Shown here: piece by piece, positions 1 to 64,000 of the stretch
Layout: each line of letters begins with the position of its first letter
How positions within the stretch are numbered: the first letter of the stretch is position 1
Origin: Mercurialis annua
Lineage: Eukaryota > Streptophyta > Magnoliopsida > Malpighiales > Euphorbiaceae
NCBI RefSeq assembly: GCF_937616625.2
Contig: NC_065572.1
Span: 250,501-314,500, forward strand
DNA length: 64,000 bases
Reading direction: 5' to 3'
Made by a program: the position numbers and the translations under genes
Notes under the pieces: model-generated
What the model was told of the DNA's origin: nothing
What the model saw: the letters and a program-made list of their open reading frames with translations, nothing else
The model's database searches: none

Positions 1-64
1 AGCCACCACCAAGTGAATTCAAAATTGACTAGAATTTGGAGAAGAAGAAAAAGACATATTATAC

Positions 65-874
65 CTTGGCCGAGTGACTTGATCCCACCCACTGCTGAGA
101 GAACTATAAACAATATAGAAAAACATAGTCAATAGTCCATATATGCATGAGGGGATTCGAGCGAATTTGAAGAAAAAGCACCTGAAATGCAAGGGGTGAG
201 GACTCCGTCTCCGATGACCATAGAAGTTCCAAGAATAGTGACGAAGAAAAGAATGAGTTGGATGGTTTTACTGGACTCCAGCTTGTGTTTGATCTTTTCA
301 GCACGTCTCAACTGGGTGGAAGGGACTTGAAGATTGTAGTTGGAAAGTTGTCTGTCCTCTGGCTGCTCATTGGGGATCAAGCTCACTTTTGCATATCGCG
401 ATAGCAATGAATAGAGTGCAAATGTGCCACCTTACAATACATACATGAATAGAGCGACATGAATAAATATGTAAATTAAGATGAAACTGAATGAAGATAA
501 GTGATATATATGTGCTCACCGTCACCATTGTCATTGGCATGTAACACGATGAAGACGTACTTAAGCAAGGGGATGAGCACTATGGTGTAAAAGATAAGAG
601 ACAATATCCCGAGGAGGTCATCGTTGGCTGCAATGTTGTTGGGGAAAGAGCTTGCGTACACATAAAGTGGTGAGGTTCCTATGTCTCCGTAGACGACTCC
701 AATGCTTTGAAATGCCAAAATGAAGGTGCTTTTCCAGCTTGAGTGGTGAGTTTGAGACATGGACAGTCTACCAGCCTCCAAATTCAGCGAGTCGACTCGG
801 CGCAGCTTTCCCCATGATACTTTTCTTTCTTTCATATTCTTTTCACTCTCCATTTCCATTTCCACCTCTGCCAT
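65..874 (-). CDS. HAK/KUP/KT potassium transporter, HAK5-like, 5' exons only
   Basis: The gene runs off the left edge of the window. Exon 1 is 520-874 (ATG at 872-874), exon 2 is 182-430 and exon 3 is 65-103; all junctions are GT-AG and the frame holds across them. Exon 1 has an acidic N-terminus ([11 protein letters not shown]), then the family signature [15 protein letters not shown] in the first membrane segment, a second hydrophobic segment and HANDNGDG. Exon 2 gives [21 protein letters not shown], typical of the cytosolic loop, and reaches [10 protein letters not shown]; exon 3 gives [13 protein letters not shown]. The family are plasma-membrane or tonoplast K+ uptake carriers of about 780 residues with 10-14 membrane segments, so about a quarter is seen here. 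The [12 protein letters not shown] wording resembles cluster I (HAK5) high-affinity carriers. No lesion is visible in this part. Confidence 0.9.
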
Positions 875-2091
875 TTTCTCAACTCAAAGCAGTATTAATG
901 AAATGAAGAATTAATACAGCTGCTACCGGTGGCTACTACGTATTTGTAGGCACCAGGCCTCAAATGCCTTGAAATTCAGTTTAAAATATAGTTGTTGATT
1001 GCAATTATTAAATTGATGTTGGAAGTCAACTACTGTTAGTTTCATTCTTCATCTTTTGTTTTGTCCAATGTTTCCTTCTACTACTATTATATATGAAGCC
1101 AAGTCGTAATACCTTATGCCATAATCAACAATAATTGATACCGTCTAATCTAAACATTCTATTTGTAAATAAGTGAATAACTTAATCTTTGTATAGAGTA
1201 ATCATATTGGTATTCATTTCAAATATTGGTATCAGTTTGATTTGTCCTCTCCTTAATTAAGACAAACAAATGTTTAAAATTTAATTGACCATTACTGCAA
1301 TACTAGTAGGAGTATTATTTATGTTTATTAATGCCCATCCATAACTCACAAGTAGTTAAAAAGTTTAATTTATTTAGATAGAATAAACTAATTCAAACTC
1401 CCTCGATTCTTATTATACATGGTTAGATCAAAATATCTATTATTATAAATAAATAACATTAAAAAATATAAAAAATATTTATTATAAAGATATTATAATT
1501 TCTATATTTAGAGAAGATAAAAATCAACTCTTTATTTTTTTTTTTGAAGATTTTACAGACTATAGACAATTTATTGAATTTTTTTTTATTATTTATGTGT
1601 TTTACTTCACTAATTGTTTTGAGGCTAATGGTGACAAAATATTAATTTTTTTAATTTTTTTATAAATTTATTAAAAACTTTCAGAATATGTAAATCTATT
1701 TTAATTTGATAATTTATTTAATTTTTAATAATTAATTTAATTGTCTCAATTTTCACCTTAGTACGATATCAAATTGTCTTTTATGTTCATTTTCAACTTC
1801 CAACTTGCCTTTTCTTCTACTCCGGTCATTAAAAATGGATGATTTAAAATTTTGATTTTACTGTGCTTTTTGATTTTTTTTATTAGGAATTAAATTTTAT
1901 AATTTTGAAAAATGAATTATAGTACTAATTAAGGAGCTAGTATTAAAATTTAACTAAATATTTAATAATTAAATTAATTGAAAAATATTGAATCAATTTA
2001 CAATGGAATTATGATATTGAAACGGCTTTATAAACTTTTGAAAATTTTGAATAAATTTATAAAAAATAAAAAGATTTGATTTTTTTTTAAA
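875..2091. other. AT-rich intergenic DNA, upstream of the HAK gene
   Basis: No gene is seen. Bases 875-960 are the probable leader and core promoter of the potassium transporter; a weak TATA-like TACAAATA lies near 938-945 on the minus strand. The rest is AT-rich with short A and T runs. Confidence 0.5.
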
Positions 2092-2475
2092 ACCATACCG
2101 TTTGGATTGAGGGTTTTTAAAATCCATAGATTTTAACAAAATCGATGGATTCTAAACCAATGGAATTTAAATCCATTGATTTTAAAATTCCATCGTTTGG
2201 ATTGAAAATAAAATCAATGGTTTTTAATATTATTTATGGAAAAAAATAACTAGTATAACAATCCATCATTCATAAAAAAATGGTGGATTTGGACTTTCCC
2301 ACCTAGTAGGTGGGAAATCAAAACCCTCAAAAATGATGGATTGTAGAAAATGAGGGAATTTATAAATCCATGAATTCTATTAATTTTTTTTTTTAGGCAA
2401 ACGATGGATTTTGTCCAAATCTATTGATTGTTTAAAATCCATCGTTTAGAATCCATCAATCCAAAGGATGCCTAA
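2092..2475. mobile_element. Foldback MITE-like element
   Basis: The two ends are inverted copies. The left end reads CCGTTTGGATTGAGGG and the right end, reverse-complemented, CCTTTGGATTGATGG. Variants of AAATCCATNGATTTTAA recur in both orientations inside. It has no coding capacity. I could not fix the exact ends or a target duplication, so the superfamily is open. Confidence 0.55.
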
Positions 2476-2962
2476 GTTTATTTGGAGGAAATAATAAGAG
2501 AAGGAGCATTGTGGGGATGCTGTAAACAAAAAGTCAATTGAAAAAAAAAATACTTCGTATATTGTCGTTGTAGCTTGAGGAAATGGAAAGCCAATATATA
2601 AAGCTCAATCATTTACTTAAAATAATGTAAAAATGAAACAATCAGTAATAATTTATAAGCAATGTATTGACAATTGAATCAATAATGTCATTTTTTTTAA
2701 CTCAAATCAATAATGTCATTAGAATGTATATATTCATAAGGCGTGCAACTGCAGAAATGGACAGGGGAGTTGAAGTCTTAAATAGTACAACTCAGGCTCA
2801 GCTACTCTTTTATGCTATGCCCATGAAAGTCAACAACAATATTAAAACTATTCTAAAAATTAAGAAAAATATTTACTTATTCTTTTTGGAAATTTTAAAT
2901 ATTAGAGTTGAAAAATTTATATTTTATCATATTAAGTTTCAATTACTATTACATGTTTAATA

Positions 2963-2969
<7 letters not shown>

Positions 2970-3038
<69 letters not shown>
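2970..3038. repeat. (TA)n microsatellite
   Basis: A run of TA dinucleotides with one break near 3000. Confidence 0.95.
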
Positions 3039-3185
3039 CCAAACATGATAACGTTTTTGGTATAAAGAGATAAGTATATACTTTTATTCTAATATATAGA
3101 ATAATATAAACACATATAAACATATATTATCATATGATGAGACATGTGATAAAATTAATCATTGCGCATAAACTATGTAGAAGTA

Positions 3186-3722
3186 GGGGTGAGCAATGGT
3201 CGGTTCGGTCATCGAACCGTTCAAAAATTCAAAACCGTTCGGTTTTTTAAAAATTTCGGTCACCAAACCGTATTAACCAAGTTATATCAAAACCGTATTA
3301 ACCAAACCGAAATATTACGGTTCGGTTCGGTTCGGTTCGGTCAAAAACCGTAATATTTTTTGTATGGTTTTTAGAAAGAAAAAAAAACAATTTTTTAAAA
3401 AATAAAAAAAATGGAAAAATTTAACCTAGAGAGTACATGTGCTTTAAATTAAATCTATATTTGTCGTTTTTTATTATAAAACTATAAAATTAAACAAGTT
3501 TAATATATAAATGTGAGTATATGAAAGTTTAAAACAACGTAATTTTGAAATACGGTCGGTTCGGTTATTACGGTTATTTTTTTGTAAAAACCGTAAACCT
3601 AACCGAATAGTCAAAATTTTAAAAATTCGGACCGTAACCGAACCATATTTTCAAATTATATTTCGGTTTGATTAATTCGGTTCGGTTCGGTTATTCGGTT
3701 TTGACCGTTTAATGCTCACCCC
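3186..3722. mobile_element. Non-autonomous TIR element rich in CGGTTCGGTT
   Basis: Terminal inverted repeats GGGGTGAGCA and TGCTCACCCC bound a 537-bp element. A 12-base target duplication, TATGTAGAAGTA, is present at 3174-3185 and 3723-3734. Both halves are full of CGGTTCGGTT and its complement AACCGAACCG, so the element can fold on itself. It has no coding capacity. Confidence 0.75.
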
Positions 3723-3814
3723 TATGTAGAAGTACTGAGATTGGTTATGTAGCTGTAAGGACAAGTACTATCTTAAGAAGATGAAAACATAAAATAGTTT
3801 TTATTTTTATATAA

Positions 3815-3912
3815 TGGGAAAGAGGAGTGATTGTGAGAGGATTTGAACCCATAATTTTGATAGTTTGTTATCTAATGCTTATACCATTTGAGTTATAGCT
3901 TGTTAGTTAAAA
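3815..3912 (-). mobile_element. SINE-like tRNA-derived remnant
   Basis: On the minus strand there is a tRNA-type A-box-like stretch (TAACTCAAATGGTATAAGC) and, about 35 bases on, a B box GGGTTCAAATCC. This is the head of a plant SINE. A poly(A) tail and duplication are not clear. It does not fold as a functional tRNA gene. Confidence 0.5.
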
Positions 3913-4313
3913 AAAACATAAAATAGCTATGGAGAAATAAAATTGTATATGCATTTTTCTTTGATTTTTTTAGTAAAAATATACATTTTTATTGTATTGT
4001 TATTTTGACAAATATAAGTGTGTGTTTTTTTAAGTAAAAGGCGTTTCTCTTTAAATAATCTACCCTTGATGATTTACCATAAATATACGGTAGTCAGACA
4101 GATAATAAAAGATTTAGAAGTCCGAAACTCAAGGATATATGTTATTGAACACCAAATTTATCTATTTCAAAATTGTTTAGCTATAAGAACAAAATTATGA
4201 TTGCTAAAGTTAAAAGTACAAAATGAAGAACAATTAATTAAAAACTTAAATAAATTAAGATTGTAAACGTATGGATTAAGAATCAAGGATCAATATTGTA
4301 TAGTTATTTTTTT

Positions 4314-4875
<562 letters not shown>

Positions 4876-5244
4876 ACTATTAACATATAGCAAAAAAATT
4901 GTGACATGTTGCTACTAATAAAACGTTGTCTTAAGTAATTGGTAGCAAAATTTGCTGTAAAATACTGCTATAACTTAATTAATGGTAACAATTTTTAAAA
5001 TTATTGCTGCAAAATATTTTTTAGCAGTAAAAAAAAATTAGCTGTAAAATTATTGTACCAAATATATAATTTCTTGTAGTGGATGTTGATAGATGATTAA
5101 GCACTTCAATTAAGTCATATTATTAAGCAAACCATTGTGAATACTTAATCAATTAATGCTATCTTGTTGTTGTTAATGATTAAGTACTCATTTACCAGTC
5201 CACCTAAAACTAGCTTTCTCGAGTCTAATTTAGACACAAATTAT

Positions 5245-6840
5245 TACTAGAAAACAATTGTTAAAATCAGATTTAGCGATACATTTAGCGACAGATTTTG
5301 TATTCGTCGCTAAATCCTAGGAACTTTAGTCGCTAAAATTGCTAGAATTATTTCACTTTTAGCGACAAACTGTTCCATCCTTCGGTAAATGAATACTTAG
5401 CGACGGATTCCACAATCCGTCGCTAAAAGTATTATTTTTATAAAAAAATATTTAATAAAAATATTTATTATTTATCAAAAAAAATTATTTATTAACAAAA
5501 TTATTATATTAAAATGTGGGATTAAAGTGTAAAAGTAATAATTTGTTATTTTTATTCAAATTAATTATTAAAAAAATAATTTATTAATTATTTATTTGAA
5601 AAATAATTAGTATAAAAATAATTATTTTATAATGCGGAAGTAAATTGCGGGGGTAAATATTTGTTCCTTTTAGTTATACTAGTTTCGCATTACGTGCTAT
5701 GCACGTGGCTCGTAACGTAACTTCTCAATGAACATATTAGTAAATTTATTATAATTATATCATTTTTTTTATTTATAACTAATATTAAATTAGTATAAAA
5801 AATTTGTAAAAGTAAATATAATATATTCGGTTATTAAAATTTTTTTTCCATACTGAATTTATTCTTCTTTTGGTTTTATAATAACCATAATTATAATAAT
5901 TAACTTAATTTTATTAATAATATCTTTAAAAATAATAAGATAGAAAATTAAATAATAATATATTGACCAAATACAATATTTTAATTTTGTAGTTCAATCA
6001 AACTAAACGATAGGTATTTGATATTTCTACTAATTTGGAGACAATTTAGTTATTTTTTACATACTAAAAATTAAATTGGAGATGATTTAGCTACCTATTC
6101 TAATTAGGATTTTAATTACAATCGTGATTAATTAAATAACTAATTAGTTAATGACTATAAAACCATTATTTAATAGTAAACTGAAAAGGATTATTCAGTA
6201 AATTTGCATGTCCCCCCCCCCATCCGTGCTTTTATATATAGTATAGATTTAAATATAATATACATAGATATATGATAAGAATCCGAGTTGGTTAAAATAG
6301 AGTTACGCGTGGGAAAACTACAGGGTTAAAGAGCCTTGGTTAAGAGCAATAGAAGGATGGATTTCCTACTGGAAAGTTGGAAAGTTTGCAAAAATTGCAA
6401 TTGGGTGATTGTCTGTGGTCTATCGCGGGTGTGTTGGTGACGGTTGGCGACTGATTAAATAATATTTCATTCTACAATTTTAATTAAAAAAATTAAATTA
6501 TTTTTTTATTTTAAAAAATTAGCAAAAAGCCTTGGGTGGGAGCGATAGAAGGATTAGTGACCCTTCTGGGAAGTTGGAAAGTTTGTAAAAATTGCAATTG
6601 GATGACGGTTTGTGGTCTATCGCGGGTGTGTTGGTGACAGTGGGCGACCGATTAAATAATATTTCATTTATAATTTTAATTAAAAAATTAAATTATTTTT
6701 TTATTTTAAAAAATTAGAGACGAATTTAACGCTAATTTTTTAAAAATCTGTCGCAATTTATTCTGTCACAATTTAATTTTGCAATCAAATATGTAGTTTA
6801 GCGACGAAAAAATATGTCGCTAAATAGCTGTTTTCTAATA
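5245..6840. mobile_element. Foldback TIR element, about 1.6 kb, non-coding
   Basis: Ends are inverted (TACTAGAAAACA on the left; TGTTTTCTAATA on the right). Segments near each end carry TTTAGCGAC and GTCGCTAAA in opposite orientations. A direct repeat of about 190 bp lies inside (about 6329-6522 and 6527-6717; both contain GGTCTATCGCGGGTGTGTTGGTGAC). A C10 run at about 6212-6221 and CACGTGCTATGCACGTGG-like motifs (about 5690-5710) suggest a second, nested old element. No target duplication could be set. Confidence 0.6.
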
Positions 6841-7500
6841 ATGAATCATGCATTGAATTGGCTAAATCAAATATAGCACAAAACACCAATTCATGTCAAT
6901 TATCTCAATTACCGTAAATTACTAAATCTGTCAAGACTTATTTAATCGATATAAATTAAATTCCAAAATAACATGATATCCCAAACTAATCAATATTCAA
7001 ACCAAAAATTACTAATTAATATTAAAAACAAATTAAATAATAACCTAATTAGTTTAATAATTTTAATCAAAATTAAATTTATTAATTATAATAATTTTTG
7101 TCAAACCTAAATTTTTTTGTTATAATAAACTAATTTTATATTAATTATTATAACAATTTTATTCTAACCTAAATTTATTTATTATAATAAACTAATTTTA
7201 ATTTTATTATTATTATAATCTATCATATCATTAATAATTGATAGATAAGATCGTCTTATTTTCCGGATCGTTTCGTGAAAAACTTGATATTCAAGTAATT
7301 CCGAATTGTATCTTACAAGACAAATAAGGTTAGATAGGATTTCAGACTTTTGTTCAGAAATCCACTTCGAAGTTTAAGTCAGTATTTATTAATATAATAT
7401 AAAAAAACTATTATCTAAAAGAGGTAATAAAACTTAACTCACTATAGTAATAAGTTGCCTTGCCTTATACAAAAACTTGTTGAGTTCCTTATAAACTAAC
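6841..7500. other. AT-rich DNA without recognisable genes
   Basis: I see no coding region or clear repeat here. Confidence 0.5.
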
Positions 7501-8024
7501 AATATGAGATTTTATTTTTGAGTGGTCATATACTCTCACAGTATCATATCATGCAAATATTTATATTTGAATTGGTTTATGAAGGCGTATAGTTTTTTGT
7601 TTTTGTATTTTTATGATGCTAAATCCCTTATCGTTTTGGAGATTCGGTTTTTGAGTTCTTTAATATTAATCTTGCATGCTCAAATCATTTTAAAGATACG
7701 GTCTTCGACTTCGTATAGGTGGAAGTTTTTTATGTGGCCGGGTCTTCATTTCAGAGTTCCAATCTCTAACTCTTAATATGTTTCTTGTCTCTTTTTTATT
7801 TAATTTTCAACTCTTCATAATTTCTTTGTGTGGCCGGATCTCTCTTTTAGAGTTACATCTACAGCTTCCTATAACATTTCACTTGTGCTTTATGGCCGAC
7901 TTTTCATCTTAGAAATTCGATCTTTATCTATAATATTTCTTGTATGTCTGGATCTCTCATTACTTGTGAGATTCAGTCTTCAACTTATACTTACAATATA
8001 TATTTGGGTTGAGTTTTTTGGTAT
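7500..8024 (+). repeat. Degenerate tandem repeat, left block
   Basis: Loose copies of a 50-55-bp unit, roughly GGATCTCTC-TTA-GAGATTCGGTCTTCAACTT, follow one another. The same unit returns at 10140-11070, so this is the left part of one array split by inserted DNA. Confidence 0.6.
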
Positions 8025-10140
8025 CTGTTAGTATGAATTATGTTTGATGAGGAAGATGGTGATGTGGCGGGTTGATATATCTTATTTAGTTTTGATTATT
8101 AAAGAGTTTGGCATCTCAGTATTGTTCTAATGGAAGTTAATTTTCATTGTTTTGTTTTACTGTAATGTTCATTTGTGAAGATGGGTTTGGCGACAACTTT
8201 TGTTCAATTCTATTGTTCATTAATGAAGTTTGTGTTTTTTCTTATTTTATTGGTGGGTTCCTTTAAGAATATTGTTTTTAATTAAATTGTTTTTATAATT
8301 TTAATCGAAAAACATTAATTATGTTTTTAATCAATAAATTATAATTACTCGGGTAACTATTAATTTAATTGACTATATTAAATGGGAATTGGGGATTTCA
8401 TTTAATTTGGAAGTTTGTTAAATTAGTTATATTATTTTTAAGACCTAAAAAATAATATTTGAGTTATTTAAAATTAAATTAATAATTATTAATAATTATT
8501 ATTTAATTTGAGATTTGAGATTTTTTTTGCTTAGCGTGCCAATGTGATTAAATTTATAATATTTGGTTTTCGTTTCGAGTTATTAATTGACAAATTGAAA
8601 ACGATGACTATTTTATAATCTAAATTAATATAATTACTTGGGTAATTATATTTGGTTTTAAATATCTTTTTGATATACCATTTTGGTTAAGTTACAATTT
8701 ATCCCTTGAGCGTTTTTAAAATTTATTTGATAAGTTTTTGGTTTGTAACTTTGGGTTAGTTGAAGTTAAAGCTATTGGGTTCCGTTTTAAATATTGGTTT
8801 ATTATTTTATCAAAGTTTATTCTATTATTATAAACTATGGTTTATAATTGGATATAATTATATTTATTTTATCAAAGTTATTTTTGGGAATTATAAACTC
8901 TGGTTTATATTTTGATAAAATATTTTGGGTCGGGTTAGACTTGGGTCACCCGACATGTGAGGTAGCTTGGTAGTTATTGGTAATTCGGCTAACCCACTAT
9001 TTGAGGAATTAATTTAAGTTATTATTTAAATATTATTTAAGTAATATTTTTCCGGATCGGATTTTAAAGCGGGAACCCAATAGACTTGGCTTATTTATTT
9101 ATTTGAGTATTGTGTAACTCTATGTGGTTCGTTTTTGACTCGGGTCATTACGTGATTATTTGTTCATTCTATTCTGGCTACGTTTATGCTTGACTCGGTA
9201 TTGTGCTATTCCTATGTGGTGTCTAGTACTCTCTAGAGTTAGGGGTTGATTTTAATATTGGTTTTACTCTGTTCTTAGACTCGTCGACTGTGCGTGCTTC
9301 GGAGTCGATTCAGGTTTTGTCGCTTGCCAGGTTTTCACGTGGATTAGCAAGAAGTGAGTTTGTAGTGCTATTTACCGCTTTATTAAGTACCGCATCTTAT
9401 TTTAGTATTATAAATGTTTTTGAAATGTTTTAAGCGATTATGGATCTGGATTGAAACGAGCTGCTCGATAGGCTTGTATCGAAACTGTGTGCACCGGTAA
9501 GTACTCTGAAATCGGCAGACTAAGGTCTTGCTTACGCTGGTAATTAGACGAGGATTTGTTCCCGTCCACTTTGCATTTTTCATTATGCTAGGTCATACTT
9601 ACGCTGGGATCATTTCAATACTGTTATTCCATAATCTTATATATATTAGAATAAAAGGATTTAATTTAAGGGTTTTAAACTTAATAAATGTAAATAGTAC
9701 TGCGAACTCATCTCAGTATATCTGACCCCGTTGTTTCCCCATTTTTCCAGGTTTATTATTTGAGTGAGTCTGCTGATCTCCGATTCTTTATTCCTCGGAG
9801 GTTTATATTCATTTTAATAAATTGTCAAACTGATTTTATTCTTAGACCGCAGTAGTAAATTAGAAGTCTATATTATCCTAGTCTGTTTGTCGGATTTGAT
9901 TTGTCTGACTGGCTTTATTTTATGCTTTGGCATTATTATTGTTTAACTCTGGTTATTGTTATGTAATGGAAGTACTTATATTTAAACTGTTAGTTTAAGT
10001 TGGAGTCTCGGTTGCACTGAGCATTGGATTTTATGCTGGTTTATATGATTATTAGTTTTCCGCAAGGCTTGCTACGGGTTTTGGTACAACCATACCCATA
10101 CCCTAGCGCCGGTCGCGATCCATGAAATTTGGGTTGTGAC
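8025..10140 (+). mobile_element. Probable solo LTR of a Ty3/gypsy element
   Basis: This block interrupts the tandem repeat and ends CCTAGCGCCGGTCGCGATCC...TTTGGGTTGTGACA, as in LTR ends of Del/Tekay-type chromoviruses (from memory of the family). It has no open frame of note. The left end (TGTTAG, near 8025) is a guess and no 5-base duplication was found, so boundaries are soft. Confidence 0.4.
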
Positions 10141-11070
10141 AGGTCTTCAACTTCATATGTGTCCGAATATTATATTACTTCGGAGGTTCGGTCTATATCT
10201 GAATCTTTTATTACTTCGGAGGTTTGATCTTCCGCTTTTTTATTATAATTCTTGTATGCCTGGATCGATCTCTCGTCATTGTGGAGATACGATCTTCAAC
10301 TTCATATTTGTCAGAATCTCTTTTAATTTTGAAAGTTTGGTCTTTAACGATATATAATCTTATTTTATATTTGGATCTCTCATTGTCTCGGAGATACGAT
10401 TTTCAACTTTATAAATATCCGAATTTCTTATTACTTCGGAGGTTCATTCTTCAACTTTTTTATTATAATTGAATGTCCGAATCTTTCATCATTATGGAGA
10501 TACGGTCTTCGACTTCATATGTGTCAGAACTCTTTTTACTTAGGAAGTTCGTTCTTCAACGACATATAATCTTCTTATATGTCCAAATCTCCCATTTACG
10601 ATCTTATAACTTCATGTGTCTGAATCTCTCATTACTTCGAAGGTTCGGTCATCAACTTCATCATTATAATTCTTGTATGCCTAGATCTTCCATCATTGTG
10701 GAGATACGATATTCAATTTCATATGTTTTTGATCTCCTTTTACTTTTGAAGTTTGGTCTTCAACGACATATAATTTTTTTCTATGTCTGAATCTCTCACT
10801 GTCTCGGAGATATGATCTTCAACTTCATATGTATCTGAATCTCTCATTACTTTTTGCAGGTTTGGTCTTCAACTTCTTTATTATAATTCTTGTATGCCCA
10901 GATCTCGTCATTGTGGAGATATGGTCACTAACTTTATATATGCCCCCGTCTCTTTTTGGTTTAGTCTTTAGTTTTTTTTTTTTAAAGTTTCTTTACATAG
11001 CCAAATCTCTTTCAAAGATACGGTCTTTGGAGTATTTACTATTCTTCTACAATATTAATAATAAATTATG
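10141..11070 (+). repeat. Tandem repeat, right block, with a 200-220-bp higher-order period
   Basis: The marker TTATTATAATTCTTGTATGCC recurs at about 10241, 10461 (variant), 10661 and 10879, giving periods of roughly 220, 200 and 217 bp. Each long unit holds about four diverged 50-55-bp subunits of the type TTCAACTTCATATGTGTC...TCTCATTACTTCGGAGGTTC. No credible protein is encoded. Confidence 0.7.
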
Positions 11071-11329
11071 TATTTTTCATGTCATGTGTCCTTTTTTATT
11101 TTTTTCTCGGATGTTCTCCTAGTTGGTTGAACACGTGTTGTCCCGCGATATATAGTAAGTCGGATCCGTTTAGAAGAAGCATCCGAGTTACCTCAAGACA
11201 ATCCTTAATCAGGGTATCTCAGATTTGTTAACTTAGCTACACGTTCTAGTCTCCAGACTAGTTGCATTGTTATTTCGATCAGTCCATCTTATTAATGCTG
11301 GTTATTGTTAATTTGATTGATGACATTAC

Positions 11330-11859
11330 ATGGTAGTGAATTGGTTCACTAATTAGAATCCTAATTTGTATTAGGATTCTAATTAGTGAAATATTTGGGA
11401 AAAGGATAACTTTATTGTCATTTGAAAATTAGAAAGATATAATCCAATTTGGATTAGTACTCCTAATGCTACAAATAGATTATTTACTCATTATATATAG
11501 CCTACCTTATTCACCTTTTAGAGTACACCAAAAACTGAACACACAATGTGGACATTGATGTGAATAAGGGAAAAAGGGGTGTGTGTAGTGTGAGGAATAA
11601 ATGTTAATTCTAACCCTTTCGGGTTACTTTTTATAGAGAGTTAAACACTTTGTTGATTTTTCTTCTAAGGGCATATTTACTAGAGATGTTCTCTATTTGG
11701 TGATTCTTCACCAATTTTGTACTCCTTTTAGTGATTAATGGATGGCTCGATTCTTTCGTCCGTGGATGCACGCTTTAATGCAGAACCACTTTGCTATATT
11801 ATTGTTTATTGATCAAATCCATAATTAAATACCTACCGGATGGTTTCGATTCCGCTACG
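11330..11859 (+). mobile_element. Remnant of an older LTR retrotransposon, left part
   Basis: The stretch before the solo LTR and the one after it (13791-13850) look like one interrupted sequence. It has a TATATATAG box, a stretch of direct and inverted AATTAGGATTCTAATTAGT, and after the insertion a primer-binding-like TCGGTATCAAAG close to the tRNA-Met site TGGTATCAGAG. I infer an LTR end split by the solo LTR; its start is not defined. Confidence 0.35.
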
Positions 11860-11864
11860 CATAC

Positions 11865-13785
11865 TGATAGGAGTACAATACTCCTATGATACGAGTCACT
11901 TTTACATCGCTTTGTATGCTTTTTATCGCATGTTTTGAATGATTATGTCTCTTATTACGTGTGTTAGTGTTTCAAGATAAGCGGAGTATGTGAAGGGTTT
12001 TGAGTCCGAAAGAGCAAAGTGTCAAAGATATTTGGAAGTCAATAGATGGATTGAAGCTTGAGCAAAGTGGAGATCAATTGAGGCCTCCTTCTGCACTGTC
12101 TCGATCGAGAAGCCAATTCTCAGCTTGCTTCTCGATCGAGTAAACTCAGCTTCTCGATCGAGAAGCCCCCTGTTCTCAGCATTTCAAATCCTCTTGGATT
12201 AGGGATGGCAATGGGGAAGCCATCCCCATCCCCGCGTCTATGGGGAATCCCCATCCCCATTTAATTAATGGGGATAAAATCATCCCCGTCCCCATCTCCA
12301 TGGATTCTCCATCCCCTTGGGGATCCCCGTTCCCCGTACAATTAAATATAATTTATAAATAATTTTATTATTTTCATAAGATATTTGAAAAAAAAAATAT
12401 TATAGAAAATACTATTACCTTTTATAATATTATATATTTATAACTAAATAGAAACTAATAAAAAAACTATGTTAAATTATTTAAAATTATAAATAACATA
12501 CTAAAACTTATAATATAATATAATTATACATAAATATAAATCGGATCCCCATGGGGACGGGGATGGGGATCCCCATGGGGTGGGGACTATACTCCCCGTC
12601 CCCTCCCCATCTCCGTGGTTGGAGAATGATTTTCCTCCATCCCCGTACCCATGGGGGTAATTGGTGGGGATTCCCCGCACTATTAAGGGCGGGTCCCCAC
12701 GGGGAATGGGGAATCTCCTCCCAATTGTCATCCCTATCTTGGATTCTTATGCTATCTTGGCCCACTTTTACTTTTGACCAAACAACTTGTAATATGATGT
12801 TTTTTTTTCCTTTTTGGGCTTGACTATATATAGTACATTATCCTTTTAGGTCATGGGGAGGTAGCCACTTTTTAGACATCAATAAAGTAGTTGTAGTTAT
12901 TCTTCTTGTTCTCTCTACCTTTAGCATTAAATCAACATTATTTTTGTTCTCATCAATTAATTTCCAGATTTTTGGTGTTCTTCATTGTTCATTTAATACA
13001 AGTAGTAATTTCATTATTGAAGCTCCATTTTCTTATTTATGCTCTTAGCCATTAATTATTATCCAAGGGTACTATATCTCTATTCAATGTTCACCTTCTA
13101 TTTTTGCTTACTTAGTTATATGATGTTGATGATGGTTGGCTAAACCTCTTATTTGGGGGTTGTTAATGTAAGTTGCTAGTTGAATAGGATTGAGTTTGTG
13201 CTTGGCTTGTGTTTGTTGTGGTTATGTGCTCTTAATGTTTAAGTTAGTGTGATCTATTAACCTAAAATTTTGGTCTAATTAATTAGGCGAGGGTTATTTT
13301 ATTAGACGAATTTGACTAACCATGAACCTAGAACCTAATCACACGAGGGCGGTTTAGGAATTAGGTGGTTCTTAAAATTTGCATTTATTAATTGTAATGT
13401 GCTAGTTTAATTGATATCTAATTACGCTAAGGCGATTTAGATATCAGTTAGTTAGTTCATTGCAATTTTTTTAGTTTTAGACTCGAGAGAGCGGATTTAG
13501 AGCTTTCTTGACCGCCATTCAACAATCCCGACTCCTAGAATACTTCGGACCTAAGTTAGCAAGCCTTGAACTCTCTTTTATTGTTGTTTAAATCTCTTAG
13601 TTGTTTAGTTGAATGTTTAGTTGATTGTTTTTACTTTAGTTAAGTCCATAATTGTTAACTGAAAACCAATTGCTTTTCTATCACTAGACGAATTAGGAAT
13701 CAAATGAAAATTCATTCTCACTCAACCACTATCTTCTTGAGATTGACTTCTTACGGATTATTACGAGTTGACATTTTTGCTAACA
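11865..13785 (+). mobile_element. Athila-like solo LTR with nested insertion
   Basis: The LTR starts TGATAGGAGTA and ends TTGCTAACA, matching in form the Athila LTR at 43234-44734 (starts TGATAGGAGTA, ends TTAACCAACA). A perfect 5-base duplication CATAC flanks it (11860-11864 and 13786-13790). Neither primer-binding site nor internal domain follows, so it is a solo LTR left by LTR-LTR recombination. Without the nested element and its duplication it is about 1.38 kb. A TATATATAG box lies near 12823-12832. Three CTCGATCGAG palindromes stand at 12099-12166 in the U3-like part. Confidence 0.85.
12200..12736. mobile_element. Non-autonomous TIR element rich in GGGGATCCCC
   Basis: The ends are TAGGGATGGCAA and TTGTCATCCCTA. 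The 8-base target duplication TCTTGGAT is at 12192-12199 and 12737-12744; the size of the duplication suggests a hAT-type transposase. Both halves are dense in GGGGATGGGGAT and its complement, around an AT-rich centre. The element is 537 bp and non-coding. Confidence 0.8.
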
Positions 13786-13854
13786 CATACCAATCCGGTC
13801 ACAAACCGGTCACGACAATTGGTGACAAAAATTCAAAAATCGGTATCAAAGTTT

Positions 13855-13980
<126 letters not shown>

Positions 13981-14214
13981 TATATATTATGTCTACATGA
14001 ATTTGCATATTCAGCTTAATGCAAAATCAATCATCAAACATAAAATAATCTTTATTGATCGCAGTCGTATAATTACAGACATAATTAATCAATGAATAGA
14101 TAATAAAACAAGGGATTAGTATTTACAAATTGACATGACATATTAGTAAGCATATAGAAGAGTTAATGAAAGATATTTAGCATGAAAAGATTGTTGAAAA
14201 AGATGATGTGAAGA

Positions 14215-14727
14215 TCAGGTGGAAGAGGAGGAAATGTGTTGATGATGATCCTTCTGGATGCGACCAACCTTCCTGAGGAATGATTTGTTGATGAATTTGT
14301 CACCATCGGATGTGACGACGTCAGGAATATCCAGCTCCGGCAGAGATTCTCTCCTTTTCTTGCTTATGCTAACGCCCGGGGCATGCACCAGCTGCTGCTT
14401 CGCTGTGTGCAGCCCTATGGCAACTGCCACGCTCACAAATCCCATCACCACATACACTGGCGCAAACTCTCCTGTCATTGCGTACTTGTTGTGAATCGGA
14501 CGGCCCGACACCACTCCTTCGCCCTTTGTAGCCGTCACAGTTCCAAATGATGAGTTTCGCTGCTGGTTCGCCATGAATGCTCTCCTTAAATATTGCCTCT
14601 GCAATTTATTTTCCTTTTTCTATTACTCTTTCATCGATGCATCGTGCATTTCAAATACTAATTTAATTTCTATTGTCAAAAATTTAAAACAAAGAAAATT
14701 AAGCGAAAAGTTACTTACGGTTGCCAT
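14215..14727 (-). CDS. Small single-pass membrane protein, family not recognised
   Basis: Two coding exons: 14719-14727 (ATG GCA ACC, then GTAAGT) and 14215-14598 (after TTGCAG), giving 130 residues. The very short first coding exon is supported by a clean donor and acceptor and a TATA box about 70 bases upstream. The protein has a polar N-terminus with GEGVVSGRPIHNKYAMTG, one hydrophobic segment (FAPVYVVMGFVSVAVAIGL, about residues 50-68) and a basic tail with HAPGVSISKKRR and FINKSFLRKVG. It resembles small plant-specific stress- or organelle-associated membrane proteins, but I cannot name the family. The layout would fit an inner-membrane or ER protein with one helix. No lesion is visible. 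Confidence 0.75.
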
Positions 14728-14797
14728 TGTTGATGGATCGAGGAGGCTGCAAATGATGAGGAAATTAAAATATAGATAGTAGTGGAAGGGAAAAGCA

Positions 14798-14805
14798 TTT
14801 ATATA
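14798..14805 (-). promoter_or_regulatory. TATA box of the small membrane protein gene
   Basis: TATATAAA on the minus strand, 71 bases upstream of the ATG; transcription would start near 14770. Confidence 0.6.
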
Positions 14806-14937
14806 ATGTATACATTTGACTTTTCCAACCGGAAAAGAAGCATGCCAAACGCCTAACCGTTCAAATGAAATTGCAGCAGCAGATTGACACTTGGCGCGCA
14901 TGCAGCAGTATTTTTTTTTAACAGCTTTCTGAACGAG

Positions 14938-15164
14938 AAATACTTGTGTGAACCTAGTTCGGCACATAAGATTATGAACTATCCATTAAATAAATGATAT
15001 GTGGCGTTATTAAATGTTGTATCCAATATACATTAATTAATAATATTTTAATTACAATTAAATGCACTTTATTGATTGGATACAATATTTAATAACGCCA
15101 TGTGTCATGTATTTAATGGATAGTTTATAATCCTACGTGACGAAATAGGTTCACACAAGTATTT
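14938..15164. mobile_element. Foldback MITE, 227 bp
   Basis: Two arms of about 90 bases are near-perfect inverted copies: AAATACTTGTGTGAACCTA on the left and TAGGTTCACACAAGTATTT on the right, continuing through AACTATCCATTAAATA and GGCGTTATTAAAT. It lies about 130 bases upstream of the TATA box at 14798. No clear target duplication. Confidence 0.8.
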
Positions 15165-18150
15165 TTCCTTTTGAACACCTCCTTCACTTGAGAAAAAAAT
15201 AATTAATGGACCAAAGCCCATAATATATCCTATTCAATCAATGAGAAAAATTAAAAGAAAATGACATCTTATATCCCTTTTTTTGTAACTTTTGCAAACT
15301 TACTCTCATTAAAATTCGGTTAGCAAGCGTGCTTGTTTGTTTTGTTATTTTTATTTTCATATTTAGGCCTTTTAATGTTTTCTCCCTTTTTTTTAGTGGC
15401 CATGCGATCATCACTATAAACTTATCCTTTTAATGGACCAAATTTTTTTTGGATGTTCAGATCAAATGTATTCTGCAAAATTAACAAATAATTTTAATTC
15501 TATAAATATTAAGAAATCATGTCACCTAAAATAAATTATAAATTTTATAATTAATGCTCATTAAAAAAATCATATGTAACTTCCTTTTTACTTTATTTTA
15601 ATATTATATTATAACTATGATAATTAAAAAAATTAGCATAATTCATATTATTTGTAAAAACTTTATAATGCTAAAATAATCTAGATGTTTGTCTTTTTTC
15701 TATAGACACTTGTTTTTATTTATAGATATTAATTCTCCATTATTTAAGCATTTTTCTATCTTTAGACACTTATATATTATAATGAAACACTTGTTATTTT
15801 ACATTTTTAATTTATTCTTGGATAAAATTTTAGTACTCGCTCCGTCCCGTAAAAATAGAAAAAATAACTATTTTTTGGTCCTATAAAAATAAAAAAAATA
15901 GTATAAAATTATCAAAATACCTTTAGAATTTATCTATATCGATATTAATTGATTTACAGTTTTAATGTATGATTTTAAATATATGAAATTTCCATTAGAC
16001 AATATTTATGTAGTGGTTTTGATTTAAATCGTCTTTCGTTTAATAAAATGGATCACTTTAATTTTATTTGTTCTTTTACTTAAAAATATTGGGTCGTTGA
16101 GTTTTTGTTGATGAATATATTTTTTCTCTCTTGTAATTAAGGTTTGTAGTACACTAAACAATTTGAGACTTGATATAATGGTTCATGATATGATGTTGTC
16201 TATAGATTTTGACATGGATAAGTTCTCATGAGTAAAGAATATGACATTGTATCGAAGTTTTACAATTTAAAAAAGAAAATTATAAATGAGAAATTCGAGC
16301 AACTAAAAAGCAACTAATGAGCAACCGCAAAACAACCAATGGGCAACCATAAAGCAACGAATAAACAACAACAAAAAAAGCAGTTATAAAGCAACAAAAA
16401 AACTATTCCGTAACTAAAATACAACTAAAACTAGTATAGGCATCAAAATATTTTACGTAAAGATATTAACACTTGTGAAATTAAGATGTTGATAAGAAAT
16501 TTGGACAATTAAATCATAACATTTCGTCATTTTTAAAGAATTTTATTAGTTGAAAAAAATATATAATATAAACGTGAAGGAAAAAATAAAAGATAACTAT
16601 TGAATCATCATTTGTGTTGTGTCATTTTAGTTATTTCTTAAACTTCATTTTTAACTAAAAACTAATAAGAATATAACATTGGATGTTTAATCTAACAACG
16701 GAATATATTAGTAAAATGTATAAATTCAATTTATATAATAATTAAAGTTGTCTGCAGCTTATAAATGCAATAAATTAAATACTATACAACTTATGTGATT
16801 GGCTATTAAAGTCAAATGAAAATAAAAAAATATTAAATAATTTTATTTAACAATATTTATAATAATGAAATTATGCAAAAAATATAAAATATATATTTTA
16901 TTAAGAATAAATTTAAGAAAATATTTTCTTACTTTAATATTATATAGATTATATGTTATATATTTTATATTTTTTTATTAGATACATAAATTTTAATATT
17001 TATATTTAACTTGATGCAAATAATCTTGATTGGCTAATAATAATAATTTGTATATAATAAATAATAGTTAAAAAAACAATATTACTTGGGATGTTACAAA
17101 TGGACAAGAGTTAAATCTTTAAAATGTAAAATATAATCAAAGTCAGTGCCTTCTGACTTCGTGCTCTTGACCTACTTGTTCTATTAGTCTTGGCGGGAAA
17201 ACTCCAATCAGTGGGACTGTCATATTCCTTATTGGAGTTTTTATGCAAAAGTTTCTTACATAAAAGCGTAAAAAATGCATAAACATTCTTTTCGGCGTAT
17301 GAAAGTTATATAGACCACTTATTCAAGTGTTTATGTAGAAAGCCCAAAAATTAATAACTACCCAACATAGGCAAACTTATTAAAAAATATACCGTGGTAA
17401 AAAAAAATTGACAATATTAACTAATATATTATAAATTGCACAAATAGCTTTAGTTAATATAAGATATACGGTGATGATATGGAAAAGAAATATGCTAAAT
17501 CTTTTAAAATGCTTAATTATAGCAACCATTATGGAAGGATTCTGTTATGAAGAGATGATAAAAATCTTTTACAATCCTTAAATGCTAATAAAAAACCATA
17601 AAAAACGGAGATTAAAGGATTCTTCAAATATATAAACTGATTTGAAAATAGAAAATCATCAAACAATTGATAATATATCAAATTTTCAGCAAAAATAGAC
17701 ATTAAAAAATTCAACCGCTTGACAGAAAAAAATTTGCAGCAATAGAAGACATTCATAAACTCAGCATTTCAATCGGGTAAGTGGTTTCTGGAATTAAAAT
17801 AAAAATTTTCATGTACCAAAAGGATGAATTATGTATTATAATTGGTTAATTATGTGTTTACTAATGATTCGAATCAGCGATAATTCGAAAACATTAGTGA
17901 TTCAAACAAACCAAAATTACTAAAACAGCAGCTTAGAAATTGTGTTATAAATAGTGAATTACAGGCGTATTTCATAGTAATTGAAGAGTTAATTGTTCAT
18001 GCAATTGCATGCATATTTTTTTCTGAATGTTGCCATATTAAAGAGGATATTAACTGACATTTTTAGTTCTGTAAGCTAACTATTAGTGTACTAATGGTTA
18101 ACTAAAGGTTAACTTAAATAATTAATAATATTATTTATTTTTTAAATAAC
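15165..18150. other. AT-rich intergenic DNA with fragments of MITEs
   Basis: No gene is supported. A single Stowaway-like end (TACTCGCTCCGTCCCGT) is at about 15833. At about 16297-16395 a short motif GCAACTAAAAA / GCAACCATAAA repeats about nine times. The rest is AT-rich. Confidence 0.5.
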
Positions 18151-18157
18151 TGCAGGA

Positions 18158-18728
18158 ATGACAATATTCAAGGTTCTTATTTACTATGACAGATTATGGG
18201 ATGAAAATCTAAACTACTCAAAATCAAAAGACGATGTGGAATTTGAAACTCTAAAATCTTTGATTTTCGGTATATTAAAGGTTAAATTTGGAAAAACTGA
18301 AATAAACATCAAATTTCAGTTTGAAAACTGAGCAAGATCACATTCAACTGAGAACATGTAATTATATTGATTTCAATCTTATTTTTGTCCTAGTTACTTC
18401 TATTGTCGTTTATAGTTAACCTATAGCTAACTATAAGATTACTAATAGTTAAGAGGTATTTTGTTTCATTAATACTAATCATCGGAGTTATATCAGGTGC
18501 TGGACAATGACATCAAATATTGCTGAGTTTTTTAATGCAGCAATCATATCAGCAAGGGAATTACCGATTGCAACACTTCTAGAGTATTTAAGGGTATTAG
18601 TTCAAGAATGGAGCTACAAAAATAAAAATATGGCTTCTTATACTATTACAAAACTGACAAGTAAAGCAGAAGAAGCACTTAGGGAAAATTATTCGATAGC
18701 TAGAAGAATGATAGTAACATCAACTTAA
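18158..18728 (+). pseudogene. MULE transposase, deletion derivative
   Basis: The first piece (ATG 18158) reads MTIFKVLIYYDRLWDENL and continues as a MuDR-type N-terminal domain until a stop at about 18330. After an intron-like stretch, 18507-18728 reads MTSNIAEFFNAAIISARELP and ...IARRMIVTST, the motif that follows the catalytic core in MULE transposases. The DNA-binding region, the DDE core and the SWIM finger are absent, so it cannot be active. It lies with the C48 peptidase pieces at 20664-21896, pointing towards them, as expected for a Kaonashi/CUMULE-like MULE. Confidence 0.7.
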
Positions 18729-18733
18729 TATTT

Positions 18734-18738
<5 letters not shown>

Positions 18739-18797
<59 letters not shown>
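18739..18797. repeat. (AT)n microsatellite
   Basis: About 58 bases of AT repeats, directly after the transposase stop codon. Confidence 0.95.
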
Positions 18798-18803
<6 letters not shown>

Positions 18804-19068
18804 CAGTTAACTTGCAGACTAATTTTACTTAATTATTATTTTTAAAAAGTACAAACTGCCTATCTAGATCAATTTTTGTTAATTAATAGTAAATTTGTAG
18901 ATAACTAAATATCTGATTGAATTGATACATGTTATTCCTTCAATAACATATATATACAGTGTGAAAGACGGCATAAAAATTTTAATAGTAAATCTCATTG
19001 AAAGGACATACAGTTGTTGTAGATTCTAAAAAGATGAGCTAATATATGCACATGCAGTGATTTATTTA

Positions 19069-19408
19069 TGGCTTAATACATAGTTTGACCCTTGAATTTG
19101 TACCCTTTTACCCATCTAACCTCTAAACTTAACGTCTCACCTATCGAACCTCTGAACTTGTTAAATAATCCGATTTGACCCCTGAACTTGATAAATTTGT
19201 AAATATTGAACCCTTCGTGTCCACCTGTCACTTGAAACATTTTTGAAGAAATTGTGTACGGAGGGGTTCAATGTTTACGTATTTATCAAGTTCGGGGGTC
19301 AAATCGGGTTATTTAACAAGTTCAGGGGTTCGATAGGTGAGACGTTAAGTTTAGGGGTTAGATGGGTAAAAGGGTACAAGTTCAGGGGTCAAACTATGTA
19401 TTCAGCCA
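19069..19408. mobile_element. Foldback TIR element, 340 bp, 8-bp duplication
   Basis: Ends TGGCTTAATACATAG and CTATGTATTCAGCCA are inverted copies, and most of the 340 bases pair as two long arms (TTTGACCC, ACCCATCTAACC, ACTTGTTAAATAA and their complements). TTTATTTA flanks both sides (19061-19068 and 19409-19416). Non-coding. Confidence 0.8.
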
Positions 19409-19642
19409 TTTATTTATTTTAAGAAGAATAATGTTATTTTAGAATAATATTATTGTAGTTAATGTTGAAAACTTTCTAATTTAAGAAGAATAATGTTATT
19501 GTAGATGGTTTTAAGTGATTTATTTATATTTAAAAATTGTTATTATTTTAAATAAAAATATTTATGCCCTTAACATGTTATTTTTATGTTTATTTTATTA
19601 ATTGTATTATTAATCCTTTAACTGTACGTGCATAGTTAACTA

Positions 19643-19997
19643 CTCCCTTCGTCCCACAAAAATAGGCCGTTTGGACAAATACGAGAATTAAAAAAAAAGT
19701 AGTTAGATTAGTTAAAATTAGTTTATTTGTGTACTTTTCCATTTTTAGCCTTTAATATTTTTTTTAAATAAATAAATAATGTATTGATGACTAATTTTTG
19801 TATTGGTGTAATTTGCATTGGTGCATTTATTCCATATTGGAATATGGAGCAATTAATTACGTTAAAGATAACAATGTACATTTAATAGGCGTAAATAATA
19901 TTTTTAGGTTCAAAATTATTAACCAAAAATAGAAGGTGGCCTATAATTTGAGACGCTCAAAATAGAAAGGTGACCTATCTTTGTGGGACAGAGGGAG
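19643..19997. mobile_element. Stowaway-like MITE, 355 bp
   Basis: Ends CTCCCTTCGTCCCACAAA and TTTGTGGGACAGAGGGAG with TA on both sides (19641-19642, 19998-19999), as for Tc1/mariner-type MITEs. Confidence 0.85.
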
Positions 19998-20663
19998 TAT
20001 TAGTTAACTAGTAGGGTTTTAATAGTTACGTAATAGTTTTTGTATAAATATTCTATATACATGAAAGTTTTAGTTAACTAACAGTGACATATTAGAAAAC
20101 TTATAGTAAAGAACAATTTATAAAAACATATCACGTAATTTTTAAAAAAAGGGATAATATCACATTAAAAAGTTGACTAAACTATTAATCAAAAAGCAAT
20201 ATAGGAGTGATTACAAAAGTTAACTAATTATTAATCAAAATGCGATATATTATTTGCATTTAAATTCGCAATCCCTTGTTTATGTTATATATTTACTTTT
20301 TTATTTGAAAGAATTGCTATTTTTTAAATAACAGTACACTATCAGTTAACCATTAGTGTACAGATAGTTCAGTGTTTAAATTTGAAATGTAGTTTACGTG
20401 AATTAACTAATGGAACATTATTAGTTAACTAATATTACAGTGTTTAAGTAGTTATAGTCATATATTTATTTTAACTAACCTGAAAATTTAACATTAATAA
20501 TAGATCAATTGTTAACCAAAATAAATTGTATATTTGACATAAACATGTGTTTTCAATTAAAAAAAGATATATAAAAGAATTCTAAAATTGGTCACACACT
20601 TACAAATATTTTAATTTAAAAAAAAAAAGCAAAAACCTAAAGATCACAATCTGTCAAACCTAT

Positions 20664-21219
20664 CTAATTCTTATATATTGCCTTCTTCTTTGTTCTTCCC
20701 TTCAAGTTTGGTTTCTTACTGACCTTCTCCTTACTGACAATGTTATGAGCATACTTGTTTTTTCCATATTGAAACGGCAAAAATGAAAGCCGCTCAAGAT
20801 GGCTCTCAATTGGGAATGCTGCTAGAATTGGAAGATTCTGGATTAAATGCTCAGCGAACGCCAAAACAAACGCTCCGCAATCACTAAAAATAAACAAATC
20901 ATGGTTAATAATTATACACAAAACACTGAATAATAATTCTGCATAGTAAAAAGCGCCTATTTTGCTGGGTTGGTAGACCGGGAACATGGACAACGGAAAA
21001 TGGAGCATGCATCGCTTTATGACGATATGCAGGTGATGAAAAATCAGTGTCCGTCCGAGCATCGTACAAATTTAAAATAGCAAAAATCTTGGGAAGCACC
21101 AGGGCATATTTTGATCCAGCTTTCTCTGATTCAGCCTTTGAAGTAGGAGTGTTCATCGAATTGCATATGTAAATGCATCTGTCTTTAAACACCAAACGCC
21201 CTAACACCCAATGTTTCAC
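20664..21219 (-). pseudogene. ULP1-like C48 cysteine peptidase of a MULE
   Basis: Part 1 (to about 20954) reads HWVLGRLVFKDRCIYICNSM and ends at VPGLPTQQN. Part 2 (from 20888) reads SDCGAFVLAFAEHLIQNL. Together they give the order of a C48 SUMO-peptidase domain: His, then the acid, Gln, then Cys in SDCG. Joining them needs a GC-AG intron (donor AG/GCGCTT, acceptor TTTTTAG/TGAT). The expected catalytic Asp (usually YDS) is Asn here (CNS), so the enzyme is probably dead. Such ULP1 domains are known passengers of Kaonashi/CUMULE-type MULEs. The fragment next upstream (21681-21896) is probably its basic N-terminal part. Confidence 0.65.
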
Positions 21220-21680
21220 ATATATTAATCCTTACACATGTACCAAAACAATAAAACACATAAATAAAAATATGGTTAACATAACAAACACATAACCAAT
21301 CTTACTTATCATAAAATTAGCAACATAAAAACACAATACACATTTCATAGAAAAGATCTAACACATTAATACATTTTACACTCAGTTCACATATAGTTAA
21401 CCATCAGGCAACTGCATAGATTTTCATAAAACGGATTACAAACATCAAACATGTATTAAAAAAAATTGAAAACAAACATAACAAATACATAATTTAAACA
21501 CAGCCAAATAAAATAACAAAATAGACAATATTTAGTTATACAACTGTATATACATTATTGAATCACATGAAACAATTAACAAAAATCTATTAAAGGTAAG
21601 AAAATAAAGAATTTAAAAATATTATACCTTAACAACAATATGAGGAAGAGGAGCAAGAATTGAATGTCTCGAAATCACTA

Positions 21681-21896
21681 TTACTTTCTTCTTGATTTTC
21701 TTCTTGATATTCTTTGATTACTAAAAACTCTACGATTCTTACTCGAAGTTGGAGCATCAATAAAATCAACCTTTCCTTTTGTAGATACCCTCTTCGATTT
21801 TGCAATTACGGGTGTCTTTTTTGGGGATGATTTCATATCAGATATCTTTGTTGAAGAAGACGTAATTTTCGATATTGCAGATTTTATGTCAACCAA
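21681..21896 (-). pseudogene. Lys/Ser-rich N-terminal segment linked to the C48 peptidase
   Basis: A 71-codon open frame rich in Lys and Ser (KSSPKKTPVIAKSKRVSTKGK...RRKSRRK) on the same strand, 0.46 kb upstream of the peptidase. Composition suits the disordered basic region in front of ULP1-like domains. The link is by position only. Confidence 0.35.
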
Positions 21897-21949
21897 AAAT
21901 CGAACAAATGGGAAAGATTTGGAAAGTCGGAATGTGGAGTTATTTCCGG

Positions 21950-22472
21950 CTGAATTTTAGAAGAATCTTTTTCAAATTAAAACATGCCATCTGACTTTGA
22001 AGAGGGAGGTTATCATTTCAGTTAAGGAGATTTTTCTAATTTGAAAAGTCTATAGTTGCTAAACAATTTGATTAAAATCAAAAAAAAAAAAGCTAACCGT
22101 AAAACACAAAATTGACTTTTGGGGCCGTACTTTTCTAATTAAAAAGCCCTAAGCCCGTATCTGGACTAATTTTCTCTCAATCAAATCATACATGAGGTTA
22201 TGAATAACGGCCCAGAATAAATTTGTTCAAACCAATACAGTTCTTCTGCTTCATCTTCATCCATGGACCATGGTACGTTCTTCCTTGTTTTGTTTCACAT
22301 TTTAATTTAATTTTAATTTTATATGATTAGCTGAGTTGAGTAGCAACAAATTAATTTGATCTTAATGAATGAATTAGTGTTTGTATATACCTAATTGTGT
22401 ATTTGACAACTAAGAAACTTCTATATTACATCAAAGCTTCCGTTTTATCAGTGTGGTAGCCACCATAGTAAT
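21950..22472. other. Probable right end of the C48-bearing MULE and spacer
   Basis: Near 22110-22180 the minus strand reads GAAAATTAGTCCAGATACGG, then GGCTTAGGGCTTTTTAATTAG and a GTACGGCCCC stretch, the style of MULE termini. A matching left end was not found. At 22263 on the plus strand ATGGACCATG is followed by GTACG; it could be a lone first exon but nothing follows it. Confidence 0.35.
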
Positions 22473-25400
22473 TCAGAAGTAGGAAGATTGCGCTGGGATA
22501 ACTTTCATCTGCCTTAGCACCAATGCTGATTTCTTTTTGAGGGCATCGTTTCCGAGAAGTTGGATAAGGATCCTCTCTGTCCTTTGAAATAAAGCGTCGC
22601 TTATCTTCGTATGCTTTACTATTTTGTGCAATAGGTCCAGCGCTTTGCTTTTTCCTGCGACGGATCCCTTCTCCACCACTTGTAATATGGCCGCCACCCC
22701 CTGGCTATCCACAATGGCCGCAGTTGCATACGATACAGTGGCAGGGTCTGCCACCAAGGTTTCCAGTGTTGTTAGTGCAGCCTCTGCCACTTCGCTCTCT
22801 GTTTCGCTCATTATTTTTACAAGCGGTTGCAATGCATCTGCTTTTACCAGGCATAATGCGTGTCTAGGTGAACAAGCAGCTCCATGAACACCACATAAAT
22901 CCTCATCATCTGCTGATCCTGAGCAGCATCGAGACATGTTTGGGAATAGGTTCATCACTTGCAGCATAGGTGCAGATCTCTTGGCCTGCTTTGCCATATT
23001 GGTCGCGTCCAATGCTGACTTGCTTGTTGATTGAGATAAATGCGCAAGTGCAATGGCTGTTCGTATCTTGGCCAGCGAACTGCCTCTTGAGAGAACTCGC
23101 ACTAGGGATGGATACAATTCAAGCTGGCCCACCTGTCTCTGAAGTTCAGGTTTTGTTGGTTCTGTGAATCGTAAAAGTGCTGCTAAAGCATTCTCCAGTA
23201 GAGATGCATCTACATCAGCAGGCCCTCTCTTCCCATTATTTTCCTCTACTGCACCACAAATCACCTCACGAATGGCTTTTAATGCTTCTGATTTTTGCAG
23301 TATGTCATCGATGTTGGTGTCATCTTTAGGGAGCTGGCTGATGATTGCTGCAGCAAGACTTCTTTCTTCAGCATCCACTGAATGGGTCAAAATTGCTATT
23401 AAGGAATTAATTGCAGTTTCTTTCCCATGGGATGGAGGGAGCCGTACCCCATCAGGATGACCATCTGAAATACAGTGTGTTAGTTTAAGTACCCATCTTT
23501 TCACCTGAGGTTGAGCACCATCAAGCAAAGAAAATAGGTGAGCGATTGTATGGCTATTGGATCGGATTACTTCTTGAGCTATGCTAGATTTATGGCTGAG
23601 TTCAACAAGAAGGTGCAAGAATTGAATCTTTACTTGAGGGTCAGGGTTGACTACTAGTTCCATAAAGAGGCTAATGTTGTGTTCTGATTGCAGCTCTCGA
23701 AGGCCCTGATGCATTTCGAATTGAGGATGCTGGCAAGCTTCAACTAGTCGAGCAAGGATCTCACCAGCTTCTTGCTTCAAATGTACATCAGTGCTAGTAA
23801 GTGAGATGACACCAAGTAGAGGCAATATCATTGCAGTGTCGGATAGAAGGTGTTGTGACATTTTGGGGTATGCTATTAGCTTCTTGAAGCATCCGAGGGA
23901 AACCAATTTTAATGCGGAGTTGTTTGAAGAGAGCATATGTGTTAGACTCTCTATGAATTTCCTATCCTTCAAGCCATTTAAACTTTGTTCACTGAGTTGC
24001 ATCTTCAGAAAATCATTAGCCATCCATGCTCTACTTTCTTGGGGTCCTGTGGAAGAGACTATGTCAGTGATTTCAAGCTAAAGTGGTGGAAAAGTAATGG
24101 GTGCCATTTTTTTGCTTATGTACCTTGATTGAAACGAGCTACAAATGGTTTGAAATATCCAGCTTCAGCCATCTTCACGACAAAGGATGTGTTGGAGGAA
24201 AGATTCTCTAACACGTCCTTTGCTTTTTCTGAAATGCCAGGGCTATTATTTTCAAGCAATGAAACCAAAAGAGGAATGCAGTCTCTGGTATTCCCAATTT
24301 TTTCTGTAAGCGTCTCACGCTGGGACAATTCTAGCAAAACTGCAACAGCATCAGCTATTTTATCACTTCTATAGATCTGTTTCACAATACGGCGAACCAC
24401 CCCTGCTTCTACCATTGCTTCCTGCAAAGTTCCACAGAACATGACCTCTTAGAGTTACATAGGGGAAAGCTGAAATCGAAAAGATAGTCAACATCTAATC
24501 TCTGCTACCTTGTGGTTATCAGTGTGTTTGGCAAGGAAGTAAAGACATTTCAAGGTTGCCATGGTGTTCAGCCTATTTTCATTTAAGAATTCTACTAATT
24601 TTGGAATGATGCCCTTCTCTACGGCTGTGACTGCACACTCTGGGATTTCCATGAAAATCTGCAAGTCCTCCAAGGCCGTATTTTGTGTAGGACTATCATT
24701 GAAATTGATAGCAGAGAGTGCAGCTTGGAATTTTAAATCCATGTCCCTTCGTTTCCGTTCTTCTACGGAGCTTCGAAGAATAATATTTGGAGTAAGCTCT
24801 AAAGAAGAGAGCTCCTCTCTACAAGTGGGACAGTTTTTCTCTCCTCTGTCGAAGTGGTCCTGAATGGCCTTCCTCTCAAAGCTATGGCCACAAAATATTG
24901 CAACTGGGTCAGTCATCATCTCTTTGCACAAGGGGCATCTGAATGAATTAATCGGGTATTGCTTTTGGCGAGTATCGATATCCTTTTCTTGTGCTCTGCT
25001 TACAGTTTCTGTACTGTGTAACAATTGCATCAATTGAGACAGTTGAAGTGCCTCTGCCTGCTTCTTCTTATCTTCCATTTCTTCCTTTTCCTGCTTCAGA
25101 AGTATCAGTTCCTTTTGAATCAAGGATGCATTTGCACCAACACCAACAATTTCTGCAATCTTGTCGAGGAGCTTCACTGCATTTTCCTGATTCCTAGCGT
25201 TCTGGGACATTGAATTCTCTATCTCTAAAGCAATTGATTCCATAGCAACTGTTGAGCGGAATTCCATTGATGTCAGATTGCTGATTATCTGGTTAGTCAT
25301 GGTTTTTAAGCTCAGTGCAATATCAAGATTGACCAACTGAAACGAGGCAATGGTAGTGGCTATCTCTTTAGCTAATTCTTTCATCTGCAATAGGATTGAA

Positions 25401-25717
25401 TGTGATTGAAGTAAAAGGCGGAGGTGGCTTCCGGTCTTGTAGTCTCGGACAATTTGGTGAGCCTTCATTAGCTGACCAGTTAAGGTCATTAATGCAACTT
25501 TTGTAAATTCTGAACCCATTGCAGCTTCAACTTTTTTGGCGTCCAAGGCCCTGAGGAGATTGCTTAGCTCAGAGAGAGTCCTGGAAAATTGTTGAAAGCT
25601 GTCCTTATTAAGAACTACATCCCTTGTTTCGCTAACAAGGTCCATTGCCTGGAATGTGACCTTATTCCACATTTCCTGCAATACAGCTACTCCTACGTCC
25701 TCAATTCCAACATCCAT
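22473..25717 (-). CDS. U-box/ARM-repeat E3 ubiquitin ligase, PUB43/PUB44-like
   Basis: Three coding exons: 24509-25717, 24124-24421 and 22473-24046, all GT-AG, total 1026 residues. The ATG at 25715-25717 (MDVGIEDVGVAVLQ) is the first in frame. Residues 1-240 form the helical N-terminal region of the long PUBs, ending in a coiled coil (LKQEKEEMEDKKKQ). The U-box is at about 257-330 (FRCPLCKEMMTDPVAIFCGHSFE...NCPTCREE), where E2 enzymes dock. From about 350 to the end are armadillo repeats for substrate binding. Length and order match PUB43/44-type ligases, some of which act in senescence and immunity; the substrate here is unknown. No lesion is seen, and the gene looks functional. Confidence 0.9.
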
Positions 25718-26481
25718 TGAAAGTCGCTGATATTTTGGAAGCAAACTGAAACTTGTTTCAGTTACTCTTTAGGTCTCAATATCTTATTTGTGAGCATTGA
25801 ACCTGAAGCTGACAATATATACAATTCATAGCTGCAATCTCGTCTCAGCACAGGTGAGAGAAAAAACTGATCAAACAGCTTGGAGTATGTTTCTCACCCT
25901 GTGTGCAAGATTTGGGGACAGTCTTCAGCTATGCCATATTTTTTACGAGGTAAATATGTTGGTTGAACTTACTAGATGGAAGAGTAAATTTCAGATGATT
26001 AATAGATTTGGTTAAAGTTAAATTTGCTTCTTGATATCTTTGATTTATAATTTGCACAATCATTTATTGCATTAAAAAAATTGAACTTTGTGAGATGCCC
26101 AACAAATGGGATAATTCAAGTGGCCTCTGAAGGATGACTTAAAAAGCAAAGTCAATATGCAGAAATAGACTAAAACACATTTAATGGTGAAATAAAGAAC
26201 AAAAATAATAATCAGGTGGCTTGCCTGAAATCTGCAGCCTAAATATTCGCGGAAATAGCAGACACGAATTCCCTGTTTCAGTTTCAGGCTAAGAAATTGA
26301 CTGTGTCGAGCAGAGCAGAAAATTGAAACCTAAGAGGAGCTTGAGATGATGTTAAGAGTAGCAGATGTGTGGTTTTGGGATGGTGGAAATAGAGAGGTAG
26401 GGGACTGAAATTAATCTTGATTTTTAATTGTTGCTTTAGCTTTGCACACTCTGGGGCCATATGATATATAGTCAAAGGTAC
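25718..26481 (-). promoter_or_regulatory. Leader region of the U-box gene
   Basis: Between the TATA box at 26482 and the ATG are about 760 bases. A non-coding first exon near 26230-26450 and a leader intron ending at the acceptor GTTTCAG (about 25746) are plausible but inferred. Confidence 0.4.
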
Positions 26482-26489
26482 TATTTATA
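26482..26489 (-). promoter_or_regulatory. TATA box of the U-box gene
   Basis: TATAAATA on the minus strand; transcription would begin near 26455. Confidence 0.5.
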
Positions 26490-27129
26490 CGCGTACAGCA
26501 TATATCTTGAGATTGAAAGGGTAAAGTAGTTGTGACTATATATTGAAAATGATGGCTAATTAATTACATAGGCGGCCTTGAGCAATTCTGGAGTGTAAAA
26601 TGGGAGCTTAGCTCATTTTCTCGTAATTCCGGGATGCGCTTTGACATAGGAAATTTCCAGGCATTTTCAGAATCTAGATAATAATATTCACATGACGACC
26701 TTGTTATTTTCTTAGTCGTACCAACCATATTTTTGACACATTGATCCCAGCACTTGAATTTCATTATCCAGTTGAATTTTATTGTGGAATGCTAAATTTC
26801 AGATTCTTTTATGATATCATTATTTCGGAATGCTAATATATTTATATTTAGAATTCGTAAAGGGAAAAAAAAAAGGCATGCACTTGCAGTTGCATGTACA
26901 AAATTATAGTAACACATAAGAAGACCATAGCACACTGTTGCATCTCCTCTTTCTTGTTGAGGACAATCCAAAAACCGTTATGACTGTCTACACTAACTCG
27001 CTCACAAACCAAAACAAATGAAAATGGCACCACGAGGAGCCACATTCGCCCAAAAAACAAAAACGTTATTTATATATATAATATATAGATAGATATAGGC
27101 GTGCTTAGGCAGGCAATGCTGTATTTTAG
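26490..27129. other. Intergenic DNA between the ERF and U-box genes
   Basis: No gene or clear repeat is seen. The ERF 3' untranslated region lies at the right end. Confidence 0.5.
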
Positions 27130-27825
27130 TCAAAAGAAAAAGGAAGATGACGATGAGCTGAAATCAATCCCGTCTGTGATTGCAGCATCAGAAGATGGGT
27201 GGTCGTTAGAATGAAAATTCAAAAAGGATCCTGTTGCTGAAGGGTCAAGGCAATAATCTGCAGGCTGTTGAGAAAACCCATAAAAAGGGGTGTCGTTCCA
27301 GAAATGATGATCCAAGTCTGTGCCATAATTAGTAGAAGTAGTGACATCAGGAGGTAGGGGAGGAAGCTGAATATCATCAGAAGGCCTGCCAACAGCAACT
27401 ACAGGAGCGGTAGAAGGCTCGAATTGGAAAGATGAAGCTGCAGACCCTCCTGGTAAGTTGGCATCATGAGGAATGAATGAGGAGGGTGCACTGAAATGAG
27501 GGAAGAAAGCAGAGAGGGATTCATCGGGGGAGAGAATGGAGGTGACAGAGGAGGTAGCAGGCATATCAGAGTACACAAAGTTTGTGCGAGCCTTCAAGCC
27601 ACGCATGGAACGGGCAGCACGATCGTAGGCCAAGGCAGCCTCCTCAGCGGTGTCAAAAGTGCCCAGCCAATGCCTCTCTTTAGTTGAGGGGTCTCTAATC
27701 TCCGCAGCATAGCGGCCCCATGGTCTCCTTCTAACTCCCAGGAACCTCACTTGTGGCTCTTGGCTTTGGTCTGGCAGTTTTCTTTTGGTCTTTGAAGGCG
27801 AAGATGAGTTGGTTTTTGTGTCCAT
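27130..27825 (-). CDS. LEP: AP2/ERF transcription factor, LEAFY PETIOLE (ERF088)-like
   Basis: Intronless, 231 residues, ATG at 27823-27825 ([12 protein letters not shown]). One AP2 domain at about residues 28-85 ([49 protein letters not shown]) binds GCC-box type DNA. The run TNFVYSDMP followed by [11 protein letters not shown], and LPPLP further on, is the pattern of the group VIII (B-1) factors LEP/ERF086/DRN-like; the short N-terminus and length fit LEP best. In that group the domain usually reads MRGTRARTNF; here it is [10 protein letters not shown]. The C-terminus is rich in Ser, Pro and Phe, ending in a Ser run and FFF. Such factors act in the nucleus on leaf and meristem growth. The LEP assignment among close paralogues is inference. 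Confidence 0.88.
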
Positions 27826-27920
27826 GTTATTTAATTGGTAGGCTAAGTAATCAAGCAAAGGATCAAACTAAGTAAAACAGATGAGAGTAAGTTGCTTGTT
27901 CAAACAATGGTTGCATGAAA

Positions 27921-27930
27921 TATATATATA
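27921..27930 (-). promoter_or_regulatory. TATA box of the ERF gene
   Basis: TATATATATA on the minus strand, about 95 bases upstream of the ATG. Confidence 0.55.
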
Positions 27931-28862
27931 GCCCAGAGGAGTGTAGCGTTTTCCTTTCGACCCTACCTTAATCATATCTCTTGTTCTTAGGTATGTTATA
28001 TATTTGGATTAGCATTTGTATTTCCAAACTAGTAGTAGTATTATATAGTATCTGCATTACAGTTATGTACTGGTATGCTGATGTGTCTGTCTGTGTATGA
28101 TATGAACTTAAAATTAACTCCCTCTCACTACTGAACACGTAAGTGGTTGTGCAATTTATTCAATATTAAGTAGAGTGCTCTTTTTTACTAAAGGCTTCTT
28201 AATGGCATAGAAATTTGTTACTGCCTCACTGTAAAGAAACATCCAAATTCCAAGCATTTATAGCAGTACTAGTATTTTAATTTCAACTGAATTGGCATGC
28301 ATGTATTCTCAATTAATTGACAATCTCTTTTATATTTTTAACTAGATCTTTTATTTTTTATTTTCTTTTATTATTATTAGCTTTTTTTGTAAAAGCTGAA
28401 GTATTTTATATGACAAGAGGGTATAAACTAAAGTAATTATTTATTATATTTAAACTTCATGTCGATAAAATACCAATTTTTTTTTGGATGAGGTCAATTC
28501 TAACCAGAACGTTTAAGATCATCAATTTTAGCCAATTTTTGATAAGTACATTTTAATTTTAATCAGTTATTCATTTTTTTTATTTGTTTTAATTATTACA
28601 ATTTCGTAATATATATCCTACATTTGATTTTACAAATAAAAAAGATTAGGTTTGATTAGAAATGAAAATAAAATAAAAATGTGGTATTGTTTTTGAAAAG
28701 AATGAGTGACAAGACTAAAATTGAAATTTAGTTGTTGAAAATTGGTTAAATTAGTATATTTGAAAAGTTTGGTTATAACCGATTTCATCCGAAATTTTCT
28801 TTGTAATTTATAAGACATTTATAATTAATGTACTATCTTAAACAATGTGAATAATGTTGTTC
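27931..28862. other. Intergenic AT-rich DNA
   Basis: Upstream region of the ERF gene; no gene or definable repeat is seen. Confidence 0.5.
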
Positions 28863-29521
28863 TATTAGAAATATTGGTGGGAGTAATTAATTATAAATTG
28901 GTGAGAATGTAATAATTCACCCACATGTTTATGAGAGTGTTTAGGTTCAACCATGACCTAATAACTAGAACTAGTTAATAGGTGGTTGAACCTTTACTCT
29001 TATAAACTCATTTATATTTGTTCTTCTAAGCAATGTGGGATTATCTTTAACACTCCCCCTCAAGTGCAACCGGGACTGGACATCCGGTTATCACTTGAAA
29101 TTAACTCCCCCTGAAACTGAAATTTTTGATTTAACAAGCAGCGGCAACACCGGACCGGGCCGCTGGGAATGAACATCCAGACGGACAACCGACAAATTAA
29201 GAATCCGGGCCAGACCCACTGAAATTTTTGATTTAATACGCAGCGGCAATACCGGACCGGGCCGCTGGGACTGGACATCCAGACGGACAACCGGCAAATT
29301 AAGAACCCGAGCCAGACCCGCTTTGATACCATATTAGAAATATTGGTGGGAGTAATTAATTATAAATTGGTGAGAATGTAATAATTCACCCACATGCTTA
29401 TGAGAGTGTTTAGGTTCAACCAAGACCTAATAACTAGAACTAGTTAATAGGTGGTTGAACCTTTACACTTATAAACTCATTTATATTTATTCTTCTAAGC
29501 AATGTGAGATTATCATTAACA
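28863..29521 (-). mobile_element. TRIM retrotransposon, 659 bp
   Basis: Two 190-bp direct repeats (28863-29052 and 29332-29521) bound a 279-bp centre with no protein. On the minus strand the right repeat is followed by a tRNA-Met primer site TGGTATCAAAG (29321-29331), and the left one is preceded by a purine tract GAGGGGGAG, so the element runs on the minus strand. On that strand the repeats begin TGTTAA and end AATA, not the usual CA. The centre holds two copies of a 102-bp unit (from 29116 and 29218; each with GCAGCGGCAA and GGACCGGGCCGCTGGGA). Each LTR has a hairpin GGTTCAACC...GGTTGAACC. No 5-base duplication is clear. Confidence 0.75.
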
Positions 29522-29549
29522 TACTCCTCATGATTAGTCATAAATTGTA

Positions 29550-29821
29550 CTCCCTCCGTCCCAATAGAGTTGTCCACTTTGAGAAATATTTTTGTCCCAA
29601 AACTCTTGTCCACTTTCAAAAAGTAACTACCTTTTACACTCAATTTTTCTTTATTAACCCTCTTTAAAATTTACTATTGAGTAACTTGCTAGTGGACCCT
29701 ATATTAAATAGGGGTATGAAAAGAAAAGTAAGGAAAATTTTATAAAACCCATAAGTAATAATTACTTTTCTTAAACTATGTGATAAAGATAAAGTGGACA
29801 ACTCTATTGGGACGGAGGGAG
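29550..29821. mobile_element. Stowaway MITE, 272 bp
   Basis: Ends CTCCCTCCGTCCCAATAGAG and CTCTATTGGGACGGAGGGAG are perfect inverted repeats, with TA on both sides (29548-29549, 29822-29823). Inside, GTTGTCCACTTT and AAAGTGGACAAC also pair. Confidence 0.9.
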
Positions 29822-30140
29822 TAGTACTAATGAACAAACTCCATCGTCTGATGATGGATAATATTATGAGAATATTGCATGCCTTAATACCTCATACACT
29901 TATGATTAATTGCTCAAGACATGATCACCTCATCAAAATCAACTTATTATGCACATCATTATTCAATTGTCAGTGCCAATCAATCATCCCTACAATAACA
30001 TCATAAGATTGATCGGCACATGATTCTTCTCTAACCCACCTTAACTTTTTTCTTATACAAATTAATTGAGACCATAAATTAATTATATATATCTACATGC
30101 ACGCATACAAAAAGCTCATGTTACCCTATGCTATATAGTA

Positions 30141-31030
30141 CTCCCACCAATTTTTTTAGTTGTCCATTTAACTAAAATTGTCATATTAAAAAGATTTAAT
30201 TTCTTAAAAAAATCCCATCTTATATTTTTTTTTTCGTTTATACTCTAACCTTGTAAAAATAAATTTGTATTCAATTTTGGATTTTTATATTTTATCCCTA
30301 CCCAAAAGCATTAAATTATACTATTTTTATTTGAAAAAGAATTTAAACAAACTTTTTTCTGTTTTTAAAAATACAAATAAATTCTTAAACTTACAAAATA
30401 ATTAAATACATCCAAATAATTAATTAATTTTTTTAATTTTATAAAATTAAAAAAAATATTACTATTTTTAATTTTTTTGTCAGAAATATTTTTTAAAAAA
30501 AATTAAAAAAATTAAAAATAAATTCGGAAATATTTTTTAAAAAAATTTAAAAAAATTATCATTATTATTTTTAATTTTTTGAAGAAGATAGTATATTTAT
30601 ATTATTTTAATAACATTAATATCTAATTAATATATAAGTTAAAAATAAAAAATTGTTTTAAACTCTTTTTTAAATGAAAAGAGTACAATTTAATACTTTT
30701 GGGTAGAGACGAAATATAAAAACTCAAAATTGGATACAAATGGCGTTTTTACAAAATCAGGGTATAAACGGAAAAAAAAATGTAAGGTGAGATTTTTTTA
30801 AGGTTTTAAGCTATTAAGAAAGTGGAGTTTTTGTTTTAAATTATGGAGTAAATATTCAAATAACCTTATTATATAGTAAATGTTTTTGTAAGTTGAGTTA
30901 TAGAGTCATTTATTAGGCAAGGAATAAATTTGGAAGATAATAGCTAATGTTATCTTAAATTTTTAAAAGGATAACTATTGATGGAAAAATATATTTGTTT
31001 AAAATGACAATTAAAAAAAAATGGAGAAAG
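30141..31030. mobile_element. Stowaway-like foldback element with a nested foldback
   Basis: Ends CTCCCACCAATTTTTTT and AAAATGGAGAAAG with TA on both sides (30139-30140, 31031-31032). Inside, arms of about 150 bases (about 30202-30355 and 30655-30806) form a second inverted repeat starting TTAAAAAAATCCCATCTTA, resembling the MITEs at 32768 and 33545. Confidence 0.65.
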
Positions 31031-31032
31031 TA

Positions 31033-32767
31033 CTAATAATGTATATGGAGGACGTGGAACACAAAATGAGTATAATAACCTCAGCCATGTGCGTCCAATG
31101 TTCCACGATTCATCGTTTAGAATGCTATAATTAATATTAATGGGTTGCTTTCAAACTCCATGGAAGCCACTTTTCCGATTAAATTCGGTATTCAACTCCA
31201 GATTATGAGAATTAAGGCCTCACTCATTGGGTTGCATGTGCTGTGGGAGCGCCTTTCTCGATCAAAGCAGTCTCTAATATTTAATAACATAAACTTTATA
31301 AAATTTATAACTATTCTCTGTTTAATTAAACAGAATTGCATAATTGAAGAATAAGAAAAAAAATTAATCATTCAGTGCTCCTTTGTAGTCAGAGTAAATG
31401 TTTATGGAGATAAGATTGTAAGGTTCAAAAGCCTGAGCATTGTTCCCACTTGCATGCTGCAAAGACTTTAGAGGAGAAACGTAATGGCTAGAACAAAATA
31501 CGACATTTACACATATGTAAATCATTCTTAACCAATTGTGAATCTAGCATTCTCTAAAGGTCATTACGGAGTAATTATTTTTATTAACTTTGTGACTCAG
31601 GGTTAAAAAAATTGGATTGAACATTTGCAATTTGCATATTATAGTTTGCCTATTTGGGCATTCCATACTCATAAATTTACTGTATTAGTTTTGGCATCAT
31701 CTAATGCTACCTAACTTTCAAAATTAAAACATGCATTATCAGCTTGCAACTCTAATACTTAAAACATTAAGAAAGGGAAATTTGATGGTCAAAGTCACAA
31801 ATCTAAATGTGTTTAACAATTAGCTAGCTAGGCCTAGGATAGGGGGATTAAAACATATAGAGTAAGATAATTATATAAAAGTAAAATATATTTATTTAGT
31901 TGTCAGTATACCTCGTTTAGTTATTTTATTAAATATATCAATAATTTATTTAAAATGATATGATGTAATATTACATGTTCACATATGCAAAACGTATTTT
32001 ACTTGACATATATGATACCGTACTACTACGATATAAGCTATGTGGTGGTATTCAAAAACAAATGAAACAAATTATTTTCTTAAAGTAAAACATGATATAC
32101 TTTTAGTAAGGAATCATATATAAATATATTTTGAGTGTATAAACGGGGAGTATGCAATGCATTACCAAAGTTGATCTCTTAATGAAAAACAATATAGTAT
32201 GTTTGCCATGTGCAACCAAATAAGTTTTATAAATGTGCATCACTTGCGACAAAAATAGAGCTTTACAAAATGTTATGAAAGTCCAAGTAGTATATATGGT
32301 CCTCGATCGGGGCAAACCTAACCTAGCTAGCTAGAGCCACTCGAGCGATATTCTCTTGAGCCAAAAAAATTATACCTATATATGTTTTCTAATTCTTTGC
32401 TATCTATATTTGACCTACTACCTCAACTCAACATTACATCTGTTTTGCTTCTTGTTATTTCCATGATCCAAATACAATCGTTTCTTACATATTTAGATAA
32501 ATAAAAATTATGCTGTTGATGTAGAAATTAACGATGAAAGTCTTTTTAATTATTCCAGCTTCTCAATTCTCAATTCATCCATTGCTACTTCATTTACTAA
32601 ATCAGTGTCATCTCTTGCGGCACAAACTTATTTTAGGAAACAAAATAAAACCAGAGACACAAGTTAGATCAATAAACAAAAATATAAATATTTTTTAAAA
32701 TTCAACAGCATACATGTATGGAAAAGGATATTGTCACAATTACAAATAATAAACTAAAAAGACTTAA
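31033..32767. other. Intergenic AT-rich DNA
   Basis: No gene, tRNA or clear mobile element seen on either strand. Confidence 0.5.
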
Positions 32768-33248
32768 TGACTTAAAAAAAAACTCTACCTTATAGCCTCT
32801 TTTCGATCCTACCCTGACGTTGAAAACTTGTCAAATTTACCGTATTTCGCATTTTATCGTTTCAATTATACCTCAATTTTTCAATTTTTGTCAATTTTTT
32901 ACTTAAATAATGAAATCATTCAATTAACCATGTTTAAAGATAGAATTAAATTTATTTACATTAAAAAGATACAAATAAGTTCTTTATTTTTAAAAACTAA
33001 CTAAAATCCATAATCAAATTAAAACTAATCTAAATTCTTTATTAATTTAATTAAAATTTAAATAAATTTTTAAACCTGTACAATTAATATATACTATAAA
33101 TGGACAATATTTTTGATTTTTTTTTAATTAAAGACTGTCAATTTAATATTTCAGGATATAATTGAAATGATAAATGTGAAATCGAGTAAAATTGTCAGGA
33201 TGGGATAAAAAGATATTATAAAATCGGAGATTTTTATGGTATTAGGCC
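32768..33248. mobile_element. Foldback MITE, about 480 bp
   Basis: The left arm (CTACCTTATAGCCTCTTTTCG...CCCTGACGTTG...TTTACC) and the right arm (AAATTGTCAGGATGGGATAAAAAGATATTATAAAATCGGAGA) are diverged inverted copies. Same family as 33545-33890 and the nested foldback at 30202. Ends approximate. Confidence 0.6.
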
Positions 33249-33544
33249 AACTTGAAAAAAAAAATAACTCATGTAATATTGATAGCAAAAAGTATATTTC
33301 ACTCGAAAATTCTAGTTCAAGTTTCTCCTTTTCCTACTATCAACAAAACACTTCACTATAAAAAGAATATTTTATTAGTCGGTAATGAATAATTTGAAAA
33401 CTTAATTAATTTTCCATCTATTTTACAACTGCAACTTTAAAAATTGTTACCCTTAATTTAAATATAATAGTAATATTTAAATAAAATTCATTTATAGCTG
33501 AAAAAGTCAACTAAAAAGTTTTAATTCTAAAGCTTAATTTTCAA

Positions 33545-33890
33545 AAATCTCGACATTTTAGCCTCTTTTTAATTTCACCTCAACGTTGTAAAATCGCCAG
33601 TTGTACCCAAATCTGAACCTTTAAATTTTAATTGTACCTAATCTCATAAATTAGATTCTTTTTCATTAGTTAAAAAAAACGCTTACAAATGACTTAATTT
33701 AATTTCTTTTCATTTAAATAATTCGAAATAAATTACTTATTGGAACTTTTTTTTTTCAAATGAAAAAGAGATCAATTTAGTACTTGTTGTACAATTGAAA
33801 GTGAAAGATGTAGATTCGAGTATAATTGGCGATTACACCGTATGTAAAATAAAAAAAGGCTAGAAGGTCGAGATTTTTTTAGGACATTTG
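33545..33890. mobile_element. Foldback MITE, about 345 bp
   Basis: Arms start ATCTCGACATTTTAGCCTC and end AGGCTAGAAGGTCGAGATT; GCCAGTTGTACC and ATAATTGGCGATTAC also oppose each other. Ends approximate. Confidence 0.65.
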
Positions 33891-33982
33891 ACCTAATTCT
33901 AACAACAAGTTTGGGTAGAAATTACAAGAATTCAAAGCTACTTGATAACATAGTGTCACCCAATAAAAAAAAATTCAAGCAA

Positions 33983-34161
33983 TGAGGTTGGTTCAAGTGG
34001 TAAGCGGCTTGATATTGCTTAAGTAAGGTCTCGGGTTCGAGTCCTTGTGAATGCGGAAAAATTCACTGGCAGACTCACCCACCATGCCAGGTGCGCGACG
34101 CGGGTCAGATCCGGATTAGTCATGGCGAAGCCTTGAAAACCGGATGAGCTTACCAAAAAAA
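33983..34161 (+). mobile_element. tRNA-derived SINE, plus orientation
   Basis: The pol III A box (GGTTCAAGTGGTAAGCGG) and B box (GGGTTCGAGTCC) are present, followed by a body with CTCACCCACCATGCCAGGTG and GACGCGGGTCAGATCCGG and a tail TTACC(A)9. The same family occurs inverted at 38628-38825. Confidence 0.8.
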
Positions 34162-35440
34162 AACTTCACAAAACTAGATTTAGAAACAAAAATGTTCAAG
34201 TGAGCATAAACTTACATATCTAAAAATTATATAAAAAAAAACTTATATTTATAACAAATTTAGAAAACAGCATCAAGTTGTAAAAATTTGATGTGTAAAT
34301 TAATCTTTCATAAGGGAATGAAAAAAATATGGATTTCGATGATACATTATTTTGGTCGATCTCAAAAGCGCAAAATATCGAATAATGTCTTGCAAAGATT
34401 TGTATTTGAAAAGAATCCAACATGAAACACATATAAGATAGACCGTAGATAAAACCGAAAAAAAATTGCTACAACTAATAAAATATGATAATAACATCAT
34501 ATATTTATTGTAAGATTAAGAACTTTTTAGGATGAGGAGGTGATTTTAGCCAAAAGCAAAGTCACCTCCCTTATTAAGGTCTTGTTAGGGCTTGGGAAGA
34601 GAATGTTGAAAAAAATAAAAATAGAATATTGAATAATTAAATTATATGCAGTAATAATAATGATAGAATAAGTAAGTAGTAGCTTATTTATTTTTTAAAA
34701 TTTCTTTTAATTATTGTTTTTATGAATTTTTTATTTTATAGTAATTGATTTATGATTCATTTTGCATAAAATTAAATCCAATGGTGCCAAAAAGACAAAA
34801 AAAAAAGAATTTTAGAATTTCATCTAAACCTTTTCAAATTTTATAAATCTATCCAAAAATTTGAAAAAATCACTAAAAATATATTTAATTTTTTAAATTT
34901 TATTTAATTGTACCTACGTGATAATTGAATGTATAATTCAAAAAGAAAAATAAGAATTGCCAATTGGATGATACATTGTTCAGATATTGAAAAATTTGAT
35001 AAATTTCCAACTCATTGATCAGATTGAGGTAGATTTATAACTTTGAAAGATTTGGATAAATTTTCAAATAGTAAAAAAAAATAGTTCTTTTGGCACCATT
35101 ACACTTAAAATCAATAATTTCTTTATAACTATTTTTAAACTTTTGACGTTAATATTATTTGTATTTGGTACTAATTGAAAATTTTTGGCAGTAATTTTTA
35201 TTGTTATTATTTGTGTATTTTTACTTGGTAATTTTTTTTATTACTGTCATTATGTTTTTATTTAGCGGTAATTTTTTGATTTTATATTGTTATGTTCAAC
35301 AAGCTGATAACCGTTTATTTAAAATTATAGTTCGGTAATCATTTTGTAACTTTTTATAATTCGTTAATCGTTTTATAAAAATGTTAGAGTCTGATAATTG
35401 GAAAAATATGTAGCCTCTTATTTTTCTAGGCAAAAGGCTC
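34162..35440. other. Intergenic AT-rich DNA
   Basis: No gene is supported. A diverged inverted repeat may span about 34835-35090 (TTTATAAATCTATCC and GGTAGATTTATAAC), too weak to name. Confidence 0.4.
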
Positions 35441-35590
35441 ATTTTAGCCCTTGAGGTCAGAGCGAAAGAATTAATAAGACCCTAAGGTCGGAGGTTGCTC
35501 ACTTTGCCCCCTGACGTTGTCCAAACTGGCTCAGATCACACCAAAAACTTAACACCGTTTGTTTTTCAGTTAAATGATGACGTAGCATGT
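35432..35590. repeat. Half of a foldback MITE
   Basis: AGGCAAAAGGCTCATTTTAG, CCCTTGAGGTC and CCCCCTGACGTTGTCC are of the style of plant MITE arms, but a second arm is not found here. Confidence 0.35.
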
Positions 35591-35950
35591 ATGGAAAACT
35601 TAACACTGTCTTTTTTGGGCTGAAATTTTTATTAAATGTGAAAGTTGGGCTTAAAATTGGAAGATACTTGAAAATTTGGGATTTATTTTAACTATTAAAA
35701 ATTCTACAAATTAAAAAAAAAAATCACTTGTTGGCTTGAATTAAGTTTGGGTTCCGCTAATGATTCCATCTGCATTGGCGAGGAAGAAATGAATTTTGTT
35801 GTGGTCGTAAAGAATGGACATGCTCATTTGTCACCGGAAACAGATCACAAATGCAGAGTATATAGTAATTAAGGTAGCTAGGGTCTACAAAAGAATGATG
35901 AGCGATTGGTTTGGTTGAATTGCTGTACAGTAGTTGATACATGGAGATGG

Positions 35951-37892
35951 TCACCAAACATTTGATCCTCTGCTCCCACTAGCTCCCAGCTTGTCCAGCA
36001 AATTTTGAAGAGCTTCTTTCATCCAGTCGTAGCGGCAGAGTTTAAACGCTTCCTCTGTGGTGAGCTGCAATGCAATATTCAAATCAGGAAACTGGAACCC
36101 AAACCCATAATTATCAAAACAACTGACCCATTTTCTACTGTAATTAGACTGTCCTGGCCAGCAGTGAAGCTCTTGCGTGACCTCCAGCGCAAACATATAG
36201 CCTCTACAGCCTCCGATCAAGCTGCTGCTCTTCTCGCTGCTCTTGCTTCGAAATTCCCAAGCTCCCAGTGGATTCTCCTGTTAGTAATAACATTTACATA
36301 TTATACATTGCTACATAATAAGAAGAATCAGAGACGTACGTACAGCCAGTATTCCTTGCACTCCAGCTTCTTCCATGGCCTCACGGCTTGCTGCTTCTTC
36401 CAGGGACTCGTCATCTTCCCACCCTCCCTTTCATTTTAATTATATCAAAAACTAATTCATACTCGCTTTTCTATTCATTTCCGCACCCAATTTCTAAATA
36501 ATTAATGTGTACCTTTGGAAACACGAGATCCTCACGTTTTGGTGTCGAAATCATGAGCACTAATATACTCTCCTCCACTTTGCAATTTCCATCCTCAATA
36601 TTCTTCTTCTCAATTTTGTACGGAATGCACCTATATTATAAGCGAAATAGCACCACCACTTTTCAGCAAACAGCTACAGAGGCATTGCCGCACTAAAATT
36701 ACTACGGTACTGATGCTAATAACTAATATGGCAAAAGATCCATATACACTCTTTAACTTTTTATTAAAACTATTTATATTTTTAATTCTTAACCCCTATT
36801 CTTGTAAAATCGGATCAAATTCGCCAATTTTTTTAACAAAAATATAATGAATTTATTATGAAGAGCTGATTTCTACCATTTTTTATAATTTAAGAGTTCG
36901 AGTTATACTAAATAAGACTTTAGAAATATAAATATTCTTTCATCAAAAACTCAAGAGTCACTACAACAAAAAAGGTCTATTGTGACACTGGACAAATATT
37001 ACTTAATATTAAAAAATCGTCGCACAAAGTTTATACCAACATTTTTCATAAATGTTACTTGAGTGTTACATTAGCATCTTTGTCACAATAATACTATGTA
37101 ATATTTTTTGCAATGGAATTTAAATAGCTTTAAAAACGGTATCATATAAAAAAGATTTGTTTAAATTTAACTTTATTTTAAATATAATAAATAATTAATT
37201 TTTTTTACTTAATACAAATTATAAATTTCTTATTAAGAATACCACAATATAAATGGTTACCGAATTATTTATTATTCTCCTACTCTTAAAATTACAAAAT
37301 CAATTGTACTCAAACTATTTTTTTTTTAAAGAATCGGGTTACACCAAATTAAAATATTTAGATATATGAATATCTTTTTGTGCTTTATATGCAAATTTTG
37401 AAGGTCTAAAAAATTAATCATGACTTTCATTTAATGAAGTGGGCAAGTTAGGAGAAATTTTTGAGTATATATGATAAGTATAAGACATGTGTGAAGCTAA
37501 GAAATCGTTTGGATATAATAAATTCATAGTATAATTTGGAAACTGAACAAAGAAAATACAAAAGTGTCGGATGTGGTTGATGGAAGGCAGAGGGGATCCT
37601 AGAGTATGATCTGGGAAAACAGTACCCCTCAACCGACAAGCTCAATTGATTTCTAATTTTTCGCTATAACTTATAACTTAACAAAGAGTATAAGCAAATG
37701 CAATTGCAAATTATAAAATCGATCGATCAAACAGTCGTGTTAACGGAAACTGAATGTTTACTTGTAATTTGTTATTGCTGAAGCGAGAGTATAATGGGAA
37801 GAGAAATATAGACATACATACCCAGCAACAAGCCTAAGATGGCCCTGGTAACGCTGTCTGTGTCTGCCTGTTCGAGCTAACAAGGACGACAT
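35951..37892 (-). CDS. Nudix hydrolase, NUDT4/12/13-like
   Basis: Five exons: 37822-37892, 36513-36630, 36344-36427, 36128-36277 and 35951-36064, all GT-AG, giving 178 residues. Exon 1 (MSSLLARTGRHRQRYQGHLR) and exon 2 (IPYKIE..., STPKREDLVFPK) lead to the Nudix box at residues 64-86: GGWEDDESLEEAASREAMEE then AGV, matching Gx5Ex7REUxEExGU with all catalytic Glu. Then come ENPLGAWEFRSK and RKWLTTEEAFKLCRYDWM. This is the small plant class acting on diadenosine polyphosphates or inositol pyrophosphates; some members are organellar. Intron 4 is only 63 nt and in frame, so retention adds 21 residues. The 1.19-kb intron 1 contains a CACTA-like end (CACTACAACAAAAAAGG, near 36961). Confidence 0.88.
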
Positions 37893-37936
37893 GCTTCGCA
37901 GTTGATCAGTAGCTAGAAATAGAAACCCTTTTCATT

Positions 37937-37944
37937 TATTTATA
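37937..37944 (-). promoter_or_regulatory. TATA box of the Nudix gene
   Basis: TATAAATA on the minus strand, 45 bases upstream of the ATG. Confidence 0.55.
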
Positions 37945-38620
37945 GCCAACCGTCTCATTATGCATGAAATACGTAGAAATGAGAGACGTTGACACCGACG
38001 ACGACCTGCTGCTGCACATACAGATTCAATCAAAACTCAACGCTATGAAATGTTCTCTAAGGACGCATAGTCAATAATGGCAACTCAAACAAGGTTTTTA
38101 TGTGATTTCGTAACTCAGAAATGCCACCTTCTCAGAAACATCGCTCAAACTCTTAATTTGTTTTCCTCATATCATATGACCACATCAACATCGATCTCAT
38201 CTTTCTTAAAACTAACTCTATGACTATCACATATTTATCATGGAACACTCTTATCCATGTCAGCTAAATCAAAAGTAAGCATAATGGTGTAAAAAGCCTA
38301 ATTTTTTCTTTTTACCTATCTAAACCTTTAAAATGTTGTAAATCTATTTCAATTTGACCAATGCTTTAAATCTTTGAAAATTGTCAATTTGGATGCTACA
38401 TGTATATAGTTGAAGCAATAAAATACTTATTAAAAATTTATTGCCAAGTGCAAAATACTCAAAAACAAATGTATTGTGGCATATATAAATCCAATATAGA
38501 TAAGAATTTTTGTTAATGTGATGTTTCTTTCTGCCCATTAACTTGGTCATAAAAATTTATACAGTCCGCATCTCCATCTTTATGTTTTTGTGATTTACTA
38601 TACGTTACAAGTCAAAAGAC
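37945..38620. other. Upstream region of the Nudix gene
   Basis: No gene or definable repeat seen. Confidence 0.45.
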
Positions 38621-38627
38621 AAGTTCA

Positions 38628-38825
38628 CCATTTTTTTTTCTTTTTTTGGTAAGCGCATCCGGTTTTTAAGACTTCGCCTTAACTAATCCGAATCTGACCC
38701 GCGTCACGCACCTGGCATGGTGGGTGAGTCTATCAGTGGAGATTTTTTGCATTCACAAGACTCGAACCCAAGACCTTAATTAAACGATATCAAGCCGCTT
38801 ACTACTTGGACCCAACTCTATTGGT
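38628..38825 (-). mobile_element. tRNA-derived SINE, minus orientation
   Basis: Reverse copy of the family at 33983: T-rich tail on the left, body with CCTGGCATGGTGGGTGAGTC, B box (GGGTTCGAGTC on the minus strand) and A box on the right. AAGTTCA flanks it at 38621-38627 and 38826-38832. Confidence 0.8.
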
Positions 38826-38832
38826 AAGTTCA

Positions 38833-39521
38833 TTTTCTAACCAAAGATTGATCCATGCCAACATTTTTCTTCGGTAATGAAATTATTGATTGTTAGATTG
38901 AAAAATAAATGATTAGATTAATTTAGATGTTGAAATAATAGTTAGTTCAATACATATAAAAGGACAAAATGCAATTAGATCTGATAGATGGAACTAAAAT
39001 TACATATACAATTGCATGTACACGTAAGCACATAGCTAATCTGCCGACCATCTCACTTTCATTAATCCATTCTTTGGATTTATACTCACCAAATGGGAAA
39101 ATAATATTAATTTCTACTCAAACATATCTGGAATATCTGATTGAGATGTGATCCATATGTTAGCTATCCATCCGGCCCGTCCAAATCTGATATATTTAGG
39201 TCTAAGTTGGACGCTAAATTTTTATGTAACGTTCAATCCAAATTTAAAGAGATTTAAATTTATAAAATGTGAGTCTTACTCAAATTCCGATTGAATATAA
39301 AACTAGTCGGATTCAAATAGCAAATATTAAACCCGAATTGGATTGGAACGAACTCAAATTTACATTTTAAAGTGTTAAGCCTACTTAAATCTGTTTCAGC
39401 CTGTTAAAATTCGGCTCATATTTCTAAACTCTCATATGGCTAACTACTACTAATTACACAATTAAACCTAGCATATGATATGACTATCCCTCACTTCATT
39501 TCTAAAGATTGCATAAGACCA
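38833..39521. other. Intergenic DNA left of the outer MULE
   Basis: No gene is seen. About 39165-39430 has repeated variants of CAAATTTAAA / CGGATTCAAAT, possibly an old non-autonomous element. Confidence 0.4.
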
Positions 39522-39600
39522 TTAAATTGTGGGTTAATAATATGTTTATCTTCTTTTCATTAATTATTTCTAGTTTTAGCCCCTAAAATCAGGTTTTTCT

Positions 39601-39622
39601 GATTGGGAAAATTCTCCCAATC
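39601..39622. repeat. Palindrome near the left end of the outer MULE
   Basis: GATTGGGAAAATTCTCCCAATC can form a hairpin 70 bases from the element end. It is the only clear one at this end. Confidence 0.55.
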
Positions 39623-41798
39623 CCAATCATTTGAATTTTTTAACCCAATCATTGATTTTTGTTTAAATTTTTCTAATTATTTAAAAAAAGTTATGGATAA
39701 AAAAATTTTATGGGTTAAAAATTTTACATCTTAATTGTTCAATTTTTTGAATTAAAAACGTTTGAATAAATTAATTGTTTTACATTCTATAAAAATAAAT
39801 TTATAAAATATTACAAGACAATTATATTAACAAATATGCAAATATAATATGTACTTCATAACAATAACATATTTAATAAAAAAAATATTACAAATAAAAA
39901 AAATATTACTACAGCAGATAATGTTCAAAGTACAAATAAAATTACCGAGGGGTCCTATCGTCATATCTGCTAGTCACCGGGAGGTTCGAGCGCAAGTTGT
40001 TTCTTTTACGGTTCGCCCGACGGCCTGTACTGATGGTGAGGTAACGTCGATTTGGGCGACCATCACCATCTCCCCCTCCTGCATCGTCGTCGTCCTCGTC
40101 CCCGTCGTCACCCTGCTGGTCCTCGGGAATGGTTGTACTCGTCGTGGCTGGTGGCGGGGTGACAAACTCTTCTTGTTGACGGAACATCATAGCCTCCATG
40201 CTGTCTAGGCCTAACCAACTACTACCGTATGACAGAAAGTATGTGGTCCCAGGTGTATCTGGAAGTCCCTGTGAAGCTGGAAAGTCCTGTGTACCCTGCG
40301 TAGGCTGATCCCACTGAACCTGAAAAGGAGCCACCGTTGGCTGTACATAAACAGGCGGCGGTGGAACAAAAGGTGAAGAAGGTCCTGGTGGCACTGGATA
40401 TAAACATGATCCCTGAAAATAGTGATGTGCCGAATCCCCGTAAAACTGGCCAGATGAAGAAGGACCCGATGAAAAGGGAGGCGGTACAGAGCTGGACCCA
40501 GCGTAATAGTAGTGTCCCCTAAAAGGATGAAAAACCACTGGGGGAGGCATATGATCGGTCGAACGCTGAGGTGGTGCAGGGGGATGACGCCGCTCTCGTC
40601 GTCGATGTCGCAGCGTAGTCGGATCTATCGGTGCGTCAGGTATGACTGATAGTCGATACGGTGGTATAGAAGGCTCGATAGGGGGGCGATGTAACATCAC
40701 GGCAGTCCTCTCTAGTGTCTCTCTGTGTGCTGGCTGCAAACCGCCGAAGCTCAGTGTCAACAGGAGCATCCCTACGTACACGCTCCACAAAATCGGCCTG
40801 TAAATAAAGATATAATACGTTAAAAAAAGTAAGACAGTAACCCGAAATTTGAAATTGATAAATTATTTAAAAAAACATATTATTTAAGAAAATACCTGTG
40901 CTCCGAGCTCAGCGCCCTGTCGTGTGATCCAGCGACGCGTGATATATCGAAACCAATCCATATACTCAGAATGGTAATGCGGTGGATCCCAAAGGGGCTG
41001 TCTTAAAATAACATACGGGAGTCTATCGTCCCACACACGAATGTAGTAAGAGTGTGTCTGGATCCAAGATGAGTTGCTCTTCAAGGTAAGGGTGTGTAGT
41101 GAGTGATCCTGAAGTGAGACGTCTAGAATACCCTGTTGCAATCTGAACTGCTGCAGAACTCTGTCTGCCTGGTGCCACTCCACAATATGAAAATAGATCA
41201 GTGGAATTCTGGCTCGCCAAAAAGCGCGCCCATCCAAACAATACTCTGGGAGAGTGTCCAGCATATCCTCAGTGTACGGCTGCCAGATAAACTGCATTTA
41301 TAAAATATAAGCTATTTAGTATTAAAATATTCTCATAATAAACTATTTAAAATACGAGGAAAAAAAACGAAATATAATTTCTTACATCTTCGTAGCGAGA
41401 CGTGTCAAGCCGAACACGGATGTCAGGTAGCGAGTGTCGACCCGAATGGCTGGCGTTTCTCCGGCCTCCCCATCTGTTATTCAAGAACAGCAACACGTTA
41501 ACAGTCACATTTTATGAAATAGAATGAAACTAACAAGTATTAAACAATAGAATAAAACTAACAGATATTAAAACACACCTGTCGCCCAATGGTAGATGTG
41601 GTGAAATAGTGGGATCGGCTAGAGCGGGAGCAATAACTCTAAGCCGGTCCAATGCCCACAGCTGCAGTATCCACAACGCTCCGCCCATGATGTGGCGATT
41701 CTGAGACCGCAACGAACATAGGCAAAGCTCGTGATATAAGTAAGCCAGTGTCGCCGATCCCCAGCTGTAGGTCCGAACTGCCGCTGGGTTTTTGATAT

Positions 41799-42162
41799 TT
41801 GGGTGCCTCAAAGGCACCCAAAATTCCAGATCAGTGCCTCTTTCGGAATTAATTCCGAAAGAGTGCCTGGTCCCACCTGTTCCGTATTCTAGGAATGCGG
41901 AACAGATGGGGTTCCGCATTTCTAGAATGCGGAACAGGTTAAGCAGCTCATTAACCTCGTTAATTAGCTGCTTAAGCACGTTCCGCATTTCTAGAATGCG
42001 GAACAGGTTAAGCAGCTCATTAACCTCGTTAATTAGCTGCTTAAGCACGTTCCGCATTCTGGGAATGCGGAACGTGCTTCTCCCCAATGATTAGGGAGAC
42101 AGTTTTGTCTCCCCAATCATTGGGGCTGCAATGATTGGGCATTTTAGTGCCCAATCATTGCT
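41799..42162. repeat. Palindrome array at the left end of the inner MULE
   Basis: At least eight consecutive inverted repeats: TTGGGTGCCT/AGGCACCCAA (41799-41821), a perfect 26-base palindrome with GGAATTAATTCC in the centre (41838-41863), TTCCGCATT-CTAGAATGCGGAA at about 41880, 41912, 41981 and 42050, GTTAAGCAGCT/AGCTGCTTAA, GGGGAGAC-type and CAATGATTGGGC/GCCCAATCATTG (about 42080-42162). Bases 41912-42049 are two copies of a 69-bp direct repeat. Little sequence is left unpaired. Confidence 0.9.
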
Positions 42163-43233
42163 GAATTTTAATTTAAAAATAAATAAATATTATTTTAATT
42201 ATTTTAATAAACACTATAAACTAAAAACAATTTAAAATAATTTTATCAAACGATATATTAAGAAACGATTTAAATGCTTGTTTGATTTAACTACTGATTT
42301 TAACAAACGCTTATAAATAAATAAAAATCTTAACAGACGATTTAAATATTTGTTTTATTTAACTAATGATTTGAACAGACACTTATAAAAAAAATAACAA
42401 TTTTAACAAACGATTATAATATACAGAATAGAGTAAACATACAACATCTACTAAAATACAAAAATCGATAAATGAACAAAAATATGAAATCTAATCTTGA
42501 TATCTACGAGTCCTCGGTCTCTGTATCCTCAAACCGTGAGTCTCCCGTCGGTGCCGCGAGCTGTCGGTAATCGAGTAAAACTGTCTGGGTACCAGAGGGC
42601 CCTCGCTGTCGTCGTCCTCGTCTTGAGCTGAAAGCTCAACGTCTGCTGCTGGTGGTGCAGTACCGGTCCCCTCCTGTGTGGGCGGTAGGAGTCTAAAAGA
42701 CGGAGGTATGATATCCGGTCGTGATAAAAGCTCCTCGTACGCCTCTGAACCGATCTCCGGACCAAATAACCAGGACTCTGACAGTGTAAAATGTAGCTGT
42801 GATGGATCCTGAGCCTGGTGAGAAGAAGATGGTCGCGAATGTGACGTCGACGGCTGATCATCCGGAGGCAGCGTGGGACGGTAACACTGATCGAAAGAAG
42901 TGAGCTGCTGATCATCTGTAGATAGCGCTGGACGGTAATACTGATCTAATGCAGCAAACGGCGGTGGTGTGGCCTGCCGAAACTGAGACGCCGGTGGTGT
43001 GGCCTGCTGGAACTGAGACGGCAGCGTGCCCAGAGGAGTCGTATATGCTGTCTGTCCGTAGGACGGCTCAAAAAACGGCATCGACGAAGGCGGGACCTGA
43101 TACGATGATACCTGGGGTCCTTGAAACACAAAGTAGAAAATGCAACATTTAGATTATATATTTAAATACGAGTTAAAAAAGCAATAAAATAATTAATAAA
43201 TGACATGAAACCTGTGGGAAAGAGGTCTGAGGC

Positions 43234-44734
43234 TGATAGGAGTAGAAATACTCCTCCTTTTAGGTGTGGTTTTGACTCGATAATTGCATATTTTGATCAG
43301 TCTTATTGGTGTTTTATTGTCTTATTATTATTTCGAGCGTTTCAGGTGAAATATGCAATTATGGCGAGAATCAGGGCATTTTTGGTGAAACTTAGAAGTC
43401 AAGGATTAAAGAGGACACGAGAGCATAGTGGAAGGGCCAAGAATGAAGTTTTTCCAAGGCAGAATTGACAAGTATGCGAACGCAAGGGTAGTGTGCGAGC
43501 TCTTCACGAGCTGATTCTTGAGTTACAGGAGCTGATGGAAAGAAAAGGGAAAAAGAAATTGGCCAAGGCAAGGGGTGTGCGTTCGCACACCCCATGAAGG
43601 AAAGGGAGTGTGCGTTCGCACACTCCCAAGAAAAAGAAGAGTGTGCGTTCGCACACTCCCTTATGTGCGAACGCACACTACGCGCAGGATTGGTTTTAAT
43701 CGGACAAAAATGCCCCTGTTCGTCAGCAATTTCTAAACAAGTTTCGAGGGTATTTCTGGGATTTCATCACCGCTCATCCTAACTACATCAGCAATATTGG
43801 GAGCCGTATAAATAGGAGACTTATTCATTGTAATGGGGTTCGCTTAATTTTTAATTAAAAACATAAACCCTAGATTAGAGTTTTATTATCAGTCGATTAT
43901 TGAATTCATCGTTTCTTCATTATTTTGTTACCGATTATCATTAGTTTATTGTCGAACAAGGTACGATTATTATCAATTTCATATTCAGTATTTTATTCAA
44001 TCTTAGCATGAATTCTTTAATGATTGTTTTTAGTATTTTTATTATTATGTGTAGCTAAACCCATCGTTGGGGATTATTAATCAAATTATGTCTGTTTAGT
44101 TAAATCGGAATTATGGGTTTTTGTTCTTGATATGTTCTTGATTATTGTACTTAATGCCTAGCCTGAACTGATCACTTAGTCTTTGCCAATTGTTCTAATT
44201 TTAGCTCGAGAGAGTAAAATTGGAATAGACCAACATAGTTAAGAACGTAGGAGTTAATTGTGCGAGAGTGAATTAACAAATACGTGTTCTTAGGATTCAC
44301 TTCATAATCATTCAATTAATCAGTAATTAGGTTAATCATTGTGCGAGAGTGAGTAATTAACCTATTATTCATTAGTTTTATGTTTTTGCCTGCAATTGCT
44401 CGAGAGAGAATTTAAGGTGCTTCCGATTAGTCCGAACCATATCAGAACAATATAATTCATAACCCAAATTAAATAAACAGCATAACAAAGATTAATAATC
44501 CCTGCTTTTCTCATTATTGTTAAAACACCGTTTGAATTACAGCTTTAGTTACTTTAAATTACAATTGTCAATATCTGTCTTTTAATTACAAAACAACCAA
44601 TATTTGTCTTTTCGGCTATTCAAATCGAGTCTTTCAACTGGTTGTCTTTAGAACTTTCCTTGTGGGTACGATATCCGGACTTCACAGTCTGTATTACAAG
44701 TTGGCATACGTACGCTTGCGTATTTTAACCAACA
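43234..44734 (+). repeat. 5' LTR of the Athila-type element
   Basis: Starts TGATAGGAGTA, ends TTAACCAACA, 1501 bp. A TATA box TATAAATAG lies at about 43807-43815, about 570 bases in. Four GC-rich palindromes with a GTGTGCG/CGCACAC core (43572-43593, 43604-43627, 43640-43657, 43664-43677) lie upstream of it in U3. Confidence 0.85.
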
Positions 44735-44740
44735 AGTTTT

Positions 44741-44758
44741 TGGCGCCGTTGCCGGGGA
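44741..44758 (+). promoter_or_regulatory. Primer-binding site, tRNA-Asp type
   Basis: TGGCGCCGTTGCCGGGGA, the Athila-clade primer site, six bases after the LTR end. Confidence 0.85.
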
Positions 44759-44873
44759 AAGTTTTTCTTTAACAACTAAGTTGGGATTGCTTGGCTTGTT
44801 TTAGTCTTTATTTTTCTTGTTTTACGCGTGTGGTTTGTTGATTTTGTTGTTTCAGGTACCCTTCTCTTAGTGT

Positions 44874-47800
44874 ATGCATAATACACGACGCAAAGGACTA
44901 CCGTTAGAACCGTTTCAACAAGACCTCACTACCTTTGAGCGAAGTGTCAGAAAAGCAACACACTCAACTCAAAGGAATCTCAACATGGAGAACGAAAACG
45001 ATGCTCCTCCTGGATTCAACAATGCGGGTGATAATCGAGTGATCCCGCAGAATCAAAATCAGCAGAATCCGCAGAATGCTCAAGGACAGAATAATGAAGG
45101 GCCTCGAGTGAAAACACTGATGGAAATATTTCAGCCAAATGTGGGAAGCAACACCCATGGCTATTTTGCACATCCTGTGCCGACTACCCATTATGAGATC
45201 AAGACGAGTGTCATTCAGCTGTTGAAGGATAACTGCCAGTTCTATGGGCTGCCTAGGGAAGATCCTAACGCACATCTTGCAAACTTCTTGGAAGTATGTA
45301 GCACATTCAAGATGAACAACATGACTGACGACGAGGTATGGCTTCGCCTGTTCCCATTTTCTCTGAGGGATAAGGCAAAACAATGGCTTCACGCTCTACC
45401 TAGCGCAGGCATTAATACTTGGTCCGATCTGGCGAAAGCGTTCTTGCACAAGTATTTCTCCATGGCAAAGACTGCAAAGCTGACGAGGGATATTATGCTC
45501 TATCAGCAACTTGATGGGGAATCAGTTCATGAAGCGTGGGAGCGCTATAAGGAGATGCAGAGGCAAGTTCCGCATCATAACATCACTCGGGAGAATCTGA
45601 TACAAACCTTTTACAATGGAGCAACTGAACTGGGGAGAAGCACGATTGACGCAGGCGCAGGAGGGTCTCTGATGAGAAAAACGGCGGATGAAGCATTCGA
45701 TCTGTTAGATGAGATGGCAGTAAATGGCTGTTTTTGGCCATCTGAAAGGGCGAAGGCACCTGCGCAGAGAGGAGTTATGTCAGTTACTGCTGATTCTGCA
45801 ATGGAGGCTTTAAAATCGAAGACTGCAGCATTGCAAAATCAAGTGGATTTTCTTACACGGCAGGCTGCAGGAGTTAATATTAACAGTGTAGCTGCCATTC
45901 AGAGTAACTGCGAGGTATGTGGGGAGCATGGTCATATGTCGAATGAATGTTCTGTATGGGGTCAGCCTAACAATGAACAAGTTAATTTTGTGGGAGGGCA
46001 AAGACAGGGCAATGATCCATACGCTTCAACTTACAACCCAGGATGGAGGAATCACCCAAATTTCTCATGGAAGGACAATGGGGGTAATGCCAACAATCAG
46101 GCAGGTCCGAGCTTTCAGGGCGGACAGAGGCCACAACACAATCAGGGCAACTACCAGAATCAAGGGAACTTTCAGAATCAAGGGAATTTCCAACATCAGA
46201 ACAACCGACCGCAGCATCCTCCTGGCTTCCAACAAAGAGAGCAAGGCGAGTCTCTCCACAGCAAGTTTGATAAATTGATGGAGATGATGATGAAGAAGGA
46301 TGCCGAGACGCAGCAAACATTTAAAAATCATGCTGCTACAATTCATAACCTTGAGGTGCAGAATCAGCAGATGGCTAAAGCACTGCAAAGCAGAAGTCAG
46401 GGGGGTTTACCATCCACTACTGAGGAAAACCCCAGAGAGCATCTCAAGGCTATTGAGTTGAGAAGTGGGAAAGCATTGGATGATCCATATGCAGGACGTG
46501 CTACAGTTGAGGCGGAAAAGGAACAGTGTGAGGGTGGCGAGCCCGAAAAGGTAGTTGCTAAACCACCTCCACCACCTCCTTTTGTGCCAAAGGTGCCATT
46601 CCCACACAGAGTGAAGAAGCCGCAGGACACTTGGAAGTTTCACAAATTTCTTGAAACTTTCAAGAAGCTACAGATTAACATCAGTCTGGCAGACGCATTG
46701 AGAGAGATGCCGCACTATGCAAAGTTTCTCAAGGAAATCATCACCAACAAGCGGAGTTGGGATGCAGAGGGACCAGTACCGATGACAGAAAACTGCAGCT
46801 CAATCATACTGAGCAGTCTACCGACCAAGCTGAAGGATCCAGGGAGTTTCACTATCCCTTGTACTATCGGTAACATGCAATCTGTCAATTGCCTTTGCGA
46901 TTTAGGTGCTAGTATTAATTTGATGCCCTTATCCCTTTTTCGTAGTATGTTTGGTGATCAACAGGTACAGGCCACGCCGATGATGTTGCAGCTAGCGGAT
47001 CACTCTCTGAAAAAGCCACATGGGATTGTGGAGGATGTCTTAGTGAAGGTCAACAAATTCATATTCCCTGTGGATTTTGTTGTCCTTGACTACGCAGCGG
47101 ACAAGGAGTGCCCGATGATATTGGGGCGACCATTCATGAACACTGGCAGAGCTCTTATCGATGTTCATGATGGAAAGCTGACTCTGCGAATTGGGGATGA
47201 GAGCGTTGAGTTTGACATGAGAAAGATCACACGCCATCCCAATTCTGGAGGTGAATGCATGCGGGTAGACATGGTGGATGAGTTAGTGGAAGAACAACTG
47301 GTAGAAAACAATGCCATCCTGCAGTCTATGCCGAATGAAAGGGAGGAGTACTTAGAGGAACCAGTCCTCGAACCACTGTTGAAAAGCAAGCACATCACTC
47401 CTCCCTCCTCAGAGAAGCCACCAAAAGTGGAGCTCAAGACTTTGCCTGCACACTTGCGATATGCTTTCTTGGGAGCTGATGGCACTTTGCCTATTATCAT
47501 CAGCAACAAGCTCACCAAGAAGCAAGAGCAGAGGGTCATTGATGTAGTCAAGGGACGTATCTTGGCTATTGGGTGGCAGATTTCAGATATCAGAGGGATC
47601 AGCCCTTCAGTAGTGATGCATCGGATTCATTTAGAGGATGAGTCTAAGGCATCTGCGCAGAGACAGAGACGGCTGAACCCTAACATGAAGGAGGTGGTTC
47701 ACAAGGAGATTGTGAAGCTACTTGATGCGGGCATCATCTATCCCATTTCAGATAGTTCATGGGTGAGCCCAATTCAGTGTGTGCCTAAGAAAGGCGGGAT

Positions 47801-49508
47801 GACAGTCGTAGAGAACGACAAGGGAGAACAGATCTCTACTCGCACAGTTACTGGGTGGCGAGTGTGCATTGACTACAGGAAGCTGAATGCCGAGACTAGG
47901 AAGGATCACTTCCCACTTCCTTTTATTGATCAGATGCTAGAGCGAGTGGCAGGACATGCGTTTTACTGTTTTCTGGATGGTTACTCTGGGTACAATCAGA
48001 TCATTATCTTCCCAGAGGACCAAGAGAAGACTACCTTTACTTGTCCATATGGCACTTTCGCCTACCGCCGCATGCCGTTCGGTCTTTGCAATGCGCCTGC
48101 TACGTTTCAGAGGTGCATGACGTCGATCTTCAATGACATGATCGAAGACATCATGGAAGTGTTCATGGACGACTTTTCAGTCTTTGGAGACTCCTTTGAG
48201 CGTTGTCTTCGAAATTTAGATCGAGTCCTGCAGAGATGCGAAGACACGAATCTGGTGCTGAACTGGGAAAAATGCCACTTCATGGTGGAAGAGGGCATTG
48301 TTTTGGGGCACAAGATATCTAGAGAAGGTATTGAGGTTGACAGAGCAAAGACAGAGGTGATTGAGAAGCTTCCACCTCCAGTCACAGTGAAGGGAGTCCG
48401 TGCCTTTCTCGGGCACGCAGGTTTTTATCGCAGATTCATAAAGGACTTTTCTTCCATAGCGCGTCCTTTGACTAACCTACTTGTCAAGGATGCGCCTTTT
48501 TTGTTTACTGATGCTTGTTTAGCTTCTTTTCTCAGGTTAAAGGAAGCATTGGTTACTGCCCCAGTCATATCTAGTCCGGATTGGGATCTGCCTTTTGAGA
48601 TCATGTGCGATGCAAGCGATCAGGCGTTGGGAAGCATACTGGGGCAGAGGAAGGACAAGAAGCTTCATGTCGTCTATTATGCGAGTCGTACTCTAACAGG
48701 CGCGCAGCTGAACTACACTACCACGGAGAAGGAGATGCTAGCTGTAGTGTTTTCACTGGACAAATTTAGGCAGTATCTACTTGGCTCAAAGGTTATCATT
48801 TATACTGATCATGCTGCGCTGCGATACCTTTTTGCCAAGCAAGATGCCAAGCCTAGATTGATTCGGTGGGTATTGCTTTTACAAGAGTTTGACTTGGAGA
48901 TCAGAGACAAGAAAGGGACAGAGAATGTGGTGGCAGATCACTTGTCACGGTTAGAGGTGCCCGAGCCGGTGATAGAAGGTGAAGTCATCAATGAACGGTT
49001 TCCTGATGAGGCACTTATGCTCATTAAGGAGACGATGAATCCATGGTATGCAGACTTCGCCAACTATCTCTCAGCTGACATTATGCCCCCTGACATGAGC
49101 AGTCACCAGCGCAAGAAATTTCTCTCTGATGTTAAGCGTTATCTGTGGGATGAGCCGTATCTATTCCGAGTTTGTGCAGATGAGATGATCCGGAGATGTG
49201 TCGCAGAGGAAGAAATGTTGGCTATTATGACTCAGTGCCATTCTTCAGATTATGGGGGTCACTATGCTTCAGGAAGGACAGCAGCACGGGTATTGGAAAG
49301 TGGCTTTTACTGGCCTACATTGTATAGAGATGTGAGAGACTTTGTGCAGCACTGTGACAGATGCCAGCGGACAGGCAATATTTCTAGGCGCGATGAGATG
49401 CCTCTCTCTTCCATTCAGGCCACGAAGGCTGTGATGCTGAAGTGGAGGTGGAACCGTAGTACTGAGTCGGCCCATAGTACTCCCCCCGTCTGTCTGAAGT
49501 GGCTGTAG
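44874..49508 (+). CDS. Athila gag-pol polyprotein, broken in integrase
   Basis: One open frame of 1544 codons from ATG 44874. Gag core at about residues 110-260, a CCHC knuckle CEVCGEHGHMSNEC at about 345, a Pro-rich linker, protease with LCDLGASINLMPLSLF at about 674 (DLG for the usual DTG/DSG), reverse transcriptase from about 914 with the FMDD catalytic motif at about 1095, RNase H from about 1240 (MCDASDQALGSIL), and the integrase zinc finger (H-H-C-C, ending HCDRCQRTGN) at about 1453-1495. The DDE catalytic core is missing. The last 30 or so codons are antisense PMD sequence read through the break. No stop or frameshift occurs in over 4.5 kb, so the insertion is young, but the copy cannot integrate by itself. 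Confidence 0.88.
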   Translation: MHNTRRKGLPLEPFQQDLTTFERSVRKATHSTQRNLNMENENDAPPGFNNAGDNRVIPQNQNQQNPQNAQGQNNEGPRVKTLMEIFQPNVGSNTHGYFAHPVPTTHYEIKTSVIQLLKDNCQFYGLPREDPNAHLANFLEVCSTFKMNNMTDDEVWLRLFPFSLRDKAKQWLHALPSAGINTWSDLAKAFLHKYFSMAKTAKLTRDIMLYQQLDGESVHEAWERYKEMQRQVPHHNITRENLIQTFYNGATELGRSTIDAGAGGSLMRKTADEAFDLLDEMAVNGCFWPSERAKAPAQRGVMSVTADSAMEALKSKTAALQNQVDFLTRQAAGVNINSVAAIQSNCEVCGEHGHMSNECSVWGQPNNEQVNFVGGQRQGNDPYASTYNPGWRNHPNFSWKDNGGNANNQAGPSFQGGQRPQHNQGNYQNQGNFQNQGNFQHQNNRPQHPPGFQQREQGESLHSKFDKLMEMMMKKDAETQQTFKNHAATIHNLEVQNQQMAKALQSRSQGGLPSTTEENPREHLKAIELRSGKALDDPYAGRATVEAEKEQCEGGEPEKVVAKPPPPPPFVPKVPFPHRVKKPQDTWKFHKFLETFKKLQINISLADALREMPHYAKFLKEIITNKRSWDAEGPVPMTENCSSIILSSLPTKLKDPGSFTIPCTIGNMQSVNCLCDLGASINLMPLSLFRSMFGDQQVQATPMMLQLADHSLKKPHGIVEDVLVKVNKFIFPVDFVVLDYAADKECPMILGRPFMNTGRALIDVHDGKLTLRIGDESVEFDMRKITRHPNSGGECMRVDMVDELVEEQLVENNAILQSMPNEREEYLEEPVLEPLLKSKHITPPSSEKPPKVELKTLPAHLRYAFLGADGTLPIIISNKLTKKQEQRVIDVVKGRILAIGWQISDIRGISPSVVMHRIHLEDESKASAQRQRRLNPNMKEVVHKEIVKLLDAGIIYPISDSSWVSPIQCVPKKGGMTVVENDKGEQISTRTVTGWRVCIDYRKLNAETRKDHFPLPFIDQMLERVAGHAFYCFLDGYSGYNQIIIFPEDQEKTTFTCPYGTFAYRRMPFGLCNAPATFQRCMTSIFNDMIEDIMEVFMDDFSVFGDSFERCLRNLDRVLQRCEDTNLVLNWEKCHFMVEEGIVLGHKISREGIEVDRAKTEVIEKLPPPVTVKGVRAFLGHAGFYRRFIKDFSSIARPLTNLLVKDAPFLFTDACLASFLRLKEALVTAPVISSPDWDLPFEIMCDASDQALGSILGQRKDKKLHVVYYASRTLTGAQLNYTTTEKEMLAVVFSLDKFRQYLLGSKVIIYTDHAALRYLFAKQDAKPRLIRWVLLLQEFDLEIRDKKGTENVVADHLSRLEVPEPVIEGEVINERFPDEALMLIKETMNPWYADFANYLSADIMPPDMSSHQRKKFLSDVKRYLWDEPYLFRVCADEMIRRCVAEEEMLAIMTQCHSSDYGGHYASGRTAARVLESGFYWPTLYRDVRDFVQHCDRCQRTGNISRRDEMPLSSIQATKAVMLKWRWNRSTESAHSTPPVCLKWL

Positions 49509-51228
49509 GATCGAAGTGGTAGTAGACCGGTTGGGGGATAGGGTCGTCCGGGCGCTCGCGAGGCTGGGGGGCTCTAGGCTGCCGTCTACGCGCTCCCCTG
49601 ATGTGAGCCAGATCGATGTTCAGGGGAGGAAGAGGAGGTAGTACGTAAGACGGAACTGCTGGCTCTGGTGGGGGGCAGTGTGACGTCACGGCGCTCCTCT
49701 CCGTAAGCTAATTGGGAACTGCGTGCAGCAGTCCCAATCCTAGACGCACGCGCCTCTCTCTGAAGGGCGATCATCTCGAAAGTGTCGCGCTGTTTACATC
49801 AAACAAACAAATTGTCAGTGTATACAATAATAAGAGAAATTTAATAATAAAATAAATACATATATTCTGTCCGGCCGTTGCGCCCTCATGGGTAATCCAA
49901 CGCCGGCTGCGGCTCCGAAGCCACTCGATATACGCTGAATGGTAGTGAGGTGGACGCTGGAGCTGGTAGCCCTGAACAACGTAAGCTGCTCTGTTGTTCC
50001 AAATCTGGATGTAATCTGAGAGCAGTTCATCAAAGTTGTAGTTCCCCTGATACTGGATGTTATGAAGGAGCCGATCTTGCATAGCAGGTAGGGGAATAGG
50101 CTGTTGTAAGCCGAACTGCTGCAGAACTCTATCCGGCTGGTGCCACTCGACGATGTAATAGTAGATCAGTGGCGCTCGGGCACGCCAAATATGTTGCCCT
50201 GTCAGGTAGATCTGTGGGATGGACTGAAGAACGTCGTCGGAGTATGGCTGCCAAATGATCTGTGTACGTAAATTAAAAAGTTAGTTAACATTTGTCCTTA
50301 CATTAGTTCAATTGAAAAAAATTTAAAACTTACATCGTCGTAACGCAGCCCGTCCAATAGAAGTCTGAAGTGACAAACTGAGTATCTGGGAACTCGTCAT
50401 GTCCCCCGCTCCCGCTGTCTGAGACCCCCCCATCTGCACACATTATTAAATCATATTACAAGTGTAGCGAAAAACCAAAATAAAGATAACTTCATACGAA
50501 AAGTGTACATGTCACCCAAAGGTAACCCCCCGTGACACCAAAGTCGGCCAAACGGGGCCGCAATGGCCTAAGACGCTCGTAAACCAGAGCTGTAGAATCC
50601 ACACAGAGCCCCCGATGTTTTGTCTGTTCGCCGAAGCAGAGGCGCAGAGGCATATCTCGTGGTACAAATAGGCCAGAACCGCCGAACCCCAGCTGATATC
50701 GCGCAAACGGCCTAAATCCGCCAGATGCAGAAGAATCCTCACCCCATTCCTGATGCGAGAATCTATCTCGTGAAATGGAGTAAGTCTGGCGCTCGATCGT
50801 GACCCTAGGGAAGACTCGCCGTCCTGAAAAGGTAAAAATTATATAAAAATTAGGACTCAGATCTTGGAAAAAGCAAATATAAAGTATTGTGTTAATAACA
50901 AAACAAGATGTTACCTGGTTATCCCAAATAACCGAGGATCTGTGATCGTCCTGCATGGTCAGAACGTCTGGCACCAGCGGCCCATGAGTGTAGTAGTCCC
51001 GGCGTTTAGCCATAGCTGAAATAACAAATACATACAACAGTTATTAAAAATTACAACACACATTCATAAGAATAATAAATTAGTAAATGAGATTCATAAG
51101 AATTACTAAAATGAGATTCATAAGAATAATACATTACTAAAGTAACATTCATTAAAACAATAACAGTCATAACAAATACAATAACAGTCATAACTACTTC
51201 CTCTCTATTACACGACAACAGTCATAAT

Positions 51229-53718
51229 CTACTCATCTCGGATAGGATTGGTACAATCATTTGCATTGTGACCCCTGTTACAACATCTACTACACCAGTT
51301 AGGACTCTGATCTTCCCTGTATTCTTGATCCATCTCGTTCCTGAAGCGCTGGTTAACTGGAAGCCCCCTTTTTCGACGCTATTCAGGGTTTGGAATGAAG
51401 TGGGGTTCGCCTACGCCGGACTTCCTCCAGTATGTGCGGGCACATAACACTTTAAATGGAGTGTTCCAGCATTGAATAGCAAACTTGGTATGATAATGCC
51501 AATGCACAAACTCAAGAGGGTTCAGCTTCTCCTTCGCACAAACGGCCATAGCATGAGAGCAGAGCAACTTAAATTGCTGGAATTTACCGCACGTGCATTT
51601 CTTATTCTGAAGGTTTACCGTATGGGTATTTCCTCCTCTCCCATTGGAGTGGTTCTTCCTAGTTTCCACTTTGCATGTCATCGTAGAACGGTCGTACGTC
51701 TGGCTGGTATGGAAACGGGTCTTCTCCCCCCTCTGCTTCAGTAGTTGGATGCATATTGGAGTGTAGTGAACGTTTGTGGCAATCAACTCCTCATACGTCT
51801 TCCAACGCGCGTCGAACATTTTAACCATCCGATCAAAAATTGCCTCAAGCATTGATGTGATCGGAAGCCCCCTTATATTCTTCAGCGCCGCGTTGACAGA
51901 CTCAGCATAGTTAGTTGTCATCACATTGTGGCGTTGCCCTTTTTTGTCATACACCCTTGTCCACTTTTCTTTAGGCCGCTTTTCTTTCTTAGTCAGTCAT
52001 GCATACGCTTCTGGTCTTCTAATCTTGATCGCGTCCATGTAGCGAGTATACTTCTTCTTCTGATATGCTCGGCCTAAAACACAAACCATAATATTAGCGC
52101 ATAATAATAACCTATGTTGTCAACATAATCACTCGTAAAAAATCATTACCTGCTTTCTCCGCCAGCTTTTTCAAAACCTTGTTCCTAAACTTGGTCTGAA
52201 AATTACTACAGAAATGTCTGATGCAAAACTTGTGAGCGACTTCGGCCCATTCAGGACGCTTCAGAACCAAAAATATTCCAGCGTGCCGATCAAATATAAT
52301 GGCCACCTTCCTTTCACAAATCACTTGCTCACGCAAATGTTCAAAAAAGTACTCATAACTGGCAGTACTTTCAGATTCAACAAGTGCAAATGCCAGTGGC
52401 ATGATGTGACTGTTCCCATCGATTGTCGACGCGGTCAACAAGATCATTTTGTATTTGCCATACAAATGAGTACCGTCGACGAACAAAACTGACTTGCAAA
52501 AACAAAACCCATCAATGGTCGGTTTGAAAGTCCAGCGCCCACATATCACAAGTTCAATAATATTAGAATTATTACTTGAAGCAACTCGTTCTATAATAAA
52601 TTAGAGTTATTACGTATACCTTCTGCATGCCAGAAAGATCCAGGGCTGACATGCATCATCTCGTTCATGAACTTGTGAACCATAGAAAATGATTCATACC
52701 AGCCACCGTAAACATCAGCTATTGCCTTTTCCTTTGCATTCCAGGTTCGTTTATACGGAGGCCTAACTCCATATTGTTGCCAAATTCCAGCTTTGAGGGT
52801 ATCAATCCGTATGTCACGTTGCAGCTTTACTTGACCCTTGATATAGTCTGCGATCGGACCAGACCCAAAATTCCGATGGTTTGGATCAGGTAACAGCTGA
52901 TTGCACGTGTGCGGGCCAATATATTTTGTCAACGTCCACGTCTGAGTTGATTGCAGAAGTGTAGCGTGCAACCACCATTTGCAGACAGGGTTGTGCCTAC
53001 AAACCAACACTATTGTGGAGTTGGTAGTCCAGCGACCCTTGTACTCCCTTCCCACCCCGACCGAATAAGAAGTCGCACAAGTTCGGACGGCATCGCGATT
53101 TGGGAAGACCATCCCTACTCGGAATTCCATCTCAGGATCTCACATAATCTTTTCATCAGCCTCCGGGGCAACGTCAAAGTCGCAAAGATCCGCCCTTCTT
53201 ACATGCTCAGGAAGTTGCGACTGATATTGTGAATCTGCTCCTAAGTCTTCCTCGACATCCTCTTCGTTGTTGTCATAGAAATCCTCTTCTTCCTCTTCTT
53301 CCTCTTCATCACTACCCCTCTCAGACCCGCTGGAATCACCTAAAACCAACTAGTCCAATAAAGTCTCGTTGCGAACCGCAGCCTCGTATTCCACGTACAT
53401 TTCCAAAATATCCAGTTGCGGATACTGCACGACCTCGTTCAAAATTCCAAACACATGCTCGTTATTCTCCACAGAAAACAACGAGTACGAGCGTATCGCA
53501 CCCCCAGCTATTCTTGGAAGCCGGAAGTAGATTTTTGAAATTTCTACTTCCCCGTCGGTAGAAACTGCTCTTCTACAAATATTTTATAATTCTTCAAAAC
53601 TCATTCTCTCGCTAAGCGCCATATTAACCGGACGACCCCCATGATATTCTATTCCACACAGAGAACTCACAATACGGCCATCACACCATATCAACAAAGA
53701 TATATTTGGACTCGTCAT
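51229..53718 (-). pseudogene. Inner MULE transposase (MuDR-type), five in-frame stops
   Basis: Exons 52620-53718, 52150-52590 and 51229-52073 total 795 codons in one unbroken frame. Parts in order: N-terminal region (MTSPNISLLIWCDGRI), acidic run (about 130-160), MuDR DNA-binding domain (FRVGMVFPNRDAVRTCAT), MULE core with first Asp in LFVDGTHLYGKYK and second in IIFDRHAGI, a Glu in PEAYA as likely third, TTNYAESVNAALKNIRGLP, a SWIM finger CTCGKFQQFKLLCSHAMAVC and a C-terminal CCHC knuckle CSRCCNRGHNANDC. Stops: TAA 53584-53586, TAG 53350-53352, TGA 53140-53142, TGA 51997-51999 and TAG 51379-51381. No frameshift is present. Its PMD partner starts 215 bases downstream. Confidence 0.88.
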
Positions 53719-54334
53719 TTCTAATTAATAAACAGCAAATATATCACTGTTACATTTAAAATGCGAATCTTAAATTTATAGCATGAACATATCAATTGCA
53801 ATTACTGTTACTTTATTTCTAATATTTTTTTTAAATAAAAATAAATTAAACATATTTTAATATAATTGTATGAAATTTCTAATTATACATTTCCTTATTA
53901 CATGAAATTTCTAATTATACATGTTCTAATAATATCCTAATATAATTATATTAAACATATCCTAATTTTTTTATATTATACATGTATTTCTAAATTACAA
54001 TTAAAGTCTAATATTTTGCTATATTAAAATTAATTTTATAACAATTTTACATATTATTAAATTTCTAATATTTATTAACACTAAAATTATTTAAAGCAAT
54101 AATTAAAAAAAGTACACGTACTAACCTCTTGTAGTCCTTTAAAATAATTAGTATCGAATAAAAAATATAACATTTCACGAAGAGATCCGTTTAGCTCCGA
54201 AATATAACTTCATCCAACTTTTTTCTGAAATATAACTTCTTCAAAATATAACGCCTCGAAACTATTTTTTTTTCTGCCCTATGCTCTCATTTTTTACTCC
54301 CTTTAAATTATATTGGAATTTTTTTTAATTAAGT
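53719..54334. other. AT-rich subterminal region of the inner MULE
   Basis: Upstream of the transposase; repeated ACATGAAATTTCTAATTATAC (about 53860-53930). Promoter elements not resolved. Confidence 0.4.
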
Positions 54335-54623
54335 AAAAAGGGTTTGAACCCTTTTTATAGGCAACCGTGGGGAGCTGGTCTCCCAGCGGTTTTAAATGCG
54401 TTCCGCATTTCTTGAATGCGGAACGCATTTAATTTACCGTTGGGAGACCAGCTCCCAACGGTAATATTGCAATGTTCCGTATTTCTAGAATGCGGAACCC
54501 CACATGTTCCGTATTTCTAGAATGCGGAACATGTGGGTCCTGACACTCTTTTGGAATTAATTCCAAAAGAGGCACATGACTGGAATTTTGGGTGCCTATG
54601 AGGCACCCAAATATCAAAAACCC
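54335..54623. repeat. Palindrome array at the right end of the inner MULE
   Basis: AAAAAGGGTT/AACCCTTTTT (54335-54356); a nested stem in which GGGAGCTGGTCTCCCAGCGGT and ACCGTTGGGAGACCAGCTCC flank a TTCCGCATT/AATGCGGAA palindrome (about 54366-54463); two more TTCCGTATTTCTAGAATGCGGAA (about 54475 and 54506); CTCTTTTGGAATT/AATTCCAAAAGAG; TTGGGTGCCT/AGGCACCCAA. The outermost part matches the left array; the inner part differs. Confidence 0.88.
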
Positions 54624-55693
54624 ACTGCCGCTAGATCCTCTAAAAGTGGAAGAATCCGCAACGAAGTCTTTCCACTAGCGAGGTCAGTGAAGCACAACCC
54701 TGTGATAGCGAGCAACAGCTACGCCCGTGTATACCGACAAACAAGCTCGTCAGGGGCCTGGTCTGCTAAGCGACTAATGTGGGGGAAACTCTGTAGGATT
54801 CAAGATGTCCGGACTGAGGAATTTGCCCTTTTAACAGGATATGTGCTCGCGGGAATCTCCAAAACCCTCTCTGCCACTGCAGCCCAATCATGTACAATAC
54901 CCCCTGTAACTGCATGACCGTCTACTAGTAGTCCGGTCTGAACGGTCACGTCCTCTAGGGTAACCGTGCACTCTCCGCCGGGTAAGTGAAAAGTGTGGGT
55001 CTCCGGTCTCCACCTCTCCACTAGGGCTGTGATCAGCTGCATGTCAACGCTGTAGTGACGCATAGCAAAACAGCCTGCAAATCCAGTAGGCTGGATCATC
55101 GACCGAATACGCTGGTCCAGCTTAGCGAACGGTAAAACGGAGCTCCTTCTAGTCGTACAACTACTGCGGGACTGAAATCCCTCGTCAGAGCCCTGGAAAA
55201 AATAAACATGGAAAAAATAAACCATTAAGTAAGTTCGAAATTTAAATTAAGTTGCAAACGTAACTATTGAAAAAAAAATATTACCGTGCCATCCCAGACA
55301 TCCTGAGATATGTGATCATGCTGTAAATGTAGGAGCGCCGGTGTTTCGGGGCCCGGCTGCATGTGATCGTGAGCAGCTGCCATGGCTGCAATTTTTTCAA
55401 TATAAATTATTAAATAATTAATTTATAATAATATCAACCAATTAATTTACAAACATGTCAAATAATTAATTTACAAACATATCAAATAATTAATTTATAA
55501 TAATATCAAACAATTAATTTACAAACCTATCAAACAATTAATTTATAATAATATCAAACAATTAATTAAAAATAACTTCACTATAAAAAAAAGGCAACAT
55601 TCCACAAACACAATAGATAACATCATTTTCAATAGAACACAAACGAAATTATACATCCTTAGTACATGATAAATGGAAGCACAAATCCTCACA

Positions 55694-57955
55694 TCACTGA
55701 ATATTCAAAGGACAAAACCTAAGGTTATGGTCATATGTAAGACCTTTTCTACAGTAGTTGCTAGTTGGCCTGTCTCTAAATGTCTGGTCCATTTCATTCC
55801 GACGCCTACTCTCAACCGGCCTGCCCTTCTTTCTCATCCACTGTCTGTTAGGAACAAATGGAATTTCAGTGGAATTGATCCAATACTTTCGATTTCGTAA
55901 GGGTTCAAATGAAACAGAGCTCCACGCTAAGATTCCATACTCGCATTTGTAATACCATGAAATGTAGTCACGGTAGTTCTCTCCGTATTGACTGACTCAG
56001 CATAGTTAGTTGTCACCACAACATGCCGCATTCCAGTCGTGTCGCCGCTCATGCTCCATTTTGTAACGTCAAGGCGGTCAAAATAACTATAACCCTCAGG
56101 TGAATCCGCCTCTATCAATGACATGTACCGAACTCTTTTATACTCTTGGTATGCGCGGCCTACACGTTGATTAAACCGTCAGTATTTTCCCAACAACCAA
56201 AAATTTATTTATTATAATTAATGACAAGAAAATTACCAGCTTTTTCAGCAAATTTTTCGAGATTTTTTTTTTGAAGGCATTGTGAAAGTTGCTCACTAGG
56301 TGTCTAATGCACCACTTGTGGGTATCACCCGCCCACTCAGGCCCCTCCATTGCACTCATAATACCGGAGCCGCGATCAGATACAATGCACACCTTTCGCT
56401 CACCCAAAACATACCTCTTCAACATTCTCATAAAATACCTTCAGGATGCAGCAGTTTCCGACTTCACAATGGCAAAAGCTATCGGCATGATGTGGTTGTT
56501 CCCTTCAATTGCAGATGCAATCAGCAAAGTCATTTTGTATTTTCCATATGTGTGGGTGTCGTCGATGTACACAACAGGCTTGCAATACTGAAAACCCTTC
56601 ACCACTGGCTCGTACGTCCAAAACATATGCTCGAAAGTTCTGAATCCTGGATTGTTTTCAATGGGTGTACTTGTCCATACACCGTTATTCGTAATTATTA
56701 AATCATTACCATTAATATTTTTAAATAGTTGAAATTTTAAAAAATTTACCTGCAGCATGCCACACTGTCCTGGGATTAGCAACAGTGACATTCGTCATAA
56801 AATTGCAAATCTCGCCGAAAGAGTCGTCTCATTCTCCGAACATGTTTACAATGGCCTTTTCCTTGACATACCAAGTTTTTTGTATCCAGGCATAACTCGC
56901 AGACTTTGGAAAATCCCCGCTCGAAGCGTTTTAATCCTTATGTCACGTTGCAGTCTCAATTGCGTGTTGATGTGTTCAGCTATCTGTCGCGCTCTTAAAT
57001 TGCGATGGTCTTGGTTCATTGCATGGCCGCTGCATTGGTGGGGGCCATCATATCTTGTTATCATCCAATCTGCCTCGCCTTTTAGAAGCGACGCATGCAA
57101 CCTCCAATTGCAAGTGTCATTGTTCACACACACACAAGCACTATTGTTTTACTGGTTGTTCGACTACTCTTGTATTCTTTATTAGCTGCAGTATGATAAC
57201 TCGTCGCACATGTCTGGACAGCATACCTCGAACTAAAAACCATCCCCAGTTCAAACTCTTTGCCAGCTTCCCATATTGCATTTTTTTCAGGCCACAGATT
57301 CATATTGACACGCATCTCGTCAACATTCTGATGCGTATACTCATAAGGAAGGCATGACTGAAAATGATCTGCATTTTATTCCGACTCACCACCGACATTA
57401 GCACCATGAGTGCCATCTCCATTCTCACCACCGATGTCATCATCATCATCATCATCATCCTCGTTGTCATCAGCAACAACCCTTCTTCTTCCTCCTCTTC
57501 ATCACTAAAATCATCATCATTGTCAACATCCGCACAGTCCTCTACATCCGCACAGTCCTCTACATCCGCTATTTTAGAATCCCCAAACTGTGCACGTATA
57601 CTTGAGATAGCAGGTTGTACACAATGTAAAATTCAAGTACCCTCATTTGTGGCGTCCGCAAAATATTACGCCACATTGCTTCCATGTGAACATCTGTCTC
57701 TATAGGAAAACCATCATATTTCTGAAATCTTCCACGTTCATCGAACCGGGGCACTCGTAGGTAAATCTTCACTATCTCATCAGTATCGTTCAGCCCAATT
57801 GCCCTTCTAATTACGACTTGTAGTTGTACAAAATTCACTACAATCGTCAACTCAACCAGTTCTGATTTACCAGAGACATAATCAACTCCACCCGGAGTCG
57901 TTAATATTGTACCGTCCCAATAAATTTTTAGGGTTGGCAGCCCATTTATCGTCAT
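55694..57955 (-). pseudogene. Outer MULE transposase (MuDR-type), heavily decayed
   Basis: Starts MTINGLPTLKIYWDGTIL, homologous to the inner transposase, then an acidic Asp run (a frameshift in GAT repeats near 57440), the DNA-binding domain (FELGMVFSSRYAVQTCATSY), a frameshift by GT gain in a (GT)n run near 57125, another in an A run near 56885, and TGA stops at the expected Trp codons near 56828 and 56448. First Asp lies in YIDDTHTYGKYK, second in VSDRGSGI. At about 55980 an internal deletion after TTNYAESVN removes the SWIM finger; the tail SFEPLRNRKYW...RRRNEMDQTF and a knuckle-like CRKGLTYDHNLRFC remains to the stop at 55694. Intron sites match those of the inner gene. Confidence 0.85.
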
Positions 57956-58942
57956 TACTACATTAAAGAACATAATTTTAACTATATTTTTTTAAATTGG
58001 CAATCATAATTTTAACTAACTTAACTACATTTATTTATTTTAAACTTTCAAATTACAATTAAAATTTAACACAAATTGAAAATTAAAATAAACAGGTTAT
58101 TTAGCATTTTTTTACTAGGTCACATTTCAAATAGAGTGACAAATAAATGAAGCATTTTCTTCACAAAGTAACGATTAAAATATTAATAATATTACATTTA
58201 ATATATAATTTTAAAATTTATAGTTTTCAAATTTTGTAGTAAATTTTAAAAAATATTAATAATTCACTTTATTCTCTTATTTAGATTTCTACATCAATAT
58301 TACAGTTTATTAAAATTTCACAAAAATAATAAATATTCAATTTTCAAATTTTAATATAATCTAGTTTACATTTTTCTAAAATTTACACATTAATGTAATT
58401 TATTTTATAATCTAACTATATTATTTCAAAAATCTCACTAAATCTAACTATATTATTTAAAAAATATCACTTAATCTAACTATATTATCTATCTAACAAC
58501 ATTTCAAACATTATTTAAATTTAACTACATTATTTATCTAACAACATTTCAAAAATTATTTTAATCTAACTACATTATTTATCTAACAACATTCCAAATA
58601 TTATTTAAATCTAACTACATTTAATAGTTAAAAATAACATTTTAATAAATTTAAAAACTAACCTGATGTAGTCCTCGTTTATATTTCTGATCGTCCGATA
58701 ATTCCACCAAAAAACAAATATTCCACCATAAAAATCGATTCCGTAAAATCTGCTCCACAATAATTAATTTATGAATAATAGTTGCTGCCCTCCCACAATA
58801 ATTAATTAATCATCCACTACATATTTTTTCCCCAAATCTCTTCCCCTCCCAAAATATTAATAATAGTTGCTGCCCTCCCACAATAGTTGCTGCCCTCCCA
58901 ATATTTTTTACCTATTTTTTTCAATGCTGTGCACTGAAATGA
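57956..58942. other. AT-rich subterminal region of the outer MULE
   Basis: Repeated ATCTAACTACATTATTTATC-like words (58430-58620) and two copies of AATAGTTGCTGCCCTCCCAC (58786, 58863). No gene. Confidence 0.5.
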
Positions 58943-59175
58943 AAGGGGGAATTCGTTCCCCCTTTTACAGTAGTTGTGTCTCGCGGAAGACTTCCGCGAG
59001 CCACAACTACTTAGTCAGAGGGATTTATTCCCTTTGACTGATACAACTCGCGGAAAGCTTCCGCGAGTTGAACCTACGTGGCTCCAGCTGCCTCCAGGTG
59101 GAGCCACGTATGTAAATCGCAGAACACTTCTGCGATTTACTGCAATTCGTAGAAGTGTTCTGCAATCTGTATAGG
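58943..59175. repeat. Palindrome array at the right end of the outer MULE
   Basis: A run of inverted repeats: AGGGGGAA/TTCCCCCT, AGTTGTG..CTCGCGGAAG/CTTCCGCGAG..CACAACT, GTCAGAGGGA/TCCCTTTGAC, CAACTCGCGGAAAGCTTCCG plus its complement, TACGTGGCTCC/GGAGCCACGTA, GTAAATCGCAGAA/TTCTGCGATTTAC and a diverged last one. The words differ from those in the inner arrays. Confidence 0.88.
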
Positions 59176-59514
59176 ACAATTTGAGAAAAATTCTTAATCG
59201 GGGGCTAATGTGAGAATTTTTTTTAATTTTATAGATGAATATGTCACTAACCCTTAAATTGTAGCCTTAATTTGATATAAATTTGATATGATTACTTACA
59301 AAACCAGCTCTGCCTTCAACCACAATATTTACATTTTAGAAATAAACCTACGCAATTAGCAAAGCGGTTACTTCTTATTTAAAGCCTAACTTAAATACCC
59401 ATATATAGCCCAGTACAAAACGAAAAAAGGTCCAAGGAATAATCTAGGGAAAGGCTGTAGGACTTTTTATGCCATCTTTGAGATTATGGGCCGAATTTGG
59501 GCTGGGTTAGAATA

Positions 59515-59726
59515 GAGAAAATTAGGGAAAACACTCTATTTTTTAAAATAATAGTAAATTATACCTCAACAAGTAAAAGATAGAGAAAATACCTCAGCTT
59601 TTTAACACTTTTATTTTTTTATTCTAAAGCCTTTTTTTATTATAATAATACTTATTTCCTATTATTATTTTTACTCTAAGCATTTTATTTTTACTCTCAC
59701 ATATATCTCCCTTTTTTTCCAGATTT

Positions 59727-59774
<48 letters not shown>

Positions 59775-61690
59775 TTTTCTTCTTCTTCTTCGTTTATTTT
59801 TTTCTTCTTCATCACGCGGCCGCCGTTCCTTTCGACGATCCGCCATTGCTCCGCCTTCGTCCCGCCTTCGTTTCGTCTTCACTCCGCCGTTCTTACACAT
59901 TTTAGCAATTTTTTTCTTAACTCGTGGTGATTATTACGATTTATTTTAACTCTCAGATCTAAAAAAATTATTTTTAAATTTTTTTAGTTTAAGATCTGAA
60001 AATCTGCATTAAAAACGATTTTATGATGAAAAAAAATTATTTTCTGCAAAAAAAACGATTTTCTGCAGAAAACAGCGCCTGATTATCATATTGTTATCAC
60101 TATGACGTTATCATATCAATATCATAACACTGCAGAGAAAAACGATTTTCTGTCAAGAAAAATGCTTGATTATCATTTCGGTATCATTAACGTTAGCATA
60201 ACTGTATCATAGCGTTATCATATCAATACCATAATATTATACGATTATGATAATAATATGATAAGGCTATGATATAGTTATGATAAAGTACGTTATGATA
60301 ATATTTTTTGATATTATTATGATAAAGTATATTGTGATAATGTTATTATAATAGTATGATAATTTTATGATAAAAGGTTACGATATAGTTATGACAAAGT
60401 ACGTCATGATAATATTATGATAATATTTTATGATACTGTTATGATAAAGTATATTTTGATAAGGTTATGATAATAGTATGATAATGTTATGATATATAAA
60501 GTACGTCATGATAATATTTTATGATATTGTTATAATAAAGTATATTATGATAACATTGTGATAATATCATGCTAGCGTTATTATAATAGTATGATAAGGT
60601 TATCATAATATTATCATATAATAATCTGCTACATACGGTACTAATAATGACATGATAATAAGATGACAATGCAATATGATAGATTGATAATCACATGATA
60701 AGTGAAACTGTGATAATCATATGATAATGTAATACTGTGATAATCATATGATAATGTGATACTGTGATTTTGTCTAATATTATCCAGCAGTATCATCACA
60801 TTATCATATAATAATTTGCTACATATTGTACTGATAATGACATGATAATAAGATGCCAATGCAATATGATACACTGATAATTACATGCTAAGATGAAGCT
60901 GTGATAATCATATGATAATGTGATACAGTGATAATCATATGATAAAGTGATAATGTGATTTTGTCTTACATTATGCAGCAGTATCATCACATTATCATAT
61001 AATGATCAGTTATATACGATTTTGAATAATGACATGATAATAAGATGACAATGCAATATCAGAAACTGATAATTACATGCTAAGATGAAGCTGTGAAAAT
61101 CATATGATAATGTGATACTGTGATTTTTTATTTAGTTCATATAGTTTTTGAATATGCTATTAATATAATAAAATATTTAAATATTAGCATATATTTTTAA
61201 ATTAAAAAATATTTGATACTGAAATAAATAAAAAGATGATTTTTAATTTATTTAATAATGTGTAATCTGCAATTTTATTAATTTAATAAATGAAGAAAAA
61301 AGAAAAAAGAAAAAGAAATGAATCACAAAAAAGAAATAAATAAAAGGAAGTTTAAACCTGTGAATAATTTGTAATGGGCATAAATAAGGTATGTCACGTC
61401 ATACGAGAGAGAAAAAGAGAGCGAGAGAGAGGAGGGGGGACCACGTGGAGAGAGAAAAAAAGAAAAAAAAAAGAGAAAAGGAGGACCACGTGGAGAGAGA
61501 AAAAGAAAGGGGGACCACGTGGAGAGAGATAGAGAGCATGTGCAATGTGTGAGAGTAAAATTATAAACAATCAAATAAGGAGAGTAAAATCATAAAAATA
61601 TTAAAACAGTGAGGTATTTGTACTAACTTTTCCTTATTGAGGTATAAAGTCCTATTATTTTTATTTTTTAGGTAAATTCCTAAATCTCTC
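59515..61690. mobile_element. Foldback MULE-like element 1, 2176 bp
   Basis: Ends GAGAAAATTAGGGAAAACAC and (reverse-complemented) GAGAGATTTAGGAATTTACC, then shared TACCTCAA(T/C)AAG and ACCTCA words. A perfect 9-base duplication GTTAGAATA is at 59506-59514 and 61691-61699, fitting a Mutator-type transposase. The left arm has a (CT)n tract and a GC-rich stretch (CGCGGCCGCCGTTCC); the centre (about 60065-61130) is an ATGATAAT repeat field. No transposase gene. Confidence 0.82.
60065..61130. repeat. Irregular ATGATAAT/TATCAT repeat field, element 1
   Basis: Short variants of ATGATAATAT, TATCATAT and GTGATAATCATATG alternate for about 1 kb. Longer near-copies of about 200 bp occur at about 60620-60800, 60800-61000 and 61000-61125. 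Confidence 0.85.
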
Positions 61691-61727
61691 GTTAGAATAT
61701 CCACAATGTACTCCCTATTTTTTAAAA

Positions 61728-63924
61728 GGGAAGATTAGGATAATACTCTATTTTTTAAAATAATTTGATTTCCTACCTCAATAAGGAAAAGATATAGAAA
61801 ATACCTCATAATTTTAATGCTTTTATTTTTTTACTCTAAAGCATGTTTATATTGTAATTATACCTACTTTCTATTAATTTTTTACTCTATATACCTTATA
61901 TGACAGTTGTCATGTTGTTACATTTCTCTTTTTTTTCTTTCTCTCTCCTCTCTCCTCTCTCTCTCTTCTTCTTCTTCTTCTTCTTCTGTGTTTCTTTTTT
62001 TCTTCGTCAATTTTTTTCTTCTTTATTTCTTCTTCATTTTTCTTTTTTCGCCGTACCTTCATCGCTTCACCGCCGTTTCTTCATTGCTCCACCGTCACTG
62101 CATTATTCAATCATATTTTATTTTTTCTTTGATTCATGGTGATTATTGCGATTTTTTAACATTCAGATATAATTAAATTGCTCTTGAATTTTTTTTTAAT
62201 TTTAGATCTAAAAATCTGCATGAAAAACGATATTATGATGAAAAAACGATTTTCTGCACAAAAACGATTTTCTGCAAAAAAACAGCATCTGATTATCATA
62301 TGATTATCATAACACTGCAGAAAAAAAGATTTTTTATAAAAAAAACAGTCTCTGATTATCATATGAGTATCATTGTATTACCATGTTGTTATCATAACAC
62401 TGCATTAAGAATGATTTTCTACTAAAAAAAATATTGATTATCATGTTATTATCACTGTATTATCATGTCGTTATCATAATATAATCATATGATACCGAGA
62501 TGATAATGTATTATTGTGAAGAAAATAGTATGATAATGTGAAGAAAATAGTATGATAATGAAGTATAATAAGGTCATATTATCATACTATTATCTTCACC
62601 TTATCATCTTATTATCATAATTTTTTTATAATTGTTTTTTTCATACATGTATCATAATATCATACTATTATCTTCACATTATCATCTCGTTATCATAATT
62701 TTTTGTAATTTTTTTTTCGTACATGTATCATATTATCATACTATTATCTTTACATTATCATCTCATTATCATAATTTTTCTGTAATTTTTTTTACATATA
62801 TGTATCATATTATCATACTATTATCATAACTTTATTCTTTTATTATCATCTGGTTATCATACCGGTGTCATGAATCTTTTTGTTATTCTATTTTCACGTA
62901 CGTTATCATCTAGTTATCATAACCTTATCATAATTCATTATTATCTAATTATCATACTCCACTGTTATGATAACGACATGATAATCAAACACTATTTTAT
63001 CATACATTACCATAGATGTTATCATATATGTACCATAAATATTATCATCTCGTTATCATATGATAAAACATTGTCATATGACACTATTTCTGTAATTTCT
63101 TTTCCATGTAAGTATCATATGATAATGTTATGATAACAATATATGATAATATTATGATAATCAAACATTATTTTCTACAGAATTTTTTTTCCTGCAATGT
63201 TATGATAATTACATGATAATATAGTGATACTCATATGATAATCAGAGGATGTTTTTCCATATAAAAATTATCTTTTCTGCAGTGCTATGATAATGTGATG
63301 ATAATGCAGTGATACTCAGATGATAATCAGATGCTGTTTTGTTTGCAGAACATCGTTTTTTGTGCAGAAAATCGTTTTTTCATCATAAAATCCTTTTCAT
63401 GCAGATTTTTAGATTATAAATTGAAAAAATCAAAGAGTAATTTATTTAGATCTGAAAGCTAACATAAATCGTATTAATCACCACGAATTAAGAAAAAAAA
63501 AATTCTAAAATCAAATATGAAACGAACGGAGAGCGACAGTAGAACGATGGCAGAGCGGCGGCGGATTGACGGCGGAGCGGCGAAGAAAAGGAGAATAAAA
63601 ATAGAAAAGAAAAGAAGAAGAAAAGAAGAAATGAAGAAGAAAAAAAATGGTGGAAAACAAACAGAGAAGAAGGAAAAGAAGGAGAAGAAGACGAAGAAAA
63701 AAGAAAGAGAGAGAAAAAAAGAAAAAAGTGACAGTTGTCACTTAGAGTAAAGAAAAATGGTTAGAGTAAAATAATAATAAAAGTTAGGCATAATTATAAT
63801 ATAAACATGTGTTAGAGTAAAAAAATAAAAACAATAAAAAAGTGAGGTATTTTCTTTATTTTTTCCTTATTGAGGTAGGAAATCAAATTATTTTTAAAAA
63901 TGAAGTATTTATCCTAATTTTCTC
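61728..63924. mobile_element. Foldback MULE-like element 2, 2197 bp
   Basis: Ends GGGAAGATTAGGATAA and (reverse-complemented) GAGAAAATTAGGATAA; TTTTTAAAA is duplicated at 61719-61727 and 63925-63933. The two arms, about 600 bases each (61728-62300 and 63340-63924), match as inverted copies, including AATTTGATTTCCTACCTCAA, a TTC-rich tract, GATCTAAAAATCTGCATG and AAAACGATTTTCTGCA. The centre is a TATCAT/ATGATAAT field. The GC-rich stretch in the right arm (GGCAGAGCGGCGGCGGATTG) parallels the one in element 1. Confidence 0.85.
62280..63330. repeat. Irregular TATCAT/ATGATAAT repeat field, element 2
   Basis: Left half mostly TTATCATA, right half mostly ATGATAAT, so the field itself is an inverted repeat. 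Within it a unit of about 95 bp with TTATCATACTATTATCTTCA and TACATGTATCATA repeats three to four times (62580-62830). Confidence 0.85.
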
Positions 63925-64000
63925 TTTTTAAAACTCTTTATAATAAAATAAAATTACACAATAATTAAAAATGCGGTAACTTTTTAGTCAAGTACCAACT

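Follow-up and report, generated by a model that had tools for sequence, protein, structure and literature searches.

Nested PMD-carrying MULEs in Mercurialis annua and a VANC21-like predicted fold for a plant mobile domain protein

The window, a 64,000-nucleotide stretch of Mercurialis annua DNA, holds three stacked transposons, namely an outer MULE, an inner MULE and a Ty3-type retrotransposon (Table 1). The two MULEs, each with a plant mobile domain (PMD) gene, form a nest that is real, decayed and of an already known kind. On the minus strand of both, the transposase gene comes first and the PMD gene lies behind it. The tRNA and Rfam scans of the 64-kb window gave no matches.

Table 1. Features of the nest, in positions of the window; exon borders of the outer PMD gene are approximate and taken from matches to P0001 and P0029.
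Feature	Position	Strand
Outer target-site duplication TTAAATTGT, left copy	39522-39530	+
Outer MULE, between the TTAAATTGT copies	39531-59253	
Outer left end, short imperfect terminal inverted repeat (16/21)	39531-39551	+
Outer PMD, later exons	about 41472-41386, 41291-40896, 40797-39942	-
Outer PMD, remainder of exon 2	41785 to about 41578, within 39942-41785	-
Inner target-site duplication ACTGCCGCT, left copy	41777-41785	+
Inner MULE, between the ACTGCCGCT copies	41786-54623	
Inner left terminal inverted repeat, about 150 bp	41786-41936	+
69-bp tandem repeat with palindromes, inner left end	41911-42073	+
Inner PMD, C-terminal low-complexity tail, past the retrotransposon	42491-43253	-
Ty3-type retrotransposon inside inner PMD (limits by eye)	43265-49420	+
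Ty3-type element, presumed 5' LTR	about 43265-44734	+
Ty3-type element, presumed primer-binding site	about 44741	+
Ty3-type open frame, stop to stop, extending past the junction	44871-49508	+
Inner PMD, first part	49421-51013	-
Inner transposase pseudogene, three inferred exons, 777 codons	51229-53718	-
Long palindromes (arms 18 and 13), inner right end	54392-54464	+
Inner right terminal inverted repeat	54473-54623	-
Inner target-site duplication ACTGCCGCT, right copy	54624-54632	+
Outer PMD, exon 2, first part	from about 55192, within 54633-55383	-
Outer PMD, exon 1	about 55383-55285, within 54633-55383	-
72-bp/24-bp tandem repeat, between outer transposase and outer PMD	55404-55575	+
Outer transposase pseudogene, pieces in several frames	55712-57955	-
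MULE-domain pieces of outer transposase	within 56171-56794	-
32-bp and 45-bp tandem repeats, upstream of outer transposase	58409-58621	+
Four G+C-richer palindromes, outer right end	58942-59140	+
Outer right end, short imperfect terminal inverted repeat	59233-59253	-
Outer target-site duplication TTAAATTGT, right copy	59254-59262	+

A sequence-only reading of the window had claimed exact 9-base duplications for both MULEs, and these are indeed found, the TTAAATTGT pair outside and the ACTGCCGCT pair inside. ACTGCCGCT occurs at two places only in the window (shuffles give a mean of 0.15, and at least two occurrences in 2 shuffles), and the terminal inverted repeats of the inner element align over about 150 bp at 89%, the outermost 21 bases being identical. 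Among the 25,567 pairs of 9-mer direct repeats lying 2-30 kb apart, the inner pair shares the top score of 21/21, and one further pair reaches 18. The outer pair scores 16 in the same set, equalled by two A/T-rich pairs; its inverted ends match at 16 of 21 bases, which 2 of 200,000 random end pairs equal, and TTAAATTGT alone is common (7 places in the window vs 3.7 expected). Since TTAAATTGT is not rare and a 16/21 match is shared by other pairs, the outer border rests on the duplication, the ends and the gene content jointly. Both elements thus carry the target-site duplication of about 9 bases that is a hallmark of MULEs, together with terminal inverted repeats, which are weak in the outer one.

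According to that reading, the inner MULE splits the second exon of the PMD gene that the outer, related MULE carries. The present analysis agrees: the peptide LPLLED-L, AAV-RTYSWGS rejoins in frame with one copy of the duplication. The rejoined outer PMD peptide aligns with M. annua P0001 gap-free at the insertion point, where P0001 has no insert. The uninterrupted P0001 amounts to an empty site at the protein level, which supports a true target-site duplication of ACTGCCGCT. The nest by itself is ordinary plant-genome history.

The two elements had also been described as complete. Their borders and nesting stand, while the broken genes of both MULEs do not support completeness. In the outer transposase, PF10551 is matched in two pieces (E 1.1e-5 and 0.001), each below the Pfam cut-off alone, and the part corresponding to residues 591-688 of P0121, the SWIM finger region, is without a match, so that SWIM was not recovered there. 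The outer PMD is interrupted in exon 2 by two in-frame stops (54802-54800 and 54721-54719), and PF10536 is recognized in this gene in three pieces (75.8, 60.1 and 43.8 bits vs a cut-off of 34.9). The inner transposase shows 88% identity to P0121, a gene model of 785 aa from M. annua that belongs to a 90% cluster of 23 sequences. This transposase exceeds the Pfam cut-off for PF10551 (E 1.9e-19), has a SWIM zinc finger after the core (E 1.3e-8) and is interrupted by 5 in-frame stops in its 777 codons. In exon 2 of the inner PMD, some 144 codons of the conserved core are missing relative to P0002, with the junction at about 50745, and a frame shift follows WILQLW near 50584; PF10536 is matched in two pieces (35.3 and 61.9 bits, same cut-off). 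At almost the same PMD position (around GHLGVRILP), internal deletions of this MULE subfamily end in P0091, P0129 and the window (about 50745), as if the deletion were recurrent, two of the three cases being known from gene models alone.

The inner PMD is further broken by the Ty3-type retrotransposon, which was absent from the sequence-only reading and also speaks against the completeness of the inner MULE. Its position makes it the most recent of the three layers, and unlike the MULEs that surround it, it has an open frame. Gag, reverse transcriptase, RNase H and the integrase H2C2 zinc finger lie above the Pfam cut-offs, protease and zinc knuckle below them. The frame ends abruptly after the H2C2 zinc finger; the Pfam scan gave no match to an integrase core, and the self-comparison of the window gave no second LTR copy, which suggests that the right side was lost by deletion or through incomplete insertion.

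The proposal that transposase and PMD travel as one unit is strengthened by evidence from outside the window. The homology searches covered the best 120 of 455 matches, the best 120 of 405 and, in a third search, all 16; among the best 120 of 455, the closest PMD relatives are from M. annua, and the closest transposase relatives are likewise. The M. annua models P0091, P0129 and P0130 join a transposase to a PMD in the same order as in the window, and in P0126 the transposase ends in a PMD-like stretch (34% over 131 columns, E 1e-6). These joined models may be deletion derivatives, merged gene models or prediction artefacts; deletion and merging alike imply that both genes are adjacent elsewhere in M. 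annua. The two are also found on one chain in P0131 of Heliosperma pusillum, a caryophyllid. In the window, a stop and then a separate start lie between the transposase and PMD genes. Over six linked cases, the identities of transposase and PMD correlate with r = 0.97 across 12 of the 15 pairs, which are not independent of each other (three were dropped, one side aligning over fewer than 60 residues).

In the tree, the two PMDs of the window join ten M. annua PMD rows in a group with 100/100 support, and the MAIL2 rows form a separate group on a long stem. The outer PMD goes with P0001 and P0029, and P0091 and P0129 accompany the inner one, although several of the rows are short. The tree is unrooted and drawn with a midpoint root; of its 45 rows, 43 were chosen from 255 proteins and two come from the window, and 8 fill less than half of the columns, including the inner window row, whose letter make-up is odd. 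Its references represent PMD-C by MAIL2-type proteins only and are without PMD-A or PMD-B. The simplest reading of these sequences is that one old transposase-PMD association diversified as a unit.

Both genes bear the mark of constraint. Comparison of the inner with the outer lineage gives a pN/pS of 0.317/0.692 for PMD (180 codons) and of 0.370/0.679 for transposase (412 codons), rough values in view of saturation, from the inner and outer window copies only. The total excludes one transposase block (28% identity) by a 30% rule, and bootstrap samples with infinite dS were given a ratio of 0. Because decay after the death of an element raises pN/pS, the constraint on the living elements was probably stronger.

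The predicted structure of a close PMD relative has one clear fold match, VANC21, in a structure bound to its DNA, and the MULE PMD thus appears to have the same shape as VANC21. The sequence identity between the relative and VANC21 is 11%. The Pfam cut-off of DUF1985 was not reached among the 20 proteins listed in detail (best 18.3 vs 35.1 bits); the top row by E-value stands at 2.5e-5, and the profile gave no match to P0001-P0004. Neither phmmer with P0001 nor hmmsearch with the PMD alignment A2 listed VANC21 among PDB sequences, and hhalign of the PMD alignments A3 and A2 against the VANC21 piece gave E 0.43 and 0.1. The proposed link is therefore one of predicted fold, plus a weak DUF1985 trend. 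For the host MAIL2-type protein P0228 (alignment A3), the predicted structure has a pLDDT of 49, too low for a fold comparison. Among the papers listed by the literature search, none was seen to claim a common fold or descent for PMD and VANC or DUF1985, and none described the VANC21 crystal structure; such a structure paper may exist outside the sources searched and may discuss PMD. The fold match provides a concrete, testable hypothesis that PMDs bind DNA. If this is true, the presence of PMD in transposons would be easier to understand, and a host silencing pathway would share a protein superfamily with a transposon anti-silencing system.

The non-coding DNA of the MULEs contains motifs that might serve as targets. 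AATGCGGAAC occurs 11 times in that of the inner element, at both ends, and is absent from the remaining 44 kb of the window, while CTCGCGGA occurs 4 times in that of the outer element and nowhere outside the nest, the inverted ends making some sites count twice. Many of these sites fall within palindromes near the element ends. We regard both motifs as candidates only for PMD targets. The end palindromes exceed simple mononucleotide shuffles and could serve transposition only. Tandem repeats, which were considered as a sign of VANC-like targets, are present in both MULEs; as they are also frequent elsewhere in the window, they were not counted as evidence. Beside the outer MULE, at 59511-63933, lie about 4.4 kb in which long inverted repeats, imperfect at 71-74%, occur together with numerous TGATAAT-type tandem repeats; this may be a further foldback or MULE-like element. 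Two other repeats lie farther away, at 10196-10939 and 28863-29530, namely a minisatellite (about 106/204 bp) and a direct repeat of 200 bp (95.5%).

According to PMC5418596, the first description of PMD came with a rice MULE, a 2006 paper cited there gave the domain its name, and PMD-MULE fusions are known from several grasses and Amborella; host PMD-C genes are argued to have been captured twice, and an anti-silencing role is speculated upon. The elements described here likewise carry MULE transposase and PMD together (in the window, in four M. annua models and in P0131). They differ from these fusion proteins of grasses and Amborella in belonging to a eudicot and in having seemingly two adjacent genes on the same strand, transposase first. 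A 2021 review calls PMD proteins enigmatic with a domain of unknown function, and mentions VANC21 next to TE-encoded PMDs when it names strategies of counter-silencing (PMC8616336), so that the functional parallel is already printed as a suggestion. The host proteins MAIN and MAIL1 share PF10536 with the MULE PMDs and, in contrast to the role considered here, promote silencing (PMC5418596). The unit itself is thus already in print, and what is added is a eudicot family whose genes look unfused, together with a structural ground for the anti-silencing speculation.

Two other systems are worth comparing. VANDAL21 (Hiun), the element of VANC21, is set apart by the low identity and the DUF1985 score given above; VANDALs are not known to have long terminal inverted repeats, unlike the inner MULE with its about 150 bp. 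Maize MuDR is, like the window MULEs, a two-gene autonomous MULE with 9-base duplications, in which the gene orientation differs from that seen here. Its second gene, mudrB, is not known to be a PMD gene.

The sequence itself shows the following course of events. A MULE whose transposase gene precedes a PMD gene inserted at the host site TTAAATTGT, after which a second MULE, from a related subfamily and with both genes arranged in the same way on the same strand, inserted at ACTGCCGCT in the second exon of the outer PMD. The Ty3-type retrotransposon later landed in the inner PMD gene. As a proposed mode of action, the transposase would cut and paste the whole unit, as is standard for MULEs, and the PMD protein would act as a VANC-like DNA-binding anti-silencing factor for repeated non-coding motifs of its own subfamily, its binding keeping those copies expressed. 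We give this scheme as a whole an even chance. The broader proposition, that PMD and VANC form one superfamily of transposon-borne, sequence-specific DNA binders, in which a eudicot MULE PMD reactivates its own subfamily through its own subterminal motif, as VANC does in VANDALs, with MAIN and MAIL1 as relatives of reversed sign, is tentative and somewhat short of that.

We have also considered other roles for the PMD. It could mimic MAIN and MAIL1 without binding its own DNA and block the MAIN-MAIL1-PP7L silencing complex. This would fit the conservation of PMD core residues in host and MULE proteins alike, as well as the reports that MAIN and MAIL1 silence TEs together with PP7L and the suggestion of counter-silencing by TE-encoded PMDs (PMC5418596, PMC8616336 and PMC7156037). 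However, the sole clear fold match is a DNA-bound, DNA-binding anti-silencer, the ten MAIL2-type rows share no more than 29-30% identity with P0001, and the MAIL2 rows stand separate and long-stemmed in the tree, which makes such mimicry unlikely. A help in transposition, by end binding or in integration and with no silencing role, would have a parallel in mudrB of maize MuDR, which acts as a second-gene transposition helper. The linkage of PMD to transposase, their similar constraint and the strong palindromes in the element ends are consistent with it; against it stands the fold match to an anti-silencing protein, and we consider it rather improbable.

Since MULEs capture gene pieces (PMC5418596) and the window PMDs are broken in both elements, the PMD might instead be a captured host gene with no function for the MULE. 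This is disfavoured, and in our judgment very improbable: when the two lineages are compared, pN reaches only about half the value of pS, PMD diverges jointly with the transposase, and the MULE PMDs group apart from MAIL2 in the unrooted tree. That the assembly wrongly joined two elements is hardly credible, although the nest is known here from assembled sequence alone, in view of the exact 9-base duplications at the borders of both elements and the gap-free rejoining of the outer PMD frame. A VANC-like role remains our preferred reading of the PMD.

Proteins of several plants named serine/threonine-protein phosphatase 7 long form homolog are, among the matches listed, PMD proteins. This name may be misleading, since the Mercurialis proteins that bear it fall with the PMDs of MULEs in the tree.
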